Source: Acidimicrobiaceae bacterium (lineage in GTDB: Bacteria > Actinomycetota > Acidimicrobiia > Acidimicrobiales > RAAP-2). From it: 64,000 bases of DNA. Shown piece after piece: positions 1 through 64,000 of this stretch; within the stretch, counting starts at the first letter, position 1; the number at the start of each line of letters is the position of its first letter. The stretch lies in assembly GCA_003158855.1 (NCBI GenBank), contig PMLJ01000034.1, positions 1 to 64,000 on the forward strand, given 5' to 3'. The notes below the pieces were generated by a model that was given only the letters and a program-made list of their open reading frames with translations, searched no databases and was not told where the DNA came from. The translations under genes and the position numbers were made by a program.

Positions 1-1056
1 GCCCCAGAGGTTCTCTTCGAAAACGAGCCTGAATGAGAGTGCGGTTGCTACGAGCGATATCAGGACTGCTGGTTCCAAGGCTGTAGATACGGTTCGTTTT
101 AGAACCCACATCGCTAGGAAAATCGCCAAGGCGATTGGAACGCCTCGGGAAATTGCCATCTCCACTGGACCATGGAGGTGCAGTTCCCACATCACGGTTC
201 CTTGGTCCGCTTGCGTCTGTCCTGAACCGATCACTGCGGACTTCATCGCGCGTCCAGATGTCACCACAACTAGGGGGGCGATGATGACTGACGCGGAGAC
301 AAGCGCAGCTGTTATGAATCTGAATCTTCGGCTCCAAAGAGTCATAGCGGCTAAAGGCACCAAGACTAAAATTGCAAACTGCTGAGAGATAAACGCGAGT
401 CCTAGTAGTGAACCTGACCAGGCCCACCGATTCAATCGCGCGCAGGCCATGCCACCCAAGGCCAATCCCATAGCTAACAAGTCTTGTGGATGGAAGAAAC
501 CTTGAATGCACATGAAGACGGGTGGCGCGACAGCGGTGAACAGGAGAACCGTCGGTTCCCAAACGCAACGTCCTCGGCCACAAGTTCGCAATAGTGAAAC
601 AACTCCGCCCATCAGGGCAAGCCAGCCCAGGTACCCGATTCGGAGAGTGGAAGCAATGGCATTCGATCTGGTGGACCATTGGGATATTGCGTTAAATGCA
701 GTTTGGCAGTGAGCACCGAGTTGAGTGTGATTGGGAAATGGAACGCTGTGGCCAATCCGGAACAATGCTGACAATCCCCCAGAGAGCAAAGGGTAGAGGG
801 GCGCCGTAAGTGGAAGATTGAAGGAACTTGACGGTGGGTAGGCACATGACAGGTGCCCGTGAGCTATCGCCCAAGTTGAATAGATGCTCACTTCAGCGTC
901 CGCTTGCGTCGGGCCCCCGAGCAAGGTGCAAAGTCCAACGAAGACTGCAGTGGCGATCAACCAACCAATGACACACTGCCATTGCGTAATTGGGCGCTCA
1001 AGCCAGGATTTCGGTCCTCCCGAGTGCGGACTGTCAATATCATTAGGCGAATTCAT
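1..1056 (-). CDS. Polytopic membrane protein, possible GT-C type glycosyltransferase (3' end beyond window)
   Basis: The frame is open from an ATG at 1056 to the first base of the window, giving 352 codons with no stop, so the C-terminus lies outside. The product has a short polar N-terminus and a hydrophobic segment near residues 27-50. Several further hydrophobic segments follow, including one after a HPQD motif near residue 210. A soluble N-terminus, an acidic residue pair after the first membrane span and many spans resemble GT-C sugar transferases that use lipid-linked donors. I could not place it in a named family. Its GC content is visibly lower than that of the genes to the right, consistent with acquired DNA. 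Nothing useful can be said about its operon because the next gene is not visible. Confidence 0.55.
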   Translation of the reverse strand, partial: MNSPNDIDSPHSGGPKSWLERPITQWQCVIGWLIATAVFVGLCTLLGGPTQADAEVSIYSTWAIAHGHLSCAYPPSSSFNLPLTAPLYPLLSGGLSALFRIGHSVPFPNHTQLGAHCQTAFNAISQWSTRSNAIASTLRIGYLGWLALMGGVVSLLRTCGRGRCVWEPTVLLFTAVAPPVFMCIQGFFHPQDLLAMGLALGGMACARLNRWAWSGSLLGLAFISQQFAILVLVPLAAMTLWSRRFRFITAALVSASVIIAPLVVVTSGRAMKSAVIGSGQTQADQGTVMWELHLHGPVEMAISRGVPIALAIFLAMWVLKRTVSTALEPAVLISLVATALSFRLVFEENLWG

Positions 1057-1382
1057 CTGGAATAACCTTGTCACGCTCCATTGATTCAATCTTCGGATTC
1101 TCATGTCCGCGACACATTTTCACCTTGAAAATACGCTAGTTGAAACCTAAGCCCAATCTCCTTTCATCTTGCAAGACCTGGTCGAGCCAAATCGTCGTAA
1201 TTCAAGTTGAGGAGTCATTAGCAAGATTCAATGTTCCAAGTTGTGATGGTCGATGTCGAGCCGCTACGGGATCATGCTGGCGCAGATTTCGACATCGCAA
1301 TCCCACGCTTCATCCCACATACGAAACCGACGCCATCAGACGAATCCGACACCACCGGACCATTCCGACCGTTTGCATCCAC

Positions 1383-1424
1383 CTCATAATCCCTCGGTCG
1401 TGGGTTCGATCCCCACCGGTGCTA
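1383..1424 (+). other. 3' half of a CAU-anticodon tRNA (tRNA-Met-like), possible att site
   Basis: The fragment starts with a seven-base anticodon loop CTCATAA (1383-1389). It continues through the 3' anticodon stem TCCCT, a variable region, a perfect T-arm (GTGGG, TTCGATC, CCCAC) and a 3' acceptor strand CGGTGCT with discriminator A at 1424. The matching 5' half is absent: neither AGCACCG nor a partner for TCCCT occurs at the right distance upstream. A tRNA piece running from anticodon loop to 3' end is what tyrosine-recombinase integration leaves behind. The lower-GC sequence on its left fits an island boundary. It cannot make a tRNA itself. Confidence 0.6.
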
Positions 1425-1428
1425 CTAG

Positions 1429-1444
1429 GGGGACTTACGAGAAA
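1429..1444 (+). repeat. Left copy of a 16-bp inverted repeat flanking the beta-propeller gene
   Basis: GGGGACTTACGAGAAA occurs here, 4 nt after the tRNA fragment. It occurs again in inverted orientation at 2843-2858. The pair brackets the secreted beta-propeller gene. No transposase lies between the copies. The rest of 1057-1542 holds only the tRNA fragment; the open frames there have no family resemblance. Confidence 0.6.
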
Positions 1445-1542
1445 TCGAGAACTCTGATACGAGAATTCCGGTGTGAAACCCGCGAACGCCGCGGGCCGCT
1501 CATCGAGACGTGAGGCCCCGCCGTAACGGCCTGGGAGCCGGG

Positions 1543-2583
1543 CTACTTGATGAGACGAACCAGTGAACCGTTAGACGCGTTGAGTTCGGTGACCGAGTTG
1601 CGGGCCAAGTTGGTGACCCAGACATCCCCGGTCGATAGCGCGATTCCGTCGGGCATGTTGAAGTGGCCAGCTGCTGTACTGATCACCCGAACGCGAGTAC
1701 CGTTCGCGGCGTTGAACTCGGAGACCGAGAAGTCCACGATATTGGCCACCCAGACTTTGGAGCCATCCGCGGCGATGGCGCCGACTCCGTTGTTGGAGTT
1801 GCCGTCGCTGCTGACCACGCGCAACCGAGCACCGTCGGACCCGTTGAGCTCGGTGACCACGCTCCCGATGGGCAGGACCCACAGGTCGGTCCCGGCGGCC
1901 GCCAGGGCGGCCGGCATGTAGTACGCGGCGCCCTTTCGGTTGATGACTCGAACGAGCGACCCATTCGAGGTGTTCAACTCAACCAGTGGGCTGCCCTCGC
2001 TATTGGCGACCCACACGTGGCGCCCAACGACGAGCACGGCATCTGGCACAGAGAACCGATCCTTCGAATCATCGATGACGCGCACGAGCGAACCGTCGGA
2101 GGAGTTCAGCTCAGTGAGCGAATTCCCAATATTACCCTCGGGAGTCGTCGTCGGCACGAGCGGGCCGTTGGTGATCCACACGTGACGGTCGCCGACCGAA
2201 ATGGCGTTCGGACTGTCGAATCCGTCGGACGGACTCTGGATGACCCGGATCAGGCGACCGGTGGTGGCGTTCAGCTCCGTCACCGAGTTGCCTTTCTCGT
2301 CCACCACCCAGAGGTGGCCGTCACCGCAGCCCAGCGCGGCGGGGTAGTCGCCCGAGGAGAGGACCCGGATCACCGAACCCGTGGCCTCATTGATCTCCGT
2401 CACCGAGTTGCCTTGCTGATTGGCTACCCACACCCGGTTCCCGCAGGCAGCAATGGCCGTGGGGTGGTCGAAATGGGCGGGAGTCGAAGCGACGGCGTTC
2501 GAGGCCCAGGCGAACGGAATCGCGACACAAGCGGCGAGAATGGACGCAGAGAGGCGACCAAGAGACCGATACTTCATGATCAT
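1543..2583 (-). CDS. Secreted seven-bladed beta-propeller protein (YncE/Vgb-like repeats)
   Basis: The product consists of a signal peptide followed by seven copies of a ~40-residue repeat. Each repeat has a VWVAN-type strand, then SVTELN and a turn ending SLVRVI. Seven such repeats should close one complete beta-propeller, and the last repeat ends exactly at the C-terminus. The frame is open further upstream, but the sequence before the paired ATG codons at 2583/2577 is non-hydrophobic and unlike the repeats. After these ATGs comes a basic residue, a hydrophobic run and an A-x-A site, so translation probably starts there. No enzyme motif is visible; such proteins often bind ligands or partners outside the cell. 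No partner gene is adjacent. Function unknown. Confidence 0.7.
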   Translation of the reverse strand: MIMKYRSLGRLSASILAACVAIPFAWASNAVASTPAHFDHPTAIAACGNRVWVANQQGNSVTEINEATGSVIRVLSSGDYPAALGCGDGHLWVVDEKGNSVTELNATTGRLIRVIQSPSDGFDSPNAISVGDRHVWITNGPLVPTTTPEGNIGNSLTELNSSDGSLVRVIDDSKDRFSVPDAVLVVGRHVWVANSEGSPLVELNTSNGSLVRVINRKGAAYYMPAALAAAGTDLWVLPIGSVVTELNGSDGARLRVVSSDGNSNNGVGAIAADGSKVWVANIVDFSVSEFNAANGTRVRVISTAAGHFNMPDGIALSTGDVWVTNLARNSVTELNASNGSLVRLIK

Positions 2584-3043
2584 TGACGGGCGCAGCACGT
2601 GAACCCCCTGCAACGTTCGTGGTGGACTTCTGGACACCATACTGTCCTGGACTTCTCGCAGGGGCACGGAGGGAGAGACGCAACGCTCCACCTCAAAGTG
2701 TTGCGACCTCGAAGCAGTGCACCGGCTCTCGAGCCGAACCGCGAATTGGTTACGACAAATCGGTCGTGACGACTCCGCTCCTGAGGCGTGACACCTTGGA
2801 GCCGGCAATCACGAAACCGCGGTCACGACAAGGGCTTGAGGTTTTCTCGTAAGTCCCCACCAGTCCGGTCAAGTCAATTCAGGAGTCAACTTCCACAATG
2901 CGACCGCCCTCCGCGATGCAGTTTGCGTGTGCCGCGATACAGGGGATGCCCCATCACGAGCCAATCCTGAAGAGCACTGTCGCTACGACTGAGGCGTACT
3001 CGTCCCACTGAAGGGTTCAGTGCAGGGTGACAGTGCCGACCCT
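2584..3043. other. Intergenic stretch without a supported gene
   Basis: Contains the right copy of the 16-bp inverted repeat and the upstream region of the beta-propeller gene. I see no further gene, RNA or clear terminator. Confidence 0.5.
2843..2858 (-). repeat. Right copy of the 16-bp inverted repeat
   Basis: Reverse complement of 1429-1444, with a perfect 16-bp match. Outside the core the two flanks share only short similarity, so the repeat is not obviously longer. Confidence 0.6.
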
Positions 3044-5173
3044 CTACCCCCAGTTAGCCGGCACGCGGGCGAGTAGGGCCTCCACCTCGTCGGCTGGTAC
3101 GGCGGGTGAGAAGAGGTAGCCCTGGCCGAACTCGCAGTGCAGGAGGCGCAGGCGCTCGAACTGTGCCCGCGTCTCGATCCCCTCGGCGAGCAGAGTCACG
3201 TTGAGTTTCTTTCCCAGCGAGACGATCGTCTCGAGGAGCGTGTCGTTGCGGGCGCTCTGCTGGGGTGGGCTGACGAAGGAACGGTCGATCTTGATGATCT
3301 TCGGGTGCAGCAGCGCGAGGTAGGAGAGCGAGGTGTACCCGGTACCGAAGTCGTCGAGCGCGACAGCAATCCCGAGGCGATTGAGGTGCTCAATCACGCT
3401 CAACGTCTCAGCGACGTCGAGCAGGGTCACGCTTTCGGTGATCTCGATGATGAGGCGTTCTGGGATAAGTCCGCTCGTCCGTAAGCCTCCTTCAATCATC
3501 GATACGAGGCCCGGGTCGTGAAACTGGTGTGCGGAGAGGTTGACCGTGACGTAGGGTCGGCTGGTTCGAGCACCTGTACGATCCCAGGAACTGGCCGCGC
3601 TCACGGCCTCGCGCAATGCGAAGGCGCCGAGATCCAAGATGAGTTCGCTCTGTTCGGCCAGCGGTATGAACACGTCGGGGGGCACCCATCCCCGCTCGGG
3701 GTGTTGCCAGCGCATCAGCGCCTCGAAACCGACCACCTCGGTCGTGGCGAGATCGACGATGGGCTGGTAGTGCATCGAAATCTGACCGGCTTGAAGAGCT
3801 TGGCGCAACTCCTGCAAGAGCGCGAAGCGGCTGGTCGCCTGCTCGCGCATGCTGGGAGTGAAGAGAACATGGTGGCCCTTGCCCTGGCGTTTGGCTTCGT
3901 ACATGGCGACGTCGGCGTCCCTGATAGATTCGGTGAAGTCCGTACTCGTTGCGTCACAGACCACGACTCCGATGCTCGCGTGCTGTGCGAGGTACGCCCC
4001 ATCGATGGAAAACGGTTCGGCGAGCGCACCAAGAAGACGTTTGGCTACCTGCTCGGCCTGAGCCGGGGAGGTCAGTCCCTCGGCCAGATAGAGGAACTCG
4101 TCGCCACCGAAGCGACACAGCGTGTCCGAGGAACGAGTCACCTGGTCGAAGCGGCGCGCAATCGCCACAAGCAACTTGTCGCCAACGAAGTGGCCGAGAG
4201 TGTCGTTCACCCCCTTGAAGTCATCGAGGTCCACTAACAACACCGCGTTGAGCCCGCCTTGGCGAACGACCTTGGCGTGCGCCTGTGAGAGCCGGTCCTC
4301 AAAGAGCACCCGGTTGGCGAGTCCCGTGAGCGGGTCGTGCAGTGCTTGGTGGGAAAGCTGGGCGGTGAGCGCCCGCTCCTCGGTGATGTCGCGCTCTGAC
4401 ATGACGAAGTAGAGCGTCCTTCCTTCGGGGTCGCGGGCGGTGGACCTGTGCACCTCGGCGACTATCACTCGCCCGTCCCTGTGCACGTAGCGCTTGGCAT
4501 AAGTCACTTGATCGGTATCGCCGGAGGTCACGCGGTGGTGGGCCTCCTCACTGATGCCCAGGTCCTCGGGATAGGTGAATGGAGTCGAGTCGTGCCCGAG
4601 AAGTTCCTCCCTGGTGCGTCCGACCATCTGACAGAAGGCGTCGTTGACTGCCAGGATCTTGTCCTCGAGATCGGCGAAGACCATTCCGGCTACGTTGCTC
4701 TCGAACGCGAGGCGGAAGCGCTGCTCGCTCTCCGAGAGCGCCTCGGCGGTGGCCAGCGCATGTAGTTCGAACTCAGTGCGGACTTGCTCTGCTGCCCTCC
4801 GGGCGCGGTCATCGCGGATCATCACTACAACCCACTTTTTGCCGTCAAGGGCGAGGGGCGAGAGGGCGATTTCAACCGCGAGTTCGTTGCCGTCGTGACG
4901 CAAAATCGTGAGATCTAGGCGGCGCCCCATGTCACGTGCGCTCGGGTCCCGGGCGTACTCTTCGCGAAGTACGACGTGCGCATCACGTTCCCGCGACGGC
5001 ACGAGCATATCGACGGCCTGACCGACCAACTCGTCGCGCGTGTAGCCAGTCAGGACCGTGAGGTGATCGTTCGCGTAACGGATCATGCCGTGCTCGTCGA
5101 CGAAGGCGATCCCGTCGGGCAGCACCTCAAGCAGGTGGTTCCAGGAGAGGGGATAATCCTCCAAATAGCTCAA
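3044..5173 (-). CDS. PAS-PAS-GGDEF-EAL cyclic-di-GMP turnover protein (paralog 1)
   Basis: This 709-residue cytosolic protein can in principle both make and break cyclic di-GMP. In order it has a PAS domain (~10-125), a second PAS domain with PAC motif (~145-265), GGDEF (~275-440) and EAL (~450-700). The GGDEF signature is intact (356-360) and the inhibitory RxxD I-site (RSSD, 347-350) lies five residues before it. EAL residues are also present: EAL (484-486), NLS, ITE, DDFG (607-610), KID and AEGIET. No membrane segment or signal peptide is seen, so the PAS domains probably sense an internal signal such as redox state or a ligand. Translation likely starts at TTG 5173, 10 nt after GGGAG. Paralogs 2 and 3 lie just upstream on the same strand. 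Confidence 0.93.
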   Translation of the reverse strand: MSYLEDYPLSWNHLLEVLPDGIAFVDEHGMIRYANDHLTVLTGYTRDELVGQAVDMLVPSRERDAHVVLREEYARDPSARDMGRRLDLTILRHDGNELAVEIALSPLALDGKKWVVVMIRDDRARRAAEQVRTEFELHALATAEALSESEQRFRLAFESNVAGMVFADLEDKILAVNDAFCQMVGRTREELLGHDSTPFTYPEDLGISEEAHHRVTSGDTDQVTYAKRYVHRDGRVIVAEVHRSTARDPEGRTLYFVMSERDITEERALTAQLSHQALHDPLTGLANRVLFEDRLSQAHAKVVRQGGLNAVLLVDLDDFKGVNDTLGHFVGDKLLVAIARRFDQVTRSSDTLCRFGGDEFLYLAEGLTSPAQAEQVAKRLLGALAEPFSIDGAYLAQHASIGVVVCDATSTDFTESIRDADVAMYEAKRQGKGHHVLFTPSMREQATSRFALLQELRQALQAGQISMHYQPIVDLATTEVVGFEALMRWQHPERGWVPPDVFIPLAEQSELILDLGAFALREAVSAASSWDRTGARTSRPYVTVNLSAHQFHDPGLVSMIEGGLRTSGLIPERLIIEITESVTLLDVAETLSVIEHLNRLGIAVALDDFGTGYTSLSYLALLHPKIIKIDRSFVSPPQQSARNDTLLETIVSLGKKLNVTLLAEGIETRAQFERLRLLHCEFGQGYLFSPAVPADEVEALLARVPANWG

Positions 5174-5615
5174 GATGCGTTTGCTCCCGTCCGACTTGCT
5201 GAACTAGCGAAATGCAACGCCTACCATGCATATTGACACAAGAACAGAACCGTGCCCATGGGAGAGATTCATGGGCATGTTAAGCATCGAAGCCTGCACC
5301 ATTCGGACCTTCCTGGTCGAATCCGCCAACCGCAGATTGTTGATGTCCGTCCTTCGCCAGGAACATGGACACTGCATGATCGCGTTCAAAGATCTCGTGG
5401 AACGAGTCAGAGGGATGGCGGAATCGTCAGAAGCGAGCGCGAATACGGGCGACCCGTCGATCTTCAGTCCATGGACGGGGAGTTCGATGAATCACGACTT
5501 GAATGAGTACCCCACGCTCGAGACAATCCCGGTAAAAGGCCCCGCGTTGGAGAGCAGGCCGACTTCACGCCGTAGCTCCGCCACGAGCTCCCCAGGACGT
5601 GCTATCCAGCGACTC
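5174..5615. other. Intergenic region with an 8-bp inverted repeat
   Basis: No supported gene. TGCCCATG (5253-5260) and CATGGGCA (5270-5277) form a perfect inverted repeat with a 9-nt spacer, about 80 nt upstream of the first GGDEF-EAL gene. It could be an operator or hairpin; I see no equivalent upstream of the other two paralogs. Confidence 0.4.
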
Positions 5616-7751
5616 TCAATCGTCCAGCAGCCGACCGAGCATGTTCGCCGTCTCCTCGGCGGGAACCGCAGGTGACCACAGGAATCCTTGGCCGAGATCG
5701 CAGTCGAGGTTGTGAAGGCGTTCGAGTTGGGCTGAAGTCTCGATCCCCTCGGCGAGCACGGTCATGTTGAGCTTGTTGCCGAGCGTGACGATCGCCTCAA
5801 GCAACGTGTCGCTTCGTTCCTTGTCGTGTCTTGGACGAACAAAGGATTGGTCGATCTTGATGATCCTTGGGTTCAGGGCCGCGAGGTATGAGAGAGAGGA
5901 GTAACCCGTACCAAAATCATCGAGGGCGACACCAACCTTGAGGCGGTTCAGCTGCTCCATGACATTCATTGTCTCGACGATGTCCACCAGCGCCACACCC
6001 TCGGTGACCTCCAGGATGAGACGATCCGGCTCGAGCCCGCTTCGCCCGAGTTCTGCTTCGATCATGGCCACAAGGCCGGGATCGTGGAACTGTCGCGCCG
6101 AGAGATTGACCGTCACGTACGGGGCGTCGGCCTGAGCATCACTTGCTCCCCAGGAGCTGGCGGCGGCCATGGCCTGGCCCAGCGCGAACGAGCCAAGTTC
6201 CAGAATGAGGTCGCTCTGCTCGGCGAGGGGAATGAACACGTCGGGGGGTACCCATCCTCGCTCGGAATGCTGCCAGCGCATCAGCGCCTCGAAACCAACC
6301 ACCTTGGTCGTCGTGAGATCGATGATGGGCTGGTAGTGCATCAAGAGCTCGCCGCAGGTCAATGCGTGGCGCAGTTCCAGGATGAGCGCGAAGCGGCTTA
6401 CGGCCTCAAGGCCAATGTCGGGGGTGAAGGTGACAACGTGACCGTGGCCTCGGCGCTTGGCCTCGTACATCGCGGCGTCGGCGTTCTGGACGAGTTCGAC
6501 GTTGTCCGCGCTCTCGCCGTCCCAGACCACGATTCCGACGCTCGCCCGTTGTTCGAGTTTGACCCGATCGAAAGAAAACGGCTCGGTCAGTGTCTCGAGA
6601 AGTCGATCCGCTATCACTTTGGCCTCGGCGGACGAGGCCAATCCCTCGGCCAAGTACAGGAACTCGTCACCCCCGAAACGGCACAGCGTGTCCGTCGAGC
6701 GGGTGACCTGCTCGAAGCGGTTGGCAAGGGTTACGAGCAGTTGGTCGCCGACCAAGTGGCCGTACGCATCATTCACTCCCTTGAAGTCATCGAGGTCCAA
6801 CAGCAACACGGCACCGAGTTTTCCTTCGCGGGCGACCCTCGCGCGGGCTTGGTCGAGCCGATCATCGAAGAGGGCCCGGTTGGCGAGCCCCGTGAGCGGG
6901 TCGTGCAACGCCTGGTAGGAAAGCTGGGCGGCGAGCGCCCGCTCCTCGGTGATGTCGCGCACCGAGGAGATGAAGTAGAGTGCCGCGCCGCTCTCGTCGC
7001 GGGCCGAACAGATCGACACTTCGACGACACCGATTCGCCCGTTCTTGTGCAGGAAGCGCTTGCCGTAGCGATCCTGGTCTATTTCGCCGGACTTGATGCG
7101 CCGGTAGATATCTTCGGTGACGCCTATGTCCTCAGGGTGGGTGAAGTGCTTCGAGTCGCGCCCGATCAGTTCTTCCCTGGTGCGCCCGCTCATCCGACAG
7201 AAGGCGTCGTTTACTGCCAGAAACAAGCCATCCTGGTCGCTGAAGACCATGGGGGCCATATTCCCCTCGAACGCGAGACGGAAGCGCTGCTCACTTTGCG
7301 CCAGCGCCGCGGCGGCGGTGGCCTCGATGTCGATGGCGTGGCTCACGGCGATGATGCGGGCTCGTTCGGCGGCTCTTTGAGTTGTGTTGTCACGGATTTC
7401 CACGACGACCCATGATTGGGTGTCGACGCAGAGCCGTGAGAAGGCGAAGTCGACGGGCAACTCACTACCATCGCGGCACAGGATGGCGTGATTTGGATCG
7501 TGCAGTATCTGCGGAGTACTCAGGTCGCCCGCGCACCCGTGGCGTGTCATGAAGTGCTCGTCACGTTGTAGAGGCGGTACGAGAACCTGAATGTCTTGGC
7601 CGACGAGTTCCTCTAGCGGGTAACCCGTCATATCGGCGAGGCGCTGGTTGAGATCACCGATGACCCCATGATCATCAATGAGGGCAATCCCGCCGGGTAG
7701 CGCTTCCAGCAGATTCTGCACGCCCACAGGATGGTCTTCGAAGTACCTCAC
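5616..7751 (-). CDS. PAS-PAS-GGDEF-EAL cyclic-di-GMP turnover protein (paralog 2)
   Basis: The domain order is the same as paralog 1: two PAS domains, GGDEF and EAL, about 711 residues and no membrane segment. It has the intact CRFGGDEF motif, the I-site RSTD five residues before it, and an intact EAL catalytic set (FEALMRW, NLS, DDFGTGYSS, IKID, AEGIET). The open frame extends to 7946. The GTG at 7751 is preferred because GAAGG lies 6 nt upstream and the product then aligns with the start of paralog 1 (VRYFEDHP against MSYLEDYP). The extra upstream residues are low-complexity and lack a counterpart. It is probably a tandem duplicate whose divergent PAS domains tune it to a different signal. 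Confidence 0.92.
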   Translation of the reverse strand: MRYFEDHPVGVQNLLEALPGGIALIDDHGVIGDLNQRLADMTGYPLEELVGQDIQVLVPPLQRDEHFMTRHGCAGDLSTPQILHDPNHAILCRDGSELPVDFAFSRLCVDTQSWVVVEIRDNTTQRAAERARIIAVSHAIDIEATAAAALAQSEQRFRLAFEGNMAPMVFSDQDGLFLAVNDAFCRMSGRTREELIGRDSKHFTHPEDIGVTEDIYRRIKSGEIDQDRYGKRFLHKNGRIGVVEVSICSARDESGAALYFISSVRDITEERALAAQLSYQALHDPLTGLANRALFDDRLDQARARVAREGKLGAVLLLDLDDFKGVNDAYGHLVGDQLLVTLANRFEQVTRSTDTLCRFGGDEFLYLAEGLASSAEAKVIADRLLETLTEPFSFDRVKLEQRASVGIVVWDGESADNVELVQNADAAMYEAKRRGHGHVVTFTPDIGLEAVSRFALILELRHALTCGELLMHYQPIIDLTTTKVVGFEALMRWQHSERGWVPPDVFIPLAEQSDLILELGSFALGQAMAAASSWGASDAQADAPYVTVNLSARQFHDPGLVAMIEAELGRSGLEPDRLILEVTEGVALVDIVETMNVMEQLNRLKVGVALDDFGTGYSSLSYLAALNPRIIKIDQSFVRPRHDKERSDTLLEAIVTLGNKLNMTVLAEGIETSAQLERLHNLDCDLGQGFLWSPAVPAEETANMLGRLLDD

Positions 7752-7932
7752 GATACGCCTTCTTTCATTCACCTCATTGCGCTGGCGGAGCGAAGAATTG
7801 AAGAAATTGCCATATGGTGGGACATTAGTTCTTTCAACCTTCGCGAACTGGTCACGGATGCCAAGATTTGACTTGCGGCCGGGACCCGGCGCCTCGGTGT
7901 CTCGGCCGCCGCCACGCGGTGCAGGAGTGCGC

Positions 7933-8151
7933 ATGAGAGACCTCACGGTTCAACCCATGAGCGAATCCGACGCCGCCCGGCGACTGCTCCTCCAGCACGT
8001 GGGAATTCCGATGAGTTCGATTCAATCCAACATCATTGGACCGTTGGAACCGCAGGCAGCGATCTCGTGGATCTTGGATCGTGAGGTGTACTCCCACCGG
8101 CCCGCTCGGGGGATTTCGTCAAGTGAACATCGAGTACCACTTATGAACTGA
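7933..8151 (+). CDS. Small hypothetical protein, 72 aa
   Basis: A short open frame with an ATG five nucleotides after a perfect AGGAG. The product is soluble, has no recognised motif, and ends in TGA at 8149-8151. It lies divergently from the second GGDEF-EAL gene and points toward the collagen-like gene. The ribosome-binding site is the main evidence; nothing else confirms that it is expressed. Confidence 0.35.
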   Translation: MRDLTVQPMSESDAARRLLLQHVGIPMSSIQSNIIGPLEPQAAISWILDREVYSHRPARGISSSEHRVPLMN

Positions 8152-8329
8152 GGAGGTCATCCATCCCAGCGCCGATACATCAATGACCTAGACGCTCATT
8201 CCTCGGCCTGACGTCATCGCATCGAGACGGATGATCTTCTGCGCTAGCGAGTCGACAATAAACGCGTCGGTTGCTTCAATGGTCACCTATTCACGGCTCA
8301 GGAAAAAGTAAGGTACTACGGGCCCGCAA

Positions 8330-8362
8330 TTGATCGACGACTGAATTGCCGCCGTCGATCAA
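8330..8362 (+). promoter_or_regulatory. 10-bp inverted repeat upstream of the collagen-like gene
   Basis: TTGATCGACG (8330-8339) and CGTCGATCAA (8353-8362) are perfect inverted arms with a 13-nt spacer. They lie 57 nt before the GTG of the collagen-like gene. The element could be a 5'-UTR hairpin or an operator. The sequence alone does not decide between these. Confidence 0.45.
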
Positions 8363-8418
8363 GACCGTCGCTCGTCTCGGTGTCACAAGTAGTGAACCGA
8401 GCAGAAGGAGCTTTTAGC

Positions 8419-9213
8419 GTGAAAACCAACAAATGGATGTTCAGAGGGCTCGCCGCAGGCGTACTACTCACGGTAGCGAGCATCGCTACCGCGGCTGCGT
8501 CAACAACGAGCTCGACGACCTCGCCTTATCAGGCGTGTTCGACGTCCACTCACGTGCTTTCATTGGAAGTGAATGGCAAGTGCTCCACCGGTGCGCACGT
8601 CGTCATGATTTCAGGTCGAGGCGCTACTGGCACGAGTGGTGCCACGGGCGCGACCGGCGCTGCTGGCCTCAACGGCACCCCGGGCGTTGGACTCATGGGC
8701 GCGCAGGGAATTCAAGGTATCCAAGGCGCGCAGGGTGTGGCGGGCGTCGCCGGTTCGTCGGGTAGTGCCGCCGCGGTCTACTACCACCAGACCATCGCGA
8801 CCCCGGGAGCCGACCAGGCTGACCCCGCAACCGTGACGTTGGCGACCATCGGTCCGTTCACCGTCACCGGCTCGTGCTACCTGTCCGGCTCCACCGCGTA
8901 CGTGTCGACCGTCGTTTCCACCACCCAGGACCACTCGGCCCTGAGCGACTACGACGCGGACGCCTACCACCCGGACTGGATGTCCGCCGACACGTACAAC
9001 GTTGGGACCAGTCTGAGCGGTTCGCAGGGCAACCCGTCATTCGAGGGTCCGAATGACGGAACCACCGCGTTCGCTTCGGCCGACGGCAGTACCTTCGTCA
9101 ACCTCTCGCCGGGCGTTGGGTCGTACGTCGGCTCCGGCGGCGGCGCGACAGTTCCCGCATGCTCGTTCTTCGGCTTCTACAGCTCGAACGTCAGCAGTAC
9201 GCCTCTCGCGTAA
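8419..9213 (+). CDS. Secreted collagen-like (Gly-X-Y) protein
   Basis: The 264-residue product begins with a basic stretch and a hydrophobic signal peptide ending in AAA-ST. A Thr/Ser-rich linker with one Cys pair follows, then about 16 Gly-X-Y triplets (GAT, GTS, GLN, GTP, GIQ, GAQ, GVA), interrupted once by GVGLM. The last ~150 residues form a non-repetitive domain with two Cys. Gly-X-Y runs of this kind form collagen-like triple helices in bacterial surface or exported proteins. The GTG at 8419 is chosen over the upstream frame because AAGGAG lies 8 nt before it. No cell-wall anchor motif is seen. It sits between cyclic-di-GMP genes, so a role in surface attachment under that second messenger is possible but not shown. 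Confidence 0.78.
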   Translation: MKTNKWMFRGLAAGVLLTVASIATAAASTTSSTTSPYQACSTSTHVLSLEVNGKCSTGAHVVMISGRGATGTSGATGATGAAGLNGTPGVGLMGAQGIQGIQGAQGVAGVAGSSGSAAAVYYHQTIATPGADQADPATVTLATIGPFTVTGSCYLSGSTAYVSTVVSTTQDHSALSDYDADAYHPDWMSADTYNVGTSLSGSQGNPSFEGPNDGTTAFASADGSTFVNLSPGVGSYVGSGGGATVPACSFFGFYSSNVSSTPLA

Positions 9214-9238
9214 GAACCACCTTCACTGAACGGTAGCG

Positions 9239-9270
9239 CCAGCCCCTCGGTCTTGGAATCGAGGGGCTGG
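9239..9270 (+). terminator. Hairpin terminator after the collagen-like gene
   Basis: Eleven-base arms CCAGCCCCTCG and CGAGGGGCTGG enclose a 10-nt loop, 25 nt after the stop codon. No T-run follows, so it may be an I-shaped (U-less) terminator as is common in actinobacteria. Confidence 0.65.
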
Positions 9271-9340
9271 TGTGCGTTACGCCAGTCCGAAACTGGGCTG
9301 TCTCAGCCGAATCGAAGTCCTCACTGCATCGGTCCTCAGG

Positions 9341-10216
9341 CTATTTTCGACGAATTGCGGTCCGGATTTCATCGACGGACGGCCGATAGTCGATTCGTGA
9401 TTTCATCCGTAGTTCTCGAAGCTGCGGAAGGCTCAGCAGAAGTGAAAGGTTTGCGTCGAGTATTCGCGTCGAGCCCCACGCGTGAAGGACTTCGAGTTCC
9501 TTCAGACCGCTGATGGGCGCGAGCGACTCGATTCGCTTGCAGTCGTTCAGCCCGAGGTGTCGCAGATGTTCGAGAGCGCTCAGCGCGTCAATTCCTCCAA
9601 TTCGCGAGCAGAAGTCGAAACTGAGCTCCCCCAGGGAGGGATCGGCATCGGCGAGTTCTGAAATGTCGGAGAGCTCCCGGGCCAGATGAATGCCCAATGC
9701 CGAAATTGACTCCAAAGCGCTGATGCCTCGCAGTGTTCGCAGTCGAGGCGCGTCTCGTATGGTCAATCTCTTGAGTTTCGGGTGATTGCCCAGCGGGCGG
9801 AAATCGGCTTCGTCAAAATTCCAGGTCGAGAGGGCTTCTAGCGACCCGACCTGAACCCGTGGTGAACGAAGGAGCTGCCATTCGCATGAGATGTTGCGAA
9901 GTCGAGGGAATCCCGCGAAGTCGAGGCGGGCTTCGGACGCGGCGCGCACCGAAAGCTCCTCGAGCGATCGAGAGAATCTACCGATGGGCGTCAGGTCAAC
10001 CAGCAGCGGGTCGTGTATCCGCAAGCGACGCAAGGGCCATTCTTGGAAGAACGTCAGGTCGTTTTCGCTGAAGCCCTTCTCATAACTGAGGGTTAGCCCG
10101 TCAACCTCACCGCTGCTCAGAAGGCGAGCGGCTTCCTCGGTCCACGGACCGGTGACGACCAAAGTGCGTCCGTGGGGACCGTCTTCAAGGATGAAGGGTT
10201 TTCTTGGCCTAACCAT
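9341..10216 (-). CDS. Leucine-rich-repeat-like protein
   Basis: The 291-residue soluble product has a short N-terminal segment and then irregular ~22-residue repeats. These show the LxxLxLxxC/N spacing of leucine-rich repeats, clearest in the second half (HLRHLGLNDC, LKELEVLH, LPQLRELRM). No signal peptide or membrane span is seen, so it is probably cytosolic and acts by protein binding. The ATG at 10216 is chosen because upstream residues are not LRR-like. A TAGATT hexamer lies 5 nt before it and no Shine-Dalgarno sequence is visible. It is flanked by the collagen-like and third GGDEF-EAL genes. No partner is known. Confidence 0.6.
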   Translation of the reverse strand: MVRPRKPFILEDGPHGRTLVVTGPWTEEAARLLSSGEVDGLTLSYEKGFSENDLTFFQEWPLRRLRIHDPLLVDLTPIGRFSRSLEELSVRAASEARLDFAGFPRLRNISCEWQLLRSPRVQVGSLEALSTWNFDEADFRPLGNHPKLKRLTIRDAPRLRTLRGISALESISALGIHLARELSDISELADADPSLGELSFDFCSRIGGIDALSALEHLRHLGLNDCKRIESLAPISGLKELEVLHAWGSTRILDANLSLLLSLPQLRELRMKSRIDYRPSVDEIRTAIRRK

Positions 10217-10538
10217 GGCTGAATCTAACTCGGTCGATGTTTCGTGCAAGTTAATACTCAATGAATTCGACGACGAGACGAGCGGCCCGTTGGGATTCGA
10301 AGTGCGACCTAGCAGACACCTCCGTTCTGAACGAGGCTGGTGGCTGAACGAAACTGCCATCACTGCGCGCCGTCATGTCGGACTGACTTCACACCAGGTG
10401 AGCCACATTCACCAGTTCCGGGAGTTCGCAACGCACAATGGGCGTGGTCGTGTCGAATCTGCCGGGCTGTCGGCGTTGGAAAGGCGCCCGCATGACTTCG
10501 CCGCCTCAACGACAAATGCCGAGGCCAGCCAATTCCCG
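10217..10538. other. Intergenic stretch without a supported gene
   Basis: Lies between the LRR-like gene start and the end of the third GGDEF-EAL gene. Open frames here are antisense extensions of their neighbours. No hairpin or RNA is evident. Confidence 0.4.
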
Positions 10539-13500
10539 TCAGGCGTCAAAGACCCTTCGGACCATGGTCGTGGCGATGTCGGCCGGTACCGCGGGCGAGA
10601 AGAGGTAACCCTGGCCAAGGTGGCAGTTGAGAAGACGGAGTTGTTCCAGTTGTCCAGGGGTCTCGATGCCTTCAGCGAGCAAGGTCATGTTGAGTTTGGT
10701 TCCGAGCGTGATGATTGTCTCGAGGAGCGTGTCGTTTTCGGGGCTGTCGTGGGTGGGGCTGACGAAGGACTTGTCGATCTTGATGATGCGAGGGTGCAGC
10801 CGCGTGAGATAGGAGAGAGAGGAGAATCCTGTGCCGAAATCGTCGAGCGCGATTCCAATCCCCAGGCGATCGAGATGCTCAATCACGGTCAGCGTCTGGG
10901 CGACGTTGAGCAGAGCCACACCTTCGGTAATCTCGAGAATCAGGCGCTCAGGCGCGAGACCGCTTTCCAGCAACGCTCGTTCGATCATCGGTACCAGGTC
11001 GGGGTTGTGGAATTGGAACGCCGAGATATTCACGGTCACGTAGGGCAGCTTGACGGAGGGGTTCACCTGCGCCCAGGACACCGCAGCCTTCACGGCTTCA
11101 CGCAGCACGAAGTGGCCAAGCTCCAGAATGAAATCGCTCTGCTCGGCCAGCGGAATGAACACGGCGGGAGACACCCATCCGCGCTCCGGGTGCTGCCAGC
11201 GCATCAGCGCTTCGAATCCGACAACTTCGGTGGTCACCAGGTTGACAATGGGCTGGTAGTGCATCGAGATCTCACCGGACTGGAGGGCCAGGCGAAGCTC
11301 CTGGGCGAGGACGAAGCTACTGACCACTTGCTGGTGCATATCGCGAGTGAAGATGGCAAAGCGGCCCCGGTGCTCGCGCTTGGCCTCGTAGAGAGCCACG
11401 TCGGCGTTCTGAACGAACTCCGTGGAGTCCTTGCTCGTCGAATCCCAGATCACCACTCCAATGCTTGCTCGCTGTTCGAGGTCGAGTCCCCCGAAGACGA
11501 AGGGCTCCGAGAGCACGTCGAGAAGACGGTTCGCCACGTCTTCGGCTTCCGCCGCGGATGAGAGGCCTTCGGCCAGATAGAGGAACTCGTCGCCGCCAAA
11601 CCGACAGAGCGCGTCCGAGGAGCGGGTTACAAGTTCCAGGCGTCGTGCGATTCCCACCAGCAATTGGTCGCCAATGAGGTGACCATGCGTGTCGTTGACT
11701 CCCTTGAAGTCGTCAAGATCCATCAGGAGCACTGCGCCCATACTGCCTTGGCGAGCGATCCTCGAGTGAGCTTGGGCAAGTCGATCATCGAAGAGTGCTC
11801 GGTTGGCGAGCCCCGTAAGCGGGTCATGGAGTGCGAGGTGCGAGAGTTGGTCAGTGAGAGTCTGCTCCTCGGTTATGTCGCGCTCCGAAGCAATGAAGTA
11901 GAGGGTCTTGCCGGAGGCATCATGCGCCGCGGATCTCGAGACCTCCGAGAAGACGACACGGCCGTCCTTTCGCAGGTACCGCTTGGTGTAGCGCACCTGG
12001 TCGACATCGTCGGAGACCAGGCGAAGGTGGGTCCCCTCAGTGATGCCCACATCCTCGGGATGCGTGAATTGAATCGAATCGTGCCCCAGCAGTTCTTCCC
12101 GGGTGAATCCGACCATTCGGCAGAAAGCGTCATTGACGGCGATGGCCTTGTCCTCGAGATCACTGAAGATCATGGGCGCCATGTTGCTCTCAAATGCGAG
12201 TCGAAATCGCTGTTCGGATTCGATGAGGGCGAGTTCAGTTTCCCTCAGGCTCTCGTTGGCTGCGACTGTATCTTCCAACGCGGCCGAAGTCTCTTGAGTC
12301 GCGCGAATGTGGGTGATCGCGAGTTCGGCCTCTCGAACAATGTCCTCGAGCCCACTCACCGTTATCTCATCGAATGAGAAGGCGTCGCGATGGTAGACGA
12401 CGAGTGCCGCCCGGCGCTCGCCTAGTCGGTCCGGAATCGCAACCATTGATCCGAATCCGAACTGGGTTGCTCGCTCGCCCCAAGGGCCGGACACGCAGTG
12501 ATGAGCAAGATCGTTCACAACTTGGCTCTCACCAGTCCGCAGCGCCATCCACGTCGGCCCCGATCTCACCTCACGGGACCCCCACCAAGAATCCATCTCC
12601 TCGTGCAGGTAGTCGCTGGCTCCGGCGGCGCACATGATCTCGACGCCTCCGGCATCGTCGTTTGACGAGATGCCAATCCACGCGAGGACGCATCCACCCT
12701 TGTCGACCAGGACGTTGCAGAGTTCCTGGCGAAACTCATCCTCGTCGACGGCGTGAACCGCAAGTTTGTTCACTGCGGCAAGCAGGCCCAGGAGGCGATC
12801 CCTTTGTCTCCGCTCGGTGATATCGCGCTCGGAGATGACGTAGTAGAGAGTGTTCCCGGCGGCGTCGCTAGCGCGGGCTCGTGAGACCTCGACGATGACC
12901 ACCCGACCGTCCTTGCGCAAGTAGCGCTTTATGTAGCGAGACTGATCGGTGCCAACCTGCACCATGCGCTGGTGGGACTCCTCGGTGATGCCAACATCCT
13001 CGGGGTAGGTAAATGGCCTGGAGTCACTGCCAAGGACTTCGTCCCGGGTGAATCCGAGCATCTCGCAAAAAGCGTCATTGACGGCGATGGCCTTGTCCTC
13101 GAGATCGGTGAAGACCATCGGGGCCATGTTGTCTTCGAACGCCAGACGAAAGCGCAGTTCATCTTGCGCGCGTATCATCTCGGCAGCCCGACGGACGCTG
13201 TCGTCACGGATCAAGGCCGCAACCCACAGTTTGCCTTCAAAGAGGAGAGGTGCCAGGGAGACGTCGATTGCGAGTTCGCTGCCGTCCTTACGCAGGAGTT
13301 TCAAGTCCATGTCGGTGCCCATCTCGCGTGAACTCGGATTGCGTATGAATCCATTGCGACCGAACACGTGCGATCTACGCTGTCGTTGCGGAATCAGGAA
13401 CTCCACCTTCTGACCGACGACTTCATCGATTGAGTAACCGGTAATCACCGCGAGTCGATCGTTGGCGTGACGAATGACACCGTGCTCGTCGACGAATGCG

Positions 13501-13673
13501 ACGCCGTCGGGTAGCACCTCAAGCAGCTGCTGCCACGAAAGATCCTGTTGTGTTAGTACGAGCGAGATATCAGATTCGTGACGTCGCGTAACCGCGCTCT
13601 TGCTTCTAATAATCTCACGAGTCCATTCATCACAATTGTCGGAGAAGACTCCGACAATGCAAGTTTCCCTCAC
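10539..13673 (-). CDS. PAS-PAS-GAF-PAS-GGDEF-EAL cyclic-di-GMP turnover protein (paralog 3)
   Basis: This is the largest of the three paralogs at 1044 residues. It has PAS (~45-160), PAS/PAC (~172-285), GAF (~295-455), a third PAS/PAC (~485-610), GGDEF and EAL domains. GGDEF is intact with I-site RSSD five residues before it. EAL, DDFGTGFSS, IKID and AEGIET are also intact. Compared with paralogs 1 and 2, a GAF-PAS pair is inserted between the second PAS and the GGDEF. The GAF domain could bind a cyclic nucleotide, haem or another small ligand. No membrane segments. The start is uncertain: GTG 13673 is the only usual start codon before the first PAS domain. The region upstream is AT-richer than the gene. 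Confidence 0.92.
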   Translation of the reverse strand: MRETCIVGVFSDNCDEWTREIIRSKSAVTRRHESDISLVLTQQDLSWQQLLEVLPDGVAFVDEHGVIRHANDRLAVITGYSIDEVVGQKVEFLIPQRQRRSHVFGRNGFIRNPSSREMGTDMDLKLLRKDGSELAIDVSLAPLLFEGKLWVAALIRDDSVRRAAEMIRAQDELRFRLAFEDNMAPMVFTDLEDKAIAVNDAFCEMLGFTRDEVLGSDSRPFTYPEDVGITEESHQRMVQVGTDQSRYIKRYLRKDGRVVIVEVSRARASDAAGNTLYYVISERDITERRQRDRLLGLLAAVNKLAVHAVDEDEFRQELCNVLVDKGGCVLAWIGISSNDDAGGVEIMCAAGASDYLHEEMDSWWGSREVRSGPTWMALRTGESQVVNDLAHHCVSGPWGERATQFGFGSMVAIPDRLGERRAALVVYHRDAFSFDEITVSGLEDIVREAELAITHIRATQETSAALEDTVAANESLRETELALIESEQRFRLAFESNMAPMIFSDLEDKAIAVNDAFCRMVGFTREELLGHDSIQFTHPEDVGITEGTHLRLVSDDVDQVRYTKRYLRKDGRVVFSEVSRSAAHDASGKTLYFIASERDITEEQTLTDQLSHLALHDPLTGLANRALFDDRLAQAHSRIARQGSMGAVLLMDLDDFKGVNDTHGHLIGDQLLVGIARRLELVTRSSDALCRFGGDEFLYLAEGLSSAAEAEDVANRLLDVLSEPFVFGGLDLEQRASIGVVIWDSTSKDSTEFVQNADVALYEAKREHRGRFAIFTRDMHQQVVSSFVLAQELRLALQSGEISMHYQPIVNLVTTEVVGFEALMRWQHPERGWVSPAVFIPLAEQSDFILELGHFVLREAVKAAVSWAQVNPSVKLPYVTVNISAFQFHNPDLVPMIERALLESGLAPERLILEITEGVALLNVAQTLTVIEHLDRLGIGIALDDFGTGFSSLSYLTRLHPRIIKIDKSFVSPTHDSPENDTLLETIITLGTKLNMTLLAEGIETPGQLEQLRLLNCHLGQGYLFSPAVPADIATTMVRRVFDA

Positions 13674-14530
13674 GAACTTGTGGATTCCCTGTCAATTGTC
13701 TTTTATTTCGCACTTCTAATTGCCATAATTCGAGCAACGCTAGGGTTCTCAACTATTTGTCGAAGTTCCACGAGAAGTTCCGTCTCCTCGGTTCTAGCTT
13801 TCCTGTCTAGAAAGCCTTACGTCGGCAGATCTCGTTCATCGCGTGATCCCTCGTGAGCGTCCTCGTTGCGCCAGCGGTAACAGCTGATCCGCGGGGTCGA
13901 GCCCCATACCGTCGCGGAGCACCGTCCTCCGATCATCTCTTGTAGCGACCGGCACACCCGTTCAGAACCTCGTCGCGGCTCATGCTCTGTCGGGGAGCAC
14001 GGGGGAGGGGGAGTTTGATGTGCGTTGAACTGATACTCGGGGGCAGCCGCGAATTCGCAGTTGCTACCGCGCCTGAATCCGTGCGACGAGGAGACGCTGT
14101 CTGCGCGTCCGCGACAGTGCTAGCAAGACTGACCGCTCCTGGAGCGGCTTTCTCAAAGAACAGCACCCGTGGCGCCAGCACGGATGCTCGAGTCATCCAC
14201 TTTGGCTTTGAGCGTGAGCAGGGAAGCCTCATTGGCGGTCACTGGCTGCGCGAAGGGCAACGCCAAGGCGGCCGAGAGTCGGGCCGTGGCAGTAGTTGGC
14301 TAGTGGATGGACTGAGTTGTCGTCATCTCAACTGTGACAACGGTGACCAACTCCTCTGTGAACGAGGTCAAGGTGATTTCCTCGAGTCCCGTTAACTCTG
14401 AGGGCTTCGTGGTCCCGGTGATCACGTATCGAGTCCCTCTGGCATCAACGTCGCGTGAAGGTTCAGCCTGGGCGCGAGGGGAACCTTCTCGTGTGCCAGT
14501 ATGCGCAGTTGAACTACTAAAGGAGCAGAT
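13674..14530. other. 857-nt region without a supported gene
   Basis: The first ~150 nt are AT-rich and include a TTGACA-like hexamer on the minus strand, so a promoter for the third GGDEF-EAL gene is possible. No convincing -10 is correctly spaced. Open frames at 13933-14395 on both strands have no family resemblance and poor start signals. Confidence 0.4.
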
Positions 14531-15847
14531 GTGCCGTACTGCACCAACTGTGGAACCCAGGAGCGGGACAATCAACGGTTCTGCGCGGTGTGTGGGGCGC
14601 CAAAGCCAGGCTCTTTGATCGGATCGCCGTTGCCGCCAATCCCACCCGGCGGCAGCAACCATGAGGCTCAGGTGCTCGTCGGGATTTCAATGGATCCGCC
14701 TCGGCACTCGCGCTGGTCCGTCCTCTTCCGTCTTATCCTCGCGTTCCCGCTCCTCGTGGTCTTCCTCGGAATAGGAGTAGCCGCCACGTTCGTCGTCATC
14801 GCCGCATGGTTCTGTGCGCTGTTCACCGGGCGCGTTGCGGACAACATGCAGCGATTCCTGACCAAAGCCTTGCGCTACTACAGCAACGTCCAGGGCTACG
14901 CGTACTTGTTGACGAGCCGCTGGCCGGGGTTCGTGTTCGATGCGAAACCAGACGATCAGGTGACCATCGGAGTCGATCACGTGAACTTGCGGCGTTGGTC
15001 GGTCTTCTTTCGATTCATCCTCGCGTACCCGGCGATGCTCGTCGGCACGCTGCTCGGCAGCGGGTCGTATCCGCTGCTGGTGGTCATGTGGCTTTGGGGA
15101 GTGGTTTCGGGCCGGGAACCTCGAGCGCTCCACCAGGCGGCGGCTCTCGTGCTTCGTTACCAACTACGGCTCTTCGCCTACGCGTGCCTGCTCACGCCCA
15201 CCCAGCCGTTTCGTGGATTCCTTGGTGACGACGAGGAGCAGAAGACGCCCGTCGCGGAAGCTTCGCCCGCCTCCTCCCCGCTGACCTCTCTCGATGGAGG
15301 GGCCGTCGGTGCGCCAAGCTCGTCAGCGACGCCGCTCACCCAGGCACCGCTGGCGACGCGATGGCTGGTGACCAAGGCCGCCAAGGTCGTCATGGTGCTG
15401 GTCCTCGTGATCGGCCTTCCCACCTACTTCTTGACGTCGTTCGTTGACAACCCCGTACTCTCGCGGCTCAAAGTGACGATCTCGCGCACGCTGATCACGA
15501 CTTCGCACGACGTCACCCTTGCGACGATGAGCCAATTCGAAGTGTCGGTGAAGGCCTGCGTGGCGAACAACTCGCAGCGCTGCATCTCGAATGCGGCATC
15601 CCGGGCCAACTCACTGTTGAACGCTCAATCTTCGCTGCTCTCCGGCAATACCTTCGTCCCGCGGCCAGCGCTCAACCAGGCGGTTCGTTACGAGTTGGCT
15701 CTCGACAACCTTGAGAGTGAACTGCTCGTCGTGCAAACCTCGCAGTCACTTCAAGCCCAGACGTACGTGATCAATAACGAAATCCCGAAGGCGTTGTCTC
15801 GTTGCAACGGCGACTACCGGGCTCTGAAGGCGAGGCTCGCCAACTGA
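14531..15847 (+). CDS. Zinc-ribbon / DUF4389 membrane protein
   Basis: The 438-residue protein starts with a zinc ribbon (CTNCG near residue 4, CAVCG near residue 18) and a Pro/Gly linker. Two DUF4389 units follow, each with a pair of membrane spans and a W-x-x-LFR / FRFILAYP motif. A Ser/Thr/Pro-rich linker, a further membrane span near residue 285 and an extracytoplasmic-looking tail of about 150 residues complete it. GTG at 14531 follows AAAGGAG by six nucleotides. The family's role is unknown; it is common in actinobacteria and possibly envelope-related. No operon partner is apparent, as the next gene is 380 nt away. Confidence 0.8.
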   Translation: MPYCTNCGTQERDNQRFCAVCGAPKPGSLIGSPLPPIPPGGSNHEAQVLVGISMDPPRHSRWSVLFRLILAFPLLVVFLGIGVAATFVVIAAWFCALFTGRVADNMQRFLTKALRYYSNVQGYAYLLTSRWPGFVFDAKPDDQVTIGVDHVNLRRWSVFFRFILAYPAMLVGTLLGSGSYPLLVVMWLWGVVSGREPRALHQAAALVLRYQLRLFAYACLLTPTQPFRGFLGDDEEQKTPVAEASPASSPLTSLDGGAVGAPSSSATPLTQAPLATRWLVTKAAKVVMVLVLVIGLPTYFLTSFVDNPVLSRLKVTISRTLITTSHDVTLATMSQFEVSVKACVANNSQRCISNAASRANSLLNAQSSLLSGNTFVPRPALNQAVRYELALDNLESELLVVQTSQSLQAQTYVINNEIPKALSRCNGDYRALKARLAN

Positions 15848-16229
15848 CTCTCGACCGGCGAATGACGCACGATCCTGCCTCGCCAAGGTTGCTGAAGCCG
15901 CCTGGTGGCGAAGTGACCGCCCTACGCCAGGGGCGCAGTTGGACCGAGGTGCGGCCTCCAATCATCGGCGGGCGGAGCCCGTGTTCGTGAATGACCTGGA
16001 GCGACTGCGCGTTGAGCGAGGTGCTCCTCTTCGACCAGGTCCTGGGGGCGAGCCGCTTCGAGCCATGATCAGTTACTCGAGCACCGAGAGCCCCGTCGGG
16101 CCGGTGGTTCGTCAGGTGGTCTTCCCGGTTTCAGAGAGCGCGGGTTGGGACGTCTTGGAGCCGGGAGAGGCCCTCGTCGTCGCCGTCTCGTAGAAGAAAA
16201 GGCCGCACGTCTCACTAGGATTCGTGCCT
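15848..16229. other. 382-nt region without a supported gene
   Basis: A short plus-strand frame near 15939-16193 ends in TAG just before the next gene. It has no recognised motif or ribosome-binding site, so I leave it unannotated. Confidence 0.4.
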
Positions 16230-16595
16230 ATGCGAAAGACGAGCGCCTTCATCGACTCCGTCACGGTCCTGATCTTCGTGGCCATCGGCCGCTCGGTGCA
16301 CGATCACGGCGTCAAGCTGGCTGGCATGGCCTCGACAACGTGGCCGTTCGGCGTGGGACTGGTCGCTGGATGGCTGATACTGGTGGCGAGGAGGCGGACA
16401 GGCGCTTCTCTACTCGACGGCCTGACGGTCTGTTGCGCCACGGTATCCCTGGGGATGGTTCTGCGCGTGGTCTCAGGTCAAGGGACGGCGGTGGCGTTCG
16501 TCTTCGTCGCGCTCGCCTTCCTGGGCGCGATGATGATCGGGTGGCGGGCGCTGCTCGCGTGGCTGCAACGCGCGCGACGTTTCAGGCACGCCTGA
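16230..16595 (+). CDS. DUF3054 family membrane protein
   Basis: The 121-residue protein has four predicted membrane segments and the family's features: a charged N-terminus with a conserved Arg after the first span, a TWPFGVGLVAGW segment and a basic C-terminus. ATG 16230 is preferred over GTG 16224 because AGGA lies about 8 nt before it. Function is unknown; the family is found mainly in actinobacteria and haloarchaea. It converges on the flavoprotein gene downstream. Confidence 0.72.
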   Translation: MRKTSAFIDSVTVLIFVAIGRSVHDHGVKLAGMASTTWPFGVGLVAGWLILVARRRTGASLLDGLTVCCATVSLGMVLRVVSGQGTAVAFVFVALAFLGAMMIGWRALLAWLQRARRFRHA

Positions 16596-16661
16596 GACGA
16601 TTGACGGGGCGCAGTCCGCTGGAGTGCGACACCGGTCGAGCTCGCGGCACGCTCCCTGCTC

Positions 16662-18221
16662 TCACACAGACATTGGAATTGACTGGGCGAAGTTGAACAG
16701 GTTGTCGGGGTCGTACTTGCGCTTCACTTTCACGAGCTTCTCCAGGTTCGAGCCGTAGTACGCGGACTGCCAGTGGTCCAACGTGGGATCAATGTAGTTC
16801 TGGTAGGCACCGGTTGCGGGATCGAAGACGTTCTCTGCGAGCCAGGTGAGCCACTGCGCGCCCGCCGTGATCTCGGAGCTCGGCGTATAGGCGGACCATG
16901 AGTACGTCACCTGGATGCACGCCAACTTGTCGCGGTGCACGAACGCCGTCGCGTCGTTCGCGATCCGGTTTATCGCCCCACCGTAGGCGTCGAAGGCGAA
17001 CCCTCCACCAATCGTGGGCGCCGAGTGTTGGAGGTTCGACACGGCCTCGGTCACGAGTGCGATCTGCGCTGACGTCATTGGCTCGTCGACGTAACTCGAC
17101 TTCGCCGAATAGGCGGATCGGCTGAGCTTGCCTTCGGGGGCCAGGCGGCACGACGCGATGGTGAGTCCCGAACAGCCCGCTTCGATCTCCATGGCCGTGA
17201 TGTAGTTGTTAGAGCCAGTGAAGCTGGCGGAAGGCTCGGTGGCAATCGCCGATTTCAGCGACGCGAGCAGCGACGCGAGCTCGGCGGTTGAACCGCAGAA
17301 CACCCCGCTGATCTGGGCGAGGTAGCCGGCTGTTCCCTCCGAGAGTAAGAGGCAGTTTGACCAGAGCTCGTCCGGGGCCTTGCTCACCCAGTGCTGCCAC
17401 GCCTCGAGCATGGCCGCGGAGGCGTCCCACGGGTACTGGAGCGTGAACAGGGTCACCTCAGGCATGGCGTGGACGGAGAACTCGAACGAGGTGACGACGC
17501 CGAAGTTTCCTCCGCCCCCGCCCCGACAAGCCCACAGCAGGTCGGAGTGAGTGGACGCGTCGGCGGTGATGAGTCTGGCGTCGGGGGTGACGATGCGCAC
17601 CCGACGGATGTTGTCCGACGTGAGACCGTACTTGCGGCCAAACACGCCGACCCCGCCGCCGAGGGCCAGCCCCGCGATTCCAACGGTCGGACACGTGCCG
17701 CCCGGCAGCAGTCGGTCGTGGCGGCCGACCGTGTTGTAGATGTCGATCAACTTCGCCCCCGCGCCGACGACTGCGGTGTTCGCCGAGGAATCGACTGAGA
17801 TCGACGACATGTTGCTCACGTCGATCACCAGCCCGGGTGCGCTCGAGTAGCCGCCATAGCTGTGACCACCCGACCTCGCGGCGAGAGCCAGCCCGTGCGA
17901 GGCGGTGAAGTCGAGGCAGCGCGCGACGTCATCGGGGGTCGAGCAGTAGGCAATCGCCAGAGGGTGCAAGTCGAACTTTGAGTTGTAGAGGAGCCGATCA
18001 AGTTGCCAGGCGGGGTTCGTCGATAGCACCAGGGTGCCGGTGAGCGACGCCGCGAGCGCCTGCCAGTCCGACGGAGCGGGTGGGCCGAGCGTGGTCGTGG
18101 TAGTTGTCGGCGCCGGGAGCCGGCCAACGCAGCCACCGAGCAGCACGGCTCCGGTCGCGGCTCCCGCCACCGCACCGAGCTGGAGGAGCCCTCGTCGATC
18201 GAACAGGCGGGCGGGTTCCAC
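16662..18221 (-). CDS. Tat-exported berberine-bridge-type FAD-linked oxidase
   Basis: The 519-residue flavoprotein oxidase has a twin-arginine signal (Arg9-Arg10) leading into LLGGC, a possible lipobox with Cys31. A Thr-rich linker, a PCMH-type FAD domain (~85-255), a substrate domain and a C-terminal BBE segment (YYGSN, YDPDNLF) follow. His120 in RSGGHSYGG and Cys177 in GGTCPTVG are at the positions used for bicovalent FAD attachment in this family. Members oxidise sugars, alcohols or alkaloid-like amines, with O2 as acceptor in many cases; the substrate here cannot be told. Export in folded form with its cofactor fits the Tat signal. The gene lies downstream of the ABC exporter on the same strand, 67 nt away. 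Confidence 0.88.
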   Translation of the reverse strand: MEPARLFDRRGLLQLGAVAGAATGAVLLGGCVGRLPAPTTTTTTLGPPAPSDWQALAASLTGTLVLSTNPAWQLDRLLYNSKFDLHPLAIAYCSTPDDVARCLDFTASHGLALAARSGGHSYGGYSSAPGLVIDVSNMSSISVDSSANTAVVGAGAKLIDIYNTVGRHDRLLPGGTCPTVGIAGLALGGGVGVFGRKYGLTSDNIRRVRIVTPDARLITADASTHSDLLWACRGGGGGNFGVVTSFEFSVHAMPEVTLFTLQYPWDASAAMLEAWQHWVSKAPDELWSNCLLLSEGTAGYLAQISGVFCGSTAELASLLASLKSAIATEPSASFTGSNNYITAMEIEAGCSGLTIASCRLAPEGKLSRSAYSAKSSYVDEPMTSAQIALVTEAVSNLQHSAPTIGGGFAFDAYGGAINRIANDATAFVHRDKLACIQVTYSWSAYTPSSEITAGAQWLTWLAENVFDPATGAYQNYIDPTLDHWQSAYYGSNLEKLVKVKRKYDPDNLFNFAQSIPMSV

Positions 18222-18288
18222 GAGAAGAGATGTTAGACACGCCGGGCTCGCCCGGCGCAGAGCTGGGCTCTGGCGAATCCGATCGGGG

Positions 18289-19167
18289 CTAGGAAAGCAC
18301 GCGCCGGCGAAAGTTGTGTAGGCCGAGCGAAAGGAAGCCGACGCAAAATGCGATGAGCACGGGGTAGATCACGTACAGGTGCATGTGGGGGACGTCGGTG
18401 AACGCCGCGCGCATGCCTTCGTTGACGTAGAGCAGGGGATTGACGAGCACGATCGTCTGCAGCCAGTGCCACGCGCCAACCTTCACCGGCGCGAGACGGT
18501 TCCACTGGTAGTACGTGCCGCCGAGGAACGTGATGGGAAGGATCACAAAACCGAACATCAGTCCGATGTTTCGAGGTTCGAAGCTCGTGCCGAGCACCAA
18601 CCCGAGCGATCCCATCGCGATGCAGGCGAGCGGGACGACGGTGATCAAGACGAGCCAATGAATCGAGATGTTCGCCTCGACGCCTTTCGCGTGCACGATC
18701 GACGCGATCGGAAGGACGATCGCGGCCGAGATCATCCCTTGGATCGCCCCAGAGATCACCTTCTCCACGGCCACCAGCCAGATCGGGCACGGCGCCTGCA
18801 CGCGGTCTTCAATCTCGCGCGTGAAGCCGAACTCCTGGGACATCTGGAGCGCCACCGACTGCACTCCTTGAAACATGATTGATATCCCGACAACCCCGGC
18901 CACGAGCACGGTGGCGAAGATGCTTGCGGCGTCCGCCGGACCGCCGCTGCCAACGGACTGGCCGATCTTTGGAAAGACGAAGAGGAACACGAAGCAGAGA
19001 AGAAACGGCTGGATGATCGTTCGAAGGAGGAAGATCCCGAAGTCCTTTCTCAGCACCGTGACGTCGCGCAACAGGAGCGCCCCGAACGCGGCACGGCTCG
19101 CCGAGAGGGAGGATCGGCGCGGGCCAACCGTGATGTGGTGGTCCGCTTGGACTTCGTGGGTAGCCAT
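18289..19167 (-). CDS. ABC-2 type exporter permease (DrrB-like)
   Basis: The 292-residue membrane protein has six predicted spans and the ABC-2 membrane fold. The conserved region before span four reads LGTSFEPRN, and the following segment reads PITFLGGTYY, as in DrrB-type drug and lipid exporters. ATG 19167 overlaps the stop codon of the ATPase gene by one base (TAATG), so translation is coupled and the two form one transporter. The frame is open further upstream, but that sequence is antisense to the ATPase frame. The substrate is unknown. Confidence 0.9.
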   Translation of the reverse strand: MATHEVQADHHITVGPRRSSLSASRAAFGALLLRDVTVLRKDFGIFLLRTIIQPFLLCFVFLFVFPKIGQSVGSGGPADAASIFATVLVAGVVGISIMFQGVQSVALQMSQEFGFTREIEDRVQAPCPIWLVAVEKVISGAIQGMISAAIVLPIASIVHAKGVEANISIHWLVLITVVPLACIAMGSLGLVLGTSFEPRNIGLMFGFVILPITFLGGTYYQWNRLAPVKVGAWHWLQTIVLVNPLLYVNEGMRAAFTDVPHMHLYVIYPVLIAFCVGFLSLGLHNFRRRVLS

Positions 19168-20150
19168 TAGTCGCGCAGCTCCTTGCCGGTGAGGTTGATG
19201 AAGACCGTCTCCAGCGAAGGCTCCGCGACCGACAGGTCTGCGACGTGGAACCCGTTCGCTTCGGCGGCGGCGACCACTCGCGCGAGCAGCCGCTCGCCAC
19301 CGGTCACGTGAAGTTCCACGCCTTTTTCGATGAGGCGGCTGTGGGTGACGCCCTCGACTTTCTCTTCGAGGACTGAGGCGAGGAGGGCGAGGTTCCCGGA
19401 CGTCTTGATGGTGACGATCGTGTCGACCCCGACCGAGCGCTTGAGTCCGTCCGGGGTATCTAACGCCAGGATCTTGCCGTGGTCCATGATCGCCACGCGA
19501 TTGCAGAGCTGATCGGCCTCTTCCATGTAGTGCGTCGTCAGAAGGATCGTCTGCCCGTCGGCGTTTAACTGCTGGAGAATCTCCCAGAGTGCGAGGCGGC
19601 TCTGGGGATCGAGGCCGGCGGTGGGCTCGTCCATGAAGAGCACGGCGGGACGATGGAAGATCGAACGCGCCACCATGAGGCGTTGCGCCATGCCGCCCGA
19701 GAGCGCGTAGACGGACGCCTTGGCCCACTTGGCCAGCTGAAACTGCTCGAGCAGGCGGTCGGAGGTCTCGCGCGATTCGGCGGCGCCGATGCCGAAGAGG
19801 CGGCCGTGGAAGTAGAGATTCTCCCAGACCGTGAGTTGGCGGTCGAGGGTGTTGACCTGCGAGACGACGCCGAGGAACTGCTTGGCGATGGCGGGATGCT
19901 GGACGACGTCGACCCCGGCTACTACCGCCGATCCGGATGTCGGAATGACTCGCGTCGTGAGCATGCCGGCGACCGTTGTCTTACCGGCGCCATTGGGGCC
20001 GAGGAGACCGAAAATCTCACCGGGCGAGACCGAGAGGTTGAGTTCGTCAACGGCGCGAAAGTCCGCGCCGCCGTAGACCTTGGTGAGGTTCGTTGTGACG
20101 ATGACCGGAGCGGCCGAGATCTGCGTTGGCTGCGTCATGGTTTTCATCAT
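19167..20150 (-). CDS. ABC transporter ATP-binding protein (DrrA-like)
   Basis: The ATPase is about 327 residues. It has Walker A GPNGAGKTT, a Q-loop, the signature LSGGMAQRL, Walker B VLFMDEPTAGLDP, an H-loop TTH and the ~90-residue C-terminal extension of the DrrA/CcmA group. It energises the permease encoded immediately downstream. ATGs at 20150, 20147 and 20138 are all possible and none has a good ribosome-binding site; the first is used here. It is most likely an exporter of a hydrophobic compound or lipid. Confidence 0.9.
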   Translation of the reverse strand: MMKTMTQPTQISAAPVIVTTNLTKVYGGADFRAVDELNLSVSPGEIFGLLGPNGAGKTTVAGMLTTRVIPTSGSAVVAGVDVVQHPAIAKQFLGVVSQVNTLDRQLTVWENLYFHGRLFGIGAAESRETSDRLLEQFQLAKWAKASVYALSGGMAQRLMVARSIFHRPAVLFMDEPTAGLDPQSRLALWEILQQLNADGQTILLTTHYMEEADQLCNRVAIMDHGKILALDTPDGLKRSVGVDTIVTIKTSGNLALLASVLEEKVEGVTHSRLIEKGVELHVTGGERLLARVVAAAEANGFHVADLSVAEPSLETVFINLTGKELRD

Positions 20151-20328
20151 AGGGATAGCTCGATGACGGGCACTCCAACGGTGCGCGTGCCCATGGCGGC
20201 GTCGCGAAGGTGCCGGTGCGTGCAGATCATGATGCGCGAAGAGGTCCGAAAGTCGACGTCGTTGAACGGCGTCGCGCACAAGATGCGGCGGGCACAACTC
20301 TGCGGGCGGATTACCCGCAACGCCGGCG

Positions 20329-20664
20329 TCAGTATCGCCACTGGTTGCGCAGACAGTCAATTGCGTTCTTTATGGCCGCGTTGAAGCTGGGGTTGTACTC
20401 GGGGAAGACGAAGACGAGCGCGTCCACGCGCGCCACGCTGGCGGCTCACTTCTTCGTGTAGTCGAATTCGCACTCCCCAGTGACCGGGGGATTGGGTTCG
20501 TTGAAGGTCGGCGGGTCATAGGTCGCCAGGTTGACCAGTTCGACGTTGAAGTCCTCCTACGTGGCGGCAATATCGTAGAACCACCGGGCGATCGTGGGCC
20601 CAACGCGCCCGGGCCGCGCGCTGGCGATGATTACTTGCCGGACCGGTTTTGGCGTGAGGGCCAT
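20329..20664 (-). pseudogene. NAD(P)H-dependent FMN reductase remnant
   Basis: From ATG 20664 the frame reads like the N-terminal part of a flavodoxin-fold FMN reductase: SARPGRVGP near residue 14 and PEYNPSF...AAIKNAID further on. It is interrupted in frame by TAG (20557-20559) and TGA (20446-20448) and stops at 20329. The C-terminal ~60 residues of the family are missing. It lies 16 nt after the stop codon of the frameshifted efflux transporter on the same strand, so both genes of this small operon are damaged. An open frame over 20147-20341 does not resemble the missing part. Confidence 0.8.
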
Positions 20665-20680
20665 TCGAAGTTGAGCGAGT

Positions 20681-22161
20681 TCAGTCCGCGGCCGGCTGCG
20701 CGATGGCCGCAGCACCGTCGCGTTTGGCGATGCCCTCGTTGGGCAGGAAGAACGCCGGCGCGATCGCGATGACGCACGTTCCAAACGACCACCAGAACGA
20801 ATGGCCGAACGCTGTCGCGATTCTCTGGAGGTCATTCATCGTGGGGGTGACGAGGCCCGCTTCGAGTTGCGCGCCGGTCCTCGGGAATCGCTGCGCGATC
20901 TGCGTCTGCAGCACGACCGCGAAGACCGCGACGCCGAGTGACCCCCCGATTTGGCGGATGATGTTTGTCGCTGACGTGGCCTTCGGGACGTTCTGGTGGG
21001 TCAAGTTGCGATAGGAAGCCGCGAAGACCGGCATCATTCCAAAACCGAGCCCGATGCCCCGCACGAAGAGGGCGAGACCCAAGAGGAAGTAGCTCGACGT
21101 GGCCGTGACGCTGGTGTAGAAGAAGGTTCCGAGCGCCAACAACGCCATACCGAAGACCGCGACGTACCTCGGACCTCGCCGGTCCGAGAGCGACCCGGCG
21201 AAACGCATGACCATCGCCGCCCCGATGCCCTGGGCGCCATCATCAGGCCGGCTTTCCACGCCGCGTCGCCGCGGTCCACCTGGTAGTAGAGCGGAAGCAG
21301 GAACATCGTGCCGTAGAGCGTGGCACCGGTGAGGAAGATGCCGATGGCCGCGACCGAGAAGGTTCGATCCTTGAAGAGGCGCATGTCGATGAGCGGCTCG
21401 AGGGCCTTGGTGGAACGCAGTACGAAGAGCACGATCAAAACCACGCCGGCGACGAGGCTGTCCCACACGGCCGCTCCGCGAAATCCTCCCTGGTCGGCGA
21501 CTTGGGAGAGTCCGTAGACGAGCAACGCCAACCCGGGCGACAGAAGGAGGAAGCCGAGCAGGTCGAAGCGGTGCTCGTTGTCGCGTTCGGACCTGGGCAG
21601 GAAGTCCTTCGCGAGCCAGAGCGCGAGTATCCCGATCGGCACGTTCACGAAGAAGATCCAGCGCCACGAGGTGTTGGAGACGATCACGCCTCCGAGGACC
21701 GGTCCGAGGATGGGTCCGAGCAGCTGGGGAACGCCGATGATCCCCATCACTCGCCCCATCCGATGGGGTCCGGCGGCCCGGGCCATGATCGACTGGCCCA
21801 CCGGCATGATCATTCCGCCACCCAATCCCTGGAGGACCCGAAAGAAGATCAGGCTCGTCGCGGACCACGCGAAACCGCAGAGGATCGAACCGACCACGAA
21901 GAGAGCGAGCGACACCATGTAGACCGGCTTGGCCCCGATGCGGTGGATGGCCCATCCCGACACGGGGATCACTATGGCGAGCGACAGAAGGTAGCCAGTC
22001 GTGACCCACTGGACTGTCGAGAAATCGACTTTGAAGTCTCCACTCAGCGTATGGAGGGCCACGGCCACGATCGTGGTGTCGAGGATGGACATGATCGTTC
22101 CCAGGACAACAACGACCCCCACCTTGATGAGCGCCGGTTCGAGACGTTGTTGGTCGGCCAT
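20681..22161 (-). pseudogene. DHA2-family MFS drug efflux transporter, frameshifted
   Basis: An intact protein would have about 494 residues and 14 spans, as in EmrB/QacA-type proton-driven drug exporters. The N-terminal part (from ATG 22161, AGGAG 6 nt upstream) carries LDTTIVAVAL, a TMH1 family motif, and motif C GPILGPVLGG. Near 21231-21237 the frame shifts by one base: the expected reading AP-QGIGAA needs one extra C in the minus-strand GCGCCC run. The remainder reads on in another frame to 20681. Both halves are well conserved, so the shift is either recent or a sequencing error. A TetR gene diverges from it and is the likely regulator. Confidence 0.85.
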
Positions 22162-22186
22162 GGCGAACTCCTCGCGACACTTCGGT

Positions 22187-22195
22187 GGGGGGGGG
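22187..22195 (+). repeat. G9 homopolymer tract
   Basis: Nine consecutive G lie 26 nt upstream of the transporter ATG, in the divergent promoter region. Such tracts change length easily. Here a change would alter promoter or leader spacing, not a reading frame. Confidence 0.6.
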
Positions 22196-22207
22196 TGAAA
22201 CTTCCAG

Positions 22208-22229
22208 TGACCCTACCGGCACCGGGTCA
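22208..22229. promoter_or_regulatory. Candidate TetR operator
   Basis: TGACCC and GGGTCA are perfect 6-bp arms separated by 10 nt, between the divergent transporter and TetR genes. Size and place fit a TetR-family operator. The pairing of this site with the adjacent regulator is inferred. Confidence 0.4.
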
Positions 22230-22309
22230 TTTCGTTGCGCCGTATGGGATTACTGGTTGGTAGTCCCCATCGACGACCTGTTTCCTCGCTGTTCAATGCG
22301 CAAACACGA

Positions 22310-22315
22310 TAAATT
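22310..22315 (+). promoter_or_regulatory. -10 element of a probable leaderless promoter (TetR gene)
   Basis: TAAATT ends exactly six nucleotides before GTG 22322, and no Shine-Dalgarno sequence is present. Confidence 0.5.
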
Positions 22316-22321
22316 GTACGG

Positions 22322-22936
22322 GTGGTTAAGCAGAGCCGATCGGCCCCCGTCATGCAAGCGGTGCTTGACGAGGTTGGCGAGCGGCTGTTGAACAGTGACG
22401 AGTCGTTGATTCGTATACCGGAAGTATGTGAAGCGACCGGAGTCAACTACGGCTCGGTCTACCACCACTTCGGCTCGCGAGAGGGGGTGATCGATGCGGC
22501 CTACAACATGCTGTTCTCCCAATTCGCAGCCGAAGACATAAGGATCCTCAGGGCTGTCAGCGAGACCTCCAACAGCCTGGGCGAATACGTCGCAAACATG
22601 TCGGCCCTGACCGGGACATTTTCTTCGGGACCTGAACGCATCAGGCGGCGCTCAATTCGGGTGAGAATCGTGGCGGCGTCCCTGACCCGGCCCCAACTGC
22701 GAGACCTCATCGGTGTCACCCAGCAGGGGGTGACCGAGGAGTTGTCGAATCTCGTTCAGAACGGCCAGGACCGGGGGTGGCTGCGCAGTGACGTCTCAGC
22801 GCACTCGATTTCTGTGGTCCTCCAATCTCTTCTCGTGGGCCGAGTGATTGACGATGTATCCTCGACTCCCATCGATCCCGTTGAATGGGAGAATTCAATA
22901 GCGGTGCTCCTGATGAGCCTCTTGAACAAGGAGTAG
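22322..22936 (+). CDS. TetR/AcrR family transcriptional regulator
   Basis: The 204-residue protein has an N-terminal helix-turn-helix (~25-65; GVNYGSVYHHFGSREG is the recognition-helix region) and an all-helical ligand domain. It diverges from the DHA2 efflux gene, the usual layout for a repressor that is released when a drug or toxic metabolite binds. A second in-frame ATG at 22352 would remove ten residues. GTG 22322 is preferred because TAAATT is correctly placed for a leaderless transcript starting there. It is intact although both presumed target genes are damaged. Confidence 0.85.
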   Translation: MVKQSRSAPVMQAVLDEVGERLLNSDESLIRIPEVCEATGVNYGSVYHHFGSREGVIDAAYNMLFSQFAAEDIRILRAVSETSNSLGEYVANMSALTGTFSSGPERIRRRSIRVRIVAASLTRPQLRDLIGVTQQGVTEELSNLVQNGQDRGWLRSDVSAHSISVVLQSLLVGRVIDDVSSTPIDPVEWENSIAVLLMSLLNKE

Positions 22937-22970
22937 GTCAGCGCCACGTCCGGTGTGCTGAACTGCAGTC

Positions 22971-23327
22971 GTGAGGCTCTTTCGCTTGTTCCTGTCGTTG
23001 TTGGTCGTCGCGGCGCTGGTTGTGGCCGTATATCGTCCCCGTGGGACCAGTTCCTTCGCGCCGTTGGAGACGCCGTGCTCGGTGTCGGCGCTCAGCGCGC
23101 CGTTCACCGGACCCTTGCCGGTGACCGCGGTCGCCGACTACGCCTGCGAGGACGGTTGGGCCTACATGTGGGCGACAATCGGCAGCGGTGTGCACGCGAT
23201 CGGTGTCACCGAGGTGCTGCACTTCGACGTCGCTCAACAGAGGTGGAGGGTGTCGTTGAGGGGGAAGGTGTGCTCGCCCAAGATCATGCCCCATTACGTC
23301 TACGAGCGTGGCTGTTTCTCGAACTAG
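22971..23327 (+). CDS. Small secreted or membrane-anchored protein
   Basis: The 118-residue product has a single N-terminal hydrophobic segment (residues 4-22) followed by a ~95-residue polar region with four Cys, consistent with disulfides outside the cell. No family recognised. GTG 22971 has no clear ribosome-binding site. It lies 34 nt after the TetR gene on the same strand and could be co-transcribed. Confidence 0.5.
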   Translation: MRLFRLFLSLLVVAALVVAVYRPRGTSSFAPLETPCSVSALSAPFTGPLPVTAVADYACEDGWAYMWATIGSGVHAIGVTEVLHFDVAQQRWRVSLRGKVCSPKIMPHYVYERGCFSN

Positions 23328-23913
23328 CGGTGACGAATGATGTTGGCGGGCGGGCCAGCCTCGAGGTCGGGCAGGATCGCCGGCTCGAACTTCAGGGACT
23401 CGCCAGGGGTGAGGCTTCGCTCGAGTTCGAAGGCTCGATTCACCCCGGCTCGGGAACCTTCGACACCGTGAAGCCATCGGAAGAACCGCTGAAGATGTGC
23501 CAGCACACCCTTTCCGCACTGGCGCTGCTCGCGGCATCAGCCTCGGCCTTCCCCCACCCGCATCATCCGATTCAACTGCTCGGGCGAAAGCGGCGAGGCT
23601 TCCACAAGGTGCCTACGAACATGACCATCCCCCATGTGCAGCATTCCCCGATTGGTACGTCAAGACGCGAGCGCGTGCTCGCGCCGCTCACTCCACGAAT
23701 CCGGCACGCGTTCCTGGGGGAGCGGTGGCGCAACGACGCAACTTCACCAAGTCCGCCGTTGTCGAACTTCCTCGTCGTCTCACGGAGCCGGCGCTTCGCG
23801 CACTGAGAAGGTGTGCTCCACGAGGGGTGACGTCGCGCGCGCGGTAGCGGAAGAGCGGTTGCGCGCGCGGGCGTGACTCACGAGATCTTGGTCAATCACC
23901 TACGCTCAGTATC
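23328..23913. other. 586-nt region without a supported gene
   Basis: Several overlapping frames are open on both strands, but none has a family signature or start signal. A GC-repeat hairpin (CGCGCGCG arms near 23836 and 23862) may end transcription. The stretch may be decayed coding DNA. Confidence 0.35.
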
Positions 23914-25212
23914 GTGCATCGTCGTGGATTTGCCTCGTTGGCTTGGGCCTCGGCGCAGGACCTTTTTGATCAGACCACGGCCTTCGGTCGTCTCGCCCTG
24001 GTGCACGTCCTCATGATGGCGGGCGACACTCTGGTCACGGTCTCGCTCGCGGGGTCCCTCTTCTTCTCGGTATCACCGACCGAGGCGAAGGGCAAGGTGC
24101 TGGCGTATCTGCTCTTGACGATTGCCCCTTTCGCCGTCGTCTCGCCCCTGCTCGGTCCGCTCATTGACCGGTCCGCCAACGGAAGGCGGATCTTGGTGGC
24201 GCTCTCGGCCGGGCTTCGCGTCCTTCTCTGCTGGTCAATGAGCCAGCATCTGAACTCGCTCTGGCTCTACCCCGAGGCGTTCCTCGTCCTCGTCTCATCG
24301 AAGTTGTACGTCGTCACGCGGGGTGCGTTGGTGCCCGAGATGGCCCGAACGGACCAGTTCCGAGAGCACGCCGCGAAAGTGGGCGAATCGGGGTGGCCGG
24401 CGCGCGGGGTCAAAGAGGAGAGGGGCTTCGCTGGCTTCAACGCCCAGCTGACGCTCCTCGGCACGCTGGTCGGTCTGATCGCGGGTTCGGTGGGAGCGGG
24501 CCTCTTGAAGGGCATCGGCGCGCCGAGCGTGCTGATCGCGGCGTCCCTCGTCTTCATCGGCGCGACGGTGGCGAGCGTGCGGTTGCAGCGTCCCGCCAAG
24601 GCCGTTCGCGAGGAGATGACGTCGCTCTCCCAGGCCGAACGTGACCTCAACGCGCTCAATCCGATGGGCGACGTCGAGGTCTCGTGGGGACTCGCCGCCT
24701 CGGCACTCATGCGCTTCACCGTGGGCTTCGCGACGTTCCTCCTCGCCTTTGGACTGCGCCGCGCGGACGCCGGTCTCGATTGGTTCGCGTTCGCGCTCGC
24801 CATCAGCGGTGTCGGCGCCCTGGTCGGACTCGGAATCGTCACCAGGGTCCGCAATGCCGTGCCCGAGTCGACGCTGCTGACCTTGTCGCTGATCGCCACC
24901 GGTCTCGGCGCCGGCGTCGCGTCCCTCCATCCGTCGCTGGTCGACCAGGTGGCGCTCGCCGGGTGGCTGGGAGCCTGCGCGTCGGTGACCCAGCCGAGCT
25001 TCGATGCCATCACCCAACGCCTCGTTCCGTCCGGGGCCCAGGGTCGGACGTTCGCCCGCTTCGCCGTTCGCCAACAGCTCCTTTGGGTCATCGGAGCGGT
25101 GATCCCCGTAGGAATCGCCCTGGGGTTTTCCACCGGCGACGGGCTTCTCGCCGCACTGATGCTGGCTTCGGGACTGGTGTACGGCCTGGGCCGGCGATTC
25201 GCCCATCAATGA
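23914..25212 (+). CDS. Major facilitator superfamily transporter
   Basis: The 432-residue protein has about twelve predicted spans and MFS features: GPLIDRSANGRR after span two (motif A region) and a long cytoplasmic loop (~215-245) between the halves. The group resembles actinobacterial MFS proteins of unknown substrate, with a charged N-terminal extension. GTG 23914 lacks a Shine-Dalgarno sequence. TACGCT ends seven nucleotides before it, suggesting a leaderless transcript. It stands alone between a non-coding stretch and ndh. Confidence 0.82.
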   Translation: MHRRGFASLAWASAQDLFDQTTAFGRLALVHVLMMAGDTLVTVSLAGSLFFSVSPTEAKGKVLAYLLLTIAPFAVVSPLLGPLIDRSANGRRILVALSAGLRVLLCWSMSQHLNSLWLYPEAFLVLVSSKLYVVTRGALVPEMARTDQFREHAAKVGESGWPARGVKEERGFAGFNAQLTLLGTLVGLIAGSVGAGLLKGIGAPSVLIAASLVFIGATVASVRLQRPAKAVREEMTSLSQAERDLNALNPMGDVEVSWGLAASALMRFTVGFATFLLAFGLRRADAGLDWFAFALAISGVGALVGLGIVTRVRNAVPESTLLTLSLIATGLGAGVASLHPSLVDQVALAGWLGACASVTQPSFDAITQRLVPSGAQGRTFARFAVRQQLLWVIGAVIPVGIALGFSTGDGLLAALMLASGLVYGLGRRFAHQ

Positions 25213-25250
25213 ATTGCATTGATTGATCGAGAAGTATGCTTAGGGCAGAT

Positions 25251-26552
25251 ATGGCGATGGCTCCGCATCCCGCTTCAGAGTTTCCGGATTTTTCGCACCT
25301 GCCACATGTGGTCATCATCGGCGGCGGCTTCGCCGGCATAGCGACGGCGCGCGGGCTCGCCAACAAAGACGTGCGCGTCACCATCGTCGACAAGCACAAT
25401 TTCCACACGTTCCTTCCTCTGCTCTACCAAGTGGCCACCGCCATGCTCGAACCGGCGGAAGTCGCCTATCCCATCCGTACCATCTTTGGCAAGGCCAAGA
25501 ACATCGGATTTCGCCACGCCAAGGTCCGCGAGGTCGACCACGCACGCAGCGTCGTCGTCCTCGAAGACGAGTCCGAGATGGCCTTCGACCACCTCGTGGT
25601 CGCGACCGGGGCTACCGCCGCGTTCTTCGGGATTCCGGGCGCCTCGCGGTTCGCGATGCCGCTGTATTCACTGGCCGACGCGCGAAGGCTACGAAACCGT
25701 CTGCTGATCTCGCTGGAAGAGGCCGACGCCAGCGCCGACACCTCTCCAATCTCCCTCAACTTCGTCATCGTGGGCGGCGGACCGACGGGCGTCGAGACCT
25801 CGGGCGCGCTTTCCGAGTTGATCCGCACCGTCATCAAGCGAGACGGCCTGCGCATCGACCCGTCACGAGTTCGCGTCATGCTCGTCGACATGGCGCCTCG
25901 ACTGCTCACGCCGTTTCCCGAGAAGGCCAGCGAGTACGCGTTCAAGGAACTCGAGAAAATGGGCGTGGAGATCGAGTTCGGCCGCTCCGTGGTCGAGGTC
26001 GAGGAGCGGGCGATCCGCTTCGCCGACGGCGAGCGGCTCAAGGTCGCGGCAGTCATTTGGGCCGCGGGCGTGACCGCGAGTGGCACCCTCGCCCATGACC
26101 TCCAGGTCACGTCCGGCCCCGGTGGGCGAGCGAGGGTCATGACCGACCTTCGCCTGGTCGAGAGTGAGAACGTGTGGGCCGTTGGCGACGCCGCGGCCGT
26201 GCCGCTTGACGAGAGCACCTTCTGCCCGCAACTGGCCCCGGTCGCCATGCAGTCGGGCCGTCACTGTGCCGAGCAGATCCTGCGTGTCGTCAAGGGCGAA
26301 CCCACGAAGCCCTTCAGGTACCGCAACAAGGGCATCATGGCCACGATTGGCCGCCACGCCGCCATCGCGAAGCTCCCGGGCGGCACCGTGGTGAAGGGGA
26401 CGGCCGGCTGGCTCGCGTGGTTGAGCCTGCACCTTTGGTACCTGATCGGATTCCGCAACCGGCTTCGCGTGATGATCAACTGGACCTGGCGCTACTTCGA
26501 CTGGCCGTCGGGCCCACGCCTCATCGTCGCCGACGCCGAAACCGCCGAATAA
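25251..26552 (+). CDS. ndh: Type II NADH:quinone dehydrogenase
   Basis: The single-subunit FAD enzyme of 433 residues passes electrons from NADH to quinone without pumping protons. It has a first Rossmann motif IIGGGFAGIA binding FAD, a second IVGGGPTGVE binding NADH, the conserved quinone/FAD region AVGDAAAVP, and a C-terminal amphipathic membrane anchor (LSLHLWYLIGFRNR) typical of NDH-2. ATG 25251 follows AGGG by a few bases and is preferred to ATG 25236. The stop codon overlaps a bidirectional terminator hairpin. Confidence 0.93.
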   Translation: MAMAPHPASEFPDFSHLPHVVIIGGGFAGIATARGLANKDVRVTIVDKHNFHTFLPLLYQVATAMLEPAEVAYPIRTIFGKAKNIGFRHAKVREVDHARSVVVLEDESEMAFDHLVVATGATAAFFGIPGASRFAMPLYSLADARRLRNRLLISLEEADASADTSPISLNFVIVGGGPTGVETSGALSELIRTVIKRDGLRIDPSRVRVMLVDMAPRLLTPFPEKASEYAFKELEKMGVEIEFGRSVVEVEERAIRFADGERLKVAAVIWAAGVTASGTLAHDLQVTSGPGGRARVMTDLRLVESENVWAVGDAAAVPLDESTFCPQLAPVAMQSGRHCAEQILRVVKGEPTKPFRYRNKGIMATIGRHAAIAKLPGGTVVKGTAGWLAWLSLHLWYLIGFRNRLRVMINWTWRYFDWPSGPRLIVADAETAE

Positions 26553-26580
26553 CACCCGCGGGCCGTGGCCCGCGGGTGTT
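26551..26580. terminator. Bidirectional hairpin terminator between ndh and pckG
   Basis: Thirteen-base arms AACACCCGCGGGC and GCCCGCGGGTGTT enclose a CGTG loop. It sits between two convergent genes, overlaps the ndh stop codon and lies 5 nt from the pckG stop. Confidence 0.85.
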
Positions 26581-26585
26581 CACTC

Positions 26586-28376
26586 CTAGGAGAGTCGAGC
26601 CTCGAGGTCTGTGAGTTCCTTGGTCAACTGAACGGGCAGACGGTCCTTGAACTGGGCGTAGTGCTCTCTGATGCTCGGCACCTCGCGGCGCCAATCGTCG
26701 TCGTGCACCGTCAGAAGTTCGACCATATCGGCCTTCGAGACGTCGAGCCCCTCGACGTTGATCGCCGAGTGCGTCGGCACGTAGCCAATAGCCGTCTCCA
26801 CAGCTTCGGCCTTGCCGGCGCAGCGGTCGAACACCCACTCGAGCACGCGGCTGTTCTCGCCGTATCCGGGCCACAGCCACCGGCCGTCGTTGCCCTTGCG
26901 GAACCAGTTCACGTAGAAGATCTTCGGCAGCTTGTCCTCGTCGAAGCGTTCCGCGAAGCCCAGCCAGTGGCTGAAGTAGTCGGCCATGTTGTAGCCGCAG
27001 AACGGCAGCATGGCGAAGGGGTCGCGACGCAGGTTGCCCACTGCGCCGGTCGCCGCCGCGGTCGTCTCCGAAGCCATGATCGAGCCGAGGAACACGCCGT
27101 GCTCCCAGTTGCGCGACTGGAACACCAGGGGCACGACGCTCTCACGACGCCCGCCAAGGAGGATCGCGTCGATGGGCACCCCGGCCGGGTCCTCCCACTC
27201 GGGGGCGATGCAAGGGTCCTGTCCCGCTGGGGCGGTGAAGCGCGAGTTCGGGTGCGCGGCGGGCGTGCCCAACTCCTTCGACCAGGGCTGGCCCTTCCAG
27301 TCGGTGAGGCCCGCCGGTGGCTCGCCCATTCCCTCCCACCACACGTCGCCGTCGGCGGTGAGCGCGGTGTTCGTGAAGATGGTGTTCGCCTCGATCGAGA
27401 GCATCGCGTTCGGGTTGGTGTGCATGTTCGTTCCCGGCGCGACGCCGAAAAAGCCCGCCTCGGGGTTGATTGCGTACAGCCGCCCGTCAGCTCCCGGCTT
27501 CATCCAGCAGATGTCGTCACCGATAGTCTCGACCTTCCAGCCCGGCAGCGTGGGAATGAGCATTGCCAGGTTCGTCTTGCCGCACGCGCTCGGAAATGCC
27601 CCGGCGACGTAACGCGCTTCGCCGGCCGGATTCGTGAGCTTCAAGATCAGCATGTGCTCGGCGAGCCAGCCGGCGTCCCTCGCGAGCACCGACGCGATGC
27701 GCAAGGCGAAGCACTTCTTTCCGAGCAAGGCGTTTCCGCCGTAGCCCGAGCCGTACGAGATGATCTCGTGGGTCTCGGGGAATTGGACGATGTACTTGTT
27801 CTCGGCGTCGCACGGCCACTTGGCGTCTGGCTGTCCCGCCTCGAGCGGCATGCCCACCGAGTGCAGGCACGGCACGAACGCTCCGTCATCGCCCAGAACG
27901 TCGAGGGCGCCCGTGCCCATGCGCGTCATGATGCGCATGGAGACCGCGACGTAGGGCGAGTCGGTGATCTCGACGCCGATGTGCGAGATCCTGGATCCGA
28001 GGGGCCCCATGGAGAAGGGGACCACGTACATGGTGCGGCCCTTCATCGAGCCCTTGAAAAGCGGCTTCAGCTTGTCGCGCATCTCGGAAGGCTCGCACCA
28101 GTTGTTGGTCGGGCCGGCGTCGATCTCGCGCTCGGAGCAGATGAACGTACGGTCCTCGACACGGGCGACGTCGCCCGGGTCCGAGGTCGCGTAGTAGCTG
28201 TTCGGACGCTTGGCGTCTGCGAGCTTGGTGAAGGTTCCCTGGTCGACGAGAAGTTGGCACAGATCGTCGTACTCCTGCGCGGATCCGTCGCACCATTGGA
28301 TACGATCGGGTGTAGTGAGCTGCGCTACCTCTTCAACCCAGTCGATCAACTTCTTGTTACGGGTCGGATACGTCAC
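26586..28376 (-). CDS. pckG: Phosphoenolpyruvate carboxykinase (GTP)
   Basis: The enzyme converts oxaloacetate and GTP to phosphoenolpyruvate, CO2 and GDP, the entry to gluconeogenesis. The ~596-residue length and sequence are those of the GTP-dependent class: the P-loop FPSACGKTN with the class-specific Cys near residue 265, a Mn-binding His in [20 protein letters not shown], and NWFRKG near the C-terminus. GTG 28376 is chosen because GGAGGG lies 7 nt before it. The frame is open to a TTG at 28397. It diverges from thiL. Confidence 0.97.
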
Positions 28377-28438
28377 GTATGGTCCCTCCACTTCCAATCC
28401 GCCGCGTCCTTGCGACGGTGACCTAGAACTATAGAGTC

Positions 28439-29392
28439 ATGCCCACGCCGGTAGACCCATCTGCCCTCACGGGGGAGCGCGCCCGACGTGAAGACGACGT
28501 ATTGGAGCGTATCGTCACAATCGTGGGGCGCCACACTGTCCCCAAGGGAGAAACCCACATTGGCGACGATGCGGCGGTGCTGGCCCCCTTTGTCGGCGAA
28601 GCGCTGATCAGCACCGACATCGCGGTACTGGGCGTTCACCTTGATGAGAAGCTATTTCCACTGGAGGACTTGGGATATAAGGCCCTGGCCTCGGCGGTGT
28701 CGGACCTCGCGGCGATGGGCGGGCGCCCGCGGGGCGCGGTCATCGCCGTCAGCTCGCCGGTGGGTACGGACTTGGAGGAGTTGCATCGCGGGATAGCCGA
28801 CGCCGCCGCGATGACCGGCTGTCCTATTGTCGGGGGGGACCTCACCACCGCCCACGACGTTTCGGTCGCCGTGACCGTGTTCGGGGAGTGCCCGGGCCGC
28901 GGGGCGGTGCTTCGAAGCGGTGCCCGCGCCGGCGACGAGATCCTGGTGACCGGTCCGCTCGGCCGCTCGGCCGCCGGGCTTCGCCGACGCCGCGAGGGTG
29001 CTTCGCTCGACGATGAACTGGTCGTCGCCCATCGCCGTCCCTGGCCCCGCTTGAGCGAAGGCGTCGCCGCGCGAAGCGCCGGCGCCAGCGCCATGATGGA
29101 CCTGAGCGACGGTATTGGAATTGATCTGCACCGTTTGGCCGACGCGTCCAAGGTAGGATTCGAGCTCGTCGAGATCCCGGTTGCGCGGGGCGCCACGCCC
29201 GAAGAAGCGATCAGCGGCGGGGAAGACTACGAGTTGCTCATCGTGACGAGCGATCCGGATCGGCTGCGGATGATCTTTCTCGACCGCGGCCTAAGGGCCC
29301 CGCTGAGCGTTGGTCGAGTCGTTGCGGACGCGAAGGTTCGCACGCTACGGGGCGAGGATTTCGAACGACGAGGTTGGCAGCACCGGCTCTAG
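28439..29392 (+). CDS. thiL: Thiamine-monophosphate kinase
   Basis: The protein phosphorylates thiamine monophosphate to the cofactor thiamine diphosphate using ATP. It is 317 residues, usual for the family. Metal and nucleotide motifs are present: HIGDDAAV (~40), SDLAAMGG (~89), GGDLTT (~130), DLSDGI (~222) and GGEDYELL (~260). ATG 28439 lacks a Shine-Dalgarno sequence; AACTAT lies six nucleotides before it and could be a leaderless -10. No other thiamine gene is nearby. Confidence 0.95.
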   Translation: MPTPVDPSALTGERARREDDVLERIVTIVGRHTVPKGETHIGDDAAVLAPFVGEALISTDIAVLGVHLDEKLFPLEDLGYKALASAVSDLAAMGGRPRGAVIAVSSPVGTDLEELHRGIADAAAMTGCPIVGGDLTTAHDVSVAVTVFGECPGRGAVLRSGARAGDEILVTGPLGRSAAGLRRRREGASLDDELVVAHRRPWPRLSEGVAARSAGASAMMDLSDGIGIDLHRLADASKVGFELVEIPVARGATPEEAISGGEDYELLIVTSDPDRLRMIFLDRGLRAPLSVGRVVADAKVRTLRGEDFERRGWQHRL

Positions 29393-29404
29393 CGAGCCGT
29401 AAGG

Positions 29405-29614
29405 CTAGGCGACGCTCTTGCGACGGGCTGGCTTGGTGACCTTGCCCGAGCGCAGGCAACCGGTACAGACGTTCACGCGCGAAGGCGTCCCACCGACGAT
29501 CGCGCGCACGCGCTGAATGTTCGGGTTCCAACGGCGCTTGGTGCGACGGTGGGAGTGTGAGACGTTCATGCCGAACGACGGCTTCTTGCCGCAGATTTCG
29601 CAGACTGATGCCAT
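29405..29614 (-). CDS. rpmB: 50S ribosomal protein L28
   Basis: The 69-residue basic protein has the L28 fold signature ([14 protein letters not shown]) and the zinc-binding form with CEIC near the N-terminus and CTGC later. ATG 29614 follows AAAGGAG with good spacing; the longer open frame is not used. It is transcribed divergently from the DAK2-domain kinase, as in many actinobacteria, and converges on thiL with 12 nt between stops. Confidence 0.96.
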
Positions 29615-29694
29615 GATGAACTTTCTCCTTTGTCCCAGCCCCGCTTCTCGCGGCCGCCGGTATAAACCGAATGACCATTGTAGCATCGCTATCA

Positions 29695-31338
29695 ATGACC
29701 TCTACGACGACGCTGTCCGCCGGCCAACTGCGAGCCGCAATATGCACGTTTGGCGAGCTTCTGCGCTCGCACAAGGAGGTCATCAACCGCCTCAATGTCT
29801 ATCCCGTGCCCGACGGCGACACCGGCACGAACATGACCCTGACGATTCAATCGGTCATCGCCGAGCTCGATGCCCTCGACGTCGACGCCCCCATGGAGTT
29901 GGTCAGCCGGGCTATTTCCCACGGATCCCTGATGGGGGCGCGGGGCAACTCGGGCGTCATCCTGTCCCAGTTGCTGCGCGGGCTCGTCGAGAAGTTCCCC
30001 AAGGACGGTGAAGTCGGTGCCGAGCTGTTGGCCGAATCGTTCGAGCACGCGGACAACCTCGCCCGCCAGGCCGTCGTTCGCCCGGTCGAGGGGACGATTC
30101 TCTCCATCGCCCGTGCCGGGGCCGAAGGCGCGAGAAGCGACACCACGTCGCTCAGCTCCCTGGCGAGGGCGGCGCGCGAGCGCGCGAAAGTGGCGCTCGC
30201 CTACACGCCCGAGCAACTGGCGGTCCTGAAGCAGGCCGGGGTCGTCGATTCGGGCGGCGCCGGTCTGTTGCTGTGGTTCGACGCCCTCTGCCACGTCGTC
30301 GCGAACGATCCGCTGCCCGAGGCGCCGCCCCTCGATTCGATCGTCGTGCACGTGCACGAGCAGCCGCCGACCCACGGCGACGGCGACATCGCCGACTTGC
30401 GCTACGAGGTCATGTACCTCCTCGACGCCGATGACTCCAAGATGCACGCCTTTCGAGAGGTGTGGTCGGGCCTCGGCGACTCGATCGTCATAGTTGGTGG
30501 TGACGGTCTTTACAACTGCCATATCCACACCGACGAAATCGGCGCCTGCATCGAAGCCGCCCTGGACGCGGGCCGCCCTCGCGAGATTCGCATCACCGAC
30601 CTCACCGAGCAGGTCATCGAGGAACGCTGGGTGCGTGAGGCGACCGCCGAGCCCGAACCCGACGTCGCGAGCGAACCCGCGCCCGCGACCTCGGTGGTGG
30701 CGGTGGTCGTCGGAGAAGGCGTGGGGCGAATCTTTCGCACGCTCGGCGTTCGGGCCATCGTGAAGGGCGGCCAGTCCATGAACCCCTCGACGGCCGATCT
30801 CGTCGAGGCGGTGAAGGCAACCGGATCGAGCCAGGTCGTCATACTGCCCAACAACAAGAACATTCGCCCGGTCGCCGAGCAGGTGGACGGGCTCGTCGAT
30901 CAGACCGTGACGGTCGTGCCGACCAATTCGATCGTCGAGGGCTTCGCGGCGCTGCTGGCCTACGACCCCGACGCCACGGCGCAGCAGAACGCCAAGGCCA
31001 TGGGCGCCTCGGCGGGCAACGTTGTCGCCGGTGAAGTCACCCAGGCAGTACGCGACACCACGACCGACGCCGGCGAGGTCCGCGCCGGCGACTGGATCGG
31101 TCTCGGGACGAAGGGCGTGCGCTCCATCGCCGATTCGATCGCCGTGGCGAGTAATCAGTTGCTCAGCCAGTTGATACGGCCCGAGCACGAGCTCCTCACG
31201 ATCATCGAGGGTGACGGTTCGACTCCGGCGAACACGCGACGGATCACCGAGTTCGTCGCCGACGAGTACCCCGAGCTCAGCGTGGAGGTCCACCACGGCG
31301 GCCAGCCGCTCTATCCCTACTACTTCGGCATCGAGTGA
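29695..31338 (+). CDS. DAK2/DhaL-DegV fusion, fatty acid kinase FakA-like
   Basis: The ~547-residue protein has an N-terminal DhaL (DAK2) kinase domain with [14 protein letters not shown], whose aspartates hold ATP-Mg, and [13 protein letters not shown] middle domain (~230-330) and a C-terminal DegV-like domain follow. This architecture is that of YloV/FakA, which phosphorylates fatty acids held by a separate FakB; the product feeds PlsX/PlsY phospholipid synthesis. plsX lies 4 kb downstream, but no fakB is in the window, so the substrate is inferred. ATG 29695 or ATG 29671 may start the protein. The gene overlaps recG by 4 nt. Confidence 0.88.
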
Positions 31339-33545
31339 GTGAATCGGGACCTCGCCGACTACGCCAGCTGGGCGACGTCCCGGTAAGCCAACTGCGCCAC
31401 GTGGGCGAGAAGCGCACCGCAGCGCTGACGTCGCTCGGTATCGAGAGTGTCTTCGACCTGTTGACCATCTACCCGCGCCGGTTCATCGACCGCACCAAGC
31501 GGGTCGACCTTTCCGACCTCACCGTTGGTGAGGAGGCCGCGGTCTTCGGCGAGGTGAGGAAGGTCTCGAGCCGTCGCACGAAGCAGGGCAAGGTCATGGT
31601 CGAGGTGACGGTGAGCGACGACGGCGGATCCATCAAGGTGGTGTTCTTCAACCAGGCCTGGCGAGAACGTCAGCTGGCGGTGGGCGTCCAGGCGCTGTTC
31701 TTCGCCAAGGTGACCGAGTACAAGGGGCAACGCCAGATGACCAACCCGGTGGTCGACGTCATCGTCGGTCCCTCGGGGGAGGAACGCGACCTCTCTCGCA
31801 TCGGACGGGTCGTGCCGATCTATCCGGCGTCGGGCAAGGCGGGTCTCACGAGCTGGGAGATCGGCGGGTTCATCGACGAATCGCTTCGCCGCGCCGGGCC
31901 GCTGCTCGACCCGTTGCCCAAGTCGGTGCGTGACGAACTCGGGCTCGTCGAGCGAACCCAGTCCTACTGGGGGATACATCTACCGAACGAAATCGAGGAG
32001 GTCGCTCCGGCCCGGCGGCGATTGGCGTTCGACGAGTTCCTGCGTCTGCAGTTGCTGCTGGCCCTTCGACGAAGGCGACTGGAGGAGAGCTCGGCGGGAA
32101 TCCGCCATCCCTTCGCGCTCGACGACCTCGACGTCGAGCCCGGCTCGTTGAGCTCGCCGTCGTCTTCGCTCGTGCGCCGGTTCCTCGCCGGCCACCGCTT
32201 CGCGCTCACTGGCGCCCAGCGTCGGGTCCTCGAAGAGATCGCCCGTGACATGACCTCCGCGCTGCCAATGCACCGCCTGTTGCAAGGCGACGTCGGATCG
32301 GGAAAGACCGTCGTCGCGCTGACGGCGCTGCTCGCCGCCATCGACGGGGGACGTCAGGGCGCCCTGTTGGCGCCCACCGAAGTGCTCGCCGAGCAGCACC
32401 TCGCGTCGCTTCGCAGCGACCTTCAAGGACTCACCAAGAGCGACCCGTCGGTCCTCGGGGGAGAGCGCCCGCTCTCGATCCAGCTCCTGACGGGGCGCGT
32501 GAAGTCGAGGGAACGTCAGTTCGTGCTCGACGGCCTGCGAAACGGTTCGGTTGACGTGGTCGTTGGCACGCACGCGCTGCTGACCGACGACGTCCGCTTC
32601 AAGGCGCTCGGTGCGATCGTGATCGACGAGCAGCACCGCTTCGGGGTCGAACAACGCGCCGCCCTGCGCGACAAGGGACGGAGCCACTCCGACGAGCAGG
32701 CCGATCCGGACCTCTTGGTGATGACGGCAACCCCCATTCCTCGCACCGCCGCCATGGTCGTGTTCGGCGACCTCGACCGGTCGGTGCTCGACGAAATGCC
32801 CGTGGGGAGAATCCCCGTCATCACCGAGTGGGCGAAGGACGAAGACGACGTGCGCCGTTGCTGGCAGATGGTTCGCGACGAGGTGGAGGCGGGTCGCCGC
32901 GCCTTCGTGATCTGCCCCCTCGTTGAGGGATCGGACCGGGTGGAAGCCACGAGCGCGGTCGAGGAGCGCACGCGCCTCGCGCTCGAAGAGCTGAGGGGGC
33001 TCAGCGTTGGCTTGCTCCACGGTCAGATGAAGGGACTGGAGAAGGAGGAGGTGATGGCCCAGTTCCGGGCGGGCGAGCTCAACGTGCTCGTGGCGACCGT
33101 GGTGATCGAAGTGGGCGTCGACGTGCCCGAAGCCAGCGTGATCGTGATCGAGGACGCGTGGCGCTTCGGCCTCGCCCAGTTGCACCAGCTGCGGGGCCGG
33201 GTCGGACGCGGGAGCGCCCAGAGCTACTGCTACCTGCTCGGCACCCCGCCCAACGAGGAGGGAGCCATCCGCCTCCAGGCCCTGGTCGATTCCACCGACG
33301 GGTTCGCCCTCGCCGAGATTGACCTTGATCTGCGCGGTGAAGGAACGCTGCTCGGCGCCCGCCAGCGCGGCCGCAGCGACCTGCGCCTGGCGTCGCTGCG
33401 CAACGACGAGGATCTGCTCCTCGCGGCGCGCGATGTCGCTTCTGTCATGGTCTCTCGCGACGGACTGTCGGGTGAGCCCGAGATGGTCGACGAACTGCGC
33501 CTCTTCGTCGACGACGAAGAGGCGGACTACCTGTTCAAGTCCTAG
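31335..33545 (+). CDS. recG: ATP-dependent DNA helicase RecG
   Basis: RecG drives branch migration and fork reversal at stalled replication forks and Holliday junctions. The 736-residue protein has an N-terminal wedge/OB domain (~55-155), helicase motif I GDVGSGKT (~318), motif II DEQH in IDEQHRFGVEQR (~431), motif III TATPIPRT, and the C-terminal QLRGRVGRG motif VI and TRG region. GTG 31335 overlaps the previous stop (GTGA). Confidence 0.96.
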   Translation: MSESGPRRLRQLGDVPVSQLRHVGEKRTAALTSLGIESVFDLLTIYPRRFIDRTKRVDLSDLTVGEEAAVFGEVRKVSSRRTKQGKVMVEVTVSDDGGSIKVVFFNQAWRERQLAVGVQALFFAKVTEYKGQRQMTNPVVDVIVGPSGEERDLSRIGRVVPIYPASGKAGLTSWEIGGFIDESLRRAGPLLDPLPKSVRDELGLVERTQSYWGIHLPNEIEEVAPARRRLAFDEFLRLQLLLALRRRRLEESSAGIRHPFALDDLDVEPGSLSSPSSSLVRRFLAGHRFALTGAQRRVLEEIARDMTSALPMHRLLQGDVGSGKTVVALTALLAAIDGGRQGALLAPTEVLAEQHLASLRSDLQGLTKSDPSVLGGERPLSIQLLTGRVKSRERQFVLDGLRNGSVDVVVGTHALLTDDVRFKALGAIVIDEQHRFGVEQRAALRDKGRSHSDEQADPDLLVMTATPIPRTAAMVVFGDLDRSVLDEMPVGRIPVITEWAKDEDDVRRCWQMVRDEVEAGRRAFVICPLVEGSDRVEATSAVEERTRLALEELRGLSVGLLHGQMKGLEKEEVMAQFRAGELNVLVATVVIEVGVDVPEASVIVIEDAWRFGLAQLHQLRGRVGRGSAQSYCYLLGTPPNEEGAIRLQALVDSTDGFALAEIDLDLRGEGTLLGARQRGRSDLRLASLRNDEDLLLAARDVASVMVSRDGLSGEPEMVDELRLFVDDEEADYLFKS

Positions 33546-33558
33546 GGCGGCGAGCGCC

Positions 33559-33564
33559 TACCCT
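33559..33564 (+). promoter_or_regulatory. -10 element of a probable leaderless promoter (rsmD)
   Basis: TACCCT ends six nucleotides before GTG 33571 in the 25-nt gap after recG, with no Shine-Dalgarno sequence. Confidence 0.4.
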
Positions 33565-33570
33565 TGTGGG

Positions 33571-34098
33571 GTGCGAGTGATTGGTGGTGCGGCCCGGGGA
33601 CGTCCGCTAAAGGCGAAGCTTCCCGCGACGGTGCGCCCGACGACCGATTACGCCCGCGAGGCGATCTTCTCGATGCTCGAGAGCCGCGGCGGACTGGTCG
33701 ACCTCGTGGTCGTTGATCTCTACTGCGGATCCGGCGCCCTCGGGATCGAGGCAATGTCGCGCGGTGCGGCCAAGGTCTACTTCGTCGACAGTGATCCGGC
33801 GTGCCTGATCGCCGCCAAGGCCAATCTCGAACCCCTGCACTTGAAGGGCGAGGCGGTCTTCGTCCGTTCCACGCTGCCGGTCTGGCAGCCTCCGGACGAT
33901 CTCGACCTGGTCCTCGCGGACCCGCCCTACGGGCCGCTCGACCTAGGAGCTTTGCTGCGCGGGGTCGTGGCGTCGCGGGTGATCATCGAAAATGACCGCC
34001 ATATGGACGCCCTGCCGGGATGGATCGTTACCAAAACCAAGCGTTACGGCACTACGCTCGTAACGATGTTGGAGCCGCACGAAGGGGATGACGAGTGA
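33571..34098 (+). CDS. rsmD: 16S rRNA (guanine-966-N2)-methyltransferase
   Basis: The 175-residue AdoMet-dependent methyltransferase modifies G966 of 16S rRNA. It has the RsmD N-terminus RVIGGAARGRPL, RPTTDYAREAIFS, motif I DLYCGSGALGIEA and the catalytic motif DPPY. GTG 33571 is chosen because the protein then begins at the family's usual first residues; the open frame reaches far back into recG. It overlaps coaD by four bases, the same rsmD-coaD coupling seen in many bacteria. Confidence 0.94.
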   Translation: MRVIGGAARGRPLKAKLPATVRPTTDYAREAIFSMLESRGGLVDLVVVDLYCGSGALGIEAMSRGAAKVYFVDSDPACLIAAKANLEPLHLKGEAVFVRSTLPVWQPPDDLDLVLADPPYGPLDLGALLRGVVASRVIIENDRHMDALPGWIVTKTKRYGTTLVTMLEPHEGDDE

Positions 34099-34592
34099 CG
34101 GTTGGACTGATCCCGGGCTCTTTCGACCCTTTCCACAACGGCCATCTCGAGGTCGTCGAGCGGGCGTCGCACATCTTTGACGAGATCGTGGTCGCCGCGA
34201 TCCGCAATCCACAGAAGTCCGAAGCCATGTTTGACCTCGAAGAACGACGCGAGATGATCGCCGAGTCCTGCGCGCACATAAGCAACGTCCGGATCGTGTC
34301 GATCTCGACCTTGCTCGTGAACGTCGCCCGCGACGTCGGCGCGACCGCCATCGTCAAGGGGCTTCGCGCGGTGTCGGACTTCGAGAGCGAACTCCAGATG
34401 GCCCAGATGAACCGGTCTCTTTCGGGCGTGGAGACCCTCTTCATTCCGACGAGCTCGGGTCATTCCTTCATCGCTTCGCGTCTTCTTCGCGAGGTCGCTC
34501 GCTACGGTGGCGACGTGTCACAGTTCGTTCCCAAGCCCGTGGCCAAGCGGTTGAAAGCAATTTTCCCCGGAGGTGACCATGACGTCCTTTGA
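34095..34592 (+). CDS. coaD: Phosphopantetheine adenylyltransferase
   Basis: The enzyme transfers AMP from ATP to 4'-phosphopantetheine, giving dephospho-CoA in CoA synthesis. The 165-residue length is typical. It has GSFDPFHNGHLEV with the T/HxGH nucleotidyltransferase motif, KGLRAVSDFESELQMA and the C-terminal SSGHSFIASRLLRE, where the family usually has ISSTLVRE. GTG 34095 overlaps rsmD. The last 14 nt overlap the start of the next gene. Confidence 0.95.
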   Translation: MTVGLIPGSFDPFHNGHLEVVERASHIFDEIVVAAIRNPQKSEAMFDLEERREMIAESCAHISNVRIVSISTLLVNVARDVGATAIVKGLRAVSDFESELQMAQMNRSLSGVETLFIPTSSGHSFIASRLLREVARYGGDVSQFVPKPVAKRLKAIFPGGDHDVL

Positions 34593-35217
34593 CGGTTACG
34601 ACAATCCCGAAGAGTTCATCGAGCCTTCGGGGCGACACGCGCGCCGCGACATCGAATCCGACCTTCGCGAGCTCGTCGAGCTCGTTGCGAACGCCAAGCA
34701 GATGCCGCTCTCCAATTCGGCGCTCGTGCCGCGCGAGGAGGTTCTCGGTCTCTTGGAGCAGGCCCTTCACAGCCTGCCCGAGGAGATCCGAGAAGCCCGC
34801 TGGGCACTGCGCGACCGTGAAGAGCTCATGGCCGCCGAGATGAAGAAGGCGCAGCAGCTGATGGACCAGGTGAGGGCCGAAGCCGCCCGCATGGTCGATA
34901 AGACCGAGATCGTGCGCCAGTCGCGGCTCAAGTCCGAGCAGATCATCGCCGAAGCCCAGGCCCAAGCCCGCCTGATGATCAATCAGTCCGAGGACTTCAT
35001 CGACGGCAAGCTGGGCAACTTCGAGATCGTGCTCGAGCGGCTCTTGAAGACCGCCCGCTCGGGCCGCGAGCGTCTGAGCGCCCAGGGACTTCCGACGTCG
35101 ATGATCGAGTCCGCGCCCGCGCCTGCGCCGGAGTTCGACAGCGCCGCCTTCGACGCGGACTACCGCGAACCACCCGTTGCTGACGAGTCGTCCTTCTTTG
35201 ATCAGGACGCCTTCTAA
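34579..35217 (+). CDS. Coiled-coil protein, DivIVA-like
   Basis: The 212-residue acidic cytosolic protein has a long heptad-rich central region (~55-165, repeats of EARWALRDREELM and AEAQAQARLM type) and a disordered Ala/Pro/acidic tail. Coiled-coil proteins at this place between coaD and the DUF177 gene are common in actinobacteria and are often annotated as DivIVA or cell-division initiation proteins. The DivIVA N-terminal membrane-binding motif is not evident, so the assignment is tentative. ATG 34579 follows GGAGGT by 5 nt and lies inside the end of coaD, so the two are translationally coupled. Confidence 0.75.
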   Translation: MTSFDGYDNPEEFIEPSGRHARRDIESDLRELVELVANAKQMPLSNSALVPREEVLGLLEQALHSLPEEIREARWALRDREELMAAEMKKAQQLMDQVRAEAARMVDKTEIVRQSRLKSEQIIAEAQAQARLMINQSEDFIDGKLGNFEIVLERLLKTARSGRERLSAQGLPTSMIESAPAPAPEFDSAAFDADYREPPVADESSFFDQDAF

Positions 35218-35222
35218 CCGCC

Positions 35223-35777
35223 GTGGCCTCGCCCTACCTCGTTCCAGTAGCCCAGCTACTGCGCGACGTTCCCTCGACCTACGAAGCATCCTTCCAAGCT
35301 CCCTTTGACGAGCCCCACGAATTTGCGGCCCGCGGAACCGTGGAAACCGACGTGTTTCCCGAAGCCACGGTGAAGGTGCGCATCACCCTCCAGAGTTTCA
35401 GCGGGGGACTGCGCGCAAAGGGCCTCGTCGAGGCGCCGTGGCACGGGGTCTGCCGGCGATGTTCGAATCCGGTCCTCGGGGTGAGCATCGTCAACGTGGA
35501 CGAGCGTTTCGTCGACTTGCGCGGCCCCGGTGACGATGACGCCTACCTGGTCGAGAACGATTTCGTGGACCTGGCGCCGCTCGCCCACGACGCGATCTTC
35601 CTCGACCTGCCGCTCGCGCCGCTCTGTCGCGAGGACTGCAAGGGCCTTTGCCCGCACTGCGGAATTGACCGAAATGAGGCCGGTTGCGACTGCCAGGTCC
35701 CGGTCGATGCGCGCTGGGCTACACTTGATGAACTCCGATTCATGGACTTCGAGTCCGACGAATCCAAAGAAGTGTGA
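35223..35777 (+). CDS. DUF177 (YceD) family protein
   Basis: The 184-residue protein has the conserved pattern of the YceD family: a CRRC pair mid-protein, then CREDCKGLCPHCG and a final C-D-C near the C-terminus, suggesting metal binding. The family lies almost always directly before rpmF, as here (33 nt), and is linked to large ribosomal subunit assembly or 23S rRNA accumulation. GTG 35223 has no clear ribosome-binding site, but the preceding stop is only 5 nt away. Confidence 0.92.
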   Translation: MASPYLVPVAQLLRDVPSTYEASFQAPFDEPHEFAARGTVETDVFPEATVKVRITLQSFSGGLRAKGLVEAPWHGVCRRCSNPVLGVSIVNVDERFVDLRGPGDDDAYLVENDFVDLAPLAHDAIFLDLPLAPLCREDCKGLCPHCGIDRNEAGCDCQVPVDARWATLDELRFMDFESDESKEV

Positions 35778-35810
35778 CGGGTACGCCCGTTCTGTTGAAA
35801 GAGAAGATCG

Positions 35811-35990
35811 ATGGCAGTTCCAAAGCGCAAGACCAGCAAAGCCAAGACCCGTAGCCGCCGCGCGGCGAACTGGCGCTTGGCACGCCCCGCCCGTAGCGTC
35901 TGCCCGCAGTGCGCGACGTCCAAGTTACCGCATATCGTGTGCCCCAACTGCGGCTGGTACAAGAATCGCGTAGCCGTCGAGGTCAACTAA
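35811..35990 (+). CDS. rpmF: 50S ribosomal protein L32
   Basis: The 59-residue basic protein starts MAVPKRKTSKAKTRSRRA and carries two CxxC pairs (CPQC and CPNC), the zinc-binding form of L32. Its ATG follows a purine-rich stretch (GAAAGAGAAG). It sits in the conserved order DUF177-rpmF-plsX and ends one base before the TTG of plsX. Confidence 0.97.
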   Translation: MAVPKRKTSKAKTRSRRAANWRLARPARSVCPQCATSKLPHIVCPNCGWYKNRVAVEVN

Positions 35991-35991
35991 G

Positions 35992-36975
35992 TTGACCCTG
36001 CCCATCGCCCTTGACGCGATGGGAGGTGACTTCGCACCCGGTGAAATCATCGCGGGCGCCAAGCGCGCCGTCGATGAGTTGGGTCTCTCGGTCATCCTCG
36101 TCGGCGTCCCCGAACTCATTGGGGATCCCCAGGGTCTCGAAGTCTTCGCGTGCAGTGAGGTGATCGCGATGGACGATGATCCCGCCGCAAGTGTGCGAAG
36201 GAAGAAGGACTCCTCGCTCGTGCGCGCCGCCGAGCTCGTGCGCGACGGCAAGGCCTCGGCCATGGTGTCGGCGGGCAACACCGGGGCGACCATGGCCTCG
36301 GCGCTGCTTCGCATGGGTCGACTGCCCGGCGTGGTGCGTCCCTGTATCGCCACCCCCATTCCTAATCCCGGGAGAACCCCGTCGGTGCTCGTGGATGCGG
36401 GCGCCAACTCCGAGTGCACCGCCGAGATGCTGGTGCAGTTCGCCCAGATGGGATCGGTCTTCGTGCAGGCCCACTACGGGGTCGAGACTCCGACGATCGG
36501 GCTGCTCTCGATCGGCGAGGAATCGTCGAAGGGGACCTCGCTCGTGAAGGAGACCCACGCGCTGCTCGCCGAACTCGGAAGTCTGAAATTCCACGGCAAC
36601 GTCGAGGGACGCGACCTCATTCCTTCACCGGTCGACGTGGTCGTGACCGACGGCTTCACCGGCAACGTCGCGCTGAAGACGCTCGAGGGTGCGCTGAAGT
36701 TCTTCTTCTCGACGGTGCTCGGAGTCATCGGGACCAACGATGAGACCAAGGCTGCGGGCAACGTGCTCTCCGAGTACCTGCTGCCTATCGTGGGCAAGCT
36801 CAACCCCGAGAACCAGGGCGGGGCCATGCTCCTCGGGCTGAACGGCATCTGCGTGATCAGCCACGGCTCCTCGAACGCGACGGCGATCATGAACGCGCTT
36901 CGCGTGGCCGGCGAAATGGACGAAGCCGGAGTGGTCGAGAAACTGCGCTTGGCTATCCGTCCTGATCAGAGCTAG
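35992..36975 (+). CDS. plsX: Phosphate acyltransferase PlsX
   Basis: PlsX makes acyl-phosphate from acyl-ACP, the acyl donor for glycerol-3-phosphate acylation by PlsY. The 327-residue protein opens LPIALDAMGGDFAP and has SAGNTGA near residue 88, GANSE near 132 and TDGFTGNV near 220, all family hallmarks. TTG 35992 starts one base after the rpmF stop codon. It forms a lipid-synthesis group with acpP downstream and possibly the FakA-like kinase upstream. Confidence 0.96.
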   Translation: MTLPIALDAMGGDFAPGEIIAGAKRAVDELGLSVILVGVPELIGDPQGLEVFACSEVIAMDDDPAASVRRKKDSSLVRAAELVRDGKASAMVSAGNTGATMASALLRMGRLPGVVRPCIATPIPNPGRTPSVLVDAGANSECTAEMLVQFAQMGSVFVQAHYGVETPTIGLLSIGEESSKGTSLVKETHALLAELGSLKFHGNVEGRDLIPSPVDVVVTDGFTGNVALKTLEGALKFFFSTVLGVIGTNDETKAAGNVLSEYLLPIVGKLNPENQGGAMLLGLNGICVISHGSSNATAIMNALRVAGEMDEAGVVEKLRLAIRPDQS

Positions 36976-37004
36976 TAACAGGCCACGCCCGGTCCGCTTC
37001 TCGG

Positions 37005-37010
37005 TAATCT
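37005..37010 (+). promoter_or_regulatory. Possible -10 element upstream of acpP
   Basis: TAATCT lies 25 nt before the acpP ATG, ahead of its AAAGGAG ribosome-binding site. No clear -35 is seen. Confidence 0.3.
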
Positions 37011-37035
37011 AGAGCAGCAACACAAAGGAGTGGTC

Positions 37036-37326
37036 ATGACCGCAGACGCTGGGAACGCTTCATCACTCGACAGGGCAGCAGTTTTGGGACTGGTCCGCGA
37101 GCAGCTCGCCGAAATCCTCGAAAAGAGCCCCGACGAAATCGCCGAGGATATTCCGTTCACCGATTTGGGAGCAGACTCGCTCGCCCTCATCGAGCTGGTC
37201 GAAGCGCTCGAGGAAAACCTTTCCAGCCACGTGGCTGGTTTCCACATCGACGACGAGGACCTCGAAGGCCTGCTCTCGGTGCGCGACGCTGTCGATTACG
37301 TCGTCGCCAAACTGCAAACGGCGTAA
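37036..37326 (+). CDS. acpP: Acyl carrier protein
   Basis: The 96-residue acidic protein carries growing acyl chains on a phosphopantetheine attached to the Ser of GADSLALIELV (~51). It has a slightly longer N-terminus than E. coli ACP. AAAGGAG ends 5 nt before ATG 37036, so the upstream in-frame GTG is not used. It is followed nine bases later by rnc, as in many bacteria. Confidence 0.95.
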   Translation: MTADAGNASSLDRAAVLGLVREQLAEILEKSPDEIAEDIPFTDLGADSLALIELVEALEENLSSHVAGFHIDDEDLEGLLSVRDAVDYVVAKLQTA

Positions 37327-37334
37327 CGGGGTTC

Positions 37335-38024
37335 GTGAGCCTGTTGCTCTCCTCACTGGACGCCTTGGCTCTCCGCTTGGGACTCAGTCCCGAGAGTGAG
37401 TTGCTCGCGTTGGCCGTCACCCACTCGAGTTACGCGGCGGAGCACGACTGCGAATCGAACGAACGCCTGGAGTTCCTCGGCGACGCCGTCGTCGATCTGG
37501 CGATCGCCGACGTGATCGTTCACGAGTACCCCGGACTCAACGAAGGGGCCAGTTCGGTTCTTCGCTCGCGGGTCGTGAATGAGGACTCCCTCGCCGGGGC
37601 CGCGACCCGCTTGGAGCTCGCGAGCTACATGCGCATCGGAAGGGGCGTCGCGAAGGAGCACGGCCTCGAGCGTCCTTCGATACTCGCCGACGCCTTCGAG
37701 GCCGTGGTCGCCGCGCTCTACCTCGAGCGGGGGTACGAAGCGGCGAGGTCCTTCGTTCAAGAGGCCCTCGCCGACGACGTCACGAGGGCCTCCTCGGCGC
37801 CCGACACGCTCGACGCGAAGACGCGCCTTCGCCAGTGGTCCGAGGCCGCCGGCCTCGGCGTTCCGGTCTACACGGTGGTGGCGAGCGGCCCGTCGCACGA
37901 CACCAGGTTCGATGCAACGGTTTCGGTCGGCGCGGCGCTGCGTGCGACGGGAAGAGGTCGATCAAAGAAACGCGCGGAGACTGAAGCAGCCGAGGCCGCG
38001 TGGGAAGGGCTTAGTGATGCCTGA
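37335..38024 (+). CDS. rnc: Ribonuclease III
   Basis: The 229-residue endonuclease cuts double-stranded RNA in rRNA and mRNA processing. It has the signature NERLEFLGDAVVDL (~40) with catalytic Glu/Asp, the second acidic site ADAFEAVVAALY (~117-128) and a C-terminal dsRNA-binding domain (~160-228). GTG 37335. It overlaps mutM by 8 nt. Confidence 0.96.
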   Translation: MSLLLSSLDALALRLGLSPESELLALAVTHSSYAAEHDCESNERLEFLGDAVVDLAIADVIVHEYPGLNEGASSVLRSRVVNEDSLAGAATRLELASYMRIGRGVAKEHGLERPSILADAFEAVVAALYLERGYEAARSFVQEALADDVTRASSAPDTLDAKTRLRQWSEAAGLGVPVYTVVASGPSHDTRFDATVSVGAALRATGRGRSKKRAETEAAEAAWEGLSDA

Positions 38025-38919
38025 ACTGCCCGAAGTTGAAACAGTGCGCGCGTCGTTGGCGCGCGACTTGATTGGCAAGAAGATCAAGACCGTGGCGGTG
38101 ACGAACGGACGCGTGGTGCGACGCCACAAGACCGCGAAGGACTTTCGTGCCCTCTTGGAAGGCCACTCGATCAAGAGTGCGCAGCGTCTGGGTAAGAACC
38201 TGATCTTCGGCTTGGACAACGGCAATCATCTGGTGATTCATCTCGGCATGAGCGGCCAGCTGCTTCGCGCCAAGAACTCGAAGGATCCTAAGCCCAAGCA
38301 CACGCACGTGGTCTTCACCTTCGCCCAGGGCGAGGAGCTGCGCTACGTCGATCCGAGGACGTTCGGCGAGCTCTACGTCTCGATTCCCCCCGCCGAAGGG
38401 GTGGATGTTGAGATCTCGAAGTTCGCTCGTCTGTCGATCGGCGGCGATGGGTTGACCCTTCGTCGCCAGATTCCCGAACTCGCCCACCTGGGTATCGACC
38501 CCTTCGAGGACCAGATCGGCTGGGATCGCTTCGCCGCGATCATGCGCAGCCGCTCGACGTCGCTGAAGGTCGTCCTGACCGATCAGGACATCATCGCGGG
38601 ACTCGGCAATATCTACGCCGACGAGTCGCTCTTTTCCGCCGCCCTGCGTTACGACCGGCGGGCCGAGTCTCTCTCGACCATCGAGATCCGCCGACTGCAC
38701 CGGGCGATCTCCGAGGTCTTGACCGAGGCGATCAAGCACGGGGGCACCACGCTCGATGACGAGCAGTTCGTGAACCCCGACGGCAAGCCAGGCTCGTACC
38801 AGCAGTACCTGCAGGTCTACAACCGAGAGGGACTTCCGTGCCACCAATGCCGCCTGCCCATCAAACGCGTCACCCTGCGGGGGCGATCGACGTTCTTCTG
38901 CGAGAAGTGTCAGAGTTAG
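38017..38919 (+). CDS. mutM: Formamidopyrimidine-DNA glycosylase
   Basis: This base-excision repair enzyme removes 8-oxoguanine and other oxidised purines and cuts the abasic site. The 300-residue protein begins MPELPEVETVR, where Pro2 and Glu3 are catalytic. It has the helix-two-turn-helix region (QDIIAGLGNIYADE, ~190) and a C-terminal zinc finger with CHQC and CEKC. ATG 38017 lies inside rnc and gives the family's exact N-terminus. Confidence 0.96.
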   Translation: MPELPEVETVRASLARDLIGKKIKTVAVTNGRVVRRHKTAKDFRALLEGHSIKSAQRLGKNLIFGLDNGNHLVIHLGMSGQLLRAKNSKDPKPKHTHVVFTFAQGEELRYVDPRTFGELYVSIPPAEGVDVEISKFARLSIGGDGLTLRRQIPELAHLGIDPFEDQIGWDRFAAIMRSRSTSLKVVLTDQDIIAGLGNIYADESLFSAALRYDRRAESLSTIEIRRLHRAISEVLTEAIKHGGTTLDDEQFVNPDGKPGSYQQYLQVYNREGLPCHQCRLPIKRVTLRGRSTFFCEKCQS

Positions 38920-38945
38920 CGCCGAACGCGACCCCAGAAGGTTGC

Positions 38946-38951
38946 TAGCGT
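38946..38951 (+). promoter_or_regulatory. -10 element of a probable leaderless promoter (smc)
   Basis: TAGCGT ends exactly six nucleotides before GTG 38958 and no Shine-Dalgarno sequence precedes the start. The same hexamer and spacing occur at purK. Confidence 0.5.
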
Positions 38952-38957
38952 CTACGC

Positions 38958-41900
38958 GTGTTTCTTAAGCGATTGACAATGAAGGGCTTCAAGTCCTTTG
39001 CCGACAACACTGTTCTGGAGTTCGAGACCGGTGTCACCGCCGTGGTCGGTCCCAACGGCTCGGGAAAATCGAACGTCGTCGACGCGGTGACGTGGGTGCT
39101 CGGCGCCCAGAGCACGCGCGCGCTGCGCAGCTCGAAGATGGACGACGTCATCTTCGCCGGCACCGTGAACAAGCCGGCCCTCGGACGCGCCGAGGTGGCC
39201 CTCACCCTCGACAACTCGTCGGGACGCCTGCCCGTAGACGGCGCCGAAGTGACGATCTCGCGGACCCTCTTTCGAAACGGCGACTCCGAGTACGCCATCA
39301 ACGGGACGACGTGCCGCTTGCTCGACGTGCAAGAGCTTCTGAGCGATTCTGGCGTCGGTCGCCAGCAGCACATGATCATCGGACAAGGCCAACTCGACTC
39401 GATTCTCAATTCGAGCTCGGAGAACCGCCGCGCGGTGATCGAAGAGGCGGCGGGCGTCCTCAAGCACCGCCGCCGAAAGGAACGAGCCGAACGTAGATTG
39501 AGCTCGACGCAGGAGAACCTCGAGCGCCTGGGTGACCTCGTTCGAGAGGTGCGCCGCCAGATGCGTCCCCTGGAACGTCAAGCCGCGTCGGCGCGCAGCT
39601 ACTCGGACGTCGAGCAGGACCTTCGTCGCGCGCGTCGCGCGCTGTTCTCGTCGCGCCTCACCTCATTCGAGGGTCGCCGCCACCAACTCGAAGAGGAGCT
39701 GGGGGGGACGTCGTCGCGCGAGCGCGAACTGCGCAGCGAACTCGTGACCCTCGACGCGCAGGCAACGACCGCCGCAGCGGAGATGGCCAGCCGACGCGAG
39801 GAGATGCTCGCCTCCACCCTCGGAACGCTGCAGGGGCTCAGCGAGCGCGCCCGCGGGACGCTGTCGATCATCCAAGAGCGCGAACGTTCGCTGCGAATGG
39901 CGCTCATCGCCTCGGCGGATGAGAACGTCATCGCGACGCTCGAAGCCGACGCGGCGAAGTTGGCAACGGATCTGGTGGAACTCGAAGCCGAAGAGTCGCA
40001 GTTGGGCGCGCAGCGCGACGAGCTCAACTCGGCGCGGATCTCGTCAACGACCGCCGAAGAGCAGTTCGAGGCAACGTGGGGCTCGACCTCGAGCGAGGGA
40101 GACGAGGCGGCCCTGAAGGCCGCCCGCGAGCGAGTGCAGCTGCTCGAGCGCTCGCTCAATTCGCTTCGCGAGAGCGAGCGCAGGGCCTCGACCCGGCTCA
40201 ACGGCGCCTCGCAACGGAACCACGACGCTTCGTTGAAGCGCGCCGACGCTCTCGTGGCGAGAAACGTGGCCCAGGACGACGTCGAAGCCGCCGAGCAGGA
40301 GCGGCTCGATGCGCAGAGCGAGGCGCAGCGCGCCGAGGCCCAACGCAGCGAGGCGGACGAGGCGCTTCGAGAAGCGACCGACGTCGCCGCTCGGACTCAG
40401 GCCCGCGCCGAGGCTCTGGCTCGCGCGCTCGATGAACTGTCGGGAGCCGGCGGGCGCGCGATCATCGGCAACCTCGAGGGCGTGCTGGGCTCGTTTCTCG
40501 ATCTGATTGAAGTCGACAATGGCTGGGAACGGGCGGTGGAGTCGGCCGCCGGAGCTTCCGTGGGTGCGATGGTCGTCGATGGGAGAAAGTCCGCCCGGGC
40601 CGCTCTCGAGGCGCTTCGCCGCGAAGGCGGGGCCGGCCTCATCCTGCCTGTCGGCGAGGGCACCGTCGCCACACCGTCGGCGCCGAAGGGTTGCACGGCC
40701 TTGCGTTCCCTGGTCCGTGCCCGCGCGGGATCGCCGGGGCACGTCACGCGGGTGCTCGACGCGCTCTTCAGCCGGGCCTTCGTCGCGAGCGACTGGGAGT
40801 CGGGTATCGAGGTGGCGGTGTCGAACCCGGACCTCGTGATCGTGACCCGCGAGGGCGACCGCTTCGCCTCGTCGGGATGGCGCGTGGCGTCCGGACGCGC
40901 GGTCGTGACGCGTTCGACCGTCGAAGAGGCCCAGAGCGCGGCGAGCCACGCCCAGCACGCCGTGGGCCCGGTCCGCGAGCGGCGCAGCCAGGCCGACGAG
41001 GCGGCGGTCACGGCCCGCCAGCGCCTCAACCGCTCGAGTACGTTGCACGCCCAGGCCGAGGCGGAACTAAGTCGTCTGGACCGCGAGATCGAGCGGCTCG
41101 GCGAACTGATCGTGGAGCTCTCGTCGAGTATCGAATCGCTCGGCGCGGAGGTGGGCGAACTCGCCTCGCAGATCATCACGCTCGACGAGGAGTCGGCGTC
41201 GCTGCGCGGCGAGCTCCCGGGACTCGAACGAGCGGTCAACGACGCTGACCAGCTGAAGCTCGAGATGGACTCCGATCGCGCCGCGCTCGACCAGTCCCGT
41301 GGATACGTTGCCCAGCTGGCGACGGCGTTGTCGCGCCGCGAGGCCGAGTTCGGCGAAAGGCGTCGACTCATCGAGCAGCGCAGGGCCGAGATCGAGCAGC
41401 GCCTCGAGGGCCGGACGTCGGAGCGCGCCGAGGCGGCGAGCCGGCGTGAGTCCTTGGAGTTCGACCTTCGGGTCCTCGAGCGCCTGACCACGCTCGTCAC
41501 GCGCGCCGCCGAGGATATCCGCACCTCCCAAGAGGCGATGGACTCGACGTACCGCGAACAGCTTGAGGCATCACGGGCGAGCGCGGAGCGCTTGGAAGAG
41601 GTCCGCCGGGCGCGCAGCGCCGCCGAAGGCCGCCTCGGCGAAATCGGCGAGGCGATGCACCGCGGCGAGATCGAACGGGCCGAGCTGGGGGTGAAGATCT
41701 CGAACCTGCACGAGGTGATCCGGCGCGACCTCGGGGTCGAGCCCCACGAGCTGGGGCCGGTTGGGGACCTGGAGCTGCCCGAGGGACTCACGCTCGACCA
41801 GCGTGTCGGCGAACTCGAAGCCCGCATCACGTCACTGGGCCCCATCAATCCGCTCGCCCTGGAAGAGCTCGCCGCGCTCGAGGAGCGCTACAGGGACCTC

Positions 41901-42452
41901 GACACCCAGGTGAGCGACGTTCGAAACGCCCGGCGCGAGCTTCAAGAGGTCGTGCGCGCCCTCGACGAGGAGATCATGCAGTCGTTCTCGAGCGCCGTGG
42001 CCGACGTCAATGATCACTTCTCGACGTTGATAGCGATGCTCTTTCCCGGTGGACAGGGCCGGCTGATTCTCACCGAGCCCGACGATCCGCTCAACACGGG
42101 CGTGGAGATCGAGGTTCGCCCGATGGGCCGAAACGTCCGGCGGATCTCGCTACTGTCCGGCGGCGAGCGCTCGATGGCGGCGCTGGCGTTCCTCTTCGCC
42201 GTGTTCCGTTCGCGGCCTTCTCCCTTCTACATGATGGATGAGGTCGAAGCGGCGCTCGACGACGTGAACCTGCAGCGCTTCTTGAGCCTGGTCGACGAGT
42301 TTCGTGACGAGGCGCAACTGCTCATCGTCACGCACCAGAAGCGCACGATGGAGGCCGCCGACGCTCTGTACGGCGTCACCATGGGGCCGGGCGCGTCGTC
42401 CAAGGTCGTCAGTCAGCGCGTCAAGCGCACGAGGGAGGTCGAAACGGCGTGA
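38958..42452 (+). CDS. smc: Chromosome segregation protein SMC
   Basis: The 1164-residue ATPase condenses and aligns chromosome arms together with ScpA and ScpB, which are not in this window. It has Walker A GPNGSGKSN (31-39), a long N-terminal coiled coil, a hinge (~495-640, with GG-rich turns), a return coiled coil, the ABC signature LSGGERS (~1068) and Walker B MMDEVEAALDD (~1091). GTG 38958 gives the conserved start MFLKRLTMKGFKSF. The stop overlaps ftsY by four bases. Confidence 0.97.
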   Translation: MFLKRLTMKGFKSFADNTVLEFETGVTAVVGPNGSGKSNVVDAVTWVLGAQSTRALRSSKMDDVIFAGTVNKPALGRAEVALTLDNSSGRLPVDGAEVTISRTLFRNGDSEYAINGTTCRLLDVQELLSDSGVGRQQHMIIGQGQLDSILNSSSENRRAVIEEAAGVLKHRRRKERAERRLSSTQENLERLGDLVREVRRQMRPLERQAASARSYSDVEQDLRRARRALFSSRLTSFEGRRHQLEEELGGTSSRERELRSELVTLDAQATTAAAEMASRREEMLASTLGTLQGLSERARGTLSIIQERERSLRMALIASADENVIATLEADAAKLATDLVELEAEESQLGAQRDELNSARISSTTAEEQFEATWGSTSSEGDEAALKAARERVQLLERSLNSLRESERRASTRLNGASQRNHDASLKRADALVARNVAQDDVEAAEQERLDAQSEAQRAEAQRSEADEALREATDVAARTQARAEALARALDELSGAGGRAIIGNLEGVLGSFLDLIEVDNGWERAVESAAGASVGAMVVDGRKSARAALEALRREGGAGLILPVGEGTVATPSAPKGCTALRSLVRARAGSPGHVTRVLDALFSRAFVASDWESGIEVAVSNPDLVIVTREGDRFASSGWRVASGRAVVTRSTVEEAQSAASHAQHAVGPVRERRSQADEAAVTARQRLNRSSTLHAQAEAELSRLDREIERLGELIVELSSSIESLGAEVGELASQIITLDEESASLRGELPGLERAVNDADQLKLEMDSDRAALDQSRGYVAQLATALSRREAEFGERRRLIEQRRAEIEQRLEGRTSERAEAASRRESLEFDLRVLERLTTLVTRAAEDIRTSQEAMDSTYREQLEASRASAERLEEVRRARSAAEGRLGEIGEAMHRGEIERAELGVKISNLHEVIRRDLGVEPHELGPVGDLELPEGLTLDQRVGELEARITSLGPINPLALEELAALEERYRDLDTQVSDVRNARRELQEVVRALDEEIMQSFSSAVADVNDHFSTLIAMLFPGGQGRLILTEPDDPLNTGVEIEVRPMGRNVRRISLLSGGERSMAALAFLFAVFRSRPSPFYMMDEVEAALDDVNLQRFLSLVDEFRDEAQLLIVTHQKRTMEAADALYGVTMGPGASSKVVSQRVKRTREVETA

Positions 42453-43501
42453 TCATCGCCCTGATTGTGATCGTGATGGCGGTCCTGGTGCTCGTGGGAG
42501 CGGCGGTGCTCGTGCGCCGCCGGCGTCGCGCGGCACCGATGTTGGCGCCGGTCGCTCGAGAGGCGATGCCCGAGGTGCTCGTGGCCGAGGTCGCGCAGCG
42601 ACCGGTGCTCGTTGACGAGACGCAGTTCCTCGAGAGGCGTCTGGGCTCGAGCCGTTCCATCTTCGACCGCGTGCGCGCGATTCCGAGCATCGGCTCGCTC
42701 AGCCAAGACCAGTTGGACACCGTCGAGGAGGTGCTGCTTCGAAGCGACGTCGGCGTCACCACAACCACCGCCATCCTCGATGGCCTGCGGGAGAACGGCG
42801 CGCCCGAAGGGGTCGCGGCCGCCGTTCGAGACGCTCTCCTCGCTTCGCTGGGGGCGGACCGCTCGGTCACCACGACCGCCGAGCCCGGCCGGGTTCCCGT
42901 GTGGCTGTTCGTCGGTGTGAATGGCGTCGGCAAGACCACCACCATCGGCAAGCTCGCCCAGCGCCACGTCAGCGAGGGCCGTTCGGTCGTACTCGCGGCG
43001 GGCGACACGTTTCGCGCCGCCGCCTCGGAGCAACTCCAGCAGTGGGCGGACCGGACGGGCGCGGACATCGTGCGGGCCGCCGAGGGCGCCGACCCCGGTT
43101 CGGTGGTGCACGACGCCCTCGGGCGCGCCGCCGCCCGCGGCGCGGACATCGTGCTCGCCGACACCGCCGGCCGGCGCGCCAACAGCACCAATCTGCTCGA
43201 CGAGCTGAGCAAGATCCGCCGGGTCGCCGACCGAGATCCCGGTCAGGTCGTCGAGACCTTCATGGTGCTCGACGCCACCACCGGGCAGAACGCCCTGAGC
43301 CAGGCCCGCGAGTTCTTGGCAGCGGCGTCGGTGACGGGCATCGTGCTCACCAAGCTCGACGGTACGGCGCGCGGGGGGATTGTCGTGGCCATCGAGCGCG
43401 AACTCGCGATTCCGGTGAAGTTCGTGGGAGTCGGCGAGGGAGTCGGCGACCTCATCGTCTTCGATCCGAAGGCGTTCGTTGATTCGCTGCTCGACGCCTG
43501 A
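42449..43501 (+). CDS. ftsY: Signal recognition particle receptor FtsY
   Basis: The GTPase docks the SRP-ribosome complex at the membrane for co-translational insertion. The 350-residue protein has an N-terminal membrane span (residues 1-22) followed by basic residues, a short linker in place of the long acidic A-domain of E. coli, then the N and G domains with GVNGVGKTT (~156), DTAGR and TKLDG. GTG 42449 overlaps smc (GTGA). Ffh, its partner, follows directly. Confidence 0.95.
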   Translation: MIIALIVIVMAVLVLVGAAVLVRRRRRAAPMLAPVAREAMPEVLVAEVAQRPVLVDETQFLERRLGSSRSIFDRVRAIPSIGSLSQDQLDTVEEVLLRSDVGVTTTTAILDGLRENGAPEGVAAAVRDALLASLGADRSVTTTAEPGRVPVWLFVGVNGVGKTTTIGKLAQRHVSEGRSVVLAAGDTFRAAASEQLQQWADRTGADIVRAAEGADPGSVVHDALGRAAARGADIVLADTAGRRANSTNLLDELSKIRRVADRDPGQVVETFMVLDATTGQNALSQAREFLAAASVTGIVLTKLDGTARGGIVVAIERELAIPVKFVGVGEGVGDLIVFDPKAFVDSLLDA

Positions 43502-43519
43502 AGGTAGCCTTCAAGAATC

Positions 43520-45007
43520 ATGTTCGATGCACTAAGTGAACGATTTGAACGACTGAGCAGTTCGCTACGATCCAGGGGACGTCTGAGCGACGCCGACCTT
43601 GACGAAGCCCTTCAAGAAGTACGCTCCGCCCTCCTGGAAGCCGACGTGGAACTCGGAGTGGTGCGCGCCTTTCTCGACGCCGTTCGCGAGCGCCTGAGCG
43701 GCGAAGCGCTCAACCAGAGTCTGACGCCCGGCCAGCAGGTCATCAAGGCGGTCCACGAGCAACTCGTCGAGGTGCTCGGCGGCTCGGCGCTCAAGGTCAC
43801 CTACGCGTCGCGCCCGCCGACCGTCGTCCTACTGGCCGGACTGCAGGGCGCGGGAAAGACCACCGCGTCGGCGAAGCTGGCCCTGTGGTTCAAGCAGCAG
43901 GGCCGCCAGCCCTACCTGATCGCGGCCGACCTCCAGCGCCCGGCCGCCGTCGAGCAGCTCCGAGTCCTCGCGGGTCAGATCGGCGTCGACGTCTTCAGCG
44001 AGCCTTCGGACCCCGTTGACGTCGCGCGCAAGGGGCTCGCCGAGGCGACGAGGCTGGGCCGTGACGTCGTCATCATCGACACCGCGGGTCGCCTGTCAAT
44101 CGACGAGGCCCTGATGCGCGAGGTCCGCGACATCAGCGACGCCACCTCTCCGCATTACACGTTCCTCGTCATCGACGCCGTGACGGGCCAGGACGCCGTC
44201 TTCACGGCGCGCTCGTTCCACGAAACGCTCGAGCTCTCGGGAATCATCGTCACGAAGCTGGACTACGACGCCCGCGGCGGCGCGGTGCTGTCAGCCCGCG
44301 GGGTTGTCGGGCGACCCGTGGTCTTTGCGTCGACGGGCGAGAAGTTGGCCGACTTCGATCTCTTCCACCCGGACCGGATGGCCTCGCGCATCCTCGGGAT
44401 GGGCGACGTGATGACGCTCATCGAGCAGGCCGAGCGCACCATGGACGCCAGCGTCGTCGCCGAGTCGGCGGGACGCATGATGAGCGGGACCTTCACGCTC
44501 GACGACTTCATGGCCCAGCTGAACCAGGTGCGAAAGATGGGCTCGCTGGGCGGGCTCATGAAACTGATGCCCGGGGTCACCAAGGAGATGCGCAACGCCG
44601 CGTCGAACGTGGACGACGGCGAGCTCAACAAGATCGAGGCGATCGTCCGGTCGATGACCCCGCGCGAGCGCCGCGAACCGTCGGTCATCGACGGATCGCG
44701 GCGCACCCGCATCGCGAGGGGCTCGGGCACGACCGTGAACGCCGTCAACCAGCTGCTGAAGCAGTTCGCCGAGATGCGAAAGATGATGAAGCAGATGAGC
44801 GGCGGGGGGATGCCCAACCTTCCCGGGGGAATGGGCCGCATGGCCGGACTCGCCGCCAGGGCCAGCGCCCAGCGAAGTGAACAGCTGCCGCCGGGCTTCG
44901 AGGCGCTGGGTGCCGGCATGAGCGCCGGCGCCCCCGTGGCCCGCGGCGGAGGCGGGAAAAACAAGAAGAAGAAGGGCGGGAGGGTCACGCCCCCCAAACA
45001 ACGCTAA
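43520..45007 (+). CDS. ffh: Signal recognition particle protein Ffh
   Basis: Ffh binds signal sequences and 4.5S RNA and delivers ribosomes to FtsY. The 495-residue protein has an N domain, a GTPase domain (GLQGAGKTT ~107, DTAGR ~190, TKLDYD ~248) and a Met-rich M domain (~320-450; MRKMMKQM). A Gly/Ala-rich tail ending in a Lys-rich stretch follows and is longer than in E. coli. ATG 43520 lies 19 nt after ftsY. No SRP RNA gene was recognised here. Confidence 0.97.
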   Translation: MFDALSERFERLSSSLRSRGRLSDADLDEALQEVRSALLEADVELGVVRAFLDAVRERLSGEALNQSLTPGQQVIKAVHEQLVEVLGGSALKVTYASRPPTVVLLAGLQGAGKTTASAKLALWFKQQGRQPYLIAADLQRPAAVEQLRVLAGQIGVDVFSEPSDPVDVARKGLAEATRLGRDVVIIDTAGRLSIDEALMREVRDISDATSPHYTFLVIDAVTGQDAVFTARSFHETLELSGIIVTKLDYDARGGAVLSARGVVGRPVVFASTGEKLADFDLFHPDRMASRILGMGDVMTLIEQAERTMDASVVAESAGRMMSGTFTLDDFMAQLNQVRKMGSLGGLMKLMPGVTKEMRNAASNVDDGELNKIEAIVRSMTPRERREPSVIDGSRRTRIARGSGTTVNAVNQLLKQFAEMRKMMKQMSGGGMPNLPGGMGRMAGLAARASAQRSEQLPPGFEALGAGMSAGAPVARGGGGKNKKKKGGRVTPPKQR

Positions 45008-45075
45008 ACTTTGACGCTCGGGTATATCGCCCAGTTCTGGTGGACCAGAACAAAAGGTTTGAAGGGAATTCCGTC

Positions 45076-45363
45076 GTGGCTGTGAAACTTCGTTTGGTGC
45101 GCATGGGTAAGAAGAAGCAACCGACCTATCGCGTCGTGGCGGCCGAGAGCCGTCGCGCCCGTTCGGGCGCTTTTCTAGAGATTGTCGGAACCTACCAGCC
45201 CCGCGGTATTTCGGCTGCCCAGCCTGAGACCGTCTTCTCCATCGACAACGACAAGGCCGTTCACTGGCTCCAGCACGGCGCCCAGCCCACCGAGCGTGTG
45301 GCGAAGTTGCTGAAGGCGAGCGGAGCCCTCGAAGCCTTCGAGGCCGCAAAGGCCGCAAAGTGA
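45076..45363 (+). CDS. rpsP: 30S ribosomal protein S16
   Basis: The 95-residue protein begins VAVKLRLVRMGKKKQPTYR, the S16 N-terminus, with the conserved ESRRARSGAFLEIVGTY segment. GTG 45076 is used: GAAGGG lies about 9 nt upstream and longer starts add unrelated residues. It opens the conserved rpsP-khpA-rimM-trmD-rplS operon and overlaps khpA by four bases. Confidence 0.95.
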   Translation: MAVKLRLVRMGKKKQPTYRVVAAESRRARSGAFLEIVGTYQPRGISAAQPETVFSIDNDKAVHWLQHGAQPTERVAKLLKASGALEAFEAAKAAK

Positions 45364-45716
45364 GCGACATCAACGACGACTACGTCGCCGGGGACATCAA
45401 CACCATCGACGACGACGAAGCCTCCGAAGACTTCGACACCGCCGAGGAGTTCGGCGGCACCGGGGATGCCGAGAGCGCGGTCACCGCGACGGCGGCCCTC
45501 GAGTTCATCGCCAAGTCCCTCGCCGAAGACCCGAGCGCCGTCTCGGTCGAGGTAAGCGAGCGCCAGGGCAAGGTCATCCTTTCGCTAAGCGTTGGTCCGA
45601 ACGACATGGGCCGCATCATTGGTCGTCGCGGTCGCACCGCCCAGGCGATCCGTGCCCTCGTGGCCGCGGCTGGCGTGCGTGACGGCGTGACCACCTCGGT
45701 CGACATCGTCGACTAA
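45360..45716 (+). CDS. khpA: KH-domain RNA-binding protein KhpA with acidic N-terminal extension
   Basis: The single KH domain occupies ~43-118 with the GxxG loop GRIIGRRGRT. KhpA proteins bind RNA, usually with KhpB, and influence cell size and small-RNA function. The first ~42 residues are unusually acidic (DINDDYVAGD, DDDEASEDFD); KhpA is normally about 75-80 residues without such an extension. GTG 45360 overlaps rpsP (GTGA). The stop shares one base with the rimM start. Confidence 0.9.
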   Translation: MSDINDDYVAGDINTIDDDEASEDFDTAEEFGGTGDAESAVTATAALEFIAKSLAEDPSAVSVEVSERQGKVILSLSVGPNDMGRIIGRRGRTAQAIRALVAAAGVRDGVTTSVDIVD

Positions 45717-46195
45717 TGCCGAGCGCCGAAGAGCGCCCCACGCTCGAAGTCGGGCGAATCATCAAAGCGCAGGGACTGCGCGGCCAGGTCCTCGTGGACC
45801 TCTGGACTGATCGCCACGAGCGGCTCGATGCGGGCAACGAACTCCTCACTGAGCGTGGCCCGTTGGTCGTGAAGGCCGCCGCCGCCCACCAGAACCGGTT
45901 CATCGTGACCTTTGACCGTATTGTCACCCGTGAGGACGCCGAACTGTGGCGCGGCGTCGTGCTGAGCGCCCCTCGGATCGACGACGACGACGTGATCTGG
46001 ATCGATCAACTCTTCGACGCCGAGGTCTACGACGCCTCGGGTGTTCTTCGCGGGGTGGTCGTCGACGTCGAATCGAACCCGGCGAGCGACATTCTGGTCT
46101 TGGACAGCGGCGCGCTCGTGCCGCTCACGTTCGTGACCAACGTCGAGGCGAACGTGCGCATCGACGTCGACGTGCCCGAGGGCCTCTTCGAATGA
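45716..46195 (+). CDS. rimM: Ribosome maturation factor RimM
   Basis: RimM binds S19 and assists 30S head assembly. The 159-residue protein has the N-terminal RimM domain (VGRIIKAQGLRGQVLV) and a C-terminal PRC-barrel (~95-155, VYDASGVLRGVV). ATG 45716 overlaps the khpA stop by one base and the gene overlaps trmD by four (ATGA), so all are translationally linked. Confidence 0.95.
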   Translation: MPSAEERPTLEVGRIIKAQGLRGQVLVDLWTDRHERLDAGNELLTERGPLVVKAAAAHQNRFIVTFDRIVTREDAELWRGVVLSAPRIDDDDVIWIDQLFDAEVYDASGVLRGVVVDVESNPASDILVLDSGALVPLTFVTNVEANVRIDVDVPEGLFE

Positions 46196-46944
46196 CGCTG
46201 CGCATCGACGTCCTGACCCTTTTCCCGGAGGCGGTAACCCAGTACGCGACGACCTCGGTGCTCGGCCGCGCCGGCGAGCGCGGCGTCTGGGAGCTGCACG
46301 TTCACGATTTTCGCGACGCCACCGACGATCCCCACCGCACCGTCGACGACACCCCCTTCGGCGGGGGGGCGGGGATGGTGCTTCGCGCCGAGCCGATTCT
46401 TCGAACCCTGGAGGCGACGCCCGAGATGGCCCGCCCCGTCATCGCGCTCACCCCGTCAGGCAGGACCTTCAACCACGAGGTGGCCCGAGAACTCAGCGAG
46501 CTCGACGGTTTCACCCTGCTCTGCGGGAGGTACGAGGGTTTCGATCAACGAGTGATCGACCTGGTCACCGACGACGAGGTGTCGCTGGGCGACTTCGTCC
46601 TCGCGGGCGGCGAGCTCGCCGCCCTCTGCGTGATCGAAGCCGTGGTCCGTTTGCGACCCGGGGGCCTCGGCAACGACGAGTCGAGCGTCGAGGAGTCTTT
46701 CGGCGATGGACTCTTGGAATACCCCCAGTACACCAAGCCCGCGAACGTTCGCGGCATGGAGGTGCCCGAGATCCTGCGGTCGGGCGACCACGCCCGAATT
46801 GCCCGCTGGCGCCGGGCCCAGGCGCTCGCGCGGACGCTGCAGCGCCGTCCGGACCTGATTGAGCGCCGGGGGGGACTGAGCGCGCAGGACCGCAAGATAA
46901 TGGCTGAATTCCCATCGGTGGAAGAAACCCGCCGGAACGGCTAA
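46192..46944 (+). CDS. trmD: tRNA (guanine-37-N1)-methyltransferase
   Basis: The SPOUT-fold enzyme methylates G37 next to the anticodon and prevents +1 frameshifting. The 250-residue protein has [30 protein letters not shown] and the trefoil-knot region [11 protein letters not shown] with the family's AdoMet site, plus [10 protein letters not shown] in the C-terminal part. ATG 46192 overlaps rimM. The open frame further upstream is antisense-like and not used. Confidence 0.96.
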
Positions 46945-46982
46945 ACTTGCAAAGCCTCAGTGATCCGAAAGGGACCGCTCTC

Positions 46983-47339
46983 ATGAATCCGACTGACCTT
47001 ATCGACCGCGACTCGCTTCGCGACGACATTCCATCTTTTCGCCCCGGTGACACCTTGAGCGTCCACGTACGCGTGGTCGAAGGAACCCGCGAGCGTGTCC
47101 AGGTCTTCAAGGGCGTCGTCATCCGCCGCCAGGGCTCGGGCCTGCAGGAGACCTTCACCGTTCGAAAGATCAGTTTCGGCGTGGGGGTGGAGCGTACGTT
47201 CCCCGTCCATGCCCCAACGATCGCCAAGATCGAAGTGGACTCCTACGGTGATATCCGCCGCGCCAAGCTGTACTACCTCCGTGATCTGCGTGGAAAGGCC
47301 GCCAAGATCAAGGAGCTCCGCGTTACCGAGCGTCCGTAG
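46983..47339 (+). CDS. rplS: 50S ribosomal protein L19
   Basis: The 118-residue protein has the L19 signature: [50 protein letters not shown] 46983 follows a purine-rich GAAAGGGA stretch. L19 lies at the 30S-50S interface. Last ribosomal gene of the operon. Confidence 0.97.
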
Positions 47340-47345
47340 TCTCTC

Positions 47346-47645
47346 TTGGGCGAAGAAGAGCTCGACGACTACGAGTCAACTCTCGAACTCGCACTCGTTC
47401 AGGAATACAAGGCCGTGGTCGGCATGTTCGACTTCGCCGTCGAGACCGATCGTCGTTTCTACCTGGCCAACTCCGTCGCCGTTGAGGTTCGCTCCGCGGG
47501 CACCCCCACGCTTCTCGAGGTCACGTTGACCGACGCCTGGGTGTGGGACATGTACCGCGCCGCGCGCTTCGTGCCCTCCGTTCGGGTCCTGACCTTTCGC
47601 GACGTCAACATCGAGCGCCTGCCCAATGAAGACCTCCAGCCCTAG
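47346..47645 (+). CDS. DUF2469 family protein
   Basis: The 99-residue acidic protein belongs to a family almost confined to actinobacteria (opening EEELDDYESTLELALVQEYK). Function unknown. TTG 47346 follows the rplS stop by six bases. In most actinobacteria lepB and rnhB lie between rplS and this gene; here they are absent and the two genes touch. Confidence 0.88.
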   Translation: MGEEELDDYESTLELALVQEYKAVVGMFDFAVETDRRFYLANSVAVEVRSAGTPTLLEVTLTDAWVWDMYRAARFVPSVRVLTFRDVNIERLPNEDLQP

Positions 47646-47647
47646 CC

Positions 47648-48136
47648 GTGGAGTTGCTTCGTCTTTCCTTCGCGATCGCCAAGGCCGACGAACTCGCCGA
47701 CTTCGTCCACGAGCAGTCGGTTGACGTGCTCATCTGCGGCAACGACGCCGACACCGTCATCGTGGCCGGCTCGCTGAAGGACCGGTGGGCCAAGCCCATC
47801 GGCGTGTGGCTCGAGGTGTCGCCCGGGTATCCGGCGCAGCTCGCGGCCCGCGACGTCGCCACGCTCAGTTGGCTCATCGAGCTCGACCACGTCGTGGTAA
47901 GCGCCGGGCAACTCGCCGAGGCGCACGCCGACGTCGTGCGCGCGCTGCTCACCAACGACGAGGTGAACTTCACCAACGAAGTCGTCTCGCTCGTGAAGGC
48001 CTACAACCGGCCCGCGCCGCCTCGCCCGCTGAGGGTGTGGAGTTTTGACGGCTCGACGCTTCGCCACGCGAGCGATCGCCTGAGCCTGGTGTCCACGTCG
48101 TCCACGCCGGTGGGCGAGCTGGCGAGATTCGCGTAG
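47648..48136 (+). CDS. Hypothetical protein
   Basis: The 162-residue soluble protein shows alternating hydrophobic strands and helices (VDVLICGNDADTVIVAG, LSWLIELDHVVVS) that suggest an alpha/beta fold. It ends with a basic, Pro-rich stretch (NRPAPPRPLRVWSFDG). I do not recognise the family. GTG 47648 comes two bases after the DUF2469 stop codon, so it is probably the last gene of the rpsP operon. It converges on the PPOX gene. Confidence 0.7.
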   Translation: MELLRLSFAIAKADELADFVHEQSVDVLICGNDADTVIVAGSLKDRWAKPIGVWLEVSPGYPAQLAARDVATLSWLIELDHVVVSAGQLAEAHADVVRALLTNDEVNFTNEVVSLVKAYNRPAPPRPLRVWSFDGSTLRHASDRLSLVSTSSTPVGELARFA

Positions 48137-48138
48137 CC

Positions 48139-48540
48139 CTACTTGGGTTGGATGGCGATCCGGTCGGGGCTGATGCGCACGGTGACCCTGACCTCGCCTT
48201 CGCGGCGCATGGGGTAGGTGTCGACGTTCAGGTACTTCTTCGCGAATCGGTCGATGACCTCGTCCGCGCCCTCGGTGGTGAAGCCCACGACCGTTCCGCG
48301 AACGGCGATGCAGACGGAGGGATTGTCGGGATCGGTGAGCGACACCGCCACCCTCGAGTCCGAAGCGAGGTTGCGGGCCTTGGCCCGTCCGAGCGCGGTG
48401 TTGATGACGATGTCGTTGCCGTCCAACTCGACCCAGACGGGCGTCACGTAGGGGCCGCCGTCGGATCCGATGCTCGCGACATGGGCGAGGACGTTCTTTT
48501 CGAAGATTGCGCGGGCGGCGGGAGTGAAAGTGTCAGCCAT
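48139..48540 (-). CDS. PPOX-class F420-dependent or flavin-binding oxidoreductase
   Basis: The 133-residue split-barrel protein of the pyridoxamine-phosphate-oxidase-like superfamily is in the actinobacterial subgroup whose members bind F420 or FMN. Visible motifs are AHVASIGSDGGPYVTPVWVE, RAKARNLASDSRVAVSLTDP and RGTVVGF. ATG 48540 follows AAGGA by eight bases. Substrate unknown. It diverges from nfo. Confidence 0.88.
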   Translation of the reverse strand: MADTFTPAARAIFEKNVLAHVASIGSDGGPYVTPVWVELDGNDIVINTALGRAKARNLASDSRVAVSLTDPDNPSVCIAVRGTVVGFTTEGADEVIDRFAKKYLNVDTYPMRREGEVRVTVRISPDRIAIQPK

Positions 48541-48578
48541 TGGGGGGTCCTTGCGGTGGTGGGTTTACAGACAACTAG

Positions 48579-48584
48579 TAGTTT
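48579..48584 (+). promoter_or_regulatory. -10 element of a probable leaderless promoter (nfo)
   Basis: TAGTTT ends seven nucleotides before ATG 48592, and no Shine-Dalgarno sequence is present. Confidence 0.4.
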
Positions 48585-48591
48585 TACTGTA

Positions 48592-49545
48592 ATGAACATC
48601 GGTGCTCACGTACGCGGCGGAGGCAAGCTCGTGCCATCGCTGGAGGCGGGCGTCGAGATCGGGGCAACGTCGGTCCAGATCTTCACCCAGAGCCCGCGCA
48701 TGTGGAAACCATCGCAGTACGCCGCGTCCGTGCTCGCCGCCTACCGCGAGGCGCAGGCGCAGCACCCGAGCATCACCGACACGTTCTGTCACGCCACGTA
48801 CCTGATCAACCTCGCGAGCGCGGACACTGAGCTGTACGAGAAGTCCGTCGAGTGCCTAATCAACAACCTCTCCGTGGCCCGCGGAATGGCCTCGTCGGGG
48901 CTGGTTCTTCACGTCGGCAGCCACAAGGGCGCGGGCTTCGAGGACGTCGTGCCCCAGATCGCGCGGGCCTTCGAGCGCGCACTCGACGACGCCGATCCCG
49001 CCCCCGAGGGCTACGCCGAGTGCCCGATCCTGATCGAAAACGCCGCGGGTGCCGGCGGCACGGTCGGGCGAAGCCTCGAGGAGATCGAGGCGCTTCTCGC
49101 CGCCTGCGGCGGCGACGAGCGCCTCGGCCTCTGCATTGACACCCAGCACCTCTGGGCGAGCGGCGTCGACTACTCGAGCGTCGCCGGAACGAAGAGGCTC
49201 GTGAAGGAGATCGCCGAGCGCGTGGGGCTCGATCGGCTGCGCTGCCTGCACCTCAACGACTCCAAGATTGAACTCGCCGGCAACCGTGACCGGCACGCGA
49301 ACATCGACGAGGGAACCATTGGTTCGAAGGGCCTGGCGCCTCTGGTCGGCCACCCGAAGATCCGCGAGCTTCCCTTGCTGCTCGAAGTGCCCGGCGACGG
49401 CGACGGCCCGCGCGCGAGCGACGTCGCCCAGGCCCGCAGAGTGGTGAGCGCGGGCGTCAAGCTGTACTCGAGGCCCGCCCACGCGGCGGGCGTGAAGAAG
49501 ACCGCGGCGCACGAGCCCGCGGTGAAGAAGTCGAACAAGAGGTAG
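48592..49545 (+). CDS. nfo: Endonuclease IV
   Basis: The AP endonuclease cuts DNA 5' of abasic sites using a three-zinc centre in a TIM barrel. The 317-residue protein has NIGAHVRGGG at the start, LVLHVGSHKG, LIENAAGAGG, LCIDTQHLWASG and HLNDSK...RHANIDEGTIG, which supply the metal ligands. The last ~25 residues are Lys/Ala-rich and extend beyond the catalytic domain. ATG 48592 is used; the open frame upstream runs antisense to the PPOX gene. fumC follows 12 nt later. Confidence 0.95.
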   Translation: MNIGAHVRGGGKLVPSLEAGVEIGATSVQIFTQSPRMWKPSQYAASVLAAYREAQAQHPSITDTFCHATYLINLASADTELYEKSVECLINNLSVARGMASSGLVLHVGSHKGAGFEDVVPQIARAFERALDDADPAPEGYAECPILIENAAGAGGTVGRSLEEIEALLAACGGDERLGLCIDTQHLWASGVDYSSVAGTKRLVKEIAERVGLDRLRCLHLNDSKIELAGNRDRHANIDEGTIGSKGLAPLVGHPKIRELPLLLEVPGDGDGPRASDVAQARRVVSAGVKLYSRPAHAAGVKKTAAHEPAVKKSNKR

Positions 49546-49557
49546 AGAGGAATCATC

Positions 49558-50946
49558 ATGACGAACGTACGAGTCGAATCCGACACGATGGGCACCATTG
49601 AGGTGCCCGCCGAGCGCTACTGGGGCGCGCAGACCGAGCGGAGTCTCCACCACTTCGCCATCAGCCACGAGACGATGCCCCCGGCGCTGATCCGCGCCTT
49701 CGGGGTGTTGAAGCTGGCCTCGGCGCAGGTCAACCACGCCCTGGGCAAGCTCGACGAGGAGCGCGCCACGTTGATCGAGCGCGCCGCCCGCGAGGTGATC
49801 GCGGGGGCCTTGATGGATGAGTTCCCGCTTCGCATCTGGCAGACCGGATCGGGAACCCAGACGAACATGAACGTCAACGAGGTCATCTCCAACCGGGCCA
49901 TCGAGATGGCCGGCGGCCTGCGGGGCAGTAAGGACCCCGTGCACCCCAACGACCACGTGAACATGTCCCAGTCGTCGAACGACACGTTCCCGACCGCCAT
50001 GCACATCGCGGCGGTCGTCGAGATCACCGAACGCCTGGTGCCGGCCCTGACGCGCCTGCGCGACGCGCTCGACGCGAAGGCGAAGGCCTACGCCACAATC
50101 ACCAAGATCGGCCGTACGCACCTCATGGACGCCGTACCGCTCACCTTGGGCCAGGAGTTCTCGGGCTACGTCGCCCAGCTCGACGCCAACCTCGACCGCC
50201 TGCAGCTGGTGCTCGGCGGGCTCTACGAGCTCGCAGCCGGTGGCACGGCGGTCGGCACGGGCCTCAACACCCACCCCGAGTTCGGAGAGCGGGTCGCCGC
50301 GGCAATCGCCGAATTGACCGGCAAGCCGTTCGTCACCGCGCCCAACAAGTTCGCCGCGCTCGCGGCGCACGACGCCCTGGTCTTCGCGCACGGCGCGATC
50401 AAGACCACTGCGACGAGCCTCATCAAGATCGCCGACGACCTGCGTTGGCTCGGATCGGGACCGCGGTCGGGCCTCGGCGAGTTGCAGTTGCCCGAGAACG
50501 AACCGGGCAGCTCGATCATGCCGGGAAAGGTCAACCCCACGCAGTCAGAGGCGATGATCATGGTCGCCATCCAGGTCTTCGGCAACGACGCCGCGGTCGC
50601 CATGGCGGGCTCTCGGGGCAACCTCGAGCTGAACGTCTGCAAGCCGGTCATGATCCACAACTTCTGCAACTCGATCGATCTGCTTACTGACGCCTGCGAC
50701 CGATTCCGCGAGTTCTGCGTCGAGGGGCTCGAGCCCGACTACGAGCAGATCAGCCACCACCTCAACAACTCGTTGATGCTGGTGACGGCCCTGAACCCGA
50801 TCATCGGGTACGACAAGGCCGCGAAGGTGGCGAAGAAGGCCCACAAGGAGCGCACCACGCTGCGAGAAGCCGCGCTCAGCCTCGGCTTCCTCAGCGCCGA
50901 GGAGTTCGACGCGGCGGTGGTGCCAGAGGACATGACCCACCCGTGA
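49558..50946 (+). CDS. fumC: Fumarate hydratase, class II
   Basis: The oxygen-stable homotetrameric enzyme of the TCA cycle interconverts fumarate and L-malate. The 462-residue protein has the aspartase/fumarase signature [11 protein letters not shown] (~322) as well as [24 protein letters not shown] and [15 protein letters not shown] 49558 follows AGAGAGGA. It overlaps the next gene by four bases (GTGA). Confidence 0.97.
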
Positions 50947-51260
50947 AGCGTCCCGACCGCCTGGGAGACGATGTCGTCGACGGGTGGTTGGCCCAGCACG
51001 ACTCCTGGCGTCGCGAGCAGGGTCATCTGGTGCGCGAACTGAGGACGAAGGACTACCGCAGTTCGATCGCGATCGTTGACGCGCAGGTCGAACTATGCGA
51101 CCGATTGGATCATCATCCAATCCTCACCCTCGGGTACTGCGAACTCCGCTTCGAGCTCTGGACCCACGATGTCGGCGGGCTGACCCAGTTGGACCTCGAC
51201 TACGCGACGCGTCTCGACGAGCTGGTGCGCGCCGGCTTCTCCGACGTCCTGGTCGGCTAG
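50943..51260 (+). CDS. 4a-hydroxytetrahydrobiopterin dehydratase-like (PCD/DCoH)
   Basis: The 105-residue protein has the pterin-4a-carbinolamine dehydratase pattern: [20 protein letters not shown] followed by [16 protein letters not shown], supplying the His-His, His and Asp residues of the active site. It dehydrates oxidised pterin cofactor in pterin recycling; no aromatic amino acid hydroxylase is in the window, so its use here is unclear. GTG 50943 overlaps fumC. Its stop codon overlaps the stop codon of the convergent pspAB gene in a shared CTAG. Confidence 0.8.
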
Positions 51261-51832
51261 TTAACCGGCAGGTTCCAGAGCGCCATCCATTTCGAGAGGT
51301 CCTTCTCGATGGGAAGGTCCGTCTCGAGGAACGACCGAACCCTGAGCTCGAGTTCGTTGTCGCGCTGGTTGAGACCCGTTGGAGCGAAGGGGTAGAAGGT
51401 GCCCTGCTTCAACAGGTACACCATGCGCACCGAGCCTTCGGCCGGGGGAGTCTTCGGGACGAACCCGAAGACCGCGCAGAGCAGGCGCGGGCCGAGGCCG
51501 TTCTCCACCATCGAGGTGTTCGCACCGTGGATCCGCGTCACCAGTCCGTCGATGTCGGGATCCTTGATCACGAGCCATTTGAAGCCCAGGTCATCGGTCG
51601 TGACCGAGACCTTGGCGTTCGCCTCGTCGAAGTTGAGCAGCTCCAGGAGCTCGGCGTCGGTCGTGATGGTTGACTCGCCGCTGCCGGACTTGAAGCACAG
51701 CCCCGCCTCGCCCGACGGGACGAGGTCCAACTCGGTGTCGAGGGTGAGCGCCGCCGTGGGCAGGGCGAAAAGGTTGTCGAGCTTGGGCTGCACCTGCTTC
51801 GTGCGCCCGAAGAGCGCGTCGCGAAATCCCAC
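51257..51832 (-). CDS. pspAB: PspA-associated protein PspAB
   Basis: The 191-residue soluble protein begins MGFRDALFGRTK and matches the actinobacterial family found beside htpX and pspA. Its molecular role is not established; the association with PspA suggests envelope stress. The GTG start overlaps the htpX stop by one base (TAGTG), so it is the third gene of pspA-htpX-pspAB. Confidence 0.85.
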   Translation of the reverse strand: MGFRDALFGRTKQVQPKLDNLFALPTAALTLDTELDLVPSGEAGLCFKSGSGESTITTDAELLELLNFDEANAKVSVTTDDLGFKWLVIKDPDIDGLVTRIHGANTSMVENGLGPRLLCAVFGFVPKTPPAEGSVRMVYLLKQGTFYPFAPTGLNQRDNELELRVRSFLETDLPIEKDLSKWMALWNLPVN

Positions 51833-52737
51833 TAGCCGTTCATCTGGCGCTCGAGCTTGTTCAGCTGATCGAGGCGCTTCTCGAGCGACGGGTGCGTCGA
51901 GAACAGCGACGCCGCGGTGCCGCTGGCGAGCGCCGGCGCGAAGAAGAAGGCGTTCATGCTCTCGGCCTTTCGCAGGTCCGTGCGCGGGATACGCCCCATG
52001 TCACCCGTGATGTGCACGAGGGCGCTCGCGAGGACACTGGGCTTGCCGATCAGGATCGCCCCGGACCGGTCGGCCGCGAGCTCACGGTATCTCGATAGGG
52101 CCATGGTGAGCAGGTAGGCAATGACGTAGATCACGAGTGACACGATCCACGTCGCCATTTCGACGAGGACGATGTTCTGACCATTCCGGCCGCGGCCGCC
52201 ACCCGAGAACATTGCGCTCCACATCGCGATGCGGCTCACCAGGCCGGCCAGCATTCCGACGCCCGACGCGATGGTCATGATGGCCACGTCGCGGTGCGCG
52301 ACGTGGCTGAGCTCGTGGGCGAGGACCGCCTCGAGTTCCTCGTCGCTCAACCGGTTCATGAGACCACGGGTCGCGCAGATCACCGCGTGCTTGGGGCTCC
52401 GTCCCGTGGCGAAGGCGTTGGGAATATCCATCTCGGCGACCCCGACGCGCGGCTTCTCCATGTTGGCGAGCAGGCAGAGGCGGTCGACGATTTCGTGGAG
52501 CTTGGGCTCCTGTTCTGGCGTGACCTCGTGCGCGTGCATCGAGAACATGGCGATCTTGTCAGAGAAGTAGTACTGGGAGAAGATCATCGCGAGAGCAATG
52601 ACGACCACCAGCCCCAACGAGAGGCCCACGCGCAGGAGCACGGTGACGATGATCGCGTAGAGCAGCACGAGCAGTAGGCCCGTGAGGAACATCCGAACGT
52701 TCAGCCCGTGGTCGGTCTCGAACTTGGACTTCGCCAT
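51832..52737 (-). CDS. htpX: Membrane zinc metalloprotease HtpX
   Basis: HtpX degrades damaged membrane proteins. The 301-residue protein has two N-terminal membrane spans (~15-58), the catalytic HELSH (141-145), two further spans (~150-205) and the downstream glutamate ligand in RYRELAADR (~219). ATG 52737 lies two bases after the pspA stop with GGGAG upstream. It acts together with PspA in membrane quality control. Confidence 0.95.
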   Translation of the reverse strand: MAKSKFETDHGLNVRMFLTGLLLVLLYAIIVTVLLRVGLSLGLVVVIALAMIFSQYYFSDKIAMFSMHAHEVTPEQEPKLHEIVDRLCLLANMEKPRVGVAEMDIPNAFATGRSPKHAVICATRGLMNRLSDEELEAVLAHELSHVAHRDVAIMTIASGVGMLAGLVSRIAMWSAMFSGGGRGRNGQNIVLVEMATWIVSLVIYVIAYLLTMALSRYRELAADRSGAILIGKPSVLASALVHITGDMGRIPRTDLRKAESMNAFFFAPALASGTAASLFSTHPSLEKRLDQLNKLERQMNG

Positions 52738-52739
52738 CG

Positions 52740-53477
52740 TCAGGCTCCCTGGCCCGAGGGCAGTTCGCCGGGGTCGGTGGTGTCGAGTTGGCTCTTCAGG
52801 GCGGCCAGTTGGGCGTCAATGTTCGACGAAGCTCCCACCTTGTCGAGCTGGGCCTGGATGTCGTCTGTTGGGCTGCTCGTCAGGTCGGTGAGGGTGCCCG
52901 ACGCCAGCAACTCGTCGAGGGCTCCGCTTCGGGCCTGCATCTCGGCGACTTTGTCCTGGGCGCGCTGCATGGCGGCGCCGGCGTCGTTCATCGACGTCGA
53001 GATGCCGCTCACCGCCTCGGAGATGTGGGCCGACGCCTCGGCGGCGGTGTACGTCGCCTTGATGGTCTCCTTCTTCGTGCGAAAGGCCTCGACCTCAGTC
53101 TGGAGGCGCTGGGAGGTCTGGGTCAGCTTGTCCTGCTGTTCCACGATCGTGGCGTGCTGGGTATCGAGGTCTTTCAGCTGTACGGCGATTGCCTCGCGGC
53201 GGGTGAGGGCCTCGCGGGCCAGGGGCTCGTTGCCCTGGGAGAGGGCCGCCTTCGCCTGTTCGGCCAGCTTGTCGCCCTGGCTCTTCAACTGCTCGGCTTG
53301 GATCTCCACGCGCTTTCTCGCCGTGGCGACGTCGGCGACCGCGCGCTTGACCTTGGTGAGGTTCTCCAACTGCTGTTCGTACGAGAGATCGAGTGTCTGG
53401 CGCGGATCTTCCATCTTGTTCAACGCCGCATTGGACTTGGCCTGAAAGATGGTACTAATTCGTTTCGCTAAACCCAC
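52740..53477 (-). CDS. pspA: Phage shock protein A homolog (PspA/IM30)
   Basis: The 245-residue ESCRT-III-like protein has an amphipathic N-terminal helix (MGLAKRISTIFQAKSNAALN) that contacts stressed membranes, a long coiled coil (~25-190) and a short C-terminal helix. PspA polymerises on damaged inner membrane and limits proton leakage. GTG 53477 has AAGGAGG in good position. First gene of the operon with htpX and pspAB; the pspAA gene often present between them is absent. Confidence 0.93.
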   Translation of the reverse strand: MGLAKRISTIFQAKSNAALNKMEDPRQTLDLSYEQQLENLTKVKRAVADVATARKRVEIQAEQLKSQGDKLAEQAKAALSQGNEPLAREALTRREAIAVQLKDLDTQHATIVEQQDKLTQTSQRLQTEVEAFRTKKETIKATYTAAEASAHISEAVSGISTSMNDAGAAMQRAQDKVAEMQARSGALDELLASGTLTDLTSSPTDDIQAQLDKVGASSNIDAQLAALKSQLDTTDPGELPSGQGA

Positions 53478-53563
53478 GGGGGCCTCCTTCGCTTCCAGTC
53501 CAGACTAGGGGCAATGCGGCGCAATGGTGAATAAGAACGGCGCGGACAGCCTCTTAGGAAGCC

Positions 53564-54052
53564 CTACTTTCGGATGATGTCCCGGTCCTGGTGGCTGGCC
53601 TGCTCGGCCAGTTCCAGCCGGTACGCCTCGAGCGAATTGGCGAGCGACTCGGTCCCGAGGGCCAGTATCCGTGAAGCGAGCAGCCCGGCGTTGGCGGCCC
53701 CGTTGATCGCCACCGTCGCCACCGGCACGCCGCGCGGCATCTGGACGATGGAGAGCAGCGAGTCCATGCCGTCGAGCCGGGCGAGGGCGACCGGCACGCC
53801 GATCACCGGCAGCGTGGTCATCGCCGCCAGCATGCCCGCCAGGTGGGCGGCGCCTCCGGCGCCCGCGATGATGACCTTGAGGCCCCGAGCCCGGGCGCTG
53901 CGCCCGTAGTCGATCATGGCCTCGGGAGTGCGATGGGCCGAGACCACGTGAATCTCGTAGGGAACGTTGAAGCGCTCGAGGATGGCGGCCGCCTCGGCCA
54001 TGACCTCGTGGTCCGACGAACTCCCCATCACGATGCCGACAACTGGTTGCAC
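53564..54052 (-). CDS. purE: N5-carboxyaminoimidazole ribonucleotide mutase
   Basis: PurE moves the carboxyl group of N5-CAIR to C4 of the imidazole ring in purine synthesis. It has GSSSDHEVM, the catalytic SAHRTPEAM and [14 protein letters not shown] 54052 is preferred over ATG 54097: it overlaps the purK stop by one base (TAGTG) and gives 162 residues, the normal length for class I PurE. Confidence 0.95.
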
Positions 54053-55206
54053 TACGCCTCCCGAGTCCTCGTGCCGTACGCGCGGGCACTCTCCCATGCT
54101 CTCACGTGCACGTCGGACGCGTTGTCACCGAGCACGGTGACGTGGCCGAGTTTGCGCCCGGGCCGCCAGGATTTTCCGTAGTCGTGCACGTACGCGCCCT
54201 TCACGGCCCTCGCCAGCTCGAGCGAGCTCGGCTCGTCCGATCCGACGACGTTCACCATCACGGCGCAGTCGCAGAGAGGGGTGACCTCGCCGAGTTGCTC
54301 ACCGCTCACCGCGAGAAGATGGTTCGCGAACTGGCTGGTCGAGGTGCCCTCAATGGTCCAGTGGCCGGAGTTGTGGGGTCGAAGGGCGATTTCGTTCACG
54401 AACAAGCCCGCCGACGTGACGAAGAATTCGATGGCGACGATGCCGACGGCATCGATCAGCGAAGCGATCTGCTCGGCGAGTTCCGACGCGCGCGTCGTGA
54501 GCTCGTTGGTGACCTGGGCGGGAAAGTCGACTTCGATGCACATGGCGTCGGACTGGACGGTCGTGACCAACGGATAGAGCGCCACCGAGCCGTCGGTACC
54601 GCGCGCGATCAGCTGGGCGACCTCACTTTGGAGATGGAGGCGTTCTTCGACGACCACCTCGCCGGACTTCGTCAAGTCGTCGATCATGCGGATGGCCTGC
54701 TCGCGGAATTGGGGGAAGAGCACGCCGCGCCCGTCGTAGCCTCCCCGTGAGGCCTTGACGACCGGGGGCTCTCGCAAGCCGTCCAAGAAGGCGCCGAGCC
54801 GAGGGTCGCGCGACGAGGTGACGACGAGAAAACGGGGTACGGGCAGTCCGGCGCCAGAGAACGCGCGACGTTGGTGGGCCTTGTCGACCGCGAACTCGAG
54901 CGCCGACGAGCTGGGTCGAACCACGACACCGCGCGCCTCGAGCGCCTCGATCTGCTCGAGGTCGACGAGTTCGTGGTCGAAGGTGATCACGTCGACGCAA
55001 TCACACAGCGCGTCGAGGGCTACCTGGTCCTTGGCGTCACCGAGGACCACGTCGTCGCACGTCGCCACGGCGGCGTCATCGAGTGACGAGGCGAGCACCG
55101 TGATAGTGACGCCCAGGGAAGGAGCTTCCTCTCCCATCATCCGAGCCAACTGCCCGGCCCCAATGACACCGATTCTTCGCCGACTAAGTTGGGGACTGTT
55201 CGACAC
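54052..55206 (-). CDS. purK: N5-carboxyaminoimidazole ribonucleotide synthase
   Basis: PurK makes N5-CAIR from AIR, bicarbonate and ATP; PurE, encoded next, uses the product. The ~384-residue ATP-grasp protein has an N-terminal Rossmann motif [12 protein letters not shown], the ATP-grasp Gly-rich loop [11 protein letters not shown] and the family motif [11 protein letters not shown] (~274). GTG 55206 is preferred because TAGCGT ends six nucleotides before it on the coding strand. TTG 55212 adds two residues. Confidence 0.95.
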
Positions 55207-55212
55207 GACCAA

Positions 55213-55218
55213 ACGCTA
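55213..55218 (-). promoter_or_regulatory. -10 element of a probable leaderless promoter (purK)
   Basis: TAGCGT on the minus strand ends six nucleotides before GTG 55206. Both hexamer and spacing are identical to those at smc. Confidence 0.5.
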
Positions 55219-55243
55219 CAGGTCGTCAGAGGGGGCTAGGGGC

Positions 55244-56158
55244 ATGCGTATCGCTATTGGGCTTGACACGGACGGACCGCTCGAACGCACGCTCGCACGC
55301 GCCACGAGCCTTCGAGCACAGGGATTCACGTCGATGTGGTCATCCCAGATCTTCGGCCCGGACACACTCACCGTCTTGGCGATCGTTGGCAGGGAGTTGC
55401 CGGATCTTGACCTCGGAACGGCTGTCATTCCGATCCAGCCCCGTCACCCCTCCATGCTCGCCGCCCAGGCGCGCACGGTGCAGGACGCGATTGGCGGGCA
55501 CCTCTCGCTCGGCATCGGGCTCTCGCATCAGGTGATCGTCGAGGGCCTGTGGGGAATCTCCTTCGAGCGCCCGGTCACGTACATGCGCGAATACCTCGAC
55601 GCCCTCGCGCCGATGTTGCGCGGGGAGAACGTCTCGGCCCAGGGCGAGCGCGTCTCGGCGGTGACGATGAGCCCGCTGGGGCCCAAAGAGACGAGGACGC
55701 CGAGCCTGCTCGTCGCCGCGCTTGGGCCAAAGATGCTGAAGCTCGCCGGCGCGCTGACCGACGGGACGGTCTTGTGGATGACCGGGCGCAAGACCATCGC
55801 GTCGCACATCAGTCCGACGATCCGGGCCGCCGCCGCCGAAGCCGGACGGCCCGCTCCCCGAGTGGTCTGCTCTCTGCCGATCACCGTCACCGACGACATC
55901 CTCGGGGCGCGCGAAAGGGTGAACACCCAATACGCGATCTACGGGACGCTTCCGAGCTACGCGAAGATGATGGAGCGCGAGGGCGCCAGCGAGCCCGCTG
56001 ACGTGGGCCTGATGGGGACGAAGGAGCAGGTCCTCGAGCAGCTCGGCGAGTTGGCGAACGCCGGCGTCACCGAATTCTCCGGCGCGCCAACGGGCACGCC
56101 GGATGAGCGCGACGCGGCTCTCGAAGCGCTCCTGGAGTACGGCGCGTCGCACTCGTAG
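55244..56158 (+). CDS. LLM-class oxidoreductase, probably F420-dependent
   Basis: The 304-residue TIM-barrel protein of the luciferase-like monooxygenase family has RIAIGLDTDG at the start, LGTAVIPIQPRHPSMLAAQARTV with the cofactor-binding core, and HLSLGIGLSH. Actinobacterial members of this type use coenzyme F420. Substrate unknown. ATG 55244 is used; the frame upstream is antisense to purK. It diverges from purK with 37 nt between starts. Confidence 0.88.
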   Translation: MRIAIGLDTDGPLERTLARATSLRAQGFTSMWSSQIFGPDTLTVLAIVGRELPDLDLGTAVIPIQPRHPSMLAAQARTVQDAIGGHLSLGIGLSHQVIVEGLWGISFERPVTYMREYLDALAPMLRGENVSAQGERVSAVTMSPLGPKETRTPSLLVAALGPKMLKLAGALTDGTVLWMTGRKTIASHISPTIRAAAAEAGRPAPRVVCSLPITVTDDILGARERVNTQYAIYGTLPSYAKMMEREGASEPADVGLMGTKEQVLEQLGELANAGVTEFSGAPTGTPDERDAALEALLEYGASHS

Positions 56159-56219
56159 AGCGTCCGGTGCACGAGTCTTTCGGCGCCAAGACTAAAGTTG
56201 CTGGCTACAAGGAGCATTC

Positions 56220-56588
56220 ATGTCAGCAGTAGCCAGCATTCTTTCAATCATTCTCTTCTTGGCGTTCGCAACCTCAGGGCTGCAGAAGCTTCGCTTCAAC
56301 CCGATGGCGTCACAAACAGCCGGCCACCTCGGATTCTCGAAGAGCGCGTACCAACGTATCGGCGTGTTGGAGTTCGCCGGCGGCCTCGCACTGCTGATCG
56401 GGCTTTCCGCGACGGGCTCCTCGCTCTTGGCGGTCCTCAATGAGGCTGCGGCAACGGGGCTCACCATCACGATGCTCCTCGCGGTCTTCTTCCACCTGCG
56501 CAAAGGCGACAACGCCAAACTCTTCACGCCAGCGCTCGTGCTCGGCGTCTTGGCACTCCTGGAGCTTATTTTTCGCTTCGCGGCCTAG
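56220..56588 (+). CDS. DoxX-like membrane protein
   Basis: The 122-residue protein has four membrane spans and the DoxX-like features FATSGLQKLRF, LEFAGGLALLIG and VFFHLRKGD. Such proteins often form redox complexes with thiol proteins in actinobacteria. AAGGAG precedes ATG 56220 by five bases. It ends four bases from the convergent DsbA-like gene. Confidence 0.82.
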   Translation: MSAVASILSIILFLAFATSGLQKLRFNPMASQTAGHLGFSKSAYQRIGVLEFAGGLALLIGLSATGSSLLAVLNEAAATGLTITMLLAVFFHLRKGDNAKLFTPALVLGVLALLELIFRFAA

Positions 56589-56591
56589 GGC

Positions 56592-57188
56592 CTAAAGCGG
56601 CACACGCGTGTGTTTGAACTCGTTGAGTTCCGGCTGGGCGGCGATCAAGGTGACGATCGACTCGATGATCCTGACTGAAGCATGAGCGTCGCCGGTCGGC
56701 GGCTTCATGTAGCGAATGAAGGTGGCGTCGCCACCGACGACGAAGGTGGGCACGCCGAAGGCTTCGAACTTCTCGAACTTCCGGAAACTCTCTCCTATGA
56801 CGGCGTGGGGGCGGCGCGAGGCGACGTCCTCTCCCACCACGCCCATGTCGACCCCGAGCGGACTGAGGACCTCTCCGATCTCCTCCATCGTGACCAGGCG
56901 CACGGCGCGCTCGTGGCGGGCACGAAAGAGCGCCTCGTGAGCGCTCAAGAAGAGCTCCGGTTGCAGGTCGCGCACCGAGACGCTCACCGCGAGCGACAAG
57001 AGATCGGAATCGTGCGCGGGGTCGTCCCACACGTCGGGAGCACCCTCGCTCTTGTAGCCCTGGCTCATCGTCCAGGGAATGAAATTGACCGAGAAGTCGG
57101 CCCCGGCACCGAGGGCCTTGATGACGTGCAGGTGGATGTTCTTCGCGAAAGGGCAGCGGTAGTCAAAGGAAAGATCGAAGGAAGTCAT
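56592..57188 (-). CDS. DsbA-family protein with a single-Cys active site
   Basis: The 198-residue thioredoxin-fold protein has an inserted helical domain. The active-site position reads RCPFAKN, with one Cys in place of the CxxC of oxidoreductases. The cis-Pro loop is FGVPTFVV. This resembles 2-hydroxychromene-2-carboxylate isomerase and mycothiol or glutathione-S-transferase-like DsbA relatives, not a disulfide oxidase. No signal peptide, so probably cytosolic. ATG 57188 has TAGGCT six nucleotides upstream, suggesting a leaderless mRNA. Confidence 0.83.
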   Translation of the reverse strand: MTSFDLSFDYRCPFAKNIHLHVIKALGAGADFSVNFIPWTMSQGYKSEGAPDVWDDPAHDSDLLSLAVSVSVRDLQPELFLSAHEALFRARHERAVRLVTMEEIGEVLSPLGVDMGVVGEDVASRRPHAVIGESFRKFEKFEAFGVPTFVVGGDATFIRYMKPPTGDAHASVRIIESIVTLIAAQPELNEFKHTRVPL

Positions 57189-57194
57189 GCCAAC

Positions 57195-57200
57195 AGCCTA
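57195..57200 (-). promoter_or_regulatory. -10 element of a probable leaderless promoter (DsbA-like gene)
   Basis: TAGGCT on the minus strand ends six nucleotides before ATG 57188; no Shine-Dalgarno sequence. Confidence 0.45.
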
Positions 57201-57221
57201 TGGACCAGCTGCCGTTTCCGG

Positions 57222-58010
57222 TTACCTCGGGACTGGCACACCTTCGGACCGGCAGAGATCCTTGTATGCGCAGAAGCGACACGCGTTGCTCGACGGAGTG
57301 GCAGGAAAATCGCCGTCGTCGTAGTAGCGCTTGATGCGCTCCCAAGCGCCGGACGCCGCCGAGGCGCGGGCCTTGATGACGACCTCAGTGACGTTGCGTT
57401 CGATGGTCTCACCTTGGGCGACGTAGAGCAGCCGCATCTTCGCGGGCCGTTCACCTAGTTTCTCCTGGCACAGCACCGCGTACAGTTCGGCGTTCGCGAA
57501 CGTCTGGGAGTCGTAGTTCCGGTTGGGCAGGCCGCCGGTCTTGTAGTCCACGATGACGAGGCTTCCGTCGGGGTCCCGATCGAGTCGGTCGAGAATACCG
57601 AAGAGCGGCGCGTCATTGACGGTGACGCCGAGGCGAAGCTCAATGCCCTCGCTGTCGATCGCGCGTGGATCTTCCATCTCGAAGTACTTCGTGATGATCT
57701 CCTCGGTCTCTGCGAGAAGCCGTTCCAGCATCGCATCGTCCATCGCCAGGTCCTTGCGGACGTCGTCGGTAAGCACCACGTCGACGGCGGGGGCGACGTA
57801 GTCGCGGGCCCTTTCGATGGAACGTTCCCCGGCGGGCAGGAGAAAGAGGTTTTCCAAGACCAAGTGGACGAAGCGGCCCTTGGCCGTCGCGTACGACGCC
57901 GGCTGGGCGATCCGTTCGATCGAAGCGTGCTGGTAGCGCCGAGGGCACGCCTGGAAGTCCGCGAGTCGTGAAGGCGAGAGCGCCTTTGGCAGTGGTTGTT
58001 CAAAGGTCAT
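57222..58010 (-). CDS. RecB-family PD-(D/E)XK exonuclease with four-Cys cluster
   Basis: The 262-residue stand-alone nuclease has the early His of GRFVHLVLE (~48), the acidic Asp of GILDRLDRD, the core VDYKTG (~154-158) and a QTFANAELYA helix. Cys22 (ACPRR) and three Cys at the C-terminus (CRFC...LC) match the Fe-S cluster arrangement of AddB/Cas4-type nucleases. Stand-alone homologs are widespread in actinobacteria. No CRISPR or helicase gene is adjacent. ATG 58010 has TACGGT six nucleotides upstream. Confidence 0.9.
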   Translation of the reverse strand: MTFEQPLPKALSPSRLADFQACPRRYQHASIERIAQPASYATAKGRFVHLVLENLFLLPAGERSIERARDYVAPAVDVVLTDDVRKDLAMDDAMLERLLAETEEIITKYFEMEDPRAIDSEGIELRLGVTVNDAPLFGILDRLDRDPDGSLVIVDYKTGGLPNRNYDSQTFANAELYAVLCQEKLGERPAKMRLLYVAQGETIERNVTEVVIKARASAASGAWERIKRYYDDGDFPATPSSNACRFCAYKDLCRSEGVPVPR

Positions 58011-58016
58011 GAGTCA

Positions 58017-58022
58017 ACCGTA
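58017..58022 (-). promoter_or_regulatory. -10 element of a probable leaderless promoter (RecB-type nuclease)
   Basis: TACGGT on the minus strand ends six nucleotides before ATG 58010; no Shine-Dalgarno sequence. Confidence 0.45.
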
Positions 58023-58070
58023 CGGCACGCCTGTCACATCGGAGCGAAATCGAGCGAGTAGAAATGGGGT

Positions 58071-58376
58071 GTGAAGAAGCGCCCCACCGTCTCTCGCCAG
58101 GGCAACCTCGTGCGAACCACAAACTGGGCAGGTGTGACGTACGGTGACGCGGTCATCGTGGACGGTGTGAAGGAGCGACGCCAGAGTTGGGTCTTCGTGG
58201 CGCACGTGTTCAACGAGGCCACGAATGAGGAGTGGATCGATGTTCGAGGCGGCCGCACCGGGGAAGCGAAGGGTCGATCCTTTCGCCCGGAGTTGATCTA
58301 TCCCGCGAGCGCGAAGAAGGGCCCCCGCCTCGTGGGACTCCCGCTCGCCATCGCTCCGCAGCTGCCAATCCACTAA
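58071..58376 (+). CDS. Small basic conserved-type protein
   Basis: The 101-residue soluble protein opens MKKRPTVSRQGN. It has a beta-rich middle (VFVAHVFNEATNEEWIDVRGG) and SFRPELIYP. It looks like a small SH3-like actinobacterial protein, but I cannot name the family. GTG 58071. It diverges from the nuclease gene with 60 nt between them. Confidence 0.6.
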   Translation: MKKRPTVSRQGNLVRTTNWAGVTYGDAVIVDGVKERRQSWVFVAHVFNEATNEEWIDVRGGRTGEAKGRSFRPELIYPASAKKGPRLVGLPLAIAPQLPIH

Positions 58377-58480
58377 CCCGTGACTGCGCTGATGGCGTTG
58401 ATCCCTCGCGCCGCGACAATCACGAAGCAAGGAATGCCCGCAAGGATCCCGGCGACGAACTCGTCCGTGTGGGGCGAACT

Positions 58481-59089
58481 TCAGGCCTGCGGTCCCAGTC
58501 CTTCCGTGCGAACGACCGCGTTCGCGAGTACGTTGAGGGCCATGAGCCAGGACTCCGGATCGATGGAGAGCGCGTGCTCGCCCTCAAGAGCGATCTGACC
58601 GAAAAAGAGCGCGTACCAGATTCGGGCAAAGGCAACCCCGCTCATCCCATCGACCAGCAGTTTCTTGTCGACGAGGGGCTGGACGATCTCCATGATTTGG
58701 AGACTGGTCTCCTCCTTCGCATCGGCGATCCCGGCGGACGCCGTGAGGTTGTGGTGCGCGAACGAGATGCTCTCGATGCGAAGGATTCGACCCTCGTCAC
58801 GCTCGGGAGTCTGCGCGTCCGAGATCATCTGGCTCAGAGCCGCGCGCAGCTGATCCGCCGTTTCGACGTTGCGCAGCGGTGTCGTGAATATCTCGGCTTG
58901 GCCCAAGAGGACTTGTCGAAAGCGGTGCACGATGGTGGAGGCGATGAGGTCCTCGCGGTCGCTGAAGTAGCTGTACAGTAGGGCGACCGAGATTCCTGCC
59001 TCCGAGGCCACCCTCTTCACCCGGAACTGCGTCAAACCGTTGCGTTCAATCTCGAGCGCCGCCGATTCCAAAATCTTGTCACGCGTCAT
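58481..59089 (-). CDS. TetR/AcrR family transcriptional regulator
   Basis: The 202-residue protein has an N-terminal HTH (~25-50; AGISVALLYSYFSDREDL is the recognition region) and a helical ligand-binding domain. It is the last gene of a minus-strand cluster with the E2 acyltransferase and alpha/beta hydrolase genes, so it may control them or the divergent liv genes. ATG 59089 has TATCCT six nucleotides upstream, inside a small palindrome GAGG-TAT-CCTC that could be an autoregulatory site. Confidence 0.87.
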   Translation of the reverse strand: MTRDKILESAALEIERNGLTQFRVKRVASEAGISVALLYSYFSDREDLIASTIVHRFRQVLLGQAEIFTTPLRNVETADQLRAALSQMISDAQTPERDEGRILRIESISFAHHNLTASAGIADAKEETSLQIMEIVQPLVDKKLLVDGMSGVAFARIWYALFFGQIALEGEHALSIDPESWLMALNVLANAVVRTEGLGPQA

Positions 59090-59095
59090 GTTTCG

Positions 59096-59101
59096 AGGAT
59101 A
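59096..59101 (-). promoter_or_regulatory. -10 element of a probable leaderless promoter (TetR gene)
   Basis: TATCCT on the minus strand ends six nucleotides before ATG 59089 and lies within the palindrome GAGGTATCCTC. Confidence 0.45.
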
Positions 59102-59128
59102 CCTCTAGTACCCAAAGGCCCGAAGAGC

Positions 59129-60475
59129 CTAGAACTCCCGACTCCAATCGCGTGAATTGAGGATCTCGGCGACGTGGCGCAGGTACCTCGCCGCGTAGGC
59201 GCCGTCGACCGCCCTGTGGTCGAACGTCAGGGCCAGGAGCCCGATCGAATGGATGGCGATCGACTCACCCCCGTCGGGCGTAGTCACTACGACCGGCTTC
59301 CTCGAGACGCCATCGGTCGACAGAATCGCGACCTGGGGCTGATTGATGACGGCGCCCGTGAGCAGCGTTCCGAACGGCCCCGGATTGGTGATGGTGAAGG
59401 TGCCACCGGCGAAGTCGTCGACGCCAAGTTTCTTCTCGCGCGCGCGCGTGGCGAGGTCACGGACCTTGCGGGCTATCGAGCGAAGCGCATAGCCGTCGGC
59501 GTGATGAACCACCGGAACGACCAGGCCGTCAGCGTCGAGATCCACCGCGATGCCCAGGTTGATAGTGCGGTGGACGATCAGTTCGTTGTCCCCGACCGAT
59601 GCGTTGAGGTTCGGAAACGACTTCAGCGCCTCCACCGCCGCGAGTGCGATGAAGGGCAGGTACGTCAGGCTGAAGCCCTCCTGCTCCTTGAAGGCGGCTG
59701 CGTGGCTGCGTCGCACGATTTCTACTCGCTCGTAGTCGACTTCCTTCACCATCAGCGTGTGCGCGGACGTTGCCTTCGAGCGCACCATGTGCTCGGCGGT
59801 GAGTCGACGGATCTTGCTGAATGGAATGATCTCGTCGCCCTGATCCTTGGACACATCAGGCGGCGTTGTCGAGATATACAGCTCCACGTCGCGACGGGTG
59901 ATGCGGCCTTCGGGGCCGGTGCCCACGACGGAGCTTTCGGCGATGCCGTGGTCACTGAGCAGGCGTCGAACAACGGGGGAGAGTGACGGCGGGGCGTGAG
60001 TCGTCGTTGACGCTGCAAGCTTGCTTGATGCGGCGACAACGTCGTCACGGGTAATCCGCCCACCGGGACCCGTCCCCGTGACTTCGGCGGCGCTCAGGCC
60101 ATGCTCTTCGAGCAGTCGGCGCACGACGGGGGAGAGTTTCGTATCGCCGACGGCTTGCTTGGTTGACGAAGTGCGGGCCGCAACCGGCCCACTCGTGACC
60201 ACGGACTTCGTCACTTTGGCTTGGGGGGCCGAGGCTTCGCTCCCGTCGCCGATCACGGCGAGCACGGTGCCGACGTCGACCGTGGCTCCTTCGGCTACGA
60301 GAATGGCGCTCAGGATGCCGCTGGCCTGCGCGGGAATCTCGGTGTCCACCTTGTCGGTCGATACCTCAAACAGGGGCTCGCCACGCACCACCGCATCGCC
60401 CACGGCTTTGAACCATTTCGTCACTGTTCCGTCGGCGACGGTCTCGCCAAGTTGGGGCATTGTCACGTCAGCCAT
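59129..60475 (-). CDS. 2-oxoacid dehydrogenase E2 (dihydrolipoamide acyltransferase) with two subunit-binding domains
   Basis: E2 moves the acyl group from E1 to CoA. The 448-residue protein has a lipoyl domain (1-76, lipoyl Lys42 in STDKVDTE), then two copies of the peripheral subunit-binding domain (~113-147 and ~164-199; both read SPVVRRLL and GTGP-GGRITR or GTGP-EGRITR). The catalytic domain (~215-448) carries HRAVDG with His420. One binding domain is usual; two similar ones imply internal duplication. E1 and E3 genes are not in the window, so pyruvate, 2-oxoglutarate or branched-chain specificity cannot be assigned. No clear ribosome-binding site precedes ATG 60475. Confidence 0.93.
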   Translation of the reverse strand: MADVTMPQLGETVADGTVTKWFKAVGDAVVRGEPLFEVSTDKVDTEIPAQASGILSAILVAEGATVDVGTVLAVIGDGSEASAPQAKVTKSVVTSGPVAARTSSTKQAVGDTKLSPVVRRLLEEHGLSAAEVTGTGPGGRITRDDVVAASSKLAASTTTHAPPSLSPVVRRLLSDHGIAESSVVGTGPEGRITRRDVELYISTTPPDVSKDQGDEIIPFSKIRRLTAEHMVRSKATSAHTLMVKEVDYERVEIVRRSHAAAFKEQEGFSLTYLPFIALAAVEALKSFPNLNASVGDNELIVHRTINLGIAVDLDADGLVVPVVHHADGYALRSIARKVRDLATRAREKKLGVDDFAGGTFTITNPGPFGTLLTGAVINQPQVAILSTDGVSRKPVVVTTPDGGESIAIHSIGLLALTFDHRAVDGAYAARYLRHVAEILNSRDWSREF

Positions 60476-60514
60476 TTGATCGCTCGTTCGCTAGGAGGGA
60501 TTGGTGTTTCATCT

Positions 60515-61585
60515 TCAGTTTGATTCAATCTCGAGGTGGGACGCCATCCAGTCGGCGGCGAGAGGGCGGTGGCGGTAGATAACGTTCGCGCAGCCGTGGT
60601 TGCCCTCGTCGAGCAGCAGCAACTTCGATTCGCCCCTTGCCTCGCGGCAGAGTCGCTCGCCATCTTGCCATGGGAAGAGGCGGTCGCGCTTGCCCATGAT
60701 GACGAGCAGCGGCGTGGTGATCTTCGAGGCGTGGCCGTCGAGAGTCATCTCCCAGGCACGCTTTTCGGCTTCTTCGGGCGATGAGGAGAACGACCGGACT
60801 TCGAACGCTCGTCGAGTCAGCGGATTGAGGCCCTTCCAGGCGGCTCCAAGGCTGTAAGGGCCGGCCAGCGCGACGGTGCCACGGATTGGCAGGTCGGAGC
60901 TCGCGAGGCGGGCGGCGTAGAAGCCGCCGAGGCTCACTCCCCAGACGCCGATCCGCTCGTTGTCGACCTGGTCCATCTGGTGCAGGTGGTTGATCAGCGC
61001 TTCGCCGACCTCATTCCACTCGGGACGAATCGGAAGAGTCCATTCGGCCTCGCCTTGGCCCGGGCCGTCGATCGCGAAGGTGGCCATCCCGCGGTCGAGG
61101 AAGGAGCGCTCAACGTCGCGAAACTCCTCCTTGGTCGAATCAAGACCGGGAATCAAGATCACAGCGGGGTGAGGTCCGCCCGCATCCGGGCGCCGGAAGA
61201 TTCCCACCAGCTTGGACCCCTCGAAGGGGATCTCCTCTCGGGTGGCCGGTGGCACGAAGAGGGGAAGGGCTCGATTGAGCGCGTCGACTGCTCGCTCGTG
61301 CGCCGCCCTGGCCTGGTCGAGATCGTGGACGAAGAGGAACTTCGCGAAATGGAAGTAGGTAGCCGCGCGCGCGAAGAACTCGCCGGCGGTGCGGTGGCGG
61401 CCTTCGCTCAGCGCGTCCTCACCGAGGGCCAGGTGCTCGCTCGCGCCCTCGCACCACGCCGCGCACCAGTCATCCCACCGCTCCAAGCCCTTGGTGATCC
61501 GGGCGAAGTCGCTCGCGTCCACGCCGTTGGCGGTGAATCGGGGTTCCCAATTCGAGACAGCGGTCTCTAAAAGAACGTCAACCAT
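60515..61585 (-). CDS. Alpha/beta hydrolase, FrsA/DUF1100-like
   Basis: The 356-residue serine hydrolase has a helical N-terminal cap (~1-110) and an alpha/beta core. The nucleophile is Ser218 in GVSLGG, the acid Asp in GKRDRLFP (~302) and the His in EGNHGC (~331). The cap-plus-core layout matches FrsA-like and 2,6-dihydropseudooxynicotine hydrolase-like enzymes that cleave C-C or ester bonds. Substrate unknown. ATG 61585 follows AGGGGGG. It heads a minus-strand cluster with E2 and TetR and is divergent from the liv transporter. Confidence 0.87.
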   Translation of the reverse strand: MVDVLLETAVSNWEPRFTANGVDASDFARITKGLERWDDWCAAWCEGASEHLALGEDALSEGRHRTAGEFFARAATYFHFAKFLFVHDLDQARAAHERAVDALNRALPLFVPPATREEIPFEGSKLVGIFRRPDAGGPHPAVILIPGLDSTKEEFRDVERSFLDRGMATFAIDGPGQGEAEWTLPIRPEWNEVGEALINHLHQMDQVDNERIGVWGVSLGGFYAARLASSDLPIRGTVALAGPYSLGAAWKGLNPLTRRAFEVRSFSSSPEEAEKRAWEMTLDGHASKITTPLLVIMGKRDRLFPWQDGERLCREARGESKLLLLDEGNHGCANVIYRHRPLAADWMASHLEIESN

Positions 61586-61702
61586 GGCCCCCCTAGGACA
61601 TCTGAATTTATGCCGATGGTAACGGAGTTGGTGGCCCCGTGAATAGGGCAGAACCTTTGAATTTATTTCACGGGGGGTGTAAAGATTTCACTCCCTTTTG
61701 AA

Positions 61703-61731
61703 TTGACGCCCCCCGACTTCGTCGTTATGGT
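61703..61731 (+). promoter_or_regulatory. Sigma-70-type promoter for the liv operon
   Basis: TTGACG (61703-61708), a 17-nt spacer and TATGGT (61726-61731) form a near-consensus housekeeping promoter pointing at livK. The predicted start falls at about 61738. The leader is about 80 nt. Confidence 0.75.
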
Positions 61732-61737
61732 TGCAAA

Positions 61738-61754
61738 ATCACTCACCGAGTGAT
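61738..61754. promoter_or_regulatory. Perfect inverted repeat at the liv transcription start, likely operator
   Basis: ATCACTC and GAGTGAT flank a 3-nt spacer (ACC), a 17-bp perfect inverted repeat immediately after the -10 element. A repressor bound here would block RNA polymerase. The form fits a TetR-family operator; the TetR encoded 2.7 kb away is a candidate. Confidence 0.6.
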
Positions 61755-61756
61755 CA

Positions 61757-61796
61757 TTTCTAGAGCCAGGGCCTTTTTCGGGGGTTTTTCTAGAAA
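61757..61796. repeat. Repeated TTTCTAGA motif in the liv leader
   Basis: TTTCTAGA at 61757-61764 recurs at 61787-61794, 30 nt on, where it is part of the perfect palindrome TTTCTAGAAA. It could be a second regulator site or a structured leader element. Confidence 0.4.
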
Positions 61797-61819
61797 CGCA
61801 CATATGCAGGGGGGAATGT

Positions 61820-63067
61820 ATGAAGAGAAAAGGGAAACTTTTTCGCGCGTGTGGCGTGACTTCGGTCGCGGCCGCAACAGTAATGATGATGGCAACTGCC
61901 AGTGGGGCGTCGTCGAGCGGTTCGATCGCGAAGGGCGCCCCGGTGAAGATCGGAATATCGCTCTCGCTGTCCGGTGACTTTTCCGCCGACGGCCTGGCGT
62001 ACCAACAGGGCTACAAGCTCTGGGCCGCTGACGTCAACGCCTCGGGTGGTCTGCTTGGTCACAAGGTCGTGTTGGACATTACGTCCGACGCGTCCAGCCC
62101 GACCCAGGTCGTCACCAACTACCAGAAGTTGATTTCGGTCGACCACGACAATCTGACCTTCGGTCCGTTCTCGACGTTGCTGACACTTCCGGCGGCTCAG
62201 ACTGTCAATCGCTACGGGTACGCAATGATCGAGGGCGCCGGTGGTGGGCCTTCGGTGTTCCAGGCCGGACTGAAGAACGTGTTCGACGTGACCCTGCCGG
62301 TTGCCTACGACCTGAAGCCGTTCGCCACGTGGCTCACGTCGTTGCCCGCGAGCACTCGTCCAAAGACCATCTCGTACGTGACCTCGAACGACCCGTTCAC
62401 CCAGCCCGTGGTCCAGGAAGCACAGAAGCTCATCGGCAAGTCGGTGAAGACGGTGTACAACAAGGTCTTCCCCGCGGAAGCGACTGACTACACCTCCATC
62501 GCAGACGCGGTCGCCGCGGCGAAGGCGCAAGTCGTGGTGCTGGGCTCGGTAGACGTGCCAACGGTCTCTGCATTCATGCAGGCGTTCGAGCAGGCGCACT
62601 ACACGCCCAAGGCGTTCATCGCGACCGCTGGTCCTGACCAGGGTGCGTCATTCATCAAGGCAGTTGGCGCAGGTAACGCCGACGGCATGATGGTTCCGAA
62701 CTCGTGGTACGGCGGCTCGAAGAACGCGGCGAGCCGGAAGATGGTTGCCGAGTACGTGAAGAAGTACGGCGGCACGGCAGCCGGCGTCAACGCGGACATC
62801 GCCGAGGCCTACTCGGTTGGTCAGGTCATGGCTCAGGCCGTCACCGCAACCAAGGGCTTCAGCAACACGGCCATCATCAAGTACCTGCACTCGGGCGCCA
62901 CGCTCAGCAGTGTCCAGGGCTCGGTGAAGTTCGACGCGCTGGGTGAGAACACCGCCCAGACGGCGTACACCTTCCAGTGGCAGGGCGCGAAGTTCGTCGA
63001 GGTCAACCCGGTGAGCGACCCCGGCGCGGTCAAGGTGCTCTTCCCGAAGCCAGCTTGGGGGAAATAG
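61820..63067 (+). CDS. ABC transporter substrate-binding protein, branched-chain amino acid type
   Basis: The 415-residue periplasmic-binding-fold protein (Peripla_BP_6, LivK family) captures substrate for the LivHM permeases encoded next. A Sec signal peptide (basic MKRKGK, hydrophobic core, cut near residues 28-33) is present. No Cys follows at the cleavage site, so the usual lipoprotein anchor of Gram-positive binding proteins is missing. The mature part opens PVKIGISLSLSGDFS. AGGGGGG lies before ATG 61820. Despite the family name the ligand may be an amide, aromatic acid or other small molecule. Confidence 0.92.
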   Translation: MKRKGKLFRACGVTSVAAATVMMMATASGASSSGSIAKGAPVKIGISLSLSGDFSADGLAYQQGYKLWAADVNASGGLLGHKVVLDITSDASSPTQVVTNYQKLISVDHDNLTFGPFSTLLTLPAAQTVNRYGYAMIEGAGGGPSVFQAGLKNVFDVTLPVAYDLKPFATWLTSLPASTRPKTISYVTSNDPFTQPVVQEAQKLIGKSVKTVYNKVFPAEATDYTSIADAVAAAKAQVVVLGSVDVPTVSAFMQAFEQAHYTPKAFIATAGPDQGASFIKAVGAGNADGMMVPNSWYGGSKNAASRKMVAEYVKKYGGTAAGVNADIAEAYSVGQVMAQAVTATKGFSNTAIIKYLHSGATLSSVQGSVKFDALGENTAQTAYTFQWQGAKFVEVNPVSDPGAVKVLFPKPAWGK

Positions 63068-63070
63068 CCC

Positions 63071-63955
63071 TTGAATAGTTCCGCTCTCATCCATGCCGTC
63101 ATTGATGGCGTACTGACCGGTTCGGTCTACGCCCTCATGGCAACGGGGTTGACTCTCATCTTCGGAGTGATGGACATCATCAACGTGGCCCAGGGGATCT
63201 TCGTCATCCTCGGTGCCTACTTGAGCTACGCCCTCTCCGTTCACTGGGGTATTGACCCCTTTGTTGGCTTGGTCATCACGATCCCCACGCTTTTTCTGGT
63301 GGGGATCGTGGTGGAGCGGGCGTTCATTGGAAGGCTGAAGGGACCGGAAAAGACCGCCATGTCGATTCTGGTCACGTACGCCATCTCACTGGTCATTGAG
63401 GGATCGTTGAACATGATCTTCTCGGTGAACTACGTCCAGATCTCGGCGTCGTACGTGAACAAGACCTTTCGAATCTTCGGCGTCTACTTCGCGTACATCT
63501 ACGTCTATGGATTCATCATGGCGGCCATTTTGCTGGTCGCGTTGTACGTGATGCTGTATCGAACACGGTTTGGCGCGAGCATTCGAGCATCGTTGGCCGA
63601 CCAAACCGCCGCCGCGCTCGTCGGCATTGACGTCAAGCGGGTCTCCACCATCTGCTTCGGTATCGGCATCGCCGTCACCGCCGCCGGCGGTATGGTCTTC
63701 GGCGCCACCAATGCCTTCAACGCGAGCACGAGCTACGACCTGATTTCGCGTCTCCTGGTCATCATCGTGCTGGGCGGAATGGGAAGTCTGGGTGGAGCGC
63801 TGCTCGCGGGAATCCTCATGGTGACGTTGGAGGACATCGTCGGTGTGGTTTGGTCGCCTGTGTGGTCGATCATCGCCTTCTACATCGTGCTGGTCATCGT
63901 GCTCTCGATCCGACCCCAGGGGCTCTTCGGCAAGCAGTCAGCGAGGGTTGCCTAG
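63071..63955 (+). CDS. livH: Branched-chain-type ABC transporter permease LivH
   Basis: The 294-residue membrane protein has about eight spans. It has the family's MATGLTLIFGVMDIINVAQG segment near the N-terminus and the EAA-like coupling region (SIRASLADQTAAALVGIDVKRV, ~175-195). TTG 63071 begins three bases after the livK stop. Its stop overlaps the next gene by one base. Confidence 0.92.
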   Translation: MNSSALIHAVIDGVLTGSVYALMATGLTLIFGVMDIINVAQGIFVILGAYLSYALSVHWGIDPFVGLVITIPTLFLVGIVVERAFIGRLKGPEKTAMSILVTYAISLVIEGSLNMIFSVNYVQISASYVNKTFRIFGVYFAYIYVYGFIMAAILLVALYVMLYRTRFGASIRASLADQTAAALVGIDVKRVSTICFGIGIAVTAAGGMVFGATNAFNASTSYDLISRLLVIIVLGGMGSLGGALLAGILMVTLEDIVGVVWSPVWSIIAFYIVLVIVLSIRPQGLFGKQSARVA

Positions 63956-64000
63956 TGCTAAAGAAGAAAGTGAATCTGTTGTGGCTCGTCGCGCTCGCAA
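63955..64000 (+). CDS. LivM-type permease, N-terminal fragment (runs off window)
   Basis: GTG 63955 overlaps the livH stop (TAGTG). Fifteen codons are visible: a Lys-rich start (LKKKVN) followed by a hydrophobic stretch. Position and N-terminus fit the second permease, LivM; too little is present to be certain. Confidence 0.6.
   Translation, partial: MLKKKVNLLWLVALA

Follow-up and report, generated by a model that had tools for sequence, protein, structure and literature searches.

The window analysed here is a stretch of 64,000 nucleotides that starts at base 1 of contig C11 of its source genome, which is a draft MAG (2.72 Mb, 50 contigs, 96.5% complete), as are all genomes with which it was compared. 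The features that matter for the following analysis, in the window and, where stated, on contig C7 of the same genome, are these:

1-1104, minus strand: membrane-protein gene of array unit 3, with a likely start at ~1056 and its remainder on C7 (complete 438-aa homologue in the sister MAG G126)
1-1425, no strand: the window's part of array unit 3, which is ~1842 bp long together with C7:1-466 (match to unit 1 of G126:C15)
~1299-1382, plus strand: left arm of the window site (ATCCCAC pair, CCGAC-type repeats, comparison of sites)
1383-1424, plus strand: tRNA-Met 3' half, the core of the site, from anticodon loop to discriminator base (sequence reading, genome match)
1426-8103, no strand: presumed older unit or fused units (gene content, decayed site at the far end)
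1543-2808, minus strand: NHL-repeat gene, within 1426-8103
3044-5173, minus strand: PAS-GGDEF-EAL gene, within 1426-8103
5616-7946, minus strand: PAS-GGDEF-EAL gene, within 1426-8103
7962-8103, plus strand: probable fourth composite site in decayed form, comprising left arm and core (24.1 bits with the Met-only profile)
18289-19728, minus strand: ABC-2 membrane protein gene, start of the conserved chromosomal flank, kept in relatives
23914-25212, plus strand: MFS gene of the conserved flank, kept in relatives
C7:5394-5321, minus strand: intact tRNA-Met(CAT) of the same genome

The 42-nt piece at 1383-1424 had been described in an earlier note as a tRNA-Met 3' half without a 5' half, and this description was confirmed. 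The piece comprises, in order, the anticodon loop (CTCATAA), the 3' anticodon stem, the variable loop, the T arm, the 3' acceptor strand, and the discriminator base, and neither ARAGORN nor Rfam at gathering thresholds called a tRNA in the window. Over the first 37 nt (1383-1419), the piece and the intact tRNA-Met(CAT) of this genome have the same sequence (genome-wide E 1.1e-12). The two sequences differ at two positions of the acceptor strand, which reads CGGTGCT in the scar and CGGCCCT in the intact gene, as expected where selection on the copy has ceased. Besides the scar, three more copies of the 3' part were detected in the genome, all of them on C7, one being the 3' end of the intact tRNA-Met itself. 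Both the intact gene and the further copy to the left that the note had proposed to look for are thus present.

The note had also placed the edge of a lower-GC block at the scar. The step is real, with GC contents of 0.50-0.55 in 500-bp windows starting at 1-1001 and of 0.59-0.64 in those starting at 1251-4751, but it is not unique, as GC drops again to 0.54-0.57 at 5001-5500 and 7751-8500. It is probably not the outer limit of the inserted DNA either, because a decayed fourth site probably lies at 7962-8103. There, the 24.1 bits obtained with the Met-only profile compare with 7.5 bits for the best of 21 controls. The E value of only 0.34 with the mixed model R1, a sequence-only site model trained on seven sites, counts against this site, which furthermore overlaps a predicted ORF. 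As a side aspect, three PAS-GGDEF-EAL genes lie close together on the same strand at 3044-13673 of the window, and a 92% homologue of the first is found inside a cassette unit of the sister MAG G103.

The reverse complement of the first 49 bases of C7 agrees with the window's own first 49 apart from two differences. C7 ends inside the membrane-protein gene of the window and holds its remainder. As the joined unit has a contiguous homologue in G126, we take C7 and C11 to adjoin. The resulting order is tRNA-Met, 1153 bp, 3' half, 3700 bp, 3' half, ~1842 bp, and finally the 3' half that forms the scar of the window, with all 3' halves oriented as tRNA-Met. The 1153-bp unit carries an alpha/beta hydrolase, and the 3700-bp unit a YefM-YoeB pair, a nucleotidyltransferase-HepT pair, and other genes. 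The membrane-protein gene of the third unit, reported in the earlier note, is real, as its homologue in the sister MAG is a complete 438-aa ORF; the protein gave weak GT87 and PMT_2 matches below the Pfam cut-offs. The intact tRNA-Met and the further 3' halves leftward support the proposed footprint of a tRNA-targeted integration with inserted DNA to the left. The expectation of a single element carrying its own integrase was not borne out: there is no Phage_integrase match on C7 or C11, the two contigs of this array, and the scar closes a passive ~1.8-kb unit, the third in a chain.

The core is only one part of a longer site. An arm of the kind found at ~1299-1382 precedes many other 3' halves, and each site consists of an outer ATCCCAC repeat pair, 19-bp repeats GAATCCGACACCACCGGAC with CGGANNNNTCCG dyads, ~12 bp, and the core. 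In the window, the outer pair lies at ~1299-1320 and is followed by CCGAC-type repeats with CGGANNNNTCCG dyads and ~12 bp to the core, the arm being ~42 bp shorter than the fullest arms. The sites are ~130 bp long, with a mean column identity of 82% (20 sites). In an alignment of 58 Met-type sites that keep the left arm, the 60 columns that end with the core include 50 in which the majority base reaches at least 0.88, whereas it stays at 0.28-0.59 in the 60 columns past the core, rising slightly at column 1 (0.59) and at columns 9-11 (0.47-0.55). The strict ATCCCAC pair is present on the left in 41 of these 58 sites and on the right of the core in none. We regard the site as a one-sided composite attachment site whose repeats look like the arm-type sites of integrases. 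Its identity to the tRNA starts at the anticodon loop, which corresponds to class A in Islander (PMC4383910). A second type of left arm, in which the outer box GGCCTCATTTTAGGCCTCA replaces the ATCCCAC pair, was seen at tRNA-Lys cores (L221, L224, L074:696-784, and similar loci).

Sister MAGs contain arrays of the same kind. In the stretches read, the Met-only profile, with partial sites included and the tRNA itself excluded, detected 16 sites over ~21 kb behind tRNA-Met in G119, 17 over ~41 kb in G111, 10 in G147, 8 in G103, 4 in G107, 6 up to the contig end in G146, and 6 in G126, where an N gap breaks the tRNA-Met. All sites detected in tRNA-Met arrays by this profile search share the orientation of the tRNA. 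The 68 intervals, some of which are bounded by partial sites, have a median length of 1376 bp and a mean GC content of 0.557; three exceed 7 kb, some reaching 7-10 kb. A greedy call of ORFs of at least 50 aa on either strand gave a single ORF in 33 intervals and more than one in the other 35, and genes lie on either strand within units. The cargo is diverse: a scan of 68 of the 118 ORFs that reach 95 aa gave matches to 54 Pfam families, none of them in more than three proteins, with exchangers, glyoxalases, SnoaL-like proteins, hydrolases, and Fic proteins as examples. PADLOC indicated some defence candidates among the cargo, SoFic having the top score. Separately, a unit with a VapBC-like gene pair (by reading) that ends in a partial core was seen ~130-1000 bp behind tRNA-Met in G154:C10 (L304).

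Several units recur in other genomes next to other neighbours. The window unit and unit 1 of G126:C15 align over 1883 of 1884 bp with 95.4% identity. In the window, the match stops at 1438, ~13 bp beyond the core, and the adjacent units differ. The hydrolase unit is shared by G119, G111, G126, and this genome with 79-91% pairwise identity, and occupies position 3, 3, 5, and 1, respectively, the position in G126 being counted one late because its units were numbered from the first detected site. A 2.3-kb unit is common to G111 (position 4) and G147 (position 5) with 95% identity. Positions 2889-5387 of the window, with an EAL gene, are 92% identical to DNA in a G103 unit, and this homology ends where the G103 left arm starts. 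The recurrence of the same units with other neighbours and the breaks of homology near the sites indicate, at the level of sequence comparison, that the units move as units.

The score of the sites drops as one moves away from the tRNA (seven arrays; weighted mean rho -0.38, permutation p 0.002), in agreement with growth at the tRNA end. Individual arrays show much noise, however, and sites that are related do not count as independent data; omission of this genome left the trend in place (rho -0.34, p 0.004), and G146 alone gave 0.0.

The region behind tRNA-Met also differs in length among relatives. The flank genes that follow tRNA-Met at ~23.6-29.3 kb here lie only 1.2-9.7 kb behind it in relatives. 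A homologue of the MFS gene, which is 29.3 kb from tRNA-Met in this genome, was present in 7 of 20 relative stretches, at 3.1, 4.2, 4.3, 5.6, 7.1, 8.5, and 9.7 kb; it was not found in the other 13, several of which end early at contig ends. Six of the seven relatives with the homologue have no composite site, and G086 (7.1 kb) has one. These differing distances indicate that the region behind tRNA-Met is a variable slot. The comparison with related genomes suggested by the earlier note therefore gave several relatives with a much shorter interval to the conserved flank, but no empty site at base level, as the flanks close to the tRNA are not conserved and only the interval to the conserved flank gene is comparable. 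The NHL-repeat gene was tried as a flank marker and rejected, as it had matches of mostly low identity in 14 of 99 genomes and the two closest aligned in the gene only.

Composite sites are not restricted to tRNA-Met. R1 found 12 of them in this genome at E 1.2e-8 or better, its seven training sites among them: three are behind tRNA-Met, and nine have tRNA-Lys-like cores on C38, C47, and C25. All nine are on the minus strand, with five located in C38:41.9-65.1 kb, and according to our reading of the ORFs they are separated by metabolic-looking genes, such as genes for an aldehyde dehydrogenase and an amidohydrolase.

The distribution of the sites is narrow. Among 150 genomes of the family, composite sites at E 1e-12 or better were found in 27 of 77 genomes of the genus and in none of 73 of other genera, counted as result rows at that threshold from a search that itself applied stricter filters. 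Searched on its own across 298 genomes of the order, the left arm turned up in three, which all belong to this one genus out of 171. An exact site pattern matched 13 stretches in GTDB contigs, all titled Acidimicrobiaceae MAGs and 12 of them named palsa or bog; these palsa and bog MAGs presumably come from Stordalen Mire. A viral or plasmid carrier of the sites was considered and rejected: two exact DNA patterns had no match in IMG/VR, and matches of one site to phage and plasmid collections covered only 25-28% of the query, namely its tRNA end.

This genome has nine Phage_integrase matches, eight of them over the cut-off, and none with Met specificity was found in it. None of eight tRNA-Met arrays (this genome, G119, G111, G103, G126, G147, G146, and G107) contains an integrase. 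In G133, tRNA-Met is followed by ~50 bp, then by ATCCCACGTAAATCCCAC, and then by a gene for a 393-aa integrase pointing away from the tRNA, and the repeat pair is the ATCCCAC pair of the cassette left arms. The protein has Phage_integrase and N-terminal SAM domains above the cut-off, and its arm-DNA-binding domain remained below the Pfam cut-off (17.8 versus 22.3 bits). Neither a composite site, left arm, or cassette behind tRNA-Met nor the far end of the integrase-bearing element was found in the 48 kb of contig read. The element (G133:C5, L303) has genes that resemble restriction or methylase and helicase genes according to our reading of the ORFs.

The G133 integrase had 28 matches in 99 genomes. 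By reading of the upstream DNA, 20 of them follow a tRNA of the same orientation, two a tRNA 3' end at a contig edge, five a tRNA of opposite orientation, and one none. Only G133 is at tRNA-Met, and the repeat pairs vary by target. The relative in this genome is 65% identical, lies at tRNA-Lys(TTT), and has a different repeat pair. At this locus (C27:20000-30000, L070), we observed an intact tRNA-Lys(TTT), a right arm, and the tyrosine integrase, and, by reading, a coupling-protein-like ATPase and a putative Xis nearby; it looks like an ICE, the far end of which was not located. When viral carriers were considered, a single viral relative of the G133 integrase was found, with 27% identity.

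A second integrase family is found in or at tRNA-Lys, with the C-terminus at the core. In 11 of the 12 close loci that were read, the integrase borders on a clear tRNA-Lys 3' half, and in the remaining one on a short piece; three of the loci follow an intact tRNA-Lys, and in three the same left arm precedes the core. The idea that the outer boxes are a leftover integrase 3' end, based on the G119:C120 integrase that reads toward the core, was discarded, since in the cases read it is the opposite side of the core that borders on the integrase. Other integrase loci may be mentioned in passing. At C20:113641-113664 (L071:5641-5664), the 5' end of tRNA-Arg(CCT) is present as a 24-nt copy, which has an integrase in its vicinity and the intact gene at a distance of ~1.1 kb; a second, weaker-scoring tRNA-Arg(CCT) lies 8.7 kb away (L038:3836-3910). 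Three neighbouring Phage_integrase genes on one strand occur in G140 (C58, C14, C15, and C8), G111 (C21), and G101 (C24), and we take these runs to resemble recombinase-in-trio elements.

We consider it reasonably likely, with a probability of about 65%, that a tRNA-Met-anchored array of passive gene cassettes is served by an integrase acting in trans, and that positions 1-1425 of the window are the distal portion of one such cassette. A cassette would consist of one or a few genes followed by the one-sided composite site, that is, the left arm and the tRNA 3'-half core. The integrase would be a tyrosine integrase of the phage type, supplied from outside the array by an element like the one in G133, and by strand exchange at the core it would join a circular cassette to the 3' half of the intact tRNA-Met. 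The incoming core would restore the tRNA, and the old 3' half would be displaced outward behind the new cassette, so that the array would gain units at the tRNA end and its older sites would deteriorate. A cassette would leave the array when two cores recombine, and cassettes may pass from cell to cell. In favour of this model, the sequences themselves show the array and its recurrence in sister MAGs, the build of the site, the limits of the units, the units shared with other neighbours, and the matching repeats at the G133 integrase; the longer interval to the conserved flank and the outward fall of the site scores agree with it, whereas strand exchange, action in trans, circles, growth at the tRNA end, and passage between cells are deduced from these observations. 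Several findings speak against this model. No integrase lies in the arrays, and the G133 enzyme is the only relative at tRNA-Met, with its arm domain below the cut-off and no cassette behind it. Phage-type integrases usually need both arms, and the right repeat pair is absent from 58 of 58 sites and the strict left pair from 17 of 58. Finally, 35 of the 68 intervals are multi-ORF, some reach 7-10 kb, and the comparison involves draft MAGs only.

The best surviving alternative, which we regard as unlikely, is an accretion of the kind that yields CIMEs: successive integrative elements of one family would have entered tRNA-Met, and each would have lost its integrase and transfer genes, leaving a graveyard. 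Accretion at tRNA genes is established (PMC5704250). It would explain the stacking, and it agrees with the outward fall of the site scores and with the integrase-bearing elements that do occur in tRNA-Lys arrays. Independent decay, however, would not lead one to expect units this small (median 1.4 kb; a single ORF in 33 of 68) that end in near-invariant sites and recur with other neighbours, which counts against accretion. The accretion and cassette readings overlap.

Far less probable is a shuffling of units by homologous recombination or duplication between the repeated sites in place of site-specific recombination. Sites of ~130 bp with such similarity suffice for some exchange of this kind, and it may add to site-specific exchange. 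It leaves unexplained how the units first gained arm and core, and all detected sites of the tRNA-Met arrays keep the tRNA orientation, with the tRNA itself staying whole. A misjoining of contigs at repeated sites during assembly or binning has, in our view, marginally less in its favour still: only draft MAGs are involved, some sites contain N stretches, and the window starts at a contig break, but this break lies inside a gene and not at a site, the joined unit matches a contiguous unit of G126, and arrays recur at the same tRNA-Met in separate MAGs with sites that differ among themselves. A true integron with IntI and attC sites, which the layout of small stacked units with the site at one end recalls, is very improbable in view of the cores being tRNA halves, of the single-strand folding of six sites (z -1.3, -1.0, -1.2, -3.0, -0.2, and -0.9, with only one beyond -2), and of scores of only 34 and 32 bits for the candidate integrases on the integron-integrase model (cut-off 265).

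The preferred cassette reading has relatives among known systems. In Methylophilaceae fGI-2, the last 20 nt of tRNA-Lys(ctt) occur repeatedly and mark the insertions stacked at one tRNA (PMC10872708), and in Alteromonas fGI1 a tRNA is the insertion target for gene cassettes (PMC4119200). Like these additive islands, the arrays described here have inserts stacked at one tRNA gene with repeated tRNA 3' ends and a content that varies among relatives at a conserved location. The descriptions of fGI-2 and fGI1 considered here include no left arm or composite site, whereas the units analysed here often have a single gene, carry a near-invariant one-sided site, and are common to genomes with other neighbours. 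CIMEs are integrase-less elements that are flanked by attachment sites and stacked at a tRNA 3' end (PMC5704250). The units resemble them in being flanked by attachment sites with no Phage_integrase match on C7 or C11, and our reading of the ORFs recognised no transfer genes in the units. They differ in being far more numerous and far smaller. An origin by decay of an ICE or IME is a possibility; the integrase-bearing element seen at tRNA-Met, that of G133, showed no far end in the contig stretch read. With integrons, the arrays share the order of small units, the site at one end, and toxin-antitoxin cargo; unlike in integrons, the core is a tRNA 3' half, genes lie on either strand, and no IntI or attC-like fold was found.

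Tycheposons, compared here by their description in PMC10872708, likewise have tRNA-Met among their targets, a tyrosine recombinase, and cargo genes. They are described there as spanning 4-200 kb with the recombinase inside the element, whereas the present units have a median of 1.4 kb and no recombinase. The tandem islands of Islander share the tRNA target, the displaced 3' fragments, and the anticodon-loop crossover class; Islander accepts tandems only with an integrase in each member, and its tally for 3919 islands is 125 tandems with at least two members and 4 with at least three (PMC4383910). In the literature searched, with preprints and most subscription journals outside its coverage, no description of such a system was seen. 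The arrays are of a known kind with respect to additive tRNA islands and CIME accretion; new are the one-sided composite site, the number and density of the units, their small size, and their sharing across the genus.

A further-reaching interpretation, to which we would give somewhat less than even odds, is that of a dedicated integron analogue, in which a phage-type integrase would serve a genus-wide pool of minimal, one-sided, often single-gene cassettes. In this case, tRNA-Met and tRNA-Lys would be the landing platform, the tRNA would be restored with each insertion, and adaptive genes would be exchanged among peatland Acidimicrobiaceae without IntI and attC. Integrons are the textbook bacterial system for gathering single genes in ordered arrays. 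If a tRNA-targeting integrase runs a similar library of passive units, cassette capture has more than one evolutionary origin, and apparent graveyards at tRNA genes may in fact be functional gene stores. With the model of the site, arrays can be counted in any genome, units followed from one genome to another, and the integrase assayed on a minimal site.
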